Assembly (NCBI RefSeq): GCF_001619985.1 | Contig: NW_017264198.1 | Location: 1-64,000 of the forward strand | From: Xylona heveae TC161 | Lineage: Eukaryota > Ascomycota > Xylonomycetes > Xylonales > Xylonaceae | DNA length: 64,000 nucleotides | Reading direction: 5' to 3' | The notes under the pieces: model-generated | Seen by the model: the letters and a program-made list of their open reading frames with translations, nothing else | Database searches by the model: none | Told to the model about the DNA's origin: nothing | Part shown: one piece after another, positions 1-64,000 of the stretch | Layout of the letters: each line of letters begins with the position of its first letter | How positions within the stretch are numbered: position 1 is the first letter of the stretch | Made by a program: the position numbers and the translations under genes

Positions 1-810
1 TGCAGTAACAAATTAAACTATGGTTTGATAAATTCTTACTATATAAATTCCTAAGTCTAACCCTTTGGAAAAAGTAGAAAAACCCTCTATAATGAGATGA
101 AATGTACAGCTTTCTCAGCAGTTGTTAGGGTTTATTATAATAATTCTTGTTTTTTTTACATTAGAATCAATATTTACAATAGATAGTTAAGAGTTTTAAA
201 AAAGATTAATTATACCTGTCCATTAAAGAGCTATTTTAACTTTTAAATAGCTTATAAACAATTTTATTTATGTCAGAATAGCACTGAGTATAAGGTGTAA
301 ATGACGGGCAGAACAGAAGATGGTATTATTTGTGACTCGAGACTAACTACTAGAGAATTCTATATACATATGTTTGCCTTTATATATACAAGAGTTGCCT
401 CGATATCTCGAGTCACCCCGATGTTGCCTCGAGATGTTGCCTTCTGATTGCCATTCTTCAATTGTCACCCCCTTTTCCCTATTTTCTATAAGCTAAGCAA
501 CTTGTTCTAGATTGTTGATCAGGGCATGTTTTGTGGGTCGCGATGAGTAATTCTCACGAAAGGTGGAGATCATGATTTCCTGTGTGCGTTCTATGTCAGG
601 GCGTCCTGACAATTTAGTACTATAATATTGAGAGACAATTGCAAATGATTGAGAGACTAGACCTTAAAGTTACAATGTATTTTGACTTATAGATGTACAA
701 GTATTAAAGCTTTAAGATTACAAGAAACTCATGACTATTAATATGATAAGTACCATTTTCCAAGACAATAGATCCCTTACCAACCCTTGTAGTTTGTGTC
801 TTAGATTACA
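1..810. other. AT-rich gene-free stretch
   Basis: The stretch is rich in A and T, with many short homopolymer and TA-rich runs. No reading frame looks coding and no family is recognisable. It contrasts with the more GC-balanced genes that follow. It could be an old repeat decayed by C-to-T mutation (RIP-like) or ordinary AT-rich spacer; I cannot decide by eye. Confidence 0.5.
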
Positions 811-818
811 ACTATATG

Positions 819-938
819 TAGGGTGTCCGCTGGGGGTAGTGGGAACCGGTGGTCTTTGGGTTGGTCCCGGTGGCCGACCGGGGCGTGTTGGGAAAAGGGG
901 GGTCAAGACCGACCCGGACCGGACCGACGGATACCCTA
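819..938. mobile_element. hAT-type MITE, 120 bp, with 8-bp target site duplication
   Basis: A GC-rich island sits in AT-rich DNA. Its left end reads TAGGGTGTCCGCTGG; the reverse complement of its right end reads TAGGGTATCCGTCGG, matching at 12 of 15 positions. Directly outside both ends lies the same octamer, ACTATATG (811-818 and 939-946). An 8-bp duplication and short imperfect terminal repeats starting TAGGG are typical of hAT DNA transposons. The element is far too short to encode a transposase, so it is a non-autonomous copy mobilised in trans. The perfect octamer suggests a fairly recent insertion. Confidence 0.8.
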
Positions 939-1122
939 ACTATATGTTTTAGAAAGTTATAATTATAAATTTGAAATTTATTAAATGAGCAAGTCTAGAT
1001 GCAACTCCTACTCCAGATAATCTTTGCTAAGGATGCAAGGCAGGGCTTGAAGACCTTAATAATAAATATATAGATATGGGAATGTAATGAGACAAAATCA
1101 AGTATAGCATATCATGGAGTGA

Positions 1123-2305
1123 CTAGAAAGCAAACAAAAGCTCATCAACTCTGGTGCTCCCATCAGTCGCCAGACATCCAATATCTTCTCGGTCTTGTAA
1201 AACTTTGTCAATGCGTTCTGACATGCCGGAAGCATGCAAAATCTTTGCAAGCGAAGCATGCATTAGCAGAAGACTGCGACTTGGAAGTTCAACATCACTA
1301 TGTTGTGTAAATTTAATGAGGCGGTGGCCATGGTCGTTTGGCTTGGGCAAAAAATAATTGAGAAATGTTGGAAACGTCTTTCCCAGGATTAGGATCTGAT
1401 ACTCGTTATCCTATTGAAATTAGCATCTATAATATCATGCTGAGAAGATGACATACCACTTCTGTCGGCTCAAGCGCAATTGCACATCTACCAAATGCAC
1501 TGTGGACTGATTCAAACAAGGTCATTGCATTAATCGGGCGGTTTATGTCACTCGGCCCTAGGCTAATTTGTGGGAAACATCTTTTTAAGGTCGTCCATAT
1601 TTGAGCAATCTCATGGTGCTGAAACCAGTTAACATGCTATTAAAACTTAGTAATGCTTTAACTAACCTCTTTTGTATTTTTCCATTGAGAGATTGAAAAC
1701 GGCAAGATATGAGCAAGTTCAAGGTCCCCCGTCATGCCCTCTCTCTTCTTGTCATCGTCTGCCAATGCATCAGAGAATCCAGTGAGCATGCACTGAAAAT
1801 TGTCTCTCTCGAGACACATTGCTTTTAGCTTGCGTTGCTCGATTCTGCTTGGTGACTCTGTGATTAAAGCAGCAATTTCCTGCTTTATAGCTTCATTATT
1901 TGAAAAGGGCGAGGGGGTAATGCCCGGTGTTGGCCCACGTGCTTTCACTATACAAATTGAGAATAATGCCCGAGTACATCAAAGTATTGATATTCACTTA
2001 CTAGGGACTAGGATTGTTGTCAAGAGATGATTGTAGAGATCAAATAGTGTCCCGTCATCGCTTGTTTCGACAATGAACTGGGACAGCAAGCATCTTCCCT
2101 CAACTGGTAGATATTGAATGAAACTTGATAGAACCTTTTGGGTATTGTCGTTGCTGTCTCTTGGATGATAGGACGCAATCCTATCACATGCTGCGCGGGT
2201 TTCAAAATCTGACGGAACAGTGCTAAGACTGCTTTCATTGCTGAAGAAGCTGCTAACCCTTCCAACTAAGCCTTCATTGCAGGGTTCTACAATATCAGCT
2301 TCCAT
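1123..2305 (-). CDS. HNH endonuclease domain protein
   Basis: Four exons (2305-2002, 1947-1667, 1618-1457, 1410-1123) join in frame with GT-AG introns of 54, 48 and 46 bp to give about 344 residues. The middle holds the HNH region of a large fungal family: CLERDNFQCMLTGF (about 146-159), then ELAHILPFS, whose His 181 fits the metal/catalytic histidine. A following exon carries a stretch (HHEIAQIW, later INAMTLFESVHSAFGR) that fits the usual NxxxLxxxxHxxF part. The start is the first ATG in frame. These fungal HNH proteins are abundant in accessory regions and their function is unknown; a nuclease role is inferred from the fold only. The gene is convergent with nothing nearby and runs away from the aminotransferase's 3' end. 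Confidence 0.75.
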
Positions 2306-2608
2306 TGTGGCGATGTGGGGATCCTAAAGTCGTGAGTGGATAGAAATGTGCACGCTTGGAATCTGCTAGTATAGTTGGTCCGAGGGGTCGCACTCAGACG
2401 AGCGATCTACCAAAGGCGGTGGGGGAATTGCCCGCTTCAATTGTCACGCTTTCCTTATCAGGTATCGCGCACCATTATTTTTCACTCACACGTGACAGAG
2501 ATTTTCCTTCTCTGGCCTAAACTCGACGCCCAAATAGAAGCACCCAGCGCCCAGGAATCACACATTCAACTTGTTATATTTAACAATAAGATAATATAGT
2601 AATTAAAT
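2306..2608. other. Spacer between HNH gene start and aminotransferase stop
   Basis: About 300 bp. It must hold the promoter of the HNH gene and the 3' end of the aminotransferase gene. I see no distinct motif or RNA gene. Confidence 0.4.
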
Positions 2609-4118
2609 TTATACTGGAATAGCTTTCAACTTCTCAATAACTTCTTTAATAACGTAAACTGCTTCCTCCAAGTAGGGAAGCTGAATTTCATGACCTGAAC
2701 TACATGCCTCTAGCAAAGCATAACCATGCTGATAGCGATCAGCCTCATTCTGGAAATACAAATAGCTCGTAGCTATTCGGAGTCGGAAGCGCCCGAACAT
2801 GGGCCCAGTATCATCCTCTCCAAAGGCAGAGCCCGGTAGGGCAGCAAGTCCACACTCCCGGATTAGCCACGTCGAAAGGTCGGCGCTGGTAAAGATACCG
2901 AGCTTGTTAAGCTGGGCTGCATAAGGGGAGAAAGACGGATACAGATAGAAAGCACCGCGGGGTTCTCCGATGTCAAGACCGAGATCTTTCAGTGTTTGGT
3001 ACATTCGAGTTGAGCAGTATCTATGCAACGCAGTCACTGACTTGCGATAGGCGACCATATCTTGGCATGTGGAGAACGCCTTCACGGATGCCAATTGTGC
3101 AGGTGCAGAGGCTGCAGACCAACATTCGGAAGCATATGCTAGTATTGTATTGCGGATCGTTTCTCCTGTTGGCGAGGGTGGAAAGATAGCATAACCCACG
3201 CGCCATCCCCCGGCGGAGTATGTCTATACGAGAAATTTAATATATACGGTCCAATAAAAGGCGAGGGAATCATTGCCTTACCTTGGATAAGCCACCGGTG
3301 AGAATAACAGTTTCGGAATCGTTGGATTTACTGTCAAATGCACTGATTGCCTTCTGGGTTTCATCAAAGCAGATGTCGGAATAGATCTCATCGGTGATTA
3401 GAGCAATCCCCTTCAATTTACAGAAAGATTTGATGGTTTGGATACAGTCAGCCGAGAATACATGTCCCGTTGGATTCGAAGGGCTGTTTATCAGCATGAT
3501 TCGAGGGTCAGCCCCTTCTGAGATTGCATTCTCATATGCAGCGGTAAGAGCGGCCTCTGTGCATTTTGTCAATTTTAGGGCTTAAGATGTCTTTTTGACT
3601 GGGAAAAAACTTACCAGTAATGGTATGACGGTCAAGAGCATCTGTCTCGACCCAGAAAAGCTTCTTTCCAGCATGTAGTACTTGTGGCTCATAGCTGACC
3701 CACGACGGACGAGGAAGCAGGACATCGCCCTCAAGAACATCAAACAAGGCAAATAGAAGTGGCTTCGAGCCAGGAGCTACAACGACTTGATTGGGGCTGA
3801 TTGTTACATTAAGACGATCTGCATTAAAATCTGCAATTGACTTCAGTAATAAGGTTAGCCTTGGTCTTGATGGTGAAAGGAGTACAGCGAACGAACCTTC
3901 CGCAGTTCCTCCGTACCGGCCACCGGCATATAACTTGTCGTGCTCGAGGCTTCTCGATATATCCGGAGAACATCTTTTTGAATTGGAAATGTAGCCTCTC
4001 CAAAACCCAGGTGTACAACATTTTTGCCCTCTGCACGTGTCTTTAAGACAAGCTCGTTGATCCCGAGGGTGGGGGAGATTTGGAGCTTTGCAGCTGTTGA
4101 TCTAATGACATTGGCCAT
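2609..4118 (-). CDS. PLP-dependent aminotransferase, class I/II
   Basis: Exons 4118-3897, 3840-3615, 3556-3282 and 3223-2609 encode about 445 residues; introns are 56-58 bp. Visible fold-type I marks are a glycine-rich N-terminal substrate region (LGFGEATFP), the NSPSNPTG motif, ITDEIYSDI with the PLP-ring aspartate, and GLSK-TYSAGGWRVG, where Lys 241 should form the Schiff base with PLP. That lysine is the last codon of exon 3. A C-terminal FRLRIATSY arginine fits the carboxylate-binding residue. Length and motifs fit aspartate/aromatic aminotransferase-like enzymes; the substrate cannot be told. It is transcribed divergently from the Zn2Cys6 regulator across 626 bp, which suggests co-regulation with the terpenoid genes but does not prove it. 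Cytosolic by lack of any targeting signal. Confidence 0.85.
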
Positions 4119-4744
4119 ATTGGTGTAATTATGCTCGGAATATTTTAAAGATTAAAGTTCATCAAATCCTGCGTCGAGTTATTGCCTTGTATTTATATAT
4201 CTATGGTATCAATTGCTGCCAAAGTTACGTTAGGGTTCCCTCGGTGAAAAAGCACCGAAACGCCGCTGTATGTAAACCCAGGAAACTCGGAAGATGTGGA
4301 TGTTCTACACCTTCTTCCTGCTAGCATCTGTAACGCTACATTTTTATTTGGATCTGTAACTGATTAATTCTTGATGGTCTGCTCTATGTAAAGCAACTGG
4401 TGCAGGTATTATCTATAGTATTAATGAAGCTCAGCTTATATACAGCGGAATATTGCTCCAATATCTACTATATCACCAAGGAATCCTCGTCAAACCAAGC
4501 TCAAGCACGTGATTGCAGAGCGATTCGGCGATTCAAACGCCGAGACACCCCTCCCGTACCCATTTACAATCATGCGACCAGCTCCGAAACACCGAGATTT
4601 TTGCCACCCGTCATTACCGCTTTACTCCTCCTATTAGTGATAGAGCATCACTCATATCTACTTAAGGTAAGTAAGGTAAATAAGTAATATATACAGGGAC
4701 TAATCGTCAGTGTCATTGCTACCAATGTGCTTCTCACGAATGAG
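4119..4744. promoter_or_regulatory. Divergent promoter of aminotransferase and Zn2Cys6 regulator
   Basis: This 626-bp spacer separates two divergent start codons, so it must carry both promoters. It holds several CCG/CGG-containing words and the palindrome listed separately at 4526-4542. Confidence 0.6.
4526..4542. promoter_or_regulatory. CGG-N11-CCG palindrome, candidate Zn2Cys6 operator
   Basis: The sequence is CGGCG, seven bases, CGCCG: a perfect 5-bp inverted repeat, with the outer CGG and CCG triplets separated by 11 bp. Inverted CGG triplets are the classic recognition form of dimeric Zn2Cys6 factors, and an 11-bp gap is that of Gal4. It lies about 200 bp upstream of the cluster's own Zn2Cys6 gene. 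Binding is an inference. Confidence 0.45.
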
Positions 4745-7084
4745 ATGCCGATGCAGTCTCGCCTGAAAACTCGCAAGGCCTGTGCTCTCTGTCATGAACG
4801 CAAGATTAGGGTGCGCAACCCCACCCAAGTTTTCTCATAAGCTATGCTTACAATTGATCTCGATGTTGACGGCAGTGCGATGGTGCAGCTCCAAATTGCC
4901 GAAATTGTCTCCGAGCGCAAGCCATTTGTAGACCGCATGAGAGGCGACGTCGCTTCACTGATCGTCCCTCTTCTAGTGCCAATGCAGACGACCATCTCTC
5001 CGAGACTGCACGGAGGCTTGCCTGGTTAGAATATGAAATTCAAAGAGTTTTTGGTGTTGATATCCGTCCGATGAGCACAGGTACACCTTTGGACTGTCTC
5101 TCGCCCAACAAACGCGTTGAACGTGCAGAGGATGACGTCCGGATGGGAATATCTAATGCCGCGCCTTCTCAGACTCCTCATTATCGCCCTTCAGTATCTT
5201 CAAACGAAGAGCAACCCGAAAGACCTCACGACGTAGACCCAAATATAAGCCTGTTGGTGTTGAATGCTACCGGTGAAGTCCGTTATCTGGGTGCATCGAG
5301 TGGCTCTTTCCTCGCCAAATATATTGCAAATGTTGCCCAGTCGTCTCTTTCAAGAAACCACAGACTTTGCTTTAGCTCGGAGGGGCGTGAAACGCCTTTG
5401 GTCTCGAATTCCAATAGGGATTCTGTTTTTATACCTACGAATTGGAGAACTTCGGAGACATTTCCATTTCTCTTGCGCTGTTACATGAGATGGGTCAATA
5501 GCATATATCCGTTGTTCTCGGATGACTATATTACAATGCTGGAATCGTTTAGTAGCTCGAGTAGTTTACCCGAGAAGAATGGCGACGTAGCCGTCATTTT
5601 CTATCTGGTGATGTCAATAGGTGCCATTCACTCCGAACAAGCGCACCTTCTCAACGATATACAGGGAGACACAGGCATTCCGGCTTATCAAGACGCATCA
5701 AGTCACGGTCTGTCAGCGGAAACTCTCTACCAGAACGCTACAACTCTGCTAGAGTCTCAGATCAAAGGCTTGACTCCTCGTATTAATCTAGTACAAATTC
5801 TCAATCTTATATCCATATATGCATCTCATCGACCATCCGATAATAAACAGTGGCATGTGGGGGGAATAGCTATGCGAGTAAGTTGATAGCACTGAAGATA
5901 ATGGAGGATTGTATTGACTTTGTCAAAAGCTAGCAATTGAACTAGGCCTGCATCGGCATATTGACAGCTGGAAATTTACCGCCGATGAATCTGAGCTGCG
6001 GCGTCGGGTATTCTGGACCACCTATGCCATTGAGATTACTCTGGCTTTTAACCTTGGTCGACCAGCGAGTATCTCCTTTGAAGATGCCGATGTGCCATTC
6101 CCTAAAGCAACAGAAGATATGATTATGCCCGTTCATCATATCAGACACCGGCAGATTCAGGAACAGATGTTGTTTCAAGTCTATCGTGGGAGGAAGGACA
6201 ATGCTTTCCCTACAACTGAAGCGCGAGAATCTGTCCTGAGTACGCTGCAAAAAAAATTGGACAGATGGCACCAAGATCTGCATGATCTTCATTCACGTTC
6301 CACATCGCCGTATCCCGTAGAGTACTGGGATCGGCTATACTACTCTACATCTGCTGCACTTTGTCGACCAACCCCTCTTCTTCTTCAACCCGGACCCCAC
6401 TTGTATGAACAATGCTTTTTATTCTCGGGGAAAGTAATCGATATCTACGACAAGCTTATCCGCCAGTTTCGTCTTCCCAATTCATGGATGTTGCTACAGG
6501 GTCTCACACTTTCAGCAGTCTCAATGATTGTGACAGCCAGAATCAACGTACATGCTTTGTCTAGGAGAGTTGGGATTGAGAATCTCCTGGACAATTTGAC
6601 TACATGTGTCCGCAAACTCTATGTGGTCACGGCTGTAATGAGAGAGAGATGTCCTGCCTTTGCAACTAACAATCTAGAGGATTTAATCGATAAGCTGTCT
6701 CGAGATACTGTCCGGCATATCATTAGCCTGACAGTAAACGAAGGATCTACAAGTACATCGTTACAAAATACGCCAAACCATAATGCAGTGCTGCCAGCGA
6801 CTCCGTCAATGCCCCATTTAGGACCTAGTGGGGACGAGCCATCAAGTCCCTCTGTTGCATGTGTTGATCACATGCAACATGATTCAAATAGCCTGGGCAG
6901 CTTAATGAACGCTGCATCTGGTCAGCAAGCACTACACACATCACACCCAGTAATCGACCCGGGACTTTTGGGATTCGATTCTGATGCAAATTGGGGTTTA
7001 TTTGATAACTTGTTTGAAACTAATGAACTGCAGGCTGTATTAGACTTGTTTTCCGGCGAGCAAAATACCCATCTCTTTCATTAA
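4745..7084 (+). CDS. Zn2Cys6 fungal transcription factor
   Basis: Three exons (4745-4810, 4876-5877, 5930-7084) encode about 740 residues. The N-terminus is a canonical binuclear zinc cluster: Cys at 13, 16, 23, 30, 33 and 40 (C-x2-C-x6-C-x6-C-x2-C-x6-C), followed by a basic ERRRR tract. The first intron falls exactly before the third cysteine. The middle (roughly 130-480, including LAIELGLHRHIDSW and RRRVFWTTYAIE) matches the fungal-specific transcription factor domain. The C-terminus is rich in Ser/Pro and ends in an acidic/hydrophobic stretch that could activate. Nuclear DNA-binding regulator. Lying between the aminotransferase and the terpene synthase, it is most likely the pathway-specific regulator of this locus, possibly acting through the CGG palindrome in its own promoter. 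Confidence 0.88.
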
Positions 7085-7332
7085 TCTGAGCATGGTGTAT
7101 TCGTGTGCTCGAGGAGATCAACCCTCCACGTAGCTCTCTTCTAGTCCTGATTTTGGGAAAGGACGCAGATACACAAGCCAGATTGAGAGATTAAAGCCGG
7201 GATTGGAGTAGCAAAGCCTTTAACTGTTTCTTGATGGATGTTATAATGTAATTATACGATACCTTAGAGATAGTTGTTATAGAGTTCCAACCGCTGACCC
7301 TTGCATATACACTACCAATACTATACTTTAGA

Positions 7333-9994
7333 TTAGAGCTCTAACCGTTTCTGCATCAACCTCAAGATCCAATTCTTCACCCCTGTTTTCTCTTCCAAAT
7401 TTGTCAACGCTTTGTCAACTGTCTTCTGCAATTCCAATGCAATACTCTTTGTATGCTCCAAGCCTCCGGCAGCTTTTATATCGTCTAACGCCAATTTTCG
7501 GATTTCGTGCGATAGGTCGTTGCCGGCCTTACGCTGTTGAAGGATACTTAGAAGGCGGCCACGATGCAACGACTTTGAAGCAAGGGCATGTATGAGGGGC
7601 ATTGAGAGTTTGCCCTCGCTGATATCTTCTGCAAATCCCTTTTGCTTTGTATACTGCAAGCGTGGTCAATTAGTAACAAGTCTGGGAATGTAATAACTGG
7701 ACAGGAAGATACGGAAAGAGATACATACGTCTGCATTTTCAAGATTCTGATAGTCATCGCGAACCTGGAAAAACCGGCCAACAGCCTCCATGAGCGGACC
7801 AATGTCGAGATCTTTATTGATGGTTGCTTCGGAACGCATCAACTCTGCTAAGAGAAGGAAGAGGCCACCGGTTTCTAAACAGCATTTAGAATGGAATAAT
7901 TTTAAGAGATTTCTTCAACATACTGCCATCAACCATTGCGAAATACTCCTCCTCAGTAGGTATCTCTGTATGATGCTTCCAATGTAAATCCATCCCTTGG
8001 CCAATATGGCCTTCTATAATCCTTTCTGTCAATATCGACACTGCGGCTGGAGACAGCGACTTTGCGGCTCTTAAGGCCTTAAACATGACCAGGTTCGCTG
8101 AGTTGATTGTCTGACTTATACCGAAGACAGTGTGTGTGGCAGGATATCCTCGTCTTAGGGGAGATTCGTCCTCGATATCGTCGAGCCTAGGTAGCATTTC
8201 GTTAGTATTTCAGGCTCAAACGAAAGAGACGGGGTAAGGGAAAAGTAACATCAGAGAAGCGGCATGCAATGAGTTTGCAATATCACGGATAATCTCAAGC
8301 GATTTTTCAGGAACATGGTACCAAGCCTCAAGGCCATCAATCGCAGTGTTTCTCACTCCCTTTGAAGGAAGCGATTCAATGTAGGCGTAAGGCTCCAAGA
8401 CCAGCTTAAAAATATTCAGCATTACACAGCTATGAGGTGGTCGAGCTTGTTATTTTGGGACTTACTTCTTCAAATTGAGTTAAGGAAGGGACTAATCGGG
8501 GAACGGGCAACGCGACATTTCCAATCTTTTCGTCAATAGCGTCTGTTGGATCACCTGGAGTCGTGGGCGGAGTGCTGGAGGATATGGTCGAGGATATGCT
8601 TGAGCCATCAGCATATTCCTGCTCATTCGATTCTTCCTTCTTTTGCTTGATGCTTTTTGCGACATTTTGAGATATAGGCAAAGTGAGGCTGTCAACCGAC
8701 GTGGCGGTCTTCTTCTTTGAATGTTCCGCGCGGAGTGCTGGATACGCATCTTCGTTATCAAGGTTGTAGCGTGCGGTGGTCATACTCCACGCAAAATTCC
8801 CGGCCGTGACAAGGTCAAGCAGTTCAAACCACTTCGCCGTTTTTTCGGTCAAATTTCCTTGGCCCACAAAGTCGGCCTTTTCTTTGCAATACTTCTCCTC
8901 GCGAGCCATAATTTCTTTCTTGACCATCCTCTTCGCCTCTTTTTCATCAACCGAATACCACTTCATGAAAATGAAGATGGCGCTGACTATCTCTCCAACA
9001 GAACCATTTGCCTCGTAATTTTGCCGCTCTTTCTCCCAGGAGAAGTAATCGTTTACCAGAACCCAGGCATCGTATGCAGCGCTTGTGATTCGCGCAGTGC
9101 TTTTGGTTTCGTCCTCTGTAAGCTTAAAATCCATAGAAAAGCATAAAAGACTCATAGTCCACCTGCAATATATAGTAAGCTTTTGCTCTTCGGTGAATGC
9201 GAGGCAAAGACAATGCTTACGGACATCCCGCATCGATGCCACGAAAGTACAGGTAGTCATCCAATTTCGTGAAATTGAGATCTCGTATCTGAACAAACAC
9301 ATCTGACATTTCCTTCCAGAGACGAAGACACTCCAAGCCTTGCTCTTTATCCATTTCCATCATCTCGACAGCCATTTTAGCCTGTAATTGCCTCCTTCTC
9401 ACATGATCTTTGCCGCCGGCTTTTACTTCCTCGTCAAGGAGACCTTCCACGAGCTCCTGGTTGGTTTCTCGGAGCTATACGCTGTCAGTAAAATGTCCGG
9501 AAGCGGAACCGGCCCTTGGACATATTTAGTGAAATACTCGCCTGGGATTCGTTTTTATTCTCAGCATATTCGATTACTGTACAGCTTCGAGTCAATAGTT
9601 GCAGTACTAGGGCGAAACGAAGTCACTCACCATCATCATGGATGTATGCATATTCAACCATATACGTGGTCAAGGCAAGGCGCTCAGGTATGGCCTCACA
9701 CGCACACAAAGCCGTGAAATTTCCCACAATCGGATTGATGCAGCCCACAGCATAGCTCTTATGGGCTTGATTCCGGACAGCATCGGCACGCGCGGCATCA
9801 CTGGAGTCTAGGAAATCGACTTGGCATTGCCAAGATCCTGCGTCGGCGAGATAGGCATCGCGGTGGATGCGAGGAGTAAATTTGCAAAAATACTCTTCTC
9901 GTTCATATGCCTGCGGTGGAACAGGGATAGAATGCTGATAGACGAAACTCTGTTCAGCTGGCGCTCCCTGAGCTCGGAAATGAGTGTCTTCCAT
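7333..9994 (-). CDS. Bifunctional terpene cyclase/prenyltransferase (chimeric di- or sesterterpene synthase)
   Basis: Eight exons (9994-9631, 9576-9542, 9474-9221, 9162-8466, 8404-8250, 8186-7924, 7874-7729, 7653-7333) join in frame to 744 residues, the usual size for fusicoccadiene/ophiobolin-type synthases. The N-terminal class I cyclase shows DDVIE (120-124) and the second metal motif NDYFSWEKE (255-263). A Ser/Thr-rich linker follows. The C-terminal prenyltransferase shows SLPSKGVR, the first aspartate motif DDIED (504-508), KTGGLF, and the second motif DDYQN (629-633). The prenyltransferase should elongate DMAPP with IPP to GGPP or GFPP, and the cyclase should ionise it to a polycyclic hydrocarbon; chain length cannot be read from sequence. 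Intron 2 (9541-9475) appears to use a GC donor. An in-frame upstream ATG at 10018 is possible, but 9994 has better context (G at +4). Confidence 0.93.
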
Positions 9995-11354
9995 AGGTAT
10001 TGGCGCTGGAGTGAGCATAAAATATGAAAAAATACCCAGTGATGAAAACAGAGAAAGAGCTCCGAAGGGGAAGAGGGGGGATGCCACTCTTATGCCGCAT
10101 ACAAGAATGCTTCCAACTGCAGGACTGGCAGACAAAAAGCAATTAATCAATTTCTGCACGCTTTGACATCAGCCCTTGTATGGAATTGAACTGACGATCA
10201 TAAAGATTAGTGCCACCAAGCTGTATCGTTGTGACATTGACAGGAGCTCAAAGACATATCGGGAGGCCAAGAAATGGTCTCTGCATCCACTTCTTTCCAA
10301 ACTCGTAAAGTAAATAGGGGGCGAGGGCGCCACGATCTGGTGGCACAGCTATTGGGACCTACGCCATCACGACCCGAGAGGATGAGGTTGAAAGTCAAAT
10401 TGTGGGCCAAGCGCGATCGACATGAATTCGATCAAGCAACATCCTGTTTTCTTCCCCTCGGATTTGTCTAAATATCCATCAGCTGAGCAGAAGAAGAAGA
10501 AGAAGAAGCCCTTGTTTGCATCAATTTTTCATTGCCATCCCGGTCTGAGTGACAGCGCACCATTGATGATCCCTAATTGCTTCGTCCTAAAGTGGCAATT
10601 ATAGAGGTGTAGCGGGAACGGGCCGACACTGAAGAGATAACCGAGCAGTCGCTTGATCTCATCGTGCAGTTCCTCCATCGGGATCGAGCCAATGAGATGA
10701 TCAACAACAATTCTACCCAGGCAAAAGGGAGTTGTTTCCCTTGTCCGAGACATGTGAATCCAGTCTTATCGTTCATCTCCGAGACCTGTAAGAATGCCTC
10801 CGCATTGCTGTGGAACACACCGCTATATGACTCGCTCTATCCTTGTATGGTGCCTGGTTACAGAGACGTGGCCAGCGCCTTTATGTTGTGAGAGAGAGGG
10901 GAATCCCAGCTGGTTGGTACATGGTCAGCTGGTCGATTGGCGTGCAGCGATGCTACAGATGCCCACGCAGTCCCCAGTGGCTGGCTGAACAGCAAAGATT
11001 TCAACCGCTGTCGCCCCACACTGGCTGTATACGAGTAGAGGGGTAATAACCCGCAATCTGGAGCTGCAGCTCGATCGTCGATTGTCAATCGGGATGCAAG
11101 GTGTGCGGGTGGAGTCATGGGTATTGATTGACCATAATCCCCAGACCAGGTAAACACGTAAAAAACTACCGACGACTTTTCGTGGATGTTGGAAAATCTT
11201 GGAGTTACGGGTGCCGTACTAGGTTTTTTGCTCTCTCTTTCTTGCCCTTGGTTTTGCGCTGGTGTTTTCGTGAAGAATCTCCGTTGGAAGCCTCTACAAA
11301 TCTGCGTCTTTCTGGACAATTGCATTTTTACCCTACGCGGAAAACCTGTTCAAC
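9995..11354. promoter_or_regulatory. Divergent promoter region of terpene synthase and P450
   Basis: This 1.36-kb spacer lies between two divergent start codons and must hold both promoters. It contains a short GAA-repeat tract near 10489-10508. Short open frames occur on both strands (for example 10529-10818, minus) but none resembles a known family or has convincing splicing, so I call no gene. Confidence 0.5.
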
Positions 11355-13146
11355 ATGGGCGTTCTGACTCTCGGGGTTGTTGTGCCTATTACTTTGGTAC
11401 CTTCTCACATCCTCGCCATTCAATGGCACGTTATGGCCACTTACTACAAATCATCTAACCTCGATGCAGGTATCCTTAATCCTTTCAAACGCCGTCTTTA
11501 ATCTCTATTTTCACCCTCTAAAGAATTTTCCGGGGCCTTGGTTTGCCGGGGCGTCAAGGCTGTGGTACAGTCTCAAGGTTTTCCAAGGGCGCCATAAATA
11601 CGCAATCAAAACCCTTCACGACGATTACGGTCTCGTCGTACGCATTGCACCAAATGAGCTCTCATATATAGATCCAGGTGCTTGGAATGACATCTACGGT
11701 ATGATTTCGTATTCGAAATGAAAGCGACACGATGAGGACCTAACGAGCAATTTCCTTAGGCAAGAACGCGCACCACAACGGATCACACACACTGGAGAAA
11801 GAGACCGGCACTTTTGGTGCTGGCTTTGGAAACTCTGAAACGCTTGTATGCATCGTCCAGGCTCGTGTGCTATGATAGACTTACCAATTTATGTCTTCAG
11901 GTTGATGCCGACAGCACGACATACAAAGCCCAAAAGAAAAACGCTCTGCGAGGATTTTCCCACCAAGAACTGATTAAAAAGGGGGGCATAATGACATTCT
12001 ATGCCGACGATTTCATCCAAAATCTCAAAAATTCTTTTGAAAAGGGAAACCTCGGGGCTGTTAATATTGATGCATGGATCGGAAATACAATACTTGACAT
12101 ACATGGCAAGCTCGTCATTGGCCAGGACTTTGGAGCGATCCATAGGGGGCCTCTGCTTCACTTTATCGTCAAGTCTATGCACAAGGCCGTGACTGTTATA
12201 CAATACGTTGCGCTGCTTCAATATCTACCTCGAGTGTTTACTTCTTTACTTTCTTTGCCGATATTTCCCCGTCGTGATATATTCGCAGTATTCAGCAACT
12301 TACCTCCACTCGGTCCAGCAATCAATGAGCGTATAGCAACTGAGAAGGGTTTGGACAAAAGCTCAGATATGGGTAAGTATCAATCCTCCTTCAAGTTATA
12401 ATTCGAGCTCAAACAATCAAAAGTCCATCACATGATGGCAGAAGGAACAATCGACCACGACACCATTAGAAAAAACTCATTCATTTTAATCCTCAGTGGC
12501 GTTGAGACACTCCCTGGCTACATTTGCTCTATTCTCTACTACTTGCTCGAAAATCCGCAATACTTTGCCAAAGCTAGCAATGAGATCCGGATAAGCTTTC
12601 AGAGTCAAGATGAGATTACACCCGCTTCAACACAGGATTTACCATATTTAAAATCCTGCTTGAATGAAGCTCTTCGTTTATCGCCGCCCTTTGTGGGTGC
12701 GCTACCCCGTCGAGTCCCTCCAGCCGGCGTAACAATTTGTGGTCAATTTGTACCCGGGGGTACGATAGTAGGTATACATAATTGGTCTCTGACGCACAGT
12801 ACACGTTATTGGAAGAATCCAGAACAATTCAGACCCGAGCGTTGGCTCGGTGACTCGGCATACGCAGATGACAAGCGGGAGTATTTTCGGCCTTTTGGCT
12901 TTGGGCCCAGGACGTGTGTTGCGAGGCAGTAGGTGGCACGAGTCTTAATTTTCTGGACACACTTACTGACTTTTGTTTAGTCTTGTTATTATAGAGGCTG
13001 GATTGATTCTTGCAAAGATCCTCTTTGAATTTGACATGGAATTGGACGCCTCTTGCGGACCTCGCTGGCCAATTAATAGAGGGCACCTTGTTCCAACTAG
13101 GCAACCGCTCGTTGTTACAGTTAAATCACGTACTGGGAATAAGTAA
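11355..13146 (+). CDS. Cytochrome P450 monooxygenase
   Basis: Six exons (11355-11396, 11470-11698, 11760-11845, 11901-12372, 12442-12928, 12981-13146) encode 493 residues, normal for a microsomal P450. The N-terminus is a hydrophobic anchor followed by the hinge FHPLKNFPGPW. The I-helix oxygen-binding region reads SGVETLPG. The K-helix ExxR is in NEALRL, and the heme loop is FGFGPRTCVAR, with the thiolate Cys split from the following exon by intron 5. The residue two after Cys is Ala where Gly is usual. Anchored in the ER, it should hydroxylate or further oxidise the terpene made by the adjacent divergent synthase; the substrate is inferred from position only. An NADPH-P450 reductase would be the partner and is not in this window. 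Confidence 0.92.
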
Positions 13147-14237
13147 ATCTTGAGAATCAAAATCTTTCAGAATAAATCTCCACGAAATTATAAGCAGCTT
13201 CACGTTTTCCGGGGCCTTTTTCATCATGCAATTATACAGCCCGTCATAGTCCTTTATAACCACGTGCTTCGAAGAAGGTCACATTCGGAGGTCAATGCAT
13301 TGCGACATTGGGCCAACAAGAACCAGGAACAGTGGCCAACGATTGGTACGGATAAACATGCACTCTGGAGGGGTTTTTTCCAGCAAGAGGCTACCTTAAG
13401 TAAGTCTCCCGATTGCGTAATTCTGCATCGGCGCGCGCCTCCGCCTTGATCTACAGAGCACACCTCAGTCCAGACCCGCCTACATCGATGGCCACGCTGG
13501 CTAAAGCGCTTCGAGCTGCATCACCACCACTAGCTGGAGCTCTATCGCCGAAAGCCTCCTGCTTCTAAGCCTTCTGATTGGTCGAAAGACAAAAGCTCGA
13601 GAGCTGATTGGTCGAAAAAAAAAAAGAGTGAGAAGCGCGAAGCCTTCCTCGGAGAACATGACGATGAAGAATCCTCAGCCAGCAGCTCGAAGGATTATAC
13701 TGATGTTGGAACAGGAGTACTTATTTTTCTTAGTGTTTTGCATATATTTGTATGTCACTTTGTTCTTTTATAGTTGACAGCCAGCGAGGACGCTGTCTTT
13801 TCTTTCCCAAAGGCAGCCATTGTTATGCCTTGAAACTTGTTACTGGTATCAACATATTGCCCTCCTTGAAATACATAAACGTCACCCCTTTTTTCTTTGG
13901 GTTCTTTTGTAAAGTCACCCCAAATCTCGCATCAAAGTTGCTCTTAAGTTTTCTTCTCACGATATCAATGTGGGTCAGGGTGTGTGTCTCGTATGAAGGT
14001 CGTCAAGAGGCGATGAAGCCGCTGCATTCATTCCTACCATCTACGTCAGAGCATCCTGACAGAAACCTCTCTCCTGTAGATGGTACTATTACGATAAAGC
14101 TACCTAGCTAATCAATAGAAAGGACCTGAGACAAAGCTGTCTGTAGAATAAGTTATGGGATGTAAAACGAGCATAATGAGCTTCCAATTCCAGCAGATGA
14201 AACCCCCTACACTTTTTTCACGGATTCTTCAATAGAT
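13147..14237. other. Intergenic stretch with a 14-bp direct repeat
   Basis: No convincing gene. The word CTGATTGGTCGAAA occurs at 13574-13587 and again at 13604-13617, followed by an A-run. A lysine/serine-rich open frame with a short hydrophobic end covers about 13565-13773 on the plus strand but lacks a start and has no recognisable homology. The 3' ends of the P450 and the TRK gene converge here. Confidence 0.45.
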
Positions 14238-16739
14238 CTATACAATACCTCTCCTACTATTGGGTCTTCCCATCAGGTCAATCTGTGCATCTTCCTCCTC
14301 TGCCTCGGCAAGGTGTTCTCCTGGAAGAAGAACGGCGCGGTCGATTGCTACAGGTAGACCGCGATGTCGACCTCTGATCATCACAGCGCACAGGATCAGT
14401 TTGCTCACGGTGTGCCAACCGCCGACAAAGCTATAATTCTGATCAGGAAGACCGGTACTGATGCCCACACAACCGTACGCAGATACAACTTCGAACATGA
14501 TGTTGAAGACTGAGTAGGTTACGGGGTTGCGTTCGTAGGAGCCAGATTCGACAATTGTGATCAAAAAGACTGCCAGCACGACCCACCAAAGATCATGCGC
14601 AAGCTGAGCTCTTAGCTGCTGCCGAACAAAGTAACCTTTGGTCTCGCCTGTATCCGTTCGAGTCATTTGTCGTCTTAGTCCCCCGAGTATAGAGCCCCAT
14701 CTTCCGGAATTATTGGCCGGCTCTTGGATCACAGGGTCGTCGGCGTAAAGACCGAGGCTGCGCTCTTCGTAGACGTTGGAGTTCCGCATGGTAATGACCA
14801 CGGGGTAAACGGATATGTACATCATGATGACATAGAGAACGAGAAGGTCGACGCGCAGAGAGGAAATGTTGACAATATAAAAGCCGCCGGATCGCACAGC
14901 GATAGCCTGAAAAAGACCGTCCATAACTCGGGCGCCATGTGGCAGACTCTCAATTGTAGGATTACCAATCTAACATGAAAAGTATTAGCACTAAGCGTGA
15001 AGCTCGAGTGGGAGGACGTACATTGAGTATCTCAAACGCAACCCAATCGATCCCAGTCAGTGTAACGACAGCACACAGGAGCCACCAGGTGTGACGCGCA
15101 GGAAACAGGTTGGTGTAGCAACGCCTTGGATGGTTTAACATAAATTGCAGTGTTTCTTTCCGTTCAGCAAACGATGGCGTATTCGGGGTTGCAGTATATA
15201 TTATCCAAATGAAAAGTCGCAAGAATAAAGGATAACTATATGTGTTAGACATTGGTCCGAGTCCTATTTCGACCATTTCTTCAGATTGCGACCATACCAA
15301 GTGTTTCCAGCCAGTATGAGAAGTCCCATAGTTATTAGCACGTAGTACGATTGTTGAAATGGAATCTAAGGGGTTAATTGTGAGAAATTAGTGAAGGTAG
15401 AAAGAGTTCTCGGAGTGAGACTCACCATGTTCATATCCAAGAGACTCATGCCGTTGTTGTTAAAGGCGGAAACAGCATTGAAGGCGCCGACCCACCTGGT
15501 AAAATTATCAGAAGATAGGGGAGACAAATAAGTAAAGTCAAGGGAATACGGACCATGGGTTAAGGCCATTCGCGCGTGCTACATCGGCTTTGTTCCGTGC
15601 AATCCAAGCACCGAGCCCTAGACATGCCAACAGCTGCCATAAGATAAAGTATGCGGGGACCAGCCAAGCTAGTAACTTCAACGCCCGGTATTCAACACCT
15701 CCAAGGACTTCTCGGTCAGAAGGGCTGAGATCGAAAAATCGGGAGTTCCGACCAATAAAGCCAGAGGCCATGGATAGCGTGTCTCCACTCGGGCGACGCT
15801 CGCTCGTGGCAGATGCGCGATTGCAGCTTGGTCGATGCCCGCCCGAGGCTCGACCATAATGATGCAACACGGCAGCGTTTGGATCCGCGCCAACACCTTG
15901 CATTGAAAACATTCGCGAATGACGCCGTTTGCCAGCTTCATTATATTTGCTAAGAGAATCTCGAGATTCAGCATCACTTGCAAAGGTAATCCCAGTACCC
16001 GGCGGGCGATCGTGAAATTCGTATCTAGGAAGCTCGGAAGCTTCCGAGTCTGGACCGCTTTGTGAAGAGTGGAGGCTATGGAGAGCATTGTGTTGCTTCT
16101 CAGCATCCTCCGATGGCCGACCGCGGGCCCGTGTCTCAGTCCACTCAAAGGGGATCCTGTCTCTTAAAGTATCCTGCTGAAGTTGGGCGTTGCCAGGGCC
16201 TGAACTACCAGGGCTGGATATGGCTAGAGCTCCGTCTGGCAGAGCTCTCGAAGTTGCTTGCGCTTTCGTCTTTCGGAACTGTGCATGCACCGTGTGCCGG
16301 AGCTTGGCCTCAAAGGCTTTCTTGCGCACGCTCACCACCACCGCCGATACCAGTATTGCTGATCCGAGCAAGGTCAAGGCGAACAGCATGAACTGTTGGA
16401 AAGTGTTGAGCGTTGAGAGATTTACCGTATTCAGCCCAGCCAATGTCATCGCGCTCACCGAAAGAAAGAGCGCATTGACATAGCTGAGGCTTCGAAATGG
16501 GGTCGACGAGCCCCAGATGATGAGACTTCCAATTAAACATGTTGCCACAAAATATAGGTAATGGAGGGTGATGAAATTCAACTGGGGCAGGTAACGGCTA
16601 ACGGCGCGCAAAGCGCGAGAGATTGGGCCGGGGGGTCGGATTCGCAAGTGTGTGACTGGCTATGTATCAGTTGAGGAATCGTTGCTGGGCAAACAAACAT
16701 CTGCCCAGCGCATAGGGTGAAGTTGTACGAACCCACCAT
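14238..16739 (-). CDS. TRK-family potassium transporter
   Basis: Exons 16739-16737 (start codon only, tentative), 16659-15554, 15495-15426, 15365-15298, 15235-15022 and 14969-14238 encode about 730 residues. Recognisable TRK/HKT features are the N-terminal LPQLNFITLHYLYF, the pore-loop regions SAMTLAGLNTVNLS, SAFNNNGMSLLDMNM, GNT-CYPLFLRL, VRSGGF and YGCVGISTG, and several membrane spans (M1-P-M2 units). A hydrophilic loop rich in Ser, Arg and charged residues (about 110-290) separates the first two units, as in yeast Trk1, but it is shorter. It mediates K+ uptake at the plasma membrane. The open frame has no ATG at its start, so a one-codon first exon ending at a GTGGGT donor is my best fit; the true first exon may differ. 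Its link to the terpenoid locus is positional only. Confidence 0.88.
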
Positions 16740-18188
16740 CCCCGCGACTTGGTATGGGGATGAGGTACTCTCACGACGATCCTTGCTGGATGCACTTTGA
16801 CGGTTGGAAAGGGGGAGAGCTGTTTTGGACTCTCCACGATGGCGATGTCGACGGTGTACTGTTCAAGAAGTTTTTCTAAATGTTCAAGATGTTGTCGATG
16901 AGGACAAATCTCGAATGAGTTGCGGTTTGAGATTTTTCAAAGCACAAAATTTCCGGGTGCGTTAGTTCGTTCGGGCCTTCTTCGCGCGACATATAACGGT
17001 TCTCTACCCTCGTACTGTAGTTGGTTTCGCTTCGGTAAAAATTAGAGAAACGGGCGGTGTAGGGAAAGGTTCGGGTCTAGAGCACGGAACCCCACCATAC
17101 TAACACCAAGTGTCCAAGCTCCATCCAGCCACATAGCGATTACGCTGAAATAATAATATGCAGCAACTCCGTAAGCACCAACGTCAAGACCAACTGACCG
17201 GTTTGGCTACTGCAATAGCGAGACACAGAAAATATCCTCAAAATGGACATGCATGATGGTCGTCCTATTTCTATAGGGGGAAAAATGTTAAAAAGAAAAG
17301 TGTAAATCTAGAGAAGCCTCTTCTATATGTACAACATAGTGATCAGCCCAAAAGGCGCCCCTGACCTCCCGTTCAAAATGCGATGGGTATCTTTCGTCGA
17401 ACCGCACATGTTCAAGCCAGTGTATAACATCATCAACTGGCAAATTGATCGTCGTCTAACTTCGGTCTAACACACCAAGCCTGAAACTGAGAATAATGGT
17501 TGAAACGATTATAACGGCGCCGACTATGGTGATATCTCCTCGAGCGGTGAGAAATCAGAAGGTCGGTGCCATAAAATAATTAGATGGGGTGGTGTCAAGG
17601 CGAGGTCGAGTCCTGCCAGGATGTCGAAGGCAATTCCCAAGCGGCAGAATGCAGAGTTCGCTAAGGAAACTCCCCATGGTATAACGAAAACAAACCGAGC
17701 AACGCCTTTTTTTCCCTTTCCCCACACAAAGAAAAAGAGCGAAAATATAAAATTGAATAGAATGAAATTCCGCAGTCCGCAGACTCGTTTCTAGACGAGC
17801 AATTGCAGACACAGTGGCCGGCGCGTATCAATCAGGTCGTGACGGCGACGCTTCTTGAGCAAGAGGATCCGCCAATTGGCCCCTCATAAAATTCTAGAGT
17901 GGAATATTCCCGCCAAGAAAGAAGAGCAAGTCAAAGAAAATCGGCATGCCAGTCATGGAGTCGTCCTCTCGCGCCAGTTTCGAACCTGTCAAGTCAAATA
18001 TGTCAATGATGGATCCAGAGCAGAGAGTATAGCCGTAAAACGGGCACGGCTCGCAGAGCATACATTAATATATCAGAGGCAACAATGCTCGTCTCTATGC
18101 ACATTAGTGAAGCGCACCTGCAGAGCCACGTGATGTTCTGCGAATGGTGGATCACTCGATGCAAAAGTCGTGCCAGAGTCGAGTCGTA
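16740..18188. other. Spacer upstream of TRK gene
   Basis: About 1.4 kb containing the TRK promoter/leader and the 3' region of the LaeA-like gene. No coding frame is convincing on either strand, and I see no RNA gene. Confidence 0.45.
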
Positions 18189-19537
18189 TCATTGAGGCCG
18201 TCGCGCGGTCCAGATATGCCTATTTCAGTTGTTAGTTTTCTGTAAAGGTCATTGCAAGTTGTGATAAGAGATGAGTGACTCACATATTATTATATGCGTG
18301 TATCTTCTTGTTGCACATATGTGCTTTGACGTCAACAATCAGTCTCCGAACGTCCTCCGCAGGCCAACCGTAGACTCTTGTCAGCGGCCCAAGGCTGAGG
18401 GCTTCCAGGCCTTCAGTTAGGCCAAGATTGTACCAGCGTCCAATGTCCTTTTCGTGTAGGCTCGCGGGCCACGAGTTGAGCGGAATTCGAATGACATTCT
18501 CCTGAATATCCACGAAGCCCTGCATCTCCAACATTTGCCGAGTGTTACGTTGATAAGCCACGGGTCGCGAAGCGCGCTGGGTTGCATCGTCTAGCCAATC
18601 GTACCACTGCACCAGGGGGTGATAGGGCATTGTTCCGTCATCGCAGCGGGGTAGCATATCGATCTCAACTTGTTCCATATATCCAAAACCAGGTTTAAGA
18701 TGCCTGGCCAGTTGTGTCAGCGCCAATCTTTCGAAGACCAAATACTAGAAAAAAAACATACTGGAATATCTTTTGATATAATTCCGGCCAACTCGACACG
18801 CTTCCTGCTCCCATTCGAAGGTGGATCAAATCCCAAGACTCTTCTCCGAGATACCAAGGGCTTTCGTAATCACGAGGTATACGAAAACGCAAGTTGGGAG
18901 GAATCCTATTGAGATGGGTAAGAAATATGATTAAGGTGCGGACTTTGAGGATCGGGATCTCACTTTTCAGGTTGAATATTTGACAAATCCATCCCAAGGA
19001 CCTTGAGCACGCAATGATTAGCGAAACGCAAATAAAACACACCCTCGGTCGAAGCTTACTTCGGCATCCAAGTATTTACTAGAGGGAAATCCATTGTCAG
19101 TAAACTTTCCTATGATGATTCCAATGATGGGACAAAAGCACTCACTCTGCCATGTCAATAGCCCAAATGCCTGTGCCGGTTCCCAAATCCAAAATCCTGG
19201 GTGGGCCATAATTCGGTCGGATTGGGGCTTGGTGTAGTTTTTCGTGACAAGCTACTAGGAAAAATTTGTGGTAAATGTCCATGCGGTCTTTTTCTTGCTG
19301 TATCGATGTATCAGATCAGTGTCGGGCAAGAGCACAACGAATCGAGACGCTTACCTCATCGCAAGGATACATGTAAATTCCCTTTCGAAAGCCATGGTAT
19401 AACCGTCCGTTTTCCATATAGTTGGGCGGAACTGGAGCAGCCAGTCTGGTCGTCGAAACGAAGGCGACAGTTAGTCTTTGTTTCCCATCCACTGCACTGC
19501 ATTTTGAGGCATACCCATTTGTTGACATTATGACCAT
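18189..19537 (-). CDS. LaeA/VipC-like SAM-dependent methyltransferase
   Basis: Eight exons (19537-19515, 19445-19355, 19297-19146, 19078-19060, 19001-18964, 18905-18762, 18703-18284, 18219-18189) give 305 residues. The SAM-binding motif I is [16 protein letters not shown]. Other family marks are [82 protein letters not shown] and the tail [18 protein letters not shown]. These place it with the LaeA, VipC, VapB and Llm methyltransferases, which act with velvet proteins in the nucleus to control secondary metabolism and development. Whether it is the LaeA orthologue or a paralogue cannot be decided here. Exon 4 is only 19 nt but restores the frame and the expected motif perfectly. The start is uncertain; the N-terminus is short compared with LaeA. 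Confidence 0.87.
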
Positions 19538-20435
19538 CGGGATCTTTGTAGCATGGACGCGCCGCTTGGCTAGTTGACGTAAAGCTTCAAAAGAACTCGT
19601 ATTTCAGAGACAGCCCGCGTTAAATATGAGCGGAAGTCGCCGGAACGAGAGTATTATAGCGCTGCAAAACGAATCCAATGGTGCAGGTGGAGACGCCTCG
19701 GTCGGTAAATATCGTGAATGAGATCGAACGGAATGCAATTGGCTGTCGGCAGCAGTAAGAGAGCTTATTTGTTCGTCCACGATGATAGCGATGATCGACG
19801 GCCAAAAGGGCAAAGAATGACAGCTCCAGAGGAGCAGCTTAGGAGATGCCGTGAGGTGGACAAGACGGAGAACGGACTCGGAGACTTGTCTGACAAGCGG
19901 TCGCCGAGTTGTCGTAATGGGAACACAGGGATCTGGTAAGAGTTTCAGGGACCACACCCGAGGATAGGCAAAGCTCCAACAAGGCGTGAGATTGCCAGTC
20001 CCACTCTCTGACTGTCGGAATGGGGTTCGTCGGGGGGGGGTAACGAGAGCGCTGGGGATTAGGTGGAAGGAGGGAGCGAGGAGTTTTAGTATGGGGAGCG
20101 CGTGGTCGAAAAGTAAGAGGTCATGTCCGAGCGAGCGTGTCGTGAATGAGAGAGTGGTGCAGATGTGCAGGCGCAGGCGCAGGTGCAGGTGGGCAATAAA
20201 TGAGGATGAAAGGGCCTGGAGGCCGGGGGGTTTTCCCAAGTGGCCGTGGAAAGGATGAGACTGGGTGACACGAGTCCGTGCCATCATCCACTTTCCTCAG
20301 CGCGCGCTACTGCAAAAGGTTTAGAGATAGAGTTCCCATCCCTTCCCGGAACCATGCCGCCGGGTCGGGCTCACACGACGAAAGAGCATGGGAAAGCTGA
20401 CGAGGGGGTTAAGACGCTTAAGTGGGTTATAGTGA

Positions 20436-20468
20436 GCCCATAGCGAGACCAATAGCGGAGCTATGGGC
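20436..20468. repeat. Inverted repeat, 9-bp arms with 15-nt loop
   Basis: GCCCATAGC (20436-20444) is mirrored by GCTATGGGC (20460-20468). A further self-complementary GCTATAGC follows directly. Function unknown; it may be a protein-binding site or chance. Confidence 0.5.
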
Positions 20469-20923
20469 GAGCTATAGCCAAAGTATCGCCTCTATAGTGT
20501 CCGTCTCTTTCTCTCGAGCGCTCACCCACTTTGCCTCGCTCCATGTTAGTGCCGGTACGGTACAGTACAACTCCTCGCCAAGGGGGGTGTGGTGGACTCC
20601 CAGCTCCAAACACCAAACCCTTTTTCACCCCCGGTCGACGACAGAGAAGCCGCAGACGGTCGGATTCTGCACTCGTCTTGGGTTTAGTCTTGCGCTCCTA
20701 GTCGGAAGCTAAGAGGGATGCACCAGGGCAAAAGAAAACTTCTTGTTCCAGGTAGGGTACCGTCAGACGGTAGAGAGTCAGGGAAGCCCTTTTTTGGAGT
20801 CCCTCCGTCGCTTGGGCCACACTCCCAAGCCCCGGAACCGATACGATAGGAAGAGGTACGATCGTTGTGGCCTCTTCCGACTTCCAGGCTGCTTCAGCTG
20901 ATGCATTTTCCGAGTCGACAGGC

Positions 20924-20924
<1 letters not shown>

Positions 20925-20954
<30 letters not shown>
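20925..20954. repeat. CAG microsatellite, ten units
   Basis: Ten perfect CAG triplets, then an interrupted extension (AAGCAGCA). It lies outside any gene I can support, so it is listed as a simple repeat. Confidence 0.85.
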
Positions 20955-20959
<5 letters not shown>

Positions 20960-21348
20960 GCATTCTTCTTGTCGTATCACACAGAATAAGGGAAATGACC
21001 ATGAGCATTCAAAGAAGCAGGAGCCTGCATTTCTGCGAAATATTTCATTGTTCGCTGTCTTTTCTGCCGAGGGCCAATTATCCTGTCATTGCACTCACTC
21101 AGTTCAAACTTGAAGGCATAAGTTGATTAGATACTTGGGCAAAGATGCCTGCACCTGCCTTGTATTTCTCTTCCGCCGCAGGATATCTTCCCATGGGCGG
21201 TGCAGTGGTGATAAATCGGTTGGTTGTTTTCCCCCTTGAAAGGGCTGCGACCAGAGAGTCAACGAAAAGTAGAGGACCTCCAGCGTCAGACCAATAATCC
21301 ATGGTGTACCTTTTCTTACCTTGGGAAGGCTTTTCCCTACAGATCAGA

Positions 21349-21362
21349 GTGCCGTACGGCAC
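21349..21362. repeat. Perfect 14-bp palindrome
   Basis: GTGCCGTACGGCAC reads the same on both strands and is followed by CGTACCG. It could be a dimeric factor site. Confidence 0.5.
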
Positions 21363-24300
21363 CGTACCGAGCCGTAGCAGGATCCCATTCGTTAGTAATG
21401 CGCACTGGCGCAGTAGCCCCAACCAAGTACTCCAAGTAACGTTACAAAATCAGTCAGTCCCAAAGCAAAAGAGACTGGTCCAGGACTAGACTGAACGGTG
21501 GGAATTGCATTTTGAGATGCGTCGCTTTCATCCTTTGCATTGCCCTTGAACCATTAGCCAGTCCACTACTTGCTCCGGCCCACGCACGCATTTGTCCACA
21601 CACTCTTTGCTTTTCAATAAACACACTCACACACCCTCTCTCTCACGCACACACAGAGAGAGAAAATAATCTCTCGCAACCGCACATAAACCTGCTTGAA
21701 ACTCACCCTTCCTTCTTGAGTACTTCATTTTCCCGGCTTGGGGCCGAGATCTCATCTAGTTTCGAGGTCACGCCCAGCTAAATCAACCGCTGAATCCTTT
21801 CCGCTTCTTCCGTCCTTACCTTGCTCATCCACCTTGAACCCATTTACTAGAGGAGTATGCACAAGTGGAACTACTGATGGTGGGCATTGGCAAGCCCAAG
21901 AAGATAGGCGAAGGGAACCCACATATCTCTCTGAACTTCGTACATTTGCGACAATAAAAAGGTAGGGCTTCGCCTATTCTCTCTCTGTATCGCTCCCATT
22001 TGATTTTCTCGCCTTCTTGATTCAATCCATGGGCTCGAATTCCCCAGACTGCAGCTGCCAGGGCGATCGCTATCGCACCGTCGTGCCTGCGACTTCTCTA
22101 CCGCGGGAATAGGATACTGTCTTCTATCATGTAAGCTGTTGTCGTAGTGCACTGCTCTCAGCAAGAGAAACCGGCGCAACCGTTCTCTCCCTACGAGTAA
22201 GAGAAGTCGATAAGGGTTTGCCAAAAAAAATGCATTTGCCCTTGTGTCCACGGGCTGCTATCGCCGGACATGTTCGCTTTGTTGGCTTAGTGTAGGCGTA
22301 ATTGACATTTCTTTCAATCGGACAGAAATGGAAGCCTTGTTGACCCACACTCGAGTTTATGCAAAATGTAACAATGACCTTGCTCCGTCAACTTGTCCAG
22401 CATGGTTGTCGACACCGACATTGAGTAGCTTGTGCTTGCATAAGTTCCAGGCGGAAAGAAGGCGGACCGTGATCGGCGTGGTCTTACGCCCCTCGACGGA
22501 GCTCATCAATCGGCTGTAAAATAGAAAAGATTTGCCGGGGCGTACATGCAGCCATGCTCTACGCTTTTGCTCGGCCGAGGCTCTTCGACCTTGGCATGCA
22601 AGGCTACATGTCAAAAAGAAAAAAGAAAAAGAAAAAAAGTGTGATAGTCATGGCCAGAAGACGAAACTACAGTGGGTCGTGCAGAGTTTCTGCATGTTTC
22701 AGACGACAAGGAGGGTCATCATGACTGACAGCACAGCACAAGTATCTCGGATTGAGCCGGTACCTGTCGCTACCACACAGCAATGATGGACCATCATGAC
22801 ACCACCTCTGGCTCCAAATCCAGTAACCGACAAAATCTTGGTCCAGGCCTGATCGTCTCTTGCGGAGAAGGGGGAAGGTGTTGCGTCGCCGAGTCTCAAA
22901 AAGGTTCAATCTGACACTCTATAACTTAGGTAGGTACTGCTAGGCTTTTGAGGCATCGGTTGTTTGGCGTGCGGACCGCCCCCTAAGGATATCCCTTGCA
23001 CCTTTTGAGGTCATTCGCCTGTCTCAAGCCCGGGTTTCGCGGTGCCATGGGGGGCTGTGTTGGTGCTTTTCGGGGTCAACAGTTTGACATGCACGTAGCC
23101 GAGCGGGAAGGCTCCATTGAACGGACAAAGTGAGGCAAGCGGCCGAGGTCTGGCGAGAGAAGAGGGGGCGTTCGGGTCCAAGAGGCAAGACAGGCGAAAT
23201 AATGGGGTCCACGCCCCACCAATTGTAGCCCTCGTCTTGCCCTGATCCGTTCCCAGTCGCCAGGGTATTGGTCGTTCATCCTCGCGCGACATGATTTCTG
23301 GGACGTGCCACGTTCAAATAACTCGTCCCAGGGGGAGAGAGGGCTGTTCCCTTCTCCGTTCGGCCTCCTACGTCTACAACAGAAACCGCCGGGATTTGGT
23401 AGCAAAAAACCCTTGGCCACCGGATTTGTGTCGTGTCGTAAGCGCAGTCAGCAGAGAGACAGTGGCTTTTGGAGAGGGACAGAGGTAGGCTTTGGCGTGA
23501 AACTTTTTCCACAAAATCATGTCGATAAAACCCCTCATGCCATTGAAAAGAGCTTTCTCGACCGTCCACGGCTCTGCCATTACCTAGTATTATTATTATT
23601 ACCGATCCCATATCACTGGTAAATTGCGTGGATCCGTCAGAGCCGCTCCTCGGAGAGCAAAAAGTGTAGAAAGCCGCGAAGAGGCCAATGAAGATGGGCT
23701 GGGGGAAAGGGGGGTCAGACCTGGTAACAAAGAGTCTACACATCGCTGATGATGCGATCGCTTGGCTGACTCTTGCTCACTCTGGCTGGCTGGTTTGGTC
23801 GTTAGTTTCTCTTCCCGTCGAGATGAGGCCCGTCCCCTCGGGACGCCCTCATGTGGGGCCCTTTTCCCAAACCCACGGCACCTTGACTCGGACGCTTTTC
23901 GGGGCGGGAGGATTCCCGCAGATATTGTCCTAAACGGAATGCTGCTACGTACCTCGTTTTGCGACAGCTTGGGCAGTCATCCAGAACGCATGGAAGATGC
24001 TGCGAGTTGGCTAAATTTGACCTGGCCTTGCCCGAGCACGACCTAGGCCTTTCGGCTTTGTCCGTGGTTCAACGGCCAGATAAAACAAGCGTGCCCCTGC
24101 CCCTGTCTTTGCCGTCGGCGCCGTCATTTGACAACCACGCCGCCTGGTAAGATTATGTCACGATTGGGGTCCTGCGCCGAGCATATCGTCTCATATTTAC
24201 ATAACACCCAAGACTCACATCCTCTCCTTCTCTTTCTTTGCCCCATGGTAGCGCCCGGCCTGTGTCGTCATGTGGCGTCGATGGCTGGACCCCTTTGCTC

Positions 24301-26291
24301 TCCGGAAGTTTAATTCACGGCTTGAGTTTCGCCCCAATTTGGCCGAGAAATATGGTTGCTATTCCTGTTTCTTTCAACCAGCGTGTGGCTGCTGCTTCAG
24401 GAGCAAGAGAGCAATGAGAGCCGGCCTCGCCGTAGTTGAAACGATTCCTGCATCTTGCTGGCTAGGTGTAGGTGGACACCTTTTCACTGCATCTACGAGT
24501 ACTGGATCCTGAATGCGAAAGCTCATCGCTGTAAGTCTCCTAAGCAAGTCGTCCCACAAATGAATTTTCTACATTCTATAATTTCCGTTAGCATAGACCG
24601 GTCTTCCGCCAGCGACAAATTGATCGGCCTCACGGAGAGAGAAAGGAGTCTCCACCGCCAATCGCGGAAATTGTGCAAGCTAATGCCTGCAAGCCCCACT
24701 TACTAGGCTTGGCTTCCTGTCGCTCCTAATCTCTCTGATAACGGCGGGGTTCATTCACGTCAAGTGGGGTCTTTTAGGATTCTATCATCTGGCTGTTTTC
24801 TTCATTATGGATAATGTCCATTTAAGGAGCAAACTGCCAAACAATTGTTTGTGGAGAGGTTAGAAGTACAGAAAATTTAGACGCACTGAGATTTGGGGGA
24901 GTAATTTGGCAAGACTTTGTTGTACGCGATATGCATGCGTAACACGCAAGCTTTCACGTAATTCATAGACTGTATCCTGGTATCCGCCTTACCTTCCTTT
25001 ATAAGATTATCGACTCTGATCTGGCAATGGGCCCTTTCTCGGAGAGGGTTCCAATTCCGGCCCTAGCTGACTGTCGATCTACCCAAGGTAGGTAGGTGCA
25101 AATATCAAAAGCTTCATACAATCGAGAAAGCTTTTCTCGCCCAAACCGCCTTCGATATGGCCAACTGGGGCATGCGCGATTTGATGGTCAATTTCAACCC
25201 GCGGGATGGGTGCAAATATTCAATGGTAACATGTGCTTGGAAAAATCTTGCTAATAGTCTTCCAGCGCGTAGCATCGTGAGGCATTCGCCACCTGGGCCT
25301 AGAAAGATTGCAGCCCTCGAATATATGCTTTATATTTGGGTGATTCCACGACTTGGTTTTAGAATGTGGTGCAAAGATAGCGGAAATTACCGTTGTTTGT
25401 TTCTGAAAAGTGACACAATATAAAGTCCAGTGTACGGACCTGTCAGAAAACTGCAGTTCGCGACCAATTTCAAAACAATCCTTTGCTGAAATGACGTCCA
25501 TGACGTCCTCTTGTAACCTAAACTGACATGTTGTTTCTTTCCGAATCGGCCATTGACTGAGGGGAGTGTGTAACCCCTCTTAGACAAGCCCACGTGGGCA
25601 TTGTAGCTGTAGCACGCACATTGTTGTTCAGTCTTCTATCCGACTCCGATGCAATCGTACCCATGTTATATCTTGAGTCCTCCTAAGGTCTTCCGAGCTT
25701 AGCTGCAGTGGAGTTCGTGCAGGCTAGAGGTCGATGTGCGGTACGGAAGACTTGACGCCGGTAGACAACGGAAGCCAAAGCGAAGCTAAAACTCGCACGG
25801 TTGCAAAACCACGGTTAAATAATGCGATCTTGATTAGAACGAACTCTGGGCTTGCAGAGGGAGAGTGGAATGGCTAGGTGCCGGAAAAAGGCGCCCATGT
25901 GCTGTCCAGGATTATGATGTCTTTTTTGCCCGGCACGACCGTCAATTTTGAGACAAAATGCAACAGAGTCTGATCGCCCACCCCTCACACACAATGGCGA
26001 CAAGTCAATTGCCGCTTTTGAATGATGACGGCGGGAGTTCAGAAAGTTGCCGGACGCGCCGAATATTTCTGCATGCAGCATGCAGACGCAAAAGCCATGC
26101 GAAAAAGCGTGAGCGAGTAGTAAGACCAGATTATCACTTCACGGTCTCTTTCAGGGCTGTTGGTGTTGAACGAACCGAGTCGGGTAGTACAGACATGCTC
26201 GGCGTCATCCTCGGTAGATTAGCTCAATGAAATATTTACACTGCCTGACGGAAAGACATGTCAGATTGAATCATATGAGAGTGTCTTCTCC

Positions 26292-26548
26292 GTACTTGCT
26301 CCGAAAATAGGATCTATTTATTTTTTCCCGGATCAGTGCTTGTCTTTCAAGAATAACGCGTGATTCTCCGCTAGAAGAATTTCTTTATTTTATTTTATTT
26401 TTTTTTTTTTTTTTTTTTTTTTTGAAGGGATCCTTTGTNNNNNNNNNNNNNNNGTACTTGCTCCGAAAATAGGATCTATTTATTTTTTCCCGGATCAGTG
26501 CTTGTCTTTCAAGAATAACGCGTGATTCTCCGCTAGAAGAATTTCTTT
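26292..26548. repeat. 95-bp direct duplication flanking an assembly gap
   Basis: The 95 bases at 26292-26386 recur at 26454-26548. Between them lie a T homopolymer (about 26397-26423), a few unique bases and 15 Ns (26439-26453). The second copy starts directly after the gap. This is the usual mark of two contig ends that overlap but were not merged, so the duplication is probably an artefact. Confidence 0.8.
26439..26453. other. Assembly gap (15 N)
   Basis: Fifteen undetermined bases following a long T homopolymer. Confidence 0.99.
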
Positions 26549-28461
26549 TTTTTTTTTGATTTTCCCTTTCCGTTTATTTTTTATACTTCTACTCTAGCAA
26601 ACGTTTTGATATGATATTATTTCTCGCTTAGAATGATGATATCCTATGACAAGTATTCTACAACAAATACTCCCAATAGCTAATCAATGGCACATTTCAT
26701 TAAGTGGATGACCTTGTGTCTAATCAAGCCGGTTCTCTTGTCGTTTCCTTGGCCGCACCTTTGTAGTAGTTGCTGCATTACACTTGCCTCAACTCTGTAC
26801 ATACCTCAGGTACCTTACCTATTATTATTCGCTTGCAAGTACCTTCGCACCCTTTCCATCACATTCAATGGGCCCATGGGGAAGAGTCAACAAAGATATT
26901 CACACCAAGTTAAACCAACCTCCACAAGACAGATGAGGTCACCATTCTTTGCTGTGATGCTTTAGCTTAACCAAGTTATCTGATGTAAGTACCGCCATGA
27001 CAGAACCCTTTCTCCATAATGTGCAACGGGCAGTAATTATCTTGAACGCATAAGCCGATAGTCTGAGTAGTCTTACTTGAGCTTGGTAGTAATGGTTCTA
27101 TCGAATCGATCACAATAAAGACGGATCGCAGATATGGTCACGTTGTATCCTCGGCGTCTAAATGCTTGGGGTGATTGAGGATGAAGCTGCATAAGTTGCT
27201 TTTTTCCTGGATGTGATTCGTCCGACCGAGCCGTGGACGCGCAAAGGGACCAATGGAATTCGCGCTCGGTCGGCGCTTTGTCGAGCCTTTCAGCCCCCTT
27301 CATGCATCAACCAATTTCACCCCTCCCGCTCCAACGACTAAGTTGGTGAATTATCTTGCCCAAGTCAAGCTATTGTAAACTGGGAGGTAACAGACTGAAG
27401 CGGATGAATTGAAGGATAGTAGGACAAGCGCCAATTGTTGACGACTCTCAAAATACGCTTCATGTCAACGATAATGCATATCTCTTGGTAAGTCAGGGAA
27501 ACAGCTCTCAGTAATAAAAGAGGTTTCGGGAGGGGTCTATCGGTTGTGTTGGGCCTACCTTAGGTAGGTAGCTCGTACTCCGTACTGGACCTGGCTTTTC
27601 TATTCAAGCCGCACCGACAAAAAAAGCGTCCAAAACTCCGAGTCTTTTAGTTCCGGCTAAGATACCTTAACTTTGGCATGAGAGACTGTTGTCGTTAGTT
27701 TGACGGGACGAGGTCGCCAGCGCCATGAACCATGGCTCGGTTCACTATGATCGACTGACCCCTTCGTCCCGCCGCTCCATTGCTCTTTGAGCGCGAGATA
27801 TGAACCCTTCGCCTGGCCTCAATTGCTGAACCAAAAACTATCAGATGCCGGGCAACCTTTTTTGTATTTAGAGTCAATTTACATTCTCTGGCTATTACCC
27901 TTATCCTTTTTTGTCTTGAAATTCTTCTTTGATCTTTACCAGCATGAGGTACTCCATTTCTCATAAAATAATTCATTGAAACCCATCCACACCCGCTCTA
28001 GATACCCCCAGACAAGGCCAATCGGCTGGTCATTCTGCTGTGCCAGACGCTCGTCATCTGGGGTCCCTTTCTTTGCCTCGCGCCCCTTCAACCATCAACC
28101 TACCCCAGTCGCTCTACCAGGCCGTGCCGTGCTGTGCCAAAAGAAGCATTCCTCTTTCAGCGCTGTCTCGTCTCCTCGTTCAGGCACCCAATCCTCTCCG
28201 TCACTCCCTCGCTCGTCGATCGCCCACTTTCGGGCTCGTTCGGTAGTAACAACGTGTCGCGTCTACCACCGGGCAAGGACGGTGTCGGCTGGTCAGCTGT
28301 TGAAGAGCAGGCTCTCTTCTTCTTCCCTCGAGGACCGAGCAGATCTGGCGGACAGTAAATCATTCTCCTGGTCGACCTGTCAAGGTCGCATTCGCGGCTC
28401 GGAGCTGGTCCCCGAGCCACAATAATCACAACGACCTCGACCACGACACTATTTCTCCACA

Positions 28462-30857
28462 ATGGCCATGGCCATGAATCCGCCGATAATGCCTTCGCCT
28501 AATACGCTCACGTCGGCATTCTCTCCATACACAGACTCTCCAAGCTCACCTGCCCCGGCAAGATCGCCGCGGTTCTCCAACATGTAAGCTTCGCCATGAA
28601 CATTATATATGCAATCGTCACAGGCTCGAATTGCGACTGATCAAGTGTGACGAGACGCAGGTCAAATCATCAAGGTAGTTCGCTGAACCCAAATGCCTCT
28701 TCCAAAAGGGTATCGGACTCTAGTGATCTTGCCGGGCCATCGCCCAGCACGTCAAATGGCACCGAGGTTACTGAAATTGACGACTTGGTTGTGGAGGCGG
28801 AGCAACCTGAGCCGCCTTTGCCAGAAGCAAAAGAGCCCCCAACCACCGAAGCGCCGCAAGCTGGCCTCACGGTATGCCCGATAGCAATTACACCTGACCT
28901 ATCTGGAGACTAATCATGCGTAGATTAAAACAGACGATGCCGTAACAGGTCGACCAAGATCGGACTCGGATGAACCGCCGCAATCCGTCATACATGCGCC
29001 GCCAGGTTTTGGCCAATTCGTAAGTAAACCGTGGACTTTATGTAATTTCTGCGACAGATGCTGAAAAGACGCTCGTACATATAAAGATTGAGAAAAAGTC
29101 TCCCCCACGACCGTCTCGTTCAACGCCTTCGCCATCTCAACGATCGGATATCACCGTAAAATCCCCCATGGATCAGAAGAACGGTGAACAGGTCCGTCCT
29201 ATTGATACAAAACAGCCAGTGGACAATGGCAGCTCACGCGTGTTCAAGAAACGCGCCGCTAGTCCTCTTTCGCCGCCGCCAATATCAACCGCCATTGCGC
29301 CTGTTCACTTTTCCTCTGATCGTGCCACACCAAGGGCGCAAACAAGGCAAGAAGCCGAAGAATTGGAGCAAGAGAAGCCTTGGCGCCAACGGTCATTGAG
29401 TTTAGAAGGTCGGTGTAATACCAGTCTGCCAAGATTACTTAGTACGTGTTGTAGCTCACGCTTGTACAGATATCCCAGAAGCACAGGATGGAGATCATGG
29501 CCCGGAAGAGGAACTCACAGAGGACGAAGATGACACAGTCCAGCATCGGATGCTTCCCCCTTTTCATGAGGCCGAGGACGAAGTTGCCGCCTTGAAGACC
29601 GCTCTAGGAGAATGCTGGACGTTGTGCAATACTTTGGCTGGGCTAAGTTCAATCCACCGCCAGCGCCTCTTTAATTGGGAGGTTAAAGGTGTTGTACAAG
29701 AACAAGCTTGGAAGTGCTGTTGGCAGCTCTGCCAAAAACTTTACGAAACTCGAGACGAGGACTACAGCAGCCAAGTCCGGCCAACGTTAGACTTGTGTCG
29801 AGAATTTTGTCAAGCGCTATTTGAAGTACGGCAGCGTGATGACGATGTTGCCGACTCGGTCCTTCGGGTCAGCTTCGAGCTAAACAATCATCTCTACAAT
29901 ACTCATGACCGGAATCTGCCAGAAGCTTTCCGTGAGCGCACTCTTGATTTCTACATAACACTCTGCCATCGACTCATGAAACAGAGAACTCAGCTGGCAG
30001 AGGAGACAGATTCTCTCTTACGAGCGTGTTGGTCACTGGCGGAGATGCTGTTCAGTATCCGTCAGAATAAGCGCGAAGGAAAAGAAGCGGATGAAGAACT
30101 CCTTGGTTCTGCCGTACAAGCTTGTTGGGAGTTGTGTGACATCTTTCGTGAAGGATGGACACAAGTTCGCCCCGAAAGAGGAACTCCCAGGCCAAGTCAA
30201 ACAACGTTTACCCAAGTTTACAATCAAGTCAAAGAGAGGGAACCAGAGCTATCCTCGATTAATGAGTCAACCATACCTTTTATGAACCCGGAAACTCCTA
30301 CAACAATTTTTGAGGACACAAATTTATCGCCCGATGAAGCTCCCGTTCCGAATATTCTTGTCCTTGGCCCAGATAGCGTGAGTTCCGGAAGCATTGGTCG
30401 GCGCAATCATTGGTCTTCCAATGCATCAACACTCTCTGGACAATCGACTTCTTCTACAGCGACGGCGACAGCTGCGCAACCCGAAGATCCTAATCTTATG
30501 CGGCTAAAACTCCTCATTCTCAAAGCAGCACAAAACGCAGGCTTTCAGCGTAGCGGCTCGCAACCTCAATCGCTCTCGGCATTTGTCAAGTCCCTTCCCT
30601 CCAACTCTTTTGGCAGCAATGCATGGGAGACTCAGCTACTCGATAGTTACAAAAAGTTGGTTCTGACCGACCCCGCTTTTCGAGGAGCGTCGGTACCGCT
30701 TCCCTCAGCACGTGTAATGGCCGCTGACGTTGCCCGAGCTGTTGCGTGGATGGGCCGTAGCGGCCAGTACGCGTGGTTGAATGATCTTTTCCGGCTTGTC
30801 TTTGGTTTCCACGTCGATGAAGCTGAAACTCGTCGAGGTGTCTCCTTTCAAACCTGA
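28462..30857 (+). CDS. Unrecognised conserved-looking protein with Cys/Trp helical repeats
   Basis: Five exons (28462-28583, 28646-28871, 28924-29019, 29087-29408, 29470-30857) join in frame to 717 residues. I do not recognise the family. The first 280 residues are Ser/Pro-rich, charged and probably disordered, with basic RRR and acidic EDEDD patches. From about 304 to 490 a motif close to C-W-x-L-C-x-x-L recurs seven times (starts near 304, 339, 365, 390, 417, 442 and 474), mostly 25-27 residues apart, which suggests stacked helical hairpins. A linker rich in Ser/Thr/Ala follows, then a helical C-terminal domain with LPSNSFGSNAWETQLL and an Arg/Val-rich end. No signal peptide or membrane span. 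It may be a scaffold; no function is claimed. Exon 3's acceptor (AAG at 29084-29086) is the only one that keeps the frame open. Confidence 0.7.
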
Positions 30858-32236
30858 GCGAAACAATTCAATTTTCATCGAACCGCCATATTTGTTGGTA
30901 TAATAAACGGGGCTTTGCAAATGGTGGACCCGATTAACGATTCTCCACCAAGACTCGCCCAAGACGCATTTCCTGGAGCAGGATCCTTCAAGGAATGCAA
31001 CAGCTATGAACGGCTTTCAAATCTCCACATTTTGTCCTTCCATGTCTTTTCTCGTCCATTTATGCATCACGATGCCCACAATCTTAACAGTGCATTCGGT
31101 CATTTCTGCCTCACCCTTTTTATCCAAAGCTAAATTCTTTTGAAATATTTTGCTTGTCAGCTGGTGATACCATAAGCATCGGAGGTTATTTATTTTTGGG
31201 ACCAAGATACTGATACTTTTATCTTTCCTTTCAACAATGCATTATACAATTTTTGGGCTTTCTTTTAAATCAATCGCGTCAAACCGTTCCGTCATCTCAA
31301 AGCTGCCAGTGGTGATGCCCCAAAAGAAGAAATGAAGGGTATTGACCAGGGATTGATAAAACAATGAGTGTTCAAGAGCTCTTCTCGGTGCTTCGACTAA
31401 AACTGCTTCTATTCCGGTTAATTATCGCTAAGGGAGGGTTCGAAAGCCACCCAAGGCATAAGCGAACGTTGCTTTGACCTGTCGCTCTGTCGCTTTGTCG
31501 CTACGTCTGACTCGGCTGACTACCTGAAGCCGCTTAACCATTTCTAGCTTTCTTACCAGAATCACCAAGAAATATTTTGTGCGAGATATCCTAGCTTTTG
31601 TGTACCGATATATGCGAGGGACAACAAGGTAGAAATTTTCTTGTTGTGCTACTGGATCAAATGTGTCAAAGCAGCTGATCCTACAAAGATCCTTGAAGAG
31701 AATGAGCACATTTGAGCATATTAAGGTGGAGTCCTGCCGACCTTGCACGTGGTGCTCGGTGCTTGATTGGCGCTTGGGCGTCGGCGATAACCAATGCCGA
31801 TGCAACATCTTATATCGAGGACCACCAAGTCTCTATAAACATACCAAGATGTGCTTGCATTCTTCTGCTCCACGCACTGATCAGACGCGGGAAGTGAATG
31901 TGGACATTTACGCCATGTGTGGGTCAGCAGCTGGGTTTTGGACAATGGCCAAGCCTTCGTGTTGCACAAGTACGGAAAATTTTGGAGACAATTATCTTGC
32001 TCATCCGGCATCTTTGGAATGCGGGCAACGCTTTGAATGGCAGCACTCAAGTATAAAGTCTATGAATCATCCTGTAGTTTCTGCCCTGCTGGGATGAAAA
32101 TTGTATCAGAATTAAATCAATTGTCCATTAAAACCCACCGGTTCCTGACCATATCACGCGGTTTCTCAGTCTTGGAACAAACGCAAACGGCAGACCACAA
32201 CCAGACCATTTTTGAAACCAGCATACAACTGCAAAT
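30858..32236. other. Intergenic spacer upstream of copper transporter
   Basis: About 1.4 kb with the 3' end of the preceding gene and the promoter of the Ctr gene. A 144-codon plus-strand frame at 31663-32097 overlaps a minus-strand one and resembles nothing known, so I do not call it. Confidence 0.45.
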
Positions 32237-32944
32237 ATGATGGACATGGCCTCAAGCACAACTTCGTCCGCCATGAGTATGATGGGCACAGCAACTTCAA
32301 CTGCGGCCACGGCGACCTCAACCGGGATGAAGATGAGTATGGGTGGTGGAAAATGCAAAATATCGGTTCGTTTCCTCACCGTTGTCAATATCTTCGATAT
32401 CCTAACAGCTGTTTAGATGCTTTGGAATTGGTATACTATCGACAGCTGTACGGCTTGACCGTTTATTCAATTGTGGGGACAGTAGTTCTCTTACTAAATT
32501 CATATAGGCTTCCTTGCCCGGTCTTGGCATATTACCAGCCATGGAATGTTTGCAGGCTCCTGTATAGGAGTAGTTCTCCTTGTCATGTGCCTAGAGCTTC
32601 TTCGACGCGCGAGCCGTGAATATGACAAGTATCTGTCCGGGCGTCCCACTTTCTCGCACTTAGCTGGCAGTCCTCCTGCATCACCTGCTCAAAATGCACC
32701 AAACAAATCCTGCGACCATTCTTCCCGATCAATGAACACCCTTCCCATGAGACGACGAGGGCCTACCATATTGCAGCACCTTATTCGCTCTTTCTTGCAC
32801 ATGGTAACCTTTGCTGTGGCATACTTTGTCATGCTTCTTGCAATGTATTACAACGGATACATTATTATTTGCATCTTCATTGGCGCTTTCCTCGGATTTT
32901 TTACGTTTGGCTACGAGCGTCCAGAGGAGAATAAAAGCAAGTAA
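32237..32944 (+). CDS. Ctr-family copper transporter
   Basis: Three exons (32237-32365, 32417-32447, 32508-32944) encode 198 residues, the family's normal size. The N-terminus is Met-rich (MMDMASS, MSMMGT, MKMSMGGG), as expected for Cu(I) capture. TM1 begins after MLWNWYTIDSCF. TM2 carries the MxxxM selectivity motif in MLLAMYY, and TM3 the GxxxG packing motif in IGAFLGFFTFG. The loop between TM1 and TM2 is hydrophilic and basic. It should form a trimeric high-affinity Cu(I) importer at the plasma membrane or vacuole. Exon 2 is only 31 nt. The gene is likely induced by copper starvation, but I could not point to a specific element. Confidence 0.92.
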
Positions 32945-33855
32945 GTTGATCATTCTGCTCGGGCCTTGTATGTTAGTTGATGGAGACCTGACGTGGGGCA
33001 ATTAGTGATGCATGCGCGACGACTGTTTGCTGTGGCTGAGACGTGAAATCCTCGGCTGTTCAACGATGCATGACTCCCAGCGCCGCAGAGGCTGGGAGAT
33101 CCTTTCGGTCGATGTGCTTTCCTTGTGTCACCGTGGCACATTCTCATTCGATGCGACATACACTCAGCTTTCTCCTAATTCTTATACATGGACAGGAAAG
33201 GATGAACTATCAGCCTCTGTTTTATTGGCTGATGTTTGAAAATATTACGAATCTCAATGATGCTAGAATATCGTCCTTTGATATTTCCTCTACTATAGGA
33301 AGAGTCACCGCTGTGCTCTGTCCCATGATATAATGAAACATGGATAAGACTGGAAGAGCGAATAATACTTCATGCTACTAAGCTATGTCAATATTTGTTA
33401 TCGGTACGATACTGTATATATTCAACATGATTTGTTTCCTTTCCTCCACTCAATATATGCGTTTGAATCTTCAAACGATTGACTCTAAATCATGTGTCGT
33501 CCACCTCGTCTAAACAAAAAGCAAGTTTATTTCAATGATTCAACGGTCGAGCGTAGCACTTCTCTTCCTCAATCCTTGAACAACGAAGAAGGAATCAATA
33601 ACACAGATACCTGAAATTAATATTATGGGCTGCCTATAATTGGGAGATTTAACTTTCTTCTCTCCTCTACTTGAATCTTTCGCACCATTCGCTTTCCCGT
33701 CCGTTCTTGGGCCTCTGGTGTCAGAGCAAAAACTATCCTCGGTTAGTGAGATCCCCGTCCTCTTCCCATATACCTTCGAAAAACCTTTGCTGAAGATTTT
33801 GGATACAGGTATACATGAGCTCATGCTCAGCATGGTGTTGTGTTCCAAGGATTTT
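32945..33855. other. Intergenic spacer after copper transporter
   Basis: No gene is convincing. Part of the minus strand near 33700-33855 may be the decayed 3' end of the pseudogene listed next. Confidence 0.4.
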
Positions 33856-34480
33856 TCAAAGTCCCGCCATGCCAAAATAGAGCTGTGTTCCCTCGTCACT
33901 CCAATCACACTCGTCTACCAACTTTTCGATTTCATTGTGGATTCGATTGTTTCGGGTTGCATATTGCATTATCTCGTAAAGAAATTGTTTTCGAGGAATG
34001 TATAGCTTGGCTGCGGCAGTAACAAGGGCCTTGGTCCAAGGAGTCCTCGTGTTATCGGATTCCTCCCTCTCGTCATCGAGTCTTTTCTGGACATCTAGCC
34101 ACGAAAAGTTGCTATAGAGGCGGAAAAGGTTGCGTACGTCGGCATCCGATCGGTAGATAGTCTCCATATTGTGCCAAAATTCTTTCTTCCATCATTTGGA
34201 AGATGGGTTGGCACATAGTTGCACAAAGACCCTCTGCCCCATGTGCCTCGTCCCATTATGAGTGGAGCATATCCTCGTCGATACGCAGCTCATGTTCTAA
34301 AGCAGCGCGTTCTTGCCGTTTTATTCTGCCTCTCACTAGCTTTGGCAGCTCGCCTTTGAATTTTTGAGGAACGTAGCAAGTCTCGGAGTTATGCCTCTGT
34401 TCTGTTTCATCTTGTTTGTTGACCGGACTCTTTCCTGGTGTCTCTTCCTGCTCAAGGGGCCCCTCGGGCTAGCGAGACAT
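33856..34480 (-). pseudogene. Decayed gene of unknown family
   Basis: The minus strand reads like protein over most of this stretch: a charged, glutamate/lysine-rich part (about 34480-34260) and then an uninterrupted 103-codon segment (34167-33856) with ETIYRSDADVRNLFRLYSNF, TPWTKALVTAAAKLYIPRKQ and ATRNNRIHNEIEKL. The pieces lie in more than one frame and are separated by stops that no good intron removes, so the gene looks broken. I do not recognise the family. A short intact gene of 103 residues is the alternative. Confidence 0.4.
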
Positions 34481-35346
34481 TCGAGTAATTTTCAATACTT
34501 TACGGTTAATCGAACGCGTGGAATCGGGAGCGTTGTTTAGTTGGTGCTTTCTTGGAGCTGAAATTTGCAACCTGAAGGAGTATTCTCGGGGCCATCTTGG
34601 TAACCGGGAATCCCTTTATGGGGAAGGCACGACTTTGAACTGCCTGAGAGTTCTGTCTACTAGTACTTGTATTTATTTCTTTCTCGTGAATCCATGGATT
34701 ATCAAATTATATATACCATCTCTAGGGAGACACCACTCTGCAGTGACGCCGCCTATTAGAACCTTGTGAATCCTGCCGTGTTAATGCTTGAGATACCGCT
34801 ATGTAACAAAGGACAAACAAATTCAATGCAAAATGTTTTGTAGGAGAGTCTCCTCTGCATCTAAATCCGGTTGAGCACTTCTCAAATAAAATTTAATTTA
34901 CTAATTTGTTCTAGTTATGACTACTTACCTACCTAGGTTGACTATTGAAGGCGCTCCGGGACTCTGGGGCGGAGAGAATTTGAAGAGAAAAATTCTTCAT
35001 TGGTAAACGCCAAGCAGTTGCGAACAAAAAGATTCAATTGTAGGAGTATAACAATGCAATGAGGACATACATCCTTGACGGGATCAGAATATAGAAGTTC
35101 TGCGTCAGTGGTTTCGCCATAACGGGGACAGTGACGTTATGCATCACCCAATCAAAACATTCCGACTTCCGCGATGAATTGCGTCTCTTCTTCCGCTGTA
35201 AAATCTTACGGTCACTCTGCTCCAACCACAACACACCTCGTATTCTCTGCTTAAGTCTCACACCGGAGACTTTTAAATCTTGCGTTACTATTGGATCAGA
35301 TCAATTCAATCCAACGAAATCAAATCGCCTTTTCCCAAAGCACATC
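34481..35346. other. Intergenic spacer upstream of GFA-like gene
   Basis: About 870 bp with an AT-rich core and one ACCTACCTAGGT word (34927-34938). No gene seen; it should contain the promoter of the GFA-like gene. Confidence 0.45.
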
Positions 35347-36352
35347 ATGAGCAGGGAGAGGCCTCTGCGCGGCAGCTGTTCCTGCGGAAGAAACCAATAC
35401 ATAGTCGAAGTACCCGAAGACTCGACTGAACGAGCTCAAGTTTTCTTCGATCGAGGAAGTGGCAGCCGTAAGTTCCAATTACCCGGTTTATTCAAGGGAG
35501 CTTCGTTCTGCGCAATAATGCAGATGTTCAGCAAGAACCTGTGCTAACGTTTGGGGCGAAACCTCAGGGCGGCATCTAGCTACGCCTCTCAGCGCATGGC
35601 TGCGTGTGCCTCTGGATTGGTACCGCAGCAGCACGTATGCCTTTTTCAATGACGAATCCCACGCGACGATTCGTCGCGTCTTCACACCGGCCGCGTCGCC
35701 ATCGACGAAACGGCAGTTTTGCGGCTACTGCGGAACACCGTTGAGCTACTGGACCGAGTCGCCGCACTCAGAAGCCGATTTTATTTCGCTGACCTTGGGC
35801 TCCCTACTGGGCGAAGACCTACTTGAGCTCGAAGAACTGGGCTTGCTTCCGCCCGAGGCGGTTGACGACGCGCTCACAGAGAAGGAGCAGATTGAGGCGC
35901 GCCGGGAGTCGGACGAGAGCAAAAACGACTCGCAGCTCACGCGGCAGCGACAGACACTGGAGGATGAGGCGGAGGTGGAAACGGAAGAGGAAGACGCCGA
36001 GGAGGAGAAGGAAGGGGCTTTGGGACAGCAGCTGTCTCGCGTGTTTGGCACCGATGATGGCTTTTTCGATCACCTCCCGTGGTTCGAATCACTGATTGAT
36101 GGAAGCAAGCTGGGCAGATTGAGTAGAAGGTCGGCCGGGCAATCGCAGTCTCAAGATGGCAATGTGCGCGTGGAGTGGGAAATTGCAGAGTGGAATGGCG
36201 GGGAGGACGAGGAGGACGATGACGATGGTGATGAAGCATCCGCGCAGAAGAGCAATCCTGGCAAGAGAAAGCTAGTCGAGATTGAAGAAGAGGATGACGG
36301 GGAGACGGGTCACCAGCGGAGTGTGGCTATGAGGGAGAGTCGAGATGTCTAA
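35347..36352 (+). CDS. GFA (glutathione-dependent formaldehyde-activating)-like zinc protein with acidic tail
   Basis: Two exons (35347-35467 and 35568-36352) encode 301 residues. The first 120 or so match the CENP-V/GFA fold: RGSCSCG (Cys 11, 13) and KRQFCGYCGTPLSYW (Cys 92, 95) provide the structural zinc site. The middle CxxC pair of classical GFA enzymes, which holds the catalytic zinc, is not seen; RRHLATPLSAW stands there. A catalytic role is therefore doubtful. The C-terminal half is strongly acidic (runs such as EAEVETEEEDAEEEKE and EDEEDDDDGDE) with NPGKRKL, a possible nuclear signal. It may be a nuclear or chromatin-linked protein instead of an enzyme. The gene lies upstream of and convergent with the TFIIA gene. 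Confidence 0.8.
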
Positions 36353-37271
36353 TTACGATCTTGCCCTTTTTTTGCGCTGACGGAAAGCCTCCAAAAGAGG
36401 GGGGAAATAACAGTGCATTGTATGCAGCGGTAGCATTTTGTCTTTGTACTTCATCTATTTACACCAGACAGCAAAGAGTGATCTTTTTAAGCGGATGCAG
36501 TACATTTACAACCAAGAAATACCATAAGGCAAGAAGATTCATTGTATATCATGCAAGTGGCCAGACTTTGAAGGGAAAGCGTCCCCTTTTGATCTTTTTT
36601 TTTTTCATGTATGGAAAACAATAGTCCAAGTGGAGATCAATCGTTTTTAATTATTGTCTGAGTGTAATCATCGCTGAAGAGCATTTCCAGTACAAATGGA
36701 ACACATTTATCATCAAATTATTTTTCTTATATATTTCTTAATCTTCTGATACTATGGCTTGTGTTACTGGTCATTTCTAAGTGCCACTAGGATAAACGGG
36801 CGCGGGGATTTTGAGATTTCCAGTAGAACGCACATGGTAGTCTGGCCAATTTCTCTTTAGTAGTAAAATCAATGAAACGCCCAAGGAAAAGCAAATCGTA
36901 GTGGGAAATTTAAAAGGAAAAGAAGAATCAGTGCCAAATGATTAAAGGAAGTGGCCGTAAAGAAGCCACCAAATCTTGAAATTAACCCAAGGGAGCATGT
37001 CAAATAGTCGATCGAGTGCATCTTGGAAGAAAAACATTGTGTTTTCTCTAATCTCAAAGGTGTTCAATGGTAGACTTATCCGATGAAGACAACAAAAGTC
37101 TGAGGAAAAAAAGTACACACCATAGAGAAAGCAGGTGTGGAAATAAAGAAGAAGAAGAGGAAGAGGAAGAGGAAGAAGTTCACTGTCTCTGGTGCCATCA
37201 TGGCTGTACCGCAATGCCATATTGAAAAGAAAGCGAGGGAGATAGTATTGGATTACATCTCCTGAAACTGC
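36353..37271. other. Convergent intergenic region
   Basis: About 920 bp between the 3' ends of the GFA-like and TFIIA genes. AT-rich, with a purine-rich GAA/GAGGAA tract near 37148-37177. No gene seen. Confidence 0.5.
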
Positions 37272-39209
37272 CTACCATTCGAATTCACCTTGCGCCTTGT
37301 GGAAGACATATCTAAAAAGCATTAGAGTTGATCCCAGGTGATACTGAACGGCACTTACTCTCTGTTCCCCGTGGTCAAAACACCGTCTTTCAAGGTGCAC
37401 TTCCACTTATTCTTCACCCGTTGGACCTTGTCATAAGTGCAAAGCATAATCTGCCCGATAGATTCGTCCTCGTCGTCTTCTTCTGCAATATTATCATCCG
37501 AGTCATCCAGTTCGGAATTGATTGCGTCCTCATCGAAATCCTCGCCCTTGATACCATCGTCGGAATCATCACCTCCGTCAAGCTGCGGAATTTTTGGCTC
37601 ATTTGCATCTATTGAAAGCTCGGAGACCGCCGGTAAAAGTTCACGGGGATCGGAGCTCTGAAACTGAGCAGATCTGGCACGCAGTCCGCTCCGGGATCTG
37701 CTTGTTGCTGATTTTTTGGTGCCACGCTTTCGTCTGCTAATCGTTGATACTCGTTCGCTCAGAGGAAGCATCAGACCGCCACCTTCCATCCGTTGACCCA
37801 TATCCTCAATTTGACGTCGAATCATTCGATCGATTGCCACTGTGCCCAGCTGTTCATGCTGACCAAGCGCATTTCTCCGCATAACAATGGCGTTCCACTC
37901 TTCCATGGCATCATCAGCCCCATCTGTCTGCGCACCACCCAAGCCATTTCTCTGCTGTTGCTGAGGTTGCTGAGGCTGCGGCGTTTGATATTGTTGTGGC
38001 ACATGAGTCGGCATTGGCTGACCGGGAAGCTGCAGCCCTTGAGAGCGTTGCTGACCAGGCAGAGCTATCCCGGACTGCAGAGCACCAATCTGACGGCTAG
38101 CTTGGTCACCGAACTGCTGCTGCATCAAGGTTGCCGCCCTTTGCTGGGCGGCCTGGGCATTGATCCCGGCAGCAGTTATCCCATTGGCCTGAGGCAGAAC
38201 TGGAGCACCGGATTCCAACCCCGGCTCGGTTTTAATAGTCGGTTCCGCTCCACTGGGTGGAAGAGTGGTAGGAGCCTGCGTAGGAGTGACAACCCCCGGT
38301 TGCGTGATGGGTGTTCTGGAAGCATTCGATGGTACGGTAGGTGTGTTGGCAAGTGGGGGTGCTACCGGTGCCGGATCCCATGGAAAAGCAGCAACATTTA
38401 GGGAGGAAAGCTTCCGCTGCCAGACCTGTTATAAAAAGCAATGAGAAATATTAGCGTTTCGTGTCAATTTTGATTTTGTGAAGAATTCCTGTGAACGAAA
38501 CAAAAACAATAATAGCTGACAAAAATCCAGAGCATATCACGTGATTAGCTGGAGTTGCGGCTGTTTGCGCCGAAAAAGGAAAGTGCGAGGAAATGTGGTC
38601 CAATCGGAAATGACAGTCCGATGATTAGGGAGCTACCCAAAGCGGCGAGGCAGAGCGAGCCAATTGAAAGCAGCAAAGCTGGTATAAAAAGACACTCAAA
38701 GAGCCCACCACTCTGTCGCCCCAAAAGCAGGCCAGGCCCCCGCTCTCCCGAGTGCTCTCAGGCGAACCACGGATTTGGTCAATCCCAAGATGTTTTGAAG
38801 GCAGCTCCATCAGGTCGGCGTACTTTTTTTTTGAAAGCTCAAGACGCGGGAAAATGAATGCCGCAAAGAAAACAAGAAAGAAAAATTCAAACGGAAAATA
38901 AGAAAAAGAGGAGGCCAGAACGATCGCCTTCCATGAACTTGGGAGTCAAATGGAGCTTGAAGTGGCAAGGGCGCAACTGATCATGACCACAGACTCACCT
39001 CTCTCAAGTCTTCGAGCGTCTGCTGGTCGACACCACCCTCTTCAAAGTCGACCTGCGAGGCCTCTATGACATCCTGGATGATGCGACTATAAACCGTTCC
39101 CTAGGATGGCCGCGAAGTCAGTGACATTCGTCATTCGCCAGCATGCCTCGACTGCCCACTCTCGGAATGAGGAAGACGGAGGATAACCAACCACTAGCTG
39201 GTTCGACAT
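37272..39209 (-). CDS. TOA1: Transcription initiation factor IIA large subunit
   Basis: Four exons (39209-39192, 39100-38999, 38425-37359, 37311-37272) encode 408 residues. The N-terminal helical part MSNQLV-GTVYSRIIQDVIE and DFEEGGVDQQTLEDLRE-VWQ is the conserved TFIIA alpha region. The C-terminus (YDKVQRVKNKWKCTLKDGVL, then YVFHKAQGEFEW) is the beta-barrel that contacts TBP and DNA. Between them are a Gln-rich linker, a basic patch (SRRKRGTKK) and a long acidic run (about 300-350), as in TFIIA alpha/beta precursors. With the small subunit it stabilises TBP at promoters. Intron 2 is 573 bp (38998-38426), far longer than any other intron in the window, and contains promoter-like words on the plus strand. 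Confidence 0.93.
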
Positions 39210-40103
39210 CTTTTCGTCTGAAATTTGGCTATGATTAGGGGCGATGGTTGATGATGGTTGATAATGACGTGTTTCCCGGATGACAGGTGCGATGGTGAGT
39301 CTCGTGCGCGATCGATTGAGAGGACCAATACGTGGTTTCGCGTGTAGCAGATCCACTGTCACTTGCTCTCCACTGGGGTATTCTTTCGCACCTATCTCGA
39401 TTGATGCAATGTAGAAATCCACGTAGATTGAGGTCTTTTGACTAAGAAGTCACTTAGATCTTGATAAATGATGAGTTGAAATCAAGCCTCTAATCACCCA
39501 CGTTCTTGTGCTACACTGATCGCCGGTCGCCCTGGGGTAAAGGTGGGTTGTAACGGTGAAATGCTGCCTCACCCAAGAGGTGTCAGCTCCGTCATTCGCT
39601 TAAGCCTCTCGCCTGACTCAGCCAACCTCCTTCACTCCAATCCTCCCCCCAAGCCAACAAGTATATCTTTCGCTCAATTAGAATGTCTTAGCTAGAGCTG
39701 GAGACGACCTAATACAATATTCAACTTCTTCCCTTTGAGAACAAGTAATCTATTCAGAGTCGTGTCTGTGAAATGCAATATTAAAGCCTAATACACAGAG
39801 GCTGAGAATTGTCCGAAGCTTCGATATGTACAATGCTAATTATAAAATGCTTTCGCTCATCCTCACCTTCACAAGCTTTGACCAGTGAATGAATTAAGAG
39901 AATGGAAATTAAAAGGAAAAAAAAAAAAAAGAAAAGGAAAAGCTAAAAGTTCGTTACAGCATAACACAATCATAACACAGTAATAGCCTACACCGAAAAC
40001 CATCAATGCCTCTTATGGCCCCTGGGTATCATTGAACCAATCCCGACTGCGCCGACCAAGCAAGAACAGAAGACGAATCAAATCAACGAGGAGATCATGT
40101 TGA
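39210..40103. other. Spacer between TFIIA start and Cdc20 stop
   Basis: About 890 bp with the TFIIA promoter and the Cdc20 3' region. An A-rich run lies near 39917-39950. No gene seen. Confidence 0.45.
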
Positions 40104-42014
40104 TTACCGAATCGTCATCTGCTTAACCATGTCGGCTCCTTTCCGTCCAAGATTGGACTCACGAGCAGCAGAGGTGGAAGCAGGCTTCTTCTCGAACAAC
40201 TTCCAGAATTTCAAGCTCTCGTCGGCCGCTGGGAAAATCAGTTAGCTTGGGAAGAGCCAAACGACCATGTTGGAAAAGTATAACTTACCAGCCGTAGCAA
40301 GCATCTGACCATCCGGGCTCAGACAGCTGTGCAAGACACGAGTCTCGTGAGCCGGAATCTCAATGTTGCGTACCAAAGAAGGGTAGCTCCAGATGCTGAG
40401 CGAGTTGTCGGGAAAGCCGCTGGAGCTAACAATCTCGCGGTAGTGGGGGCTCCAGCGAAGGCTGGTAACTTGAGAGCCAGTATCAATGCTGTTGGTGCGT
40501 GCGCCAGTGGTGGTGTTCCAAAAGTGAATGTGGCGATCAAACGAGCCACCGCCAGTAGCAAGGAGGTTGTGCTGCCACGGGCACCAGCTGAGAGCCTTGA
40601 CGGCGGCGCGGTGGTTGGTCTTAGTGAACTTGGGAGCAGCAAGAGAGCGGGCATCCCAGATAGAGACGAGATTGTCATTTCCGCCAGTGGCAAGCTGTGC
40701 GCCGTCGGGTCTCCACTCCAAGCCGCACACTTCAGAAGTGTGGGATACGAGTTCGGCAACCTTGTGCTCGGCGATGCGAACATCGTGGTTGAAGACAAGG
40801 CCGCTGCGGGAACCCGTCGAGAGGAGGTGCTTGGACCAGCCCATGACGCCGACACGTGAATCATGTCCATACATGCTTCGAAGCTTAGTGCCTTCTTCCA
40901 CATCCCAAATCTGAACCTCTCCAGTTCCGAGACCAACGCTGACGTAGGCACCGTCACCGCTCCATCTCACACTGCTGACGTAGGTGTCAGGGCTCGTCTC
41001 AAGAAGAGAGTTGACTGAGCCGGTCTCAGCAGACCACACGTATACGTTACGCTCAAGTCCAATCGCGACTTGGTTGCCGGAGCTCCAGTCGAGGAGATTC
41101 AGGTAGTAGTCGTCAACCAGACCGGGCGCATCGAGAACACGTTCCGGTGCAGTCATGACGCGTCGGCGGAACTGGGCCGAAGAGCCAGCTGGCTTGAGAG
41201 GACGATTGTATTGAGAACGCAAGTCAATGGGCTTCGAGCTTTCCGGGGGAGCAGGCTTGAATGCAAGGATTCGAGTGTTAAGAGAGACGCCACATGCAGA
41301 GGCAAGAGATGATTCGTAGGCAAGCGCATCAGGGCCTGGGCGGCTATAGGTGCTGGGACGCTCCTCATCGTCATCCAAATTCAAGTTCTCCAGAGCGCTG
41401 GTAGCATCATCCTCTGAAACTCGGCCGCCAATGCTGAATGCACTTGCCGAGTTTGCGAGGATAGTAGAACCGTCAGCACTGCTCGTCTTGGAGCGACGCT
41501 CTTCCATATCCACCTTTGCGACGCCGACGTTGGACACAGCTTCGCTTGCTGTTCTGTTTGGAATGAAACGATCAGCGGCGTTGTGCGCAACACGAATCGT
41601 AGTCTTTCCGGTCCGCTGTCTGGAGACACCCTCTTTCCGGGTACGCTCCCTGGAAACAACTGGCTTTGCAGTAGGCCCGGTTCCAGTCAATGTCCAGTCC
41701 GAAACGCCCAGCTCGAGCCGTCTCGGCGAGATGGCAGGTCGGGCGATGTTCGATTTGGGGGAGCTCTGGTATGAAGGACGCGACACAGAGCGAGCGAAGT
41801 GGGAGGTGAGGTTGCCTCCATAGACTGAGGTAGCGCGGGTGTTCTCAGAGCATTGTCTGGGAGGAGTGAATGGAGAGTCATTGGCCAAGTTTGAGGTAAT
41901 GCCTGTGGTACGTGCTCTTGGAGATGGGGTAAGGGGCATGCGGCCGCCAGCGGTCCGAGTAGAGAAAATGCCGTGATGGCTCTTGAGGGGAGTAGAAACT
42001 GAAACAGCTGCCAT
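40104..42014 (-). CDS. CDC20: APC/C activator Cdc20 (WD40)
   Basis: Two exons (42014-40289 and 40228-40104) encode 616 residues. The N-terminal 290 residues are basic and Ser/Thr-Pro rich, with several Cdk-type sites (TPSPR, SPFTPPR). The C-box DRFIPNR (148-154) binds the APC/C. The entry into the propeller, ERVLDAPGLVDDYYLNLLDW, is almost diagnostic for Cdc20/Slp1. Seven WD40 blades follow (for example VQIWDVEEG, VSIWDARS, IHFWNTTTG, LSIWSYPS, LKFWKLF). The protein ends in the IR dipeptide tail, the second APC/C contact. It recognises destruction-box substrates at the metaphase-anaphase transition. The short intron (40288-40229) lies before the last blade. Confidence 0.95.
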
Positions 42015-43016
42015 GATGTGATTTTTGTGCTGAATATAGATCGAATAGACAAGCTAATGTTTCGATCGTTGACCTGTAAGTAGAAAGACAGGATTCGTCT
42101 TTCAAGTTAGTAACGTTGTCGATTAACCAACTCTAGTTGTCGAGAGGTTGTTGCTGTAAATGTTCCGGTTACCGAACGAGCTCTCAAGAGTCTCAACCGA
42201 ATGGATCCTGAGATGATTTGGATTAGTTTGTCGTCGTTTGTCGTCGTGGTATTATTTTAAATAGTCGCGATATCCGGAGATCGTTGATTAATCGATCCTT
42301 CGTTGAGAAAGCTGCCACAATCGGGGGGTCGATCAAAGAAGTCCAAGACGGAAACAAATGATCTAGTGGATTGTAAGACACTTTTCAAGGCGAAGGAAAA
42401 AGAGAGATGCGTGCAAATTGCACGAGAGTGCAGAGAAAGCAGAGAGAGTTTTTTGGTTTTTTGGTATGTAAAGAAGAAAAAGAAACTCGACAGAAGATGG
42501 ATGGAAAGGGCATCTTTATGGTGTTTTGGATGGCCCGTGCTGTTTCTGGGTCAACGAGGTTGGCAGAGTGACATGACGGTAGTTCCTTCCCTTTTCGGCG
42601 ACCAAACTGGGGAACCGACAGGGGTTCCAAAAGCGGGAAAGAGCGACGGAGACTCCCGGACGCGACTCATCTTATTTTTCCACGCTAGACTGTTCCAGGC
42701 ATACTTATCGCCTTCGCCGGAGCCGATACTGACGATGCACATCATTGCCTGCAACTTATCAATCTGTCATTCAACTCAATTTCTTTTACAGGCTCGACCA
42801 ATCTTGCCTTACTGAACCTTCTCACTATTGTCTCTCAATAAGAAATACTGAAATCATTGTTATATTCATTCTGGGCCTTCTCATTCTGCTCTTCCGTTTG
42901 GAGAGCACGAAACTCTGTCTTCTATCGTGACTTCGTGGGGAAATCAATGCACTAATTGTCTCCATTGAGAGGACTGCGTCCTCCTCACTGAGTATATCAC
43001 TTGAACGGCTGCTCGG
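42015..43016. promoter_or_regulatory. Divergent promoter of Cdc20 and Kelch-BTB genes
   Basis: About 1 kb between two divergent start codons. It should carry both promoters and 5' leaders. I see no RNA gene; a plus-strand frame at 42303-42815 is lysine-rich and unlike any family. Confidence 0.5.
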
Positions 43017-45386
43017 ATGGCGCAGACTCCGTCGACACCATTTTCATTTCCATTTTCTCGGACCGGATTCGCACCAAGCACACCAGCAAACGCCTCCAAT
43101 CCACTAGCAGCAACTCCGTCATCGGCTGGCTCATCCACCAATACATTTCTCATGTCAACGAGCCCAGTCAAGGCACGAAGGGGAAGTAGTGAAGGCTACA
43201 GGCCCCGCGTGATTCGAACAATTGGTCAGAAACCAGCTTGTTTGGTCAATGCATCTGTCACGTACTGCGGCGACAATCAGATCTATGCTTTTGGAGGGTT
43301 TGATCGGTGGACAGATGAAGGTTTGTGCGGGATATTCCCTTTGGACTCACCTTGCTTTTGAAAAATAGATCAGAAGCACTAACCCCATCTCTGGCAGTGT
43401 ACAACCATGTCTTGAAGCTCGATCTCACCACTCTGCAATGGAGTCTGGTGGACAACTATGGGGATATTCCTGGTGTCCGCATGGGTAGGCTTCTACCGCC
43501 TTTCCTTTTCCCCACTTCCCTAGAGCTAACTCCATATCTTAGGACATACCGCCACTCTTTGGCAAGGAGACAAGCTTCTTGTGTTTGGTGGAGAAAACGA
43601 ACATCGAACCTTCCTCTCGGATGTTGTCATACTTGACCTCAAGACCTTGTATTGGACTTTACCGGAGATCTCAGGACCTACTCCTCGAGGCCGAGCCAGA
43701 CATGCCGCTACAATATATGATGACAAATTGTTTGTCGTCGGAGGACTTGCTGGCCCCAATCTCCTTCTTGACGATATTTGCTATCTTGATCTCAAGACTT
43801 GGACATGGTCGAAATCATGGCGATTTGTCGGGCGTTATGATCACACAACATGGATCTGGGGTGGTCGGCTCTGGGTATTTGGCGGAATGGGAGAGGAAAT
43901 GGAACGTAACGGCGAGATTTGGTGGCTAGACATGAAAGGCAGTCCCGCTTTTGAAACCCAATCTACATCTAATGTCGAAGAACAGACATTGACAGGCCGC
44001 TCGGAGCAAAATTCCCGTTATGGATCGAGCCAAGCCCAGCAGCCTACAGGAGGATACCTTGCGAACTCTCGTGCAACACCAAGACCCGCATCGACTCCTA
44101 CTCTTTATAATTCCGCGATACCACCAGGAACCGTCTCATCATTAAAATTTGTTTCTGGACCCAGTTTGCCGCCTCAGGCCTCAGGAAGTCACTTTCACGT
44201 CTTCTCTTCTGGAGCGCTCCTGGACTTTGTCACTCCTGCCTCGACAATTCGCTCCTCTGAATGTTGCCTTTCTGCTCTCGAGCTGGACACGCTACGTTGG
44301 CAGACGCTGGCCGAGGGTTCTGATATCTTCAGTCAGGGATATCGCTGGCAGTATTGTGCAATGAACGAAGATGGCACAAAAGCTTGGTTACTTGGGTGTG
44401 CCACTGAGCCTCCCCCTGGAGGCGCACCATCTATGATGGACGAGTTTCTGAGCGACGTGCTTCCCATTGACCTCAAGAAGTTTGGTCTGCTCGGCAACCA
44501 CATGGCTTCCCAGCAACATGCGGACCGTAGTCAACTGCCTGCATCCGATAGGAATGGACGCTCTGATCTAACGGGCCTTGGTGCGGACCTAGTGGGGATG
44601 TTTGACAAGCCTCCTGAGACTGGCAGTGGAGTTGACTTCATGGTAACTGCAGAAAGAGATTCCCAAGATGCACCCCCAGGAGAAGGTGCTTTTGGGCCCG
44701 CCCCAGATGCAGTCGATTCTACGCAAAGCTTTGCAGCAACTAATCAGCCAACATCGCCGCCAATACATGTTCATAAACTTATTCTTCAAGCTCGTTGGCC
44801 ACATTTTAGCCGTCTCTACGCGTCGCAGATGGCCGAATTTCATACTAAAAAGATGCACATTCCCGAGCCATATTCGGTGGTCAGGGCTTTTCTATATTAC
44901 CTTTACACGGACAGCATCACACCTCATCCTGAATTTTGTGCCGACTTGGGGGACGTTGCTGGCTTGTTGGTCATGGCGAATATCTATGATATGCCACGGC
45001 TACGTTTGCTGTGTATTAATCGCCTCAGCCGCGAACTTGACATTGACCATGCTGCCATTATTTGGGAGCGCGCTGGGACTGCAAATGAAGAATGGCTGCG
45101 AAAAAGGGCGGCTCGGTTTTGCTTGGCTCACTGGGGCCGAATTGTTAGGACTGCCGCTTTCAAGCGACTAAGTCGCCAGAGCCTTCTGGAGTTGTGCGAG
45201 GAATCGGATCACGACAGTAAGCTCATCACCGGCGAAGAGATGGAGGCCATCAGCGAGCTCAAATTTGCGGGAAGTTGGTATGGGAGAAAACCCAACGAGG
45301 GCCTGAATTCTGGCACGGGAATACTCCTTGGGGAGGAAATGGAAGATGGCGATGGCGAACAAGAGGAAGGCATGGAGATGAACTAG
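43017..45386 (+). CDS. Kelch-repeat/BTB protein (Ral2/LZTR1-like)
   Basis: Three exons (43017-43320, 43398-43484, 43543-45386) give 744 residues. An N-terminal Ser/Thr/Pro region leads into Kelch repeats, seen as IYAFGGFD, LLVFGGENEH, RHAATIYDDKLFVVGGL and LWVFGGMG, each followed by a W-containing strand (LQWSLV, LYWTLPE, WTWSKSW). After a Ser-rich linker comes a BTB domain at about 535-640 (HVHKLILQARWPHFS, EPYSVVRAFLYYLYTD, LLVMANIYDMPRLRLLC) with a BACK-like helical end. This order matches fission yeast Ral2 and animal LZTR1, which act in Ras signalling; BTB proteins also serve as Cullin-3 adaptors. That role is inferred from architecture. The tail is acidic. Confidence 0.87.
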
Positions 45387-45934
45387 GTTGGTTTGCTCTA
45401 AAAGTTATCGAGAAGCATTCCCTGGCGCCGTTGCTTTGGAGTGGAAATTCGTCTTTATGAGTTCGATTTTGTGGCGTAGGGTGCTTTCACTGGCGCATGT
45501 TTCTGGAGGATTTCTTAGCTTTCCTTGCTTTTGAACCTAACCTCTGCATACCACCAGCGAATAACAATGGGGGTTTATGCAGGAAGCATTTGCCATCTGG
45601 CGTACCATTTTCTGTAGATATTAGTTTTCATTGTAGAAATAAACAAGACGAGATGGATGCCTTTTTATAAAATGCATCGACGTGAGAATTAAAGGACTTC
45701 AACTTTTTTATTCTCTAGCCAAATCAATATAAATCGCCCCATAGCTAATATAAAAATTTAAATGCCTCAAAACCGAGAGAAAAAAAGGCCCGTCTAGATG
45801 AAAACCCTAATGATGAAAAGAAATCAAATGAAAAAAGTTGGGGGGAAAGAGAACAACGTAAGATCAGATACACCCGGAATGCCACTTGACGAGGCCTAAA
45901 AAAGGAAATATAATTCGACCGTACACACAATGCC
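45387..45934. other. Convergent intergenic region
   Basis: About 550 bp between the 3' ends of the Kelch-BTB and Nan1 genes; AT-rich towards the right, with no gene or clear hairpin. Confidence 0.5.
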
Positions 45935-48900
45935 CTATGCATTTCTAGGCTTTCGCGAAAAGAGACTAACAACCTGCTGGAAGAGCTCGCTGACAGGAGG
46001 CAGAGCGAATGAAGGACCCACGTCAAATATCTGCGTGAGTTGCTCTTGACGAACCACGGGAGCATCGTCCTCATCATTGTCATCATTATCCTCCTCGATA
46101 TGATGCGTTGCCGCAAATTGAGCGTCGTCCTGGCCAGCGTCTTCGTCATCATCCTCCTCCTCGTCGCTCTCGTTGGCGCGTTTGTCCATGGCAGTGCTTG
46201 TGGTTGCGGCCACTGTTTCATCTTCCTTATCTGCGTCTCCATAAATATTCTCCAATCCGGACAAGGTTTCTCTGCGCTCAGGATCGGGACGGAAAATGGA
46301 CACAGCAGGGATACTGCGAGGTGTGAGGACGCGGATTTGGGCGCTAGCATCAATGGTGAGATAACCCTTTGAACCAATGGTGGGAAGTAACGAGGTTACG
46401 ATGCGAGGCATGGAGGTCGTGAAGATTGGAGAAGAATTGGCGGGATCGAAAATGGCGACTTGGGAATGCGCCTTTTGCAATTGATGTAACCTCTTCGTGC
46501 TGTCGGCAGATGGGATGGCTACTGCAAAGGTCTCGCTGGAGGTATCAATTGCGAGATGGAGCATCGATGCTCGCTGGGTTTCGGTAAATGTGCTGATAGG
46601 TGGCGCGAAACTGAAAGAGGCCCGGTCCTCGACTACGTCCCAGACAAGAACCAGATCAGACACCGTAACGAGGTACCGTCCAACGAACCCAATGGCGGAG
46701 ATTACGCCCTGGTAGAGACCGGATTTGATATATGGGACGCCGCCGGTCGCAGGGTTGATGAAGTGAACGACGCCAGAGTCTGTCTCGGCGGACTCCTGAA
46801 TGCATGCGGCCAGCGTGGATCCGTCGGCAGAGTAGGCCAGGCACGCGCGTCGGATGGGAGTATTTTCCTGCGCGGGATCCGCGCTGTCGGTTTGGCTGAA
46901 TCGATCAAGGGCAACAGTGTGCACGCAGCCCCAGGTGGTCAAACCTTCGGCGTTACTTCCGCGGACGGTGATGCCGTTCCGAAGTCGTGTCTTGGGCTTC
47001 CAGATACGGACTGCGCCGTCTTCGCCAATGGTAGCGAAACCCGGCGATGATGGGTCTGCCTGAAGTCCATAAACACGTCCTGTAGACACGCCAGAGACTG
47101 GGCACTCGTGAGGTGCATCCACTCGAGTAACTAGCTCCCAGTCCTTGGTCTCAACATTCCATTTCCAGAACTTGAGGAAAACTTCTCGACGACGGGTCTG
47201 CTCTTCAGAAGCATCTGGTCCGTCCACGGCAAGATGCTCGACGTCTTTTCGCGGGGGCGCCCATTCGTCGATCGTGGCGAGCCATTGGCCGTCGGAGCTG
47301 ACCTGGACAAACTTGACGTCTGGTTCACCAATCTTGTTGGCGTCAGGGCCGATGTTGAGGTTTGTCGTGTTCGTTCTGGCCAAGGCCTGGCGAGAAACGT
47401 GCTGTGCAGCAGTAAAATCAAATGTCTGGAGATACGGCGCATTCACATTGGCGCCTTGAACATTGGATTGTGAAGCCGGCACGGCGACCAAGACCTGAGT
47501 CGGGTTCACGCGGCTAATGCAAGAAGGAATCCGGGGAAATTCCATGCCCGTTTCAGTCGAAGAGGCCGCTGCCTCGAGGGACTCCACCGTGGTGATTTTT
47601 CCGCGAGGAATGAGTTGTGCGGTGATTGATCTTGCCTGGATACCGGCAATGTTGGCAGTAGGCTTGAGCTCGCTCGTAGAGAGAATCATGACAGAGTTAT
47701 CGGCAAGTCTGACGGCATACGAGGTACCGGATGGAGAGACCACTAGCGTTTCAATGACGGATGCCAGATGGGGCAGGAATTGGCGCTTGCCAGTGTCAAC
47801 TTGCCAAAGAACCAAGACAGTTTCCGAACCACCGGAAATAATGTAATTGCCTGGATCATGGGGTTAATGGGTTTGAAAATGGTGAAAGACATTGTGATTA
47901 GGTTACATACCATCGAGGGAGAATTTGACAGTATTGACGGCTTCACGGTGCCAATGCAGCTTTCGAGGAGTGATCTTGAAAGTCTCCCTGCCCGTACTTG
48001 GGCGCTCCATTTGGATCATCTTATTTAATAAATCTTCGTGGACAAAGATGGCACCTTGAAGGCCACCAACAACAATGTCGACGGATGGCGCACGGTTTCC
48101 TTGCTGAGACTTGGCCTTCTTGCCGCCGGATTGCCGTTCACCGCTCGACTCCCGGATGTCGATGCATGTAATCCATTCAGACGATGAAATCTCACGGAAG
48201 ACGTAGGAGAGTTCTTGAAGAGATGGTGACTGGAAAGCTTCGCTGAACCCTACCAGAAGTCGATCGCCCGAGGTTGCAACAATAACTCTTCCCCCTTGCA
48301 CGATTCTCAACGAGGTGATGGGGTTTGTAGATCGGTAGAGAGTCGCAAGTTCGGTCTTTGATGCCTCGATTCCACTCATGAGCTTGTGAGCGGTCAACAT
48401 CCACTTTTGCTTTTTGTCGACAGTGTAGACAATGTCTTGATGAGGCTGGGAAGGCATGGGAGCTACGGCCAGCCCGAAGATATCCGAGCCAATCTCCCAT
48501 CGTCCTAGTTTCTCGCCCTCTACCCAGTCCCAATGATAGATGAGACCGGACAAGGTAGAAACATATAATGTGTTCGGCTTTGTGGGTGAAAGCGCATACC
48601 CGGTAACCACGGTTGTGCCGCCGATAACGAGAGCCCGGACAAGGAGGGACGTTGCGGTTGAGTAGATATGAACGGCGGTTTCATTCGCGACGAACAGATA
48701 CCTGTGAAGGCTAATGTCAGTCACACACGTTCCAGGCTGCAGCCACATAAAAGGGGGGTTTGAGCATTATCCGTACTTCTCATCCGCGCTGAAAACGGGT
48801 TCGTTGTTCAGGAATTTTCCTCCCACGGGCTCCGATACTTTCCATGTCGCAGATTTCTTCGACCTGCGTTTACCGCGATGCCTTTTTGCAACGTCGGTAC

Positions 48901-49129
48901 CTCCCGGAGTTTTTTGCTCTGCGGCATCTGCATCGGAAACCTTGACCAATTCCCGTGACTTAGCCTGTGGAGTCGCAAAGAGCTTCTCCAATCGCTCAGC
49001 GTCATTCTTCAATTTTTTTGACTTGGGAGTTGGCGAGACGCCGGGGTCTTTTGCATCGAGAACGCTGCTTTTCCTCTTCTTTGGGGAAAGGATTGCCGTC
49101 TCAGGCCTCAAGCCGTCGAGCTTAGGCAT
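45935..49129 (-). CDS. NAN1: U3 snoRNP t-UTP subunit Nan1/Utp17 (WDR75-like)
   Basis: Three exons (49129-48777, 48701-47911, 47850-45935) encode 1019 residues. The N-terminal 100 residues are Lys/Arg-rich with nuclear signals (SPKKRKSS, KRHRGKRRSKK). Two WD40 propellers follow, for example SGLIYHWDWVEGEKLG, HWHREAVNTVKFSLDG, SGGSETVLVLWQVDTGKRQF, EDGAVRIWKPKTRLRNG and LVLVWDVVEDRASF. The C-terminus has acidic stretches (SDEEEDDDEDAGQDD) and the conserved helical end ending near SELFQQVVSLFSR. This architecture is that of Nan1/Utp17, a t-UTP/UtpA component needed for pre-18S processing and rDNA transcription in the nucleolus. It is divergent from RPB10 with only 283 bp between start codons. 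Confidence 0.9.
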
Positions 49130-49412
49130 GTTGCAGGGTTATCCGGTCAATATGTCACGTCTGTCGCATAAAAGAAGCCAGGATGAATCGCGCATATGCG
49201 GATCTTTATTATTTTCGTTTGGAGTTTTTGGTGGTTGGATCCCAAAATGTGCTGGTCGGCAAGTTCCGTCGGAACTTTTCTTCGCCGTCCGCCTTTGCGA
49301 GTTTCAAAGCATCTCAAACAAATATATCACAAAGTTCATTAGTAGAGAGTCTTTACCTTTACCTTACCCACTTCCTTGACATCAGAATCTCCTTCTCTCT
49401 GCGCTGTTCAGA
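49130..49412. promoter_or_regulatory. Short divergent promoter of NAN1 and RPB10
   Basis: A 283-bp spacer between divergent start codons of two genes for ribosome synthesis and RNA polymerases; co-regulation is plausible. A CTTTACCTTTACCTTACC-like pyrimidine tract lies at about 49350-49369. Confidence 0.55.
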
Positions 49413-49848
49413 ATGATCATTCCCGTTCGCTGTTTCTCTTGCGGAAAGGTAAGTTCTATCTGATCGCTATCGGTCTGCGGACTTGCGATTCGCAAACTTC
49501 AATGCTAACTTGATGATATCGCAGGTCATTGGTGACCTCTGGGAGCGTTATCTGAGATTGCTTGATGCTGGCGAGAATGATGGGTAGGAATATTTCACCG
49601 ATAACGCGTTGCAATTACGTTGGCGCTGACTTCACGTTCCTCGATAGCGATGCCATGGACCAGCTTGGATGCAGACGGTATTGCTGTAGACGAATGCTCA
49701 TGACCCACGTCGATTTGATTGAGAAGCTCCTCAGGTATGGCTCAAATGGCTTCACTGGTACTACAGTCTCAAAAGCAGCAGTCGCTGATTACATTTGCGC
49801 ATTAGATACAACCCTGCGGAGCGGGAGCGGGCCAAGAACCAGATGTAA
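49413..49848 (+). CDS. RPB10: RNA polymerases I, II and III shared subunit Rpb10
   Basis: Four tiny exons (49413-49448, 49525-49583, 49648-49734, 49806-49848) join to 74 residues. The sequence is unmistakable: [20 protein letters not shown] at the N-terminus, [20 protein letters not shown] in the middle and [12 protein letters not shown] at the end. The four cysteines (CFSC and CRRYCC) bind the structural zinc. It is a core assembly subunit of all three nuclear RNA polymerases. Three introns (76, 64 and 71 bp) break so short a protein; all have GT-AG borders. Confidence 0.97.
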
Positions 49849-51274
49849 AAATTGGATGCAAAAATACGGAATCTTGCAGAGTTACGGCGTTTGGTGGTGG
49901 CATCATATGGGTCTCTTGCGTTTTCACGGGGAAAAAGTTTTACCATCGAGTATCTGATAGAATAATCAAGCATCGATGCAATTTCACCAAACTATACTTT
50001 CTCTTGGACATACGACGATGTATTGCGCGCAGCAGTCGGCAGTTTACTTTGAACAAACCTGAAAGCCTCTTTTCTTTCCTCTTTGGTAGTACTTATCTCG
50101 ACTCGAGCCGCCGACAATGGCAAAGACCGGAATTTCTTTAAGAGATGAATGTTCTTCGACACCGAGAAGCCTACCTTTAATGCCTGGTGCTGTTCGGTAT
50201 TCCCAAGTACGCTCCATCAGTGTCGTATGGCAGATATCCGCGATAATATCCAAACGCTTCCACCTGACATTTGCTTTGCGGATCATGGCTGTCCGAATCT
50301 CGATCAGGATCTCAAAGCTCAGAAGAATATCAGACGGCTTTAACTGCACAATCGACGCGACGCAGGAATTGGCTTCGTAATTCACAAAACGGCATTTATA
50401 GTTTACTCGACCTAATATCATCATGGGAAGTCGCTACGGGCGTATAGTTCGAACCCCAGTCGCGGGAGCTGGAACAGTGGCCTGGTGTGCCGAGGAGTTT
50501 TGTCTCCCGCTGAGCTCTATATAAGAGCTTTATACGAGATGGGTAGCAAATAGGTAATGCATTACACCGGCTAATTCTTTAGGCAAATGGTGCAGTATAC
50601 TATGAATTGTGACCATGTTATTTAGGATAGGGGCTACAAGAATCAACATTGCACAATTAACGTCCAATAAGAACCATGATAATAAAACTGATTTCATTTT
50701 CAATTTTAATTGCCAGTTTTCTCCAAGTTAATACATGTAATTGGCATGCCAGAAATACATTGCTTGCCTAGAGGCACTGCGATCATGGTATATTTGCGTT
50801 CTACGGAGTAGAAGAGAGCAGAAGGGATCGGACATTGCAGTATGGCTGATAACAGGAGAAGTAATCCAGTCACCAAAAACCCTCCATATCAGCTTCTGAT
50901 GCTCCCGTATGCTATTTTCTAACTCGTAACACTCTTCTTAGGCTCTCATCTGATATCCAGCCAAACCATCCGATCTCCTATCTCTTGGACCTGAGACCGG
51001 GCATGATATACAACTTTTCTTTGCGAAGCTTTTGCTTGGAGACATATTTGCGACTCTTAACAGAACAAAAAAGATTGGAGAAGCCAAAGAAGATGCTGGA
51101 AGAAAACCCTCCAGGTCTAAAGCGTTCGAGCAACAGAGTAGGATAGCCTCTGGTGCCGTGGTCAGCGGAATTTATTTCGGACCAGAAATGACTGAAATTC
51201 TATTAGATATCAAAATGTTGCCTCATCGAACCGGTAAAGGGGAGCTACTGGATTTCTTACCTGGGTGAACAGCG
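49849..51274. other. Intergenic spacer with one minus-strand open frame
   Basis: About 1.4 kb. A 126-codon frame with an ATG runs on the minus strand at 50424-50044 (RLLGVEEHSSLKEIPVFAIV is its most protein-like part). It faintly recalls the strand before the active site of fungal class 3 lipases, but there is no catalytic serine motif and no continuation. It may be a gene remnant or chance; I do not call it a gene. The rest is AT-rich without features. Confidence 0.35.
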
Positions 51275-51793
51275 TCAAAACAATACTGGCACCATCGGTT
51301 CGAACTCGGGCGATGCTCTCCCCGTGTAATTGTACTGCAGGGCTCTTCCCACCAACGCAGAGTTCCCAGCGTTGGTGGGTGACATATGACCATAATTTTC
51401 GAGGTCGTCGATTATTGTTGTCACCCAAAAACGACAACCCAGGCGGCTTGCGGACAGTCTGTACTTGTCCCTCCCAAGCTCCAGAAGGAGGTCGAGAACG
51501 TTCCCTACCGTCAAGTTATCTCGAACTTCTAAATTGTAATTGGCTAATGAGCTGTATGCATCTCTATAGATGCAATGCTTTACTTCCAGTGTGCCCATTG
51601 TATGGGTGATGTTAGCCTTGGTCATGTTTAATCGAACGGAGTTGCCGTCCGATGTCAATAAATATATTGATGCGAGATTCCCACTTCGAGTATCGGAGTC
51701 GAAGACGTAGCCCACGCTGAGGACCGTCACCCGCACGGCTTCGACTCTGAGCGCATTTTGCTCTTCAGTCAGGGAGGAGTAGAATGACTGCAT
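51275..51793 (-). CDS. DUF7770-like fungal protein
   Basis: A single open frame of 172 residues from the ATG at 51793. The frame continues upstream but has no earlier ATG before a stop, so this start is preferred; an unseen 5' exon is possible. The order AVRVTVLSVG, SIYLLTSDGNSVRLNM, LEVRDNLTVGNVLDLLLELG, DKYRLSASRLGCRFWVTTII resembles a fungal family of unknown function (DUF7770, from memory). No signal peptide or membrane span is seen. Such genes are common in accessory regions. The last few codons after FEPM are uncertain, because a GTGCCA donor could begin an intron there. Confidence 0.55.
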   Translation of the reverse strand: MQSFYSSLTEEQNALRVEAVRVTVLSVGYVFDSDTRSGNLASIYLLTSDGNSVRLNMTKANITHTMGTLEVKHCIYRDAYSSLANYNLEVRDNLTVGNVLDLLLELGRDKYRLSASRLGCRFWVTTIIDDLENYGHMSPTNAGNSALVGRALQYNYTGRASPEFEPMVPVLF

Positions 51794-52392
51794 CTTCAAT
51801 GATTGTTCGGTTCCAATATATGTGGCAAAATAAAAGTATGAAGAAGTTGAACCGGAGGATGAATCATTCTGAAGTTGATATATTGCTTGCAAACGTTGGT
51901 TCCAAGAAGGAGGTATTTCAAAATCCGAAGTTGGAAGTAGCAATCTGTGATAATATAGAAGGAGGAGAGAAGGCAAAATGGAGTCTCCTTTGGAGTCGGT
52001 GGCCTTTGGTATTTCCAGTTATTCCTCTTCTGACTCTCTCGCATGGAGGCTGGAGCAGCGAAGAGTATTTAAATTGTTTCGGTTTTCTTTGTAAAATTTA
52101 TAGAGGGAAAAATATTTTTATCCAGAGAGACCAGTGTGTAATATTGGGGCGTGACCTGGTGGGGGGTTGGTTTTATAAATAGATTGAAACCCCAGCATAA
52201 CTGCGGCACAACGTGCATATATACTTCAGCCCTCTCTTGAATGCTCAAGTAAAGGTGAAGAATTTGTTCACTTTTGGACGCTGTAAAGAAAAGGACAACA
52301 TATCACTTCCAATTACTATTTATTCACGCACTGTTGAACCTGTGATCTTCATCAGTCTAATAATCAGCACAATTAGAATAGGCAGCTTCACC
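51794..52392. promoter_or_regulatory. Divergent promoter of DUF7770-like and APH-like genes
   Basis: About 600 bp between two divergent starts; AT-rich, with TATA-like ATATATAC near 52216. No gene seen. Confidence 0.45.
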
Positions 52393-53464
52393 ATGACCTG
52401 GGATGTTGCAACCGCCGACAGTGAATGGCTCGTCAACCTTGTTCACGAGGCCGAGAGGAATGGAGCCATTGTCGGAGGGCAAGAAGGAAGAACTCAAGTC
52501 GTCAAGATTTCCGAACATGTAATGGTCAAATATGGTGGCTTAGTGAGGATTTCAGAGGCAGCTACTCAAGACTTTGCGTACAGGACAGTTGACCCAAGTG
52601 TGGTCCATGTCCCGCGTGTCTACCGCTTCATTGAAGCGAGAGACTCACTATATCCCAAAGGATATCTATTCATGGAATATATATCCGGTCAGAACCTGAA
52701 AGAGGTCGATCTGGAAGCACGCAAAGATCTTTTTCCACGCATTGCAAAGATCGCCGAACATCTGGGCCAGATCAGAGGAGGCAATATGCCACCAGGTCCC
52801 GTCGGTGGCGGAGAACCAGACGGATATCTCTATGGGGATGACGGCGCGAAGACCGTGTTCAACTCAGTCGAGGACATGAATACATATATGAACAAACGCC
52901 TAGCATTGCGCAATGACTCCATCGACTTGGCCCCGTATCCTCTGGTTCTATGCCATTTGGACTTCTACCGAAGAAGCATGATCCTTGAAGACGACGGAGT
53001 CTCTCTTTGCCTCGTCGACTGGGGATATGCTGGCTTTTATCCCCGTTTCTTCGAAGTCGCAATGATTCCATGCGTACTTCCCTACGACGCTTCCTACGAA
53101 AAGCCAGTTATGCAAGAGATCGAAAAGCTACTATGCCTGACGGACGAAGAAAACCGACTTGTCAAGCTCATTCGCTGCGTCCGTGCTGCAAATCTGCGTT
53201 GGTCATTGTGAGACTGCCACTACTCTTGCTTGTGAACTCTTTTCCTGGTTATCTTGACCTAGCCTGACTGATTATACCAGTGACGAAAGGCCTCCATTTG
53301 ATTTCGCTGCGTGGATGGCGTCAATTGAAGAGGAAAAGCTCAACCCAAGCAAAGAAAGCCGGCCAGAAACCCCTCGTATCAGTTTTGAATCAACGTTATA
53401 TGGTGACGCCAAGAGACCAGAAGACCCGTGCAACACAAATGGCATGAAGGGGCCTCTAGCCTAA
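52393..53464 (+). CDS. Aminoglycoside phosphotransferase (APH)/choline-kinase-like protein with altered catalytic loop
   Basis: Two exons (52393-53207 and 53281-53464) give 332 residues. The kinase-like fold shows VVKISEHVMVKYG with the candidate ATP-binding Lys 46, PRVYRFIEAR, YLFMEYISGQNLKEV, the catalytic loop CHLDFYRRSMIL and the metal-binding LVDWGYAGFYP (Asp 209). In the usual HxDxxxxN loop, His 188 and Asp 190 are present, but the Asn position is Ser 195. That Asn normally binds magnesium, so activity may be weak or altered. Fungal APH-like proteins are numerous and act on unknown small molecules; resistance to aminoglycosides should not be assumed. The second exon is a charged tail. 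Confidence 0.82.
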
Positions 53465-54011
53465 CGACACATCTGATACCTGGGTACTCTTAGTGACACA
53501 TGAGGTGTCTAAGGTAGTTAACATCGAACCTTTGTGTTTTCCAGCACAGATGCTGGATTGAAATCATGAGGTAAACAAACAGCTCCTCCAGCCGAACAAA
53601 TACATATGCCAGTCAGCTACATCTATACCCAAACATTCATCTCTGATCTGTCCAAGGATTGAGAAAGCCTTTCGCTCTATCGCCATTTTGCTGTGTGTTG
53701 GCTTCTTCTTATCATGGGGATGACGAGCTGCCTTTCCCGCCAGAGCTCGAACAAAGTATCTATATCAGTTTCATCGTCTCTCTTTCTCATCAAGTTTTTT
53801 TCTTTTTTTTTCCTTTTCTTTTTTCTTTTCTTTTTTTTAATAATCAAAAAATCTCATCACGTATTTCACTCTCGCTCGGCCGATGTACCACTTCTCCATC
53901 CCAACAATTCTCAACTTGAGAAGATTTCTCTACAGAAATATATAGCACCCGATAAAAATCATAGTCTACTTTGGTTTGACAGTGGAAAAATAAATTCGTT
54001 AGACTTTCTCT
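53465..54011. other. Convergent intergenic region with polypyrimidine tract
   Basis: About 550 bp between two 3' ends. A long T/C tract lies at about 53795-53840. No gene seen. Confidence 0.5.
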
Positions 54012-55462
54012 CTAGATCTTTGTTTTGAGTATAAAGCCAGTCTTAGCAATACGCGCAGCTGCCAAGAACAAAGCCGCTGCTATGACGACGGTTCCTCCCC
54101 ACACAAATGCACCTACATACTTGTCTCCTTGACTTTGAATGATAGCACCACCAACGGACGGGCCCGTCAACGGTCCGAAACTCATAATCGAAACAATCAT
54201 ACCGACACGGGTACCAATCTTGCTCAAATCATCCGTCAAGGACGGCACAGTTGCGGCAAACAAGCTCATGGCCGCGGCAGAAAAGACACCATAGGCAATA
54301 ACGAACCCGTACAGCTCGCCAGGTGTCGATACAGCTAGCCAGCAGTAGAGACATATACCAGAGAGCGCGGTACATGGGATGAGCGTGTTCAGAGGCCCGA
54401 CCCATCGATCGGATACATAGCCTAATAGAGGCCGCACTGGCATCCCCACGGCGTTCATAATCACAATCAGATCGACAGACTTGCGATCACTGAAGCCAAA
54501 TCTGCCCTGCGCATAGGGTTGGACCTACAAATCCCCCGGATAAGAACGTCAGTAAGACTTGAAACTCATGACTGCAATCTGCGGGTGAAGTGAGGCAAAC
54601 GTACGTAGAAGAATGCAAAATAGACAACCCAGTAGAGTAAAAGTACTCCAATGCAATATAATGAGTATGGTGCCTCTTTGAAAGCACTCAGCTCTACAAA
54701 TGGCCCAGACTGTCGCGGCGGCAGGCGGGTCTTGAAGAGCAGGTTAAAAATGATGGCAAAGACAAGGACAACCAATGCCATGCATCGGACAGACCACCCG
54801 AATCCTGGAAAAGTATTTATTCGTCAGCCCCTGAGTCTTCTATTGAACTTCTTCAAGATGTTCTCGTGAATGCAGGGCTTTGAATACCCGAATCCGGGGC
54901 CAAGGTGAGGCGTACCAATTTTTGGAGTCAAATATTGCACCATAATCGGAAAGATGATACTTCCCGTTCCTGTTCCTGCAGCGGATAATGTCACTGCCAC
55001 GGCGCGCCAACGAACAAAATATGTTGCTATCAGCGTTACGCTAGGCAGCCACAAAAGGCCAAGGCCGATTCCCACACATATTCCCTGTGCAAGGAAGACC
55101 TGCCAGTATTTTGTCGCAAAGCTCGTGGTAAGTGTGCCCACGACCAGAAGAACCGAACCTGAAAAGATGCTATGTCGAGCAAGGCCGGCATCTGTGGCTC
55201 GTCCAGAGAATGTTGAAATGAAAAAGAGCAGAAAGACCTGCACGCCACCAATCCAAGAGATATCCGATGGAGAATGTCCCAGCGTCTGCTCGTAATGCGT
55301 TTGGAAGACACCGAACCCGGTTGCATATCCCCAGGTCACGGCATTGATTAAATGACCCGCGAAGACTTGTAACCATGCTGTCAGGCCTCCATCTGGAGGT
55401 GGCTCAGGGCTCAATGGCTGGCTCTCAGTATCTGAGGTGGGATTTGCGCGTTCAGACTTCAT
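54012..55462 (-). CDS. MFS transporter, monocarboxylate-porter type
   Basis: Exons 55462-54916, 54804-54605 and 54524-54012 encode 419 residues. The start MKSERANPTSD is the first real ATG; the frame upstream opens only with TTG. After a short hydrophilic head, PPPDGGLTAWLQVFAGHLI is the typical first span of fungal monocarboxylate-type (MCT/Mch) permeases. Further features are GVFQTHYEQTLG, SWIGGVQVFLLFF, the loop GRATDAGLARHS, RAVAVTLSAAGTGTGSIIFP, and the second half with RPLLGYVSDRWVGP and SFGPLTGPSVGGAII; about 12 membrane spans in all. The plasma-membrane substrate is unknown (monocarboxylate, vitamin or metabolite). Its upstream region carries four copies of a 12-bp motif. Confidence 0.88.
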
Positions 55463-56941
55463 ATCAAAATAATGGAATTTTCTGTTGGGCGTATGGGAGA
55501 AGTGCTGGTCTCCTGATTGAGATATAAAATCGGATCTATTCGAGTTGACTTGCAAAGAAGAATATCAAGACTTTCCCAAACCATGAGCGGACTCAATGGT
55601 TTAAATAATGCATATCTTCTGCCTCTGGCCACCGCCATTGTGACTCTATTAAAGCTGATTGACTGATAAATTTTGCAGATTTCTGCCCGGCCCGGTGACA
55701 TGTGGATCTGTGGGAATTACAAAGCAAATTTTGTCGGTGCATGTTTGCTCGATGGTCCAATGCCTTGAGACTATAGTTTCATTCAACGAAGAAAGAGCGA
55801 TTGCAAAACCAACAAAACGAACATCCATGCCTGTGCACCAAGGAAAGCAGCGGGGTGCCGTCCGAGGGCGTCATCGAGGGCGTCATTAGCGACATTTTAT
55901 ATAGGAGTGAGCCGGATACATTATCGTTCCCCGGCGGTTGAAAGTTATGAGCTGCCTGGCTAGGGAAAGTTTTCCATGAGCGAGGGCGTCATTTGCCCAA
56001 GGGTTCTGAAGCAGACTGCGGCAAAACCGGCGAATTAAGTGGTGCGATTGCGGAAAGTGGGGAGCTGGTTGTGTGAATCCATGCGTTCCCCTCCTCGACG
56101 GCAGGCTTTCTTTTTCTTGGTTGTGCGTAAGCAATAGATCGGCCAATGAACCATTGGAGCGAGTGCATTAGTGGGCAAGTCGTTGTAGAATGACGCCCTC
56201 GATTATCTGGGGTTGGTCGGAAAGACCGGAAAAACCCACTGCACCATCCCGGTGGGTTGATAGTCAAGGAGCCTTGAGAAATGATAAGCACGAGCTTCAT
56301 GTCAGTATCTTTGATTCGAATATGAATTCACATGAAAATTACAGTACAAGGCGACCCTCTAATTTCAATATCATGTCTTCATTCCGTATCAGAAAAGCAT
56401 TAATCTGCGCTGTCTTTACTTTTGAAACGGGGATCGTCGTATGGAGGCTGTTTATCTGCCGCGAACAAGTCAACTATTTCTCGGTTAAGGGACCCTGATT
56501 TTAGCGCTCCTTGGCTGTCGGTTATTCTACTTCTAGCACTGTAAGTTAGTTGAGCCTTTACCTACTTTTGACTGTGACTTTATAGGCGCAGGCGCTGCAT
56601 ATTATTTGAGCCTGGCTATCTATTTAGATATTACAGAAGATGCTAAAAAGGATCAAGATCAAAAAAATGTTCCAATATTCAGGAGTCTATCTCAATAGAC
56701 GGAAGAATTTGACATTTTACCGGCGGAACTTTTTTTGAAGGAAATTAAAAATTTTGTGAAATGGAATTAAAAAACTGAATATTGTCTAGATGGTCTAAAA
56801 ATGGATATTTCACTCTAAAATAATAAATAATGGTGAAATTTCTAGATTGAAAACTGCACTGGAATTTACCTGGTCACCAAATGGTGTAAAATACCTCCTC
56901 GGCCCTTGAAGTCTGCAAGCTATGATGAAGAGCAGCAATTT
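55463..56941. promoter_or_regulatory. MFS upstream region with four copies of CGAGGGCGTCAT
   Basis: The 12-mer CGAGGGCGTCAT is present exactly at 55863-55874, 55875-55886 and 55981-55992, and inverted at 56190-56201. The nearest start codon is that of the MFS gene (55462), about 400 to 740 bp away. Four perfect copies of a 12-mer in 340 bp suggest binding sites for one regulator; the inner GACGCCCTC/GAGGGCGTC core is GC-rich in moderately AT-rich DNA. The remainder to 56941 is AT-rich and gene-free. Confidence 0.6.
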
Positions 56942-57936
56942 TTAAGAACTATGGTTGGTCTCTATGATCGCACAAGCCTCCTTCAACTGAGCTGCCAATT
57001 TATCAGGCTAGATGAGGCAAAATATCATTAGCTCAGGATGACACCTGTTAAGATAGACAGAATGAAAGACGGAGAGGCTTCTTACATGGTCCTCAAACAT
57101 GTTGAAATGATGGCCGGGAACGTCGAGTACTTTTTTGATCAATTCAAGCTCGCCAGTCTCCCATCCAAGGAGAGGAAGCTCTCTTCCAGTATCAGTCTTG
57201 TTGATCTCCTCGGGTAATTTCCCTATCGCGCGAAGCAACACAATATATGGAAGACGAGGTGGTTCTTCGCTATTTCCATGCCCAGCAGGACCACTAAGAC
57301 CGGGCGCCACAGACCAGTCGGCTCGCTTGGTCGGGGCAGTGTGCCTCTGTACCATTCTCAACGAGTCACCGATGCATTTCTGAACCCGTTCTCTAAGCCT
57401 CGGCGGACAGCTTCTTTGGAATGGAACTTTGGGTTCCTGCGCTGGCGCCATGATATTGGGGCAAGGCGAGTCGATCATGATGACGCCTGCAACGGCGACC
57501 CGGCCGGCAAGTTTCCGAGCAACTTCAATCGCTAGAATGCCTCCGAGAGACCAGCCTGGAAAACAACGAAAGAGATTTAGCCCAATCTGTTTCATGAGCT
57601 CTGACGAGTCCTTCGAGATGGATAATTTCTCTCAGGCCTTTTTTTTTTCTCTGTCATATGGCACTGACCTCCAAGAATAATTCCATTCTGCGGCTTGGTC
57701 TTCTCAATGTCCCGCGCGTACGTTTGTGCCATCTCTAGTAGACCACCTTTCCATTGGTTCCCACTTTCGAACTTTGGATTGTGGATCCCATAGAGGGTTC
57801 GTCCCAGATCCGGCAGCAAATGATAAGCATAAATCGTCCCTCCGCCATCGTGGATGAGGTAAAGAGGCAGCGAACTGAAATTCTTCGAGGCCTGGATCAG
57901 TGAAGGATTACCGTACACGTTCGCTTGGAAATCCAT
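56942..57936 (-). CDS. Free-standing thioesterase (alpha/beta hydrolase)
   Basis: Three exons (57936-57669, 57555-57086, 57007-56942) encode 267 residues. SLPLYLIHDGGGTIYAYHLL is the oxyanion-hole strand of PKS/NRPS-type thioesterases. The nucleophile elbow GWSLGGILAIEVAR is split by intron 1 before its Trp. Further on, VIMIDSPCP follows strand beta6, and VPGHHFNMFEDH carries the catalytic His. The last exon, PDKLAAQLKEAC, matches the usual C-terminal helix. Such proteins release or edit polyketide or peptide chains in trans, but no PKS or NRPS lies in this window. It has no signal peptide, so it is presumably cytosolic. It may pair functionally with the adjacent same-strand transporter. Confidence 0.85.
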
Positions 57937-59038
57937 AATGGATGTCGAACACGTCCTCTTCGCAGACTAAATACGAAACTTAGCAAAATTTGAATCGCGA
58001 GTTGATCATGCTCATTTCGAAAGAAAACGAGAATGAAAAATTACTTAGGATAGCCATGTAGTGTGGAAATTTTGGCCCTCTCAGTCCTTTGTTGCCTTGA
58101 TTTGGGCTGGGCCGACACTGAGTAAAGTATTACCTCCATGTATACCAATGACGTCGAGGTCTTTGTAAGAACATGCCAGTGTAAGAGGCTCTGAGTGAAC
58201 AAATATTAGTTTGGTTTTCTCATCCGTCCTCTCAGTCTAAGTGAACATTTTGTCTTATAGAAATTAGTAAATTCTATGCATCTCGTCGACGTTAGAAAAA
58301 GGCACGAATTCAACGTAAAATTCGATAGAGACTTAGATCTCACTCTCCGCAGTCTACGCTCACTTGACAGACCGAGAATATATGTGCTATCATTTCCCTT
58401 AGAAAAGGTGTATGTACTTCTATCTACAAACTGAACCTTAACTTCGTTCCTGTCGTCCACCTCGTCATTGACTCAGCGATGCACATTGCGAACCCAGCGA
58501 TACACAGAAACATTCGCAAACATAACACTAATCCACACTGCAAATCCTGGCCTTGACCCGTATAGTGCAAAATAGTAACCCGACAGATAACTGTGCTCAA
58601 AGTTTGGCGAAGAAGAATAGAATGTCAAGCCAAAGTTGGAAGGGAAAAGTTGGTCCGTTCAACTAAAAAGGATATCTACGAAATAGCCGCCGTCTAAGAA
58701 TGAAGGGGGCAAAATTGTAGAGGAAAAAGACATTCAACAAATTCGGAACAATTTTCATGTGACCGACAAGTCGGGGTTGAAAAAAAAAAAAAAAAAAGGG
58801 TCCGGTTTGGAAATATATGATATGTAAAGTGTATCATGATCCCATTCTCCTCTTTCCCAGGAACGCTTGCCTGTAAAAATCGGTATCATGTTCGTAAGGT
58901 TAAAATGGAAATCCAGTGAACGCCGGTTCCAATATTATAATAACTCCATTAGGGAAAATCCAGCCGATAAAGACGGGAATTGGTACCCAGGCAATGGCTA
59001 AAGGAGATTGAAGATGGACGTGTAGCGGACGAGACACG
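57937..59038. other. Spacer between thioesterase start and histidine kinase stop
   Basis: About 1.1 kb holding the thioesterase promoter and the kinase 3' region. An A-run lies at 58780-58797. No gene seen. Confidence 0.45.
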
Positions 59039-62000
59039 TTACATTGAGGCCTCTGGTATAGTAGTAAAAGCCGTCGAAGAAGTCTGAGCAGTTGGCTTGA
59101 ATTTGGCCGAGAGCTCCTCGATCTTGGGAATAAGTTCAGGAATGCGAAATGGTTTAGATACGACTGCGTCCATACCGGCAGCAAGGGCCGTGTCAATCTG
59201 CTCGAGACGAGTATTGGCAGTCACGGCAATGATGGGGACATGTTTGGTAATAGAGCCGTTTGATTGAAGCTCACGGATCCTCTTGGCGCAAGTAAGACCA
59301 TCCATGACAGGCATTTCCAGGTCCATAAGGATTACGGTCAAATCCGTACCATCGCTCTCGCGTCCTCGCCAATATTTCGACTGCTTCAGCCGCTCAAGGG
59401 CCTCTCCGCCATGATTTGCCACGTGCACGACGCATCCAATGTTGCGAAGCTGTTTCTGAAGGACTCGTTGATTGACCAAATTGTCCTCCACAATCAAAAC
59501 CTTGAGTTCCTCTCTGCCCGCTGGCTTGTCCGACTTGACTGGGCTGATCGGCACAGCTGGGCCCATCGATTTGGCTGGTTTCAAGCGCGGAGATGACTTG
59601 AGTTTACCTCCTGAGAGTTTCTTGGGCAGGGCGGGGAGGAGATCCACTGGGTTCTCCGGCGGACCCGTTCGACTGGCCATAATGTAGAATGCAAACGTGC
59701 TACCTTTGCCGCATTCTGACGAGACGCCAATCTCGCCGCCTTGGAGCTCCGTAAGTTCACGAGAGATGAAGAGACCTAGACCCGAGCCGCCATATTGCAC
59801 ATGAGTCCTTGGACTGGCCTGAGAAAATCGGAGAAAGAGCAGCTTCTTTTCGTTTTCGCTAAGCCCACGTCCTGTATCGTTGACTGCAAAATGAATAAAC
59901 ACTTTTTCGCCATCACCCCAGTCAGGTCCTTCACAGACTTGTACTCGCTTCGCCCGAGAAGGGAAATAAGAGACATCGTCTCTAACCTTGTTTGACGGTC
60001 GCTCTTTTGACGCTCCGAGAACGACAGTGATGACACGTTTGCTTTGATTGGTCGTGAATTTTATTGCATTCGTTGTGAGGTTGATCAGGACCTGCAAAAG
60101 GCGCGACGGATCAAGTCGGACCCAGTCCACGCCTAATGCATGGTAAGAATCGTCAATGCGGAAAGACAGCTCTATATCGGCGGTTTGCAACTCTCCTTCG
60201 AACATTTTGAGAGCCCTCTCCATGACCGCAATCGGTTGGACATCCACAGGTGTGACCACGAGAAGGGCAGAATCAAGTTTAGAGAGTGTCAAAACATCAT
60301 CGACAATTCGTTTTTGATGTTGCGCGCAGAGCATGATAGTCTGCGCAGCGTCGATGCTGCCCTCGATCAGCTCTGCATGTTCTTCTGTTTCCTGACTGGC
60401 ATTCGCTCGATATTCGTCCAGGGAAGACACAACCTCGTCGGCGCACTGAAGAATTGCACTCAAAGGATTGCGCATCTCATGACTTGTGATATCGATGAAA
60501 TTTTCTAAATTATCAATTAGTGATTGATTGCAACCAGGACGTGCGCTCGAGACATCGAAGAGACTTACCCTGCTGTCGCTTGAGTTCCAAGGCTTCCTCT
60601 CTTCTCTTTTTCTGAAAGTCCTCCGCCCACTTCTGTTGGCTAATGTTGGTTATGCACCCGAAAATGCTCTTTAAGCTGCCATCCTCATACTTCTCCGGAT
60701 ATGCACTGAACAAGACCCAAGTTGCCGCCACATTGCCATCCTTGTCTTGCCAAGGCGTCTGAAAGCGAAATTCGGCAGAGGATGGAATTTTATCGATCAC
60801 AAGGCGCCTCCACAAATCCCTAGCTAATTCTTTGTCATCTGGAACAACAGAATCGATCCAGGTATCGGCACCAAACTCTGTTCGAGGGTGGCGAGAAATT
60901 TCATACCACATGTCATTGCAGTAGGTGATATGCCCTTCAGAGTTGGCGATGAGCATACCAACTGGGGCAAACTCGGCCATCCTTGTAAACTTGGTCTCGC
61001 TTTCAACGGCCTCTTTCGTCCGTGCAGCCAACTGCTGGGAGAGCTCAATTCGATCGAGCGCTGCCAGTCTTGCAGCCTTTTCTCCTCGCCGTATTTCTTC
61101 CTCAAATAGGACAACGGATGCCATGGAAGTAGCAAGTTGCCGACTCAGCAATTGGAGATACAGATTGTAATCTTCATCATAAGGCCGACGAGGATTTACT
61201 CCAATAACAAGGAAGCCTAAGACCGAGTCGCCAGTCGTAGGATGAATAGGACACACTACGGCAGCCTTGCATGGGTCACCGAAACCCCGCCATTGGATGC
61301 CTTCCATGAGAGCTTGGGCGAGAGTGCCTTTTTCGATTTCCAGCAAAATGGGCCCATCGCTTTTGATCGCATCTCGGAATGCGGGGGCAAACCCTTCGGT
61401 CGACGTACGAAGGTCCAATTGAGACTTGGCAGCAGGATGCTTTTCAGGCACGCCCAATGTCCCTTCTAGAATACACTGCTTGTTACTCCGTACGCTGCTG
61501 GAATGTGTCGATGACCCATCGCTGTCAGACTCATCCTCGACCGAATAGAGGAGCGCAAAAGGCGTGTCGTAGTCATTATACTCTAAGCCCTTCAGAACTT
61601 GCGCCCAAAAGTCCTTCACCTCTCGAGCAACCGCTGTCCGCTCTCCCACCTCGCGCAGAGTCAACATTCGTCGCTCTGCGATTTTTCTTCGCGTTTTTTC
61701 AAAGGCCGGGTTGTACAATCCAACAACTGACCCATCCTCCCCCACCAATGGAATGATGGACCATGAAAAGTAAGACTCTTCTAGCTCACCACTTCCTCGA
61801 TTGATGAACAAGCAATCATCATCCTTTCCGTCACAAATATTAGCCCCGAGTAACTTGCCATCGATTTTGGTTGCCAAAGCAGGATTGAATTCTTACCTTC
61901 ATCGTCGCCTGACCGGTCAGTCTGGCGCTCTCGATGACGTCGGCAATCTCGTCCCAGATCTCACCCCATGCCTTTCGGTATGCCTGGCCCATGATCCTCG

Positions 62001-63879
62001 GGTGTTTTTGGCCGGCCAAGAGAATGTATGCTTCGTTATACAGTGTGACCATATCTTCGCCCCAATACAATGCGGCTGGATGTGGACTTGCCATGATTAG
62101 GTTGCACATCTGCCGCAAATCAGCCGGCCACGTCTCCATAGGCCCTAAACTAGTCGACGCCCAATCAACACTCCGGGCAAACTGTATGTGCGAAGGTAGA
62201 TCGGGAGAATTCGCAAGTCGTGTCCAGTCAAAAAATCCCCGGTCTAAGGCAGATCGCGGACTGACAAGTGCTTCGGACAGCACGGTGCTCGCACTAGGTA
62301 GAGGAAGACTTGCTGGAGCCGGGGAACCTTGCTCAAACATGAAGATCTCAGTGTCCTGAAGATTGCCAGGCGAAGGCTCGGGAAGCCCCAACCCTTCCTT
62401 ACGCGTGCTATGGGAAATTCCAGGAGACTCAATGGTCGAGAGCGGGGGGTCCTCGGAATTCACTGCTCCATGTACGGTACCTATGGTTGCCAAGGGCACA
62501 CCGGAAAAGTAATCCTGCGGCTCCTCTGGATCCTTGGTCTCCACCTCCATGTCATTTCGGCGACCATCGACCGATAAAGTTGCAGAAACGATTGAAGTCT
62601 CCGTGAGGGGTGGATTTGAATAGTCCGCAGAAGAACCCTCAGAGGGGAGAGTTCCAGCCGGCGGAACTACCTGGGCCTTAATTATGCGAAACCTCTTCCT
62701 CATTGTCAAACTGGTCCATGTGACGCCTGCGTGAGTAAATGGAGGCAGGTTCGCATCGACAGACTTTGATTCTGTGACCAAGGCGGTGGCCCAGGCTTTG
62801 AACTCGGAGAAGACGGAAGAAGACGACGACGTCGATGATGAAGGGGGTCCGGGCCCAGGCGACATGGGCGTTATGCCTTCACCAGCAATGGACCTCAAAA
62901 GTCGGCCAGATGCGCGCAAGGCTGAATTTGCGAACAGAATATGTAGAGGACCAGGGCCGTAGTTGGTAGCATTTGCAAGGTCAATGACAAAGCATGCTCG
63001 ATCGTCATGCTCCAGAAATTCAGCCAAACCAACCTGAGCGAGGAGCTGCAGGCCCGGAGCGTGTTCGCCAAGGTCGGGAGTGATACTTCGAGGCAAGTTG
63101 ATGCGGTTGAATGAGGCACGACTGCCAGGCGTGCTAGTTGCCCGAGGTGGGCTCCCACCAGCGAAGCTGCCACGCGCGAGCGTAACCGTCTTCACGGTGG
63201 TATCTTCGCCACGCGCTTTGCTCAGCATCTTGGCTCCAGCTTCCTCGGTTGAGAATCGGGGTGGCAGCGGCGGCCTTGCTCGGGACTTGCGCGAGAAGAA
63301 GAGCGGCGACGGGGGGCCTGGGTTGGTGTTGACAGCGCCGCGGTTGAACAAGGCTGAATCGAGCGAGTGACGAGACCTCAGCCACTGCCGTTTTCTTCGT
63401 CGGTGTAAGCCGTGATCCGCACTCTTGGTCGAGTCGAGGTTCTGTGCCTCAAGTGGCAGGGAGGCCTTCCTCTTTCTACCCGCAATGGTCGGCACGGAGG
63501 ACTTTGGGGACAGAGGCGCTCCGCTCAGAGACGAAGATGAGGAAGACGGCTCAGTAGATTCCGCCTTAGGGCGTGTATTCGAGGTGGACCACGACCATGA
63601 TGTCGACTGCGAGAGGTTCTGGTGAGTAGGATGGCGGTGGGTATGCCCTGGAGTTGGTTCCGACGGCGTAACAGAAGGATGGTAGAACGGGCGGGGGCTG
63701 TATCCACGATCTGCAGAGGAGTTTGGCGGGCGAAAGGGTTGAGGAGTTGAATAAGCAGCTGCTTGGCTGGGTGTCGCGGGTGTATGACGCTTCTGACTCT
63801 GATCTGGACGCGAGGGAGAGTGGTTTTGGCCACGATTGGAGTCTCGTGGAACGGTGAAGATGGATCTGGGGTTATTCAT
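59039..63879 (-). CDS. Hybrid histidine kinase with PAS and GAF-like sensor regions
   Basis: Three exons (63879-61897, 61823-60569, 60504-59039) encode 1567 residues. The first 560 are low-complexity and Ser/Pro-rich. A PAS-like sensor starts near SVDWASTSLGPMETWPADLR (about 585) and runs across intron 1. A GAF-like region follows, then a second PAS (FAPVGMLIANSEGHITYCN). The kinase core has the H-box SHEMRNP with phosphoacceptor His 1088, the N-box INLTTNAIKF, NDTGRGL and GGSGLGLFISREL. The C-terminal receiver has VLIVEDN, the phospho-acceptor Asp in ILMDLEMPVMDG (about 1474), VTANT and SKPF. It should pass phosphate through a single Ypd1-type carrier to Skn7/Ssk1-type regulators. No membrane span is visible, so it is probably cytosolic. 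The exact fungal HHK class is unresolved. Confidence 0.93.
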
Positions 63880-64000
63880 GAACGTAGAAGCGCCACAGCC
63901 TCGGCACGCCTCGTCCTGATGAAACGCAGGATGAATGACAGGTAAAGGGATTCAACCAAGTTTGTCAGTTTGGCGACAGTAGTAAATGGCGAGAGACGAC
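63880..64000. other. Upstream edge of histidine kinase gene
   Basis: The last 121 bases belong to the leader or promoter of the minus-strand kinase gene; nothing further can be said. Confidence 0.5.

What the first reader, a model, noticed from the sequence alone, without database searches (positions are those of the whole stretch)
2609..13146. Compact chimeric-terpene-synthase locus with its own regulator, a P450 and an aminotransferase
A bifunctional cyclase/prenyltransferase, a P450, a Zn2Cys6 factor and a PLP aminotransferase lie together in 10.5 kb with alternating strands. All four look intact. A minimal set with one P450 implies a lightly oxidised di- or sesterterpenoid. I do not recognise this gene set as a described cluster.
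Basis: partly seen in the sequence, partly recalled or inferred. Interest (0 to 1): 0.75.

Follow-up and report, generated by a model that had tools for sequence, protein, structure and literature searches.

The report
Ordinary two-gene fungal terpenoid locus
A fungal endophyte's genome carries an intact two-part terpene-making enzyme beside a likely partner oxidising enzyme, an uncharacterised example of a known type of natural-product locus, and the public gene model of the first enzyme leaves out part of its catalytic site.

Summary
In detail: four intact genes at 2609-13146 on alternating strands: aminotransferase (AT), Zn2Cys6 regulator, chimeric terpene synthase (PTTS), P450. AT and P450 equal Xylona heveae TC161 proteins. 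The best-supported pathway unit is smaller: PTTS plus P450, divergently transcribed. Three other genomes in the P450's five-row clade carry PTTSs of the lineage next to Xylona's, with consecutive locus numbers in Chrysothrix but different contigs in Zasmidium. The AT is a broad fungal aminotransferase; its closest clade is Aspergillus/Penicillium, none of those named species being listed with this PTTS clade. The regulator's targets are untested; no promoter words are shared above control. Likely product: a C25 or C20 type-B hydrocarbon, oxidised by the P450; inferred from 64% identity to a Nectria nigrescens enzyme, probably nigtetraene synthase. Extra: the deposited PTTS lacks 44 residues including the DDVIE metal motif, at a 35-nt exon before a GC-AG intron; five related records are disrupted at the same exon. 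New member of a known kind.

The parts
7333..9994 (-). Chimeric class I terpene synthase (N-terminal cyclase, C-terminal trans-prenyltransferase), 744 aa. Exons 9994-9631, 9576-9542, 9474-9221, 9162-8466, 8404-8250, 8186-7924, 7874-7729, 7653-7333
   Evidence: spliced model, end; Pfam; homologues; motifs
9542..9576 (-). 35-nt exon 2 (between a GT-AG intron and a GC-AG intron) coding the second half of the DDVIE metal-binding motif; absent from the deposited protein
   Evidence: DDVIE/DDLIE stands at this place in 30 of the 41 other rows of the clade, P0002-P0042 (counted)
11355..13146 (+). Cytochrome P450, 499 aa, with ExxR (EALR), SGVET and the heme stretch FGFGPRTC (meaning of the motifs recalled)
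   Evidence: identical to P0049; clade of 5 rows at SH-aLRT 100
9995..11354 (.). 1360-bp divergent intergenic region between PTTS and P450
   Evidence: no words shared with 4119-4744 above control
4745..7084 (+). Zn2Cys6 / Fungal_trans regulator, 740 aa; candidate but untested regulator of the PTTS-P450 pair
2609..4118 (-). Class I/II PLP aminotransferase, 445 aa; neighbour, probably not part of the terpenoid pathway
4525..4543 (.). Palindrome TCGGCG-N7-CGCCGA (CGG-N11-CCG spacing) between AT and the regulator; a possible binding site of the regulator itself
   Evidence: only copy in the window; 8 places in the genome against 3 for the reversed control pattern

Best explanation
A compact terpenoid locus whose core is two divergently transcribed genes. 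The chimeric synthase makes a C20 or C25 polyprenyl diphosphate from IPP and DMAPP in its C-terminal domain, then ionises and cyclises it in its N-terminal domain, most likely by the clade II route (type B, C1-III-IV) to a bicyclic or higher hydrocarbon. The P450 then hydroxylates or further oxidises that hydrocarbon. The Zn2Cys6 gene may control the locus. The aminotransferase is an adjacent gene of separate history and probably general amino-acid metabolism. Shown: gene structures, domains, catalytic motifs, and the partly shared distribution of PTTS and P450. Inferred: substrate length, cyclisation type, reaction of the P450, and regulation.
For: Both PTTS domains with all four metal-binding motifs. 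Closest relatives are PTTSs; P0006 'BFT [Nectria nigrescens]' is 64% identical and is probably NnNS, reported to make the type-B 5/11 bicyclic sesterterpene nigtetraene (PMC9605422 passages). The best solved relative is variediene synthase, 377 bits for the whole protein and 129 bits for the cyclase part. P450: a clade of 5 rows at SH-aLRT 100 (Xylona, Zasmidium, Aspergillus multicolor, Chrysothrix, a sequence filed under Quercus suber), with identity 50-55% inside and at most 37% outside it among the 120 listed rows. Of 35 other species named with this PTTS clade (rows P0002-P0042, hand count), 3 of the 5 in the lineage next to Xylona's and 0 of the other 30 appear in that P450 clade (Fisher p 0.0015; ignores relatedness; 7 of the 30 were not in the tree and were placed by genus or order). 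In Chrysothrix the PTTS is M1828_006866 and the P450 M1828_006867, both with contig length 342522. AT: its 9-row clade (SH-aLRT 99) is otherwise Aspergillus/Penicillium, none of the eight named species being in the PTTS listing.
Against: In Zasmidium the P450 and PTTS are on contigs of different length (2323717 and 626513), so linkage is not universal. Chrysothrix has a second PTTS of the clade (P0033) on another contig. A. multicolor has the P450, but no PTTS of this clade was listed for it; Septoria and Pseudocercospora have the PTTS but no listed P450 of the clade. Xylona's grouping with that PTTS lineage has only 83% SH-aLRT. Absence from a word-based, capped list (best 120 of 196 P450 matches) is not absence from a genome. 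The cyclase-part bit scores do not separate clade I from clade II cleanly: EvVS 129, 9vsh 114, TvTS 113, FgGS 102, EvSS 101, EvAS 101, PaFS 82, PbSS 81. No expression data were available, and the regulator's homologues were not searched.
Confidence: 0.8

Rival explanations
1. All four genes form one cluster: the regulator drives PTTS, P450 and AT, and the AT transaminates an oxo group made by the P450, giving an amino-terpenoid.
For: Physical contiguity within 10.5 kb. AT and regulator are divergently transcribed from 626 bp that hold a CGG-N11-CCG palindrome. The AT is the only close copy of its family found in the genome, next matches 25-29% identity.
Against: AT homologues are widespread in fungi; its closest clade is Aspergillus/Penicillium with no named overlap with PTTS-bearing species, and Chrysothrix, Zasmidium, Septoria, Pseudocercospora and the Q. 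suber label are absent from the best 120 of 4802 matches. Most of its listed PDB and NCBIfam matches are amino-acid transaminases, though no NCBIfam cut-off is reached. No shared promoter words above control. Two papers hold all five terms and one holds five of six; by title and abstract start none describes such a cluster (not read).
Confidence: 0.08
2. The PTTS pair is a silent or relic locus that makes nothing in Xylona.
For: The deposited synthase lacks the DDVIE motif; intron donors GCGAGT and GTTACT are unusual; the locus lies near a contig start with GC 0.36 in the first kb.
Against: The genomic frames are open and every catalytic motif is present once the 35-nt exon is included; the skipped segment is present over all 44 columns in 28 of the 47 other listed proteins.
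Confidence: 0.1
3. The P450 neighbours the synthase by chance and acts on another substrate.
For: On different contigs in Zasmidium; present in A. multicolor without a listed PTTS of this clade.
Against: Consecutive locus numbers in Chrysothrix; three of the four other members of the P450 clade carry PTTSs of one lineage; Zasmidium and the Q. suber record fall close together in both trees.
Confidence: 0.12

Closest known systems
NnNS, nigtetraene synthase of Nectria nigrescens (MW685621 in PMC9605422, passages seen); probably P0006 here (that the two records are one is inferred)
   Same: Same PTTS clade, 64% identical, same kinds of motifs in the same places (DDVIE, NDYFSWDKE, DDVED, DDYLN)
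   Different: It lies in another group than the Xylona lineage; no Nectria protein is named among the 120 listed P450 matches
Two-gene PTTS + P450 sesterterpenoid loci: EvSS/Stl-P450, NfSS/NfP450, AcldAS/AcldA-P450, AuAS/AuAP450, AtAS with a P450, PstA/PstB (PMC9605422 section 3.2, read)
   Same: One chimeric synthase with one P450
   Different: Different synthases and products; their P450 sequences were not compared here
EvVS, variediene synthase (PDB 9e2h)
   Same: Same two-domain architecture; best-scoring solved relative
   Different: Only 129 bits over the cyclase part; the aligned EvVS metal motif reads DNVVE where this one is DDVIE

Membership tests
Fungal chimeric terpene synthase (PTTS) | N-terminal class I cyclase domain with DDXXD/E and NSE motif | tested here: met
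   DDVIE and NDYFSWEKE, Terpene_syn_C_2 68.6 bits
Fungal chimeric terpene synthase (PTTS) | C-terminal trans-prenyltransferase domain with two DDXXD/N motifs in the same protein | tested here: met
   DDIED and DDYQN, polyprenyl_synt 179.2 bits
PTTS clade II (type B cyclisation) | Phylogenetic place with characterised clade II enzymes | tested here: inconclusive
   Groups with P0006, probably NnNS (type B); no tree with the characterised PTTSs was made; PDB scores favour EvVS but not cleanly
PTTS clade II (type B cyclisation) | Product formed by C1-III-IV cyclisation | not testable with these tools
   needs product analysis
PTTS + P450 biosynthetic locus | P450 beside the synthase | tested here: met
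   1360 bp apart, divergent
PTTS + P450 biosynthetic locus | P450 shared with the synthase across species | tested here: met
   Met in part: clade of 5 rows, 4 from genomes with this PTTS clade, Xylona included; consecutive locus numbers in Chrysothrix; exceptions Zasmidium (different contigs), A. multicolor (no listed PTTS), Septoria and Pseudocercospora (no listed P450)
PTTS + P450 biosynthetic locus | P450 oxidises the synthase product; co-expression | not testable with these tools
   no expression or chemical data
Four-gene cluster including AT | AT distribution follows the synthase | tested here: not met
   (capped lists)
Four-gene cluster including the regulator | Regulator distribution follows the synthase | not tested
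   the three protein searches went to PTTS, P450 and AT

The most novel reading that the evidence does not exclude
The adjacent aminotransferase, acquired from an Aspergillus-like source, has been recruited to aminate a ketone made by the P450, so that the locus makes an amino-sesterterpenoid, a product type I did not see described for PTTS clusters in the listings or in section 3.2 of PMC9605422.
Probability: 0.05. Interest if true: 0.75.

Novelty: new member of a known kind. Interest (0 to 1): 0.33.

Why it matters
It adds an uncharacterised synthase-P450 pair in a little-studied fungus and makes a product prediction that one expression experiment can check. The practical point is wider: a 35-nt exon carrying half of the essential metal motif is missing from the Xylona deposit, and the same place is disrupted in five other deposits of this clade. 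Four of those five, and the Xylona one, have no DDXXD/E left in the cyclase part. A genome-mining study that weighs that motif in choosing candidates (as PMC8307374 says it did) could pass over such records although the genes may be intact.

Tried and rejected
Triterpene (C30) product: considered because TvTS and MpMS are chimeric C30 synthases (PMC9177416, passages). The cyclase part scores 112.5 bits to TvTS against 128.6 to EvVS. Not excluded, only thought less likely than C20/C25.

A methyltransferase in the cluster: the Chrysothrix P450 record P0052 is fused to a methyltransferase domain. Its first 245 residues found nothing significant in the window (best E 0.37), so I do not take the window's LaeA-like methyltransferase as its counterpart.

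Shared promoter element: no shared words of 10 or more between the two divergent promoters; 7 shared 9-mers against a control mean of 8.1. The CGG-N11-CCG palindrome with CGCCG arms occurs only at AT/regulator, so there is no evidence that the regulator acts on PTTS/P450.

Structure prediction was not used. The spliced synthase is not letter for letter in the window, so by the tool's description it would not be accepted; relatives could have been folded, but I judged that this would only confirm the folds.

Extent to the right: Pfam was run on 20 of the 190 stop-to-stop frames of 90 aa or more; roughly 20-29 kb was not scanned.

Papers: twelve papers hold 'Xylona heveae' and 'terpene' (listing only, none read). 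In one search, 12 of 142 matching papers were listed, none with 'Xylona heveae'. In one search all 8 matching papers were listed; none holds 'chimeric terpene synthase', so none joins it with Xylona. PMC8307374: outline with abstract, Results section and a term search, with no 'Xylona' in the main text; its supplement, which lists the tested enzymes, was not available. PMC9605422: passages and section 3.2. PMC9177416: passages.

Rows left out: PTTS tree 35 of 48 listed proteins plus the model; P450 tree 33 of 120 listed rows plus the model; AT tree 36 of 120 listed rows. Only the best 120 of 196 P450 matches and of 4802 AT matches were listed. The trees are quick searches with SH-aLRT only; two distant rows of the PTTS tree (Diplodia, Bisporella) have long branches.

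Full report
What is there. The window is the start of contig C6 of a 24.28-Mb, 17-contig fungal assembly. The AT and P450 models are letter-identical to Xylona heveae TC161 proteins P0169 and P0049, and the deposited PTTS P0001 is the same protein with 44 residues missing, so the source is taken to be Xylona heveae. The four genes alternate in strand: AT minus 4118-2609, regulator plus 4745-7084, PTTS minus 9994-7333, P450 plus 11355-13146. They form two divergent pairs, AT/regulator (626 bp apart) and PTTS/P450 (1360 bp apart), whose inner ends converge with 248 bp between (from coordinates). To the right lie a TrkH potassium transporter, a LaeA-like methyltransferase and, further on, genes such as TFIIA, CDC20-type WD40 and WDR75-like WD40; 20 of 190 frames were scanned. 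To the left are only about 2.6 kb before the contig ends, so a further cluster member beyond cannot be excluded.

The synthase. Eight exons give 744 aa, with Terpene_syn_C_2 and polyprenyl_synt domains above cut-off and the motifs [19 protein letters not shown] and RDDYQN. It is the only Terpene_syn_C_2 match found in the assembly. The deposited protein equals the model minus residues 90-133. That segment holds the DDVIE motif; its last part is coded by a 35-nt exon (9542-9576) followed by an intron with a GC donor (CCAG/GCGAGT). Of the 41 other proteins of the clade (P0002-P0042), 30 have DDVIE or DDLIE at this place (counted by hand). Of the other eleven, five (P0024, P0027, P0030, P0033, P0041) keep [11 protein letters not shown] and are disrupted at or within a residue of the exon-1/exon-2 junction, one of them (P0033) keeping the end of the exon's coding. 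P0027 still reads DDANE by chance, while P0001, P0024, P0030, P0033 and P0041 have no DDXXD/E left in the cyclase part. The remaining six lack more of the N-terminal part or differ there. The simplest reading is that gene predictors repeatedly miss this short exon; that those genomes contain it was not checked in their DNA.

The P450. The four proteins grouped with it are from Zasmidium cellare, Aspergillus multicolor, Chrysothrix sp. and a record filed under Quercus suber (taken to be a fungal contaminant because the same label carries a PTTS, P0041). They form one clade of five with SH-aLRT 100, at 50-55% identity (the Q. suber one over 44% of the query); the next listed row is at 37%. Chrysothrix, Zasmidium and the Q. 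suber record also carry PTTSs in the group next to Xylona's (SH-aLRT 83 with Xylona, 99 without). Chrysothrix has the two genes with consecutive locus numbers, and a second PTTS of the clade elsewhere. Zasmidium has them on contigs of different lengths, A. multicolor has no listed PTTS of this clade, and Septoria and Pseudocercospora have no listed P450 of the clade: these speak against strict linkage. By hand count, 3 of 5 other species in the near PTTS lineage and 0 of 30 elsewhere carry the P450 (Fisher p 0.0015). This ignores shared ancestry, relies on a capped list, and places 7 of the 30 by genus or order because they were not in the tree.

The aminotransferase. Its nearest proteins are A. 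terreus (81%) and A. ambiguus (80%), then five other Aspergillus and Penicillium rows at 75-77%, then a broad set of fungi at 54-64%. In the tree Xylona sits in a 9-row clade otherwise of Aspergillus/Penicillium (SH-aLRT 99; it includes P. waksmanii, 64% identical), next to A. terreus and A. ambiguus (80). This suggests horizontal transfer or sorting of paralogues, but no control gene was run to show what vertical identity would be. None of those eight named species is in the PTTS listing. Some Aspergilli, A. terreus and A. calidoustus among them, have PTTSs of other kinds (PMC9605422), and whether the AT lies near them could not be tested. The AT scores best against aspartate and other amino-acid transaminases, without reaching any NCBIfam cut-off, and is the sole close copy found in its genome. 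I therefore leave it out of the pathway.

The regulator. It has Zn_clus and Fungal_trans domains and only distant relatives in its own genome (24-56% identity over parts). The palindrome TCGGCG-N7-CGCCGA at 4525-4543 fits a Zn2Cys6 site (recalled), but it lies in the AT/regulator promoter and occurs 8 times in the genome against 3 for the control. The two promoters share no more words than random window pairs. Its targets are open.

Mechanism. By established PTTS chemistry (abstract and Results of PMC8307374; PMC9605422), the prenyltransferase domain builds GGPP or GFPP and the cyclase domain ionises and cyclises it; clade II enzymes use C1-III-IV cyclisation. P0006, 64% identical, is named BFT from Nectria nigrescens and is probably NnNS, the nigtetraene synthase described in PMC9605422 (MW685621); that the two records are the same is my inference. 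A 5/11 bicyclic C25 product or a further-cyclised relative is therefore my first guess, C20 the second. PMC8307374 also notes that close PTTSs can make different products, so this is a guess about type rather than structure. The P450 would hydroxylate or oxidise it, as in the six PTTS+P450 examples of PMC9605422 section 3.2.

Verdict. Real and intact; no description of it was seen in the papers searched (listings), and it is of a known kind. The unit with comparative support is two genes, not four. The skipped exon is the most useful new point.

Noticed in passing
window 9475-9727: The deposited Xylona synthase (P0001) omits 44 residues with the DDVIE motif; P0024, P0027, P0030, P0033 and P0041 are disrupted at the same exon junction, suggesting a recurrent annotation error at a 35-nt exon with a GC-AG intron.
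   Followed up: partly
window 2609-4118: The aminotransferase is 80-81% identical to Aspergillus terreus/ambiguus and nested in an otherwise Aspergillus/Penicillium clade, although Xylona belongs to another class (recalled); possible horizontal transfer.
   Followed up: partly
window about 18283-19417 (ends not determined): A methyltransferase gene on the minus strand with LaeA-like sequence (LaeA likeness recalled; Methyltransf_23, coordinates of pieces) lies about 5 kb beyond the P450; LaeA is a global regulator of fungal secondary metabolism (recalled).
   Followed up: partly
window 812-935: A patch of 65% GC beside DNA of 31% GC, with inverted ends (TAGGGTGTCCG ... CGGATACCCTA, by eye); five other partial copies at 76-90% identity in the genome: a possible small inverted-repeat transposable element.
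   Followed up: partly
window 54827-63951: An MFS transporter piece, a thioesterase-like piece and neighbouring frames with PAS, HisKA, HATPase and receiver domains (hybrid histidine kinase) near the right end; possibly the edge of another cluster.
   Followed up: no
window 1658-2323: Two minus-strand frames left of the AT, perhaps exons of one gene, HNH-like by recall but with no Pfam match for the separate pieces.
   Followed up: no
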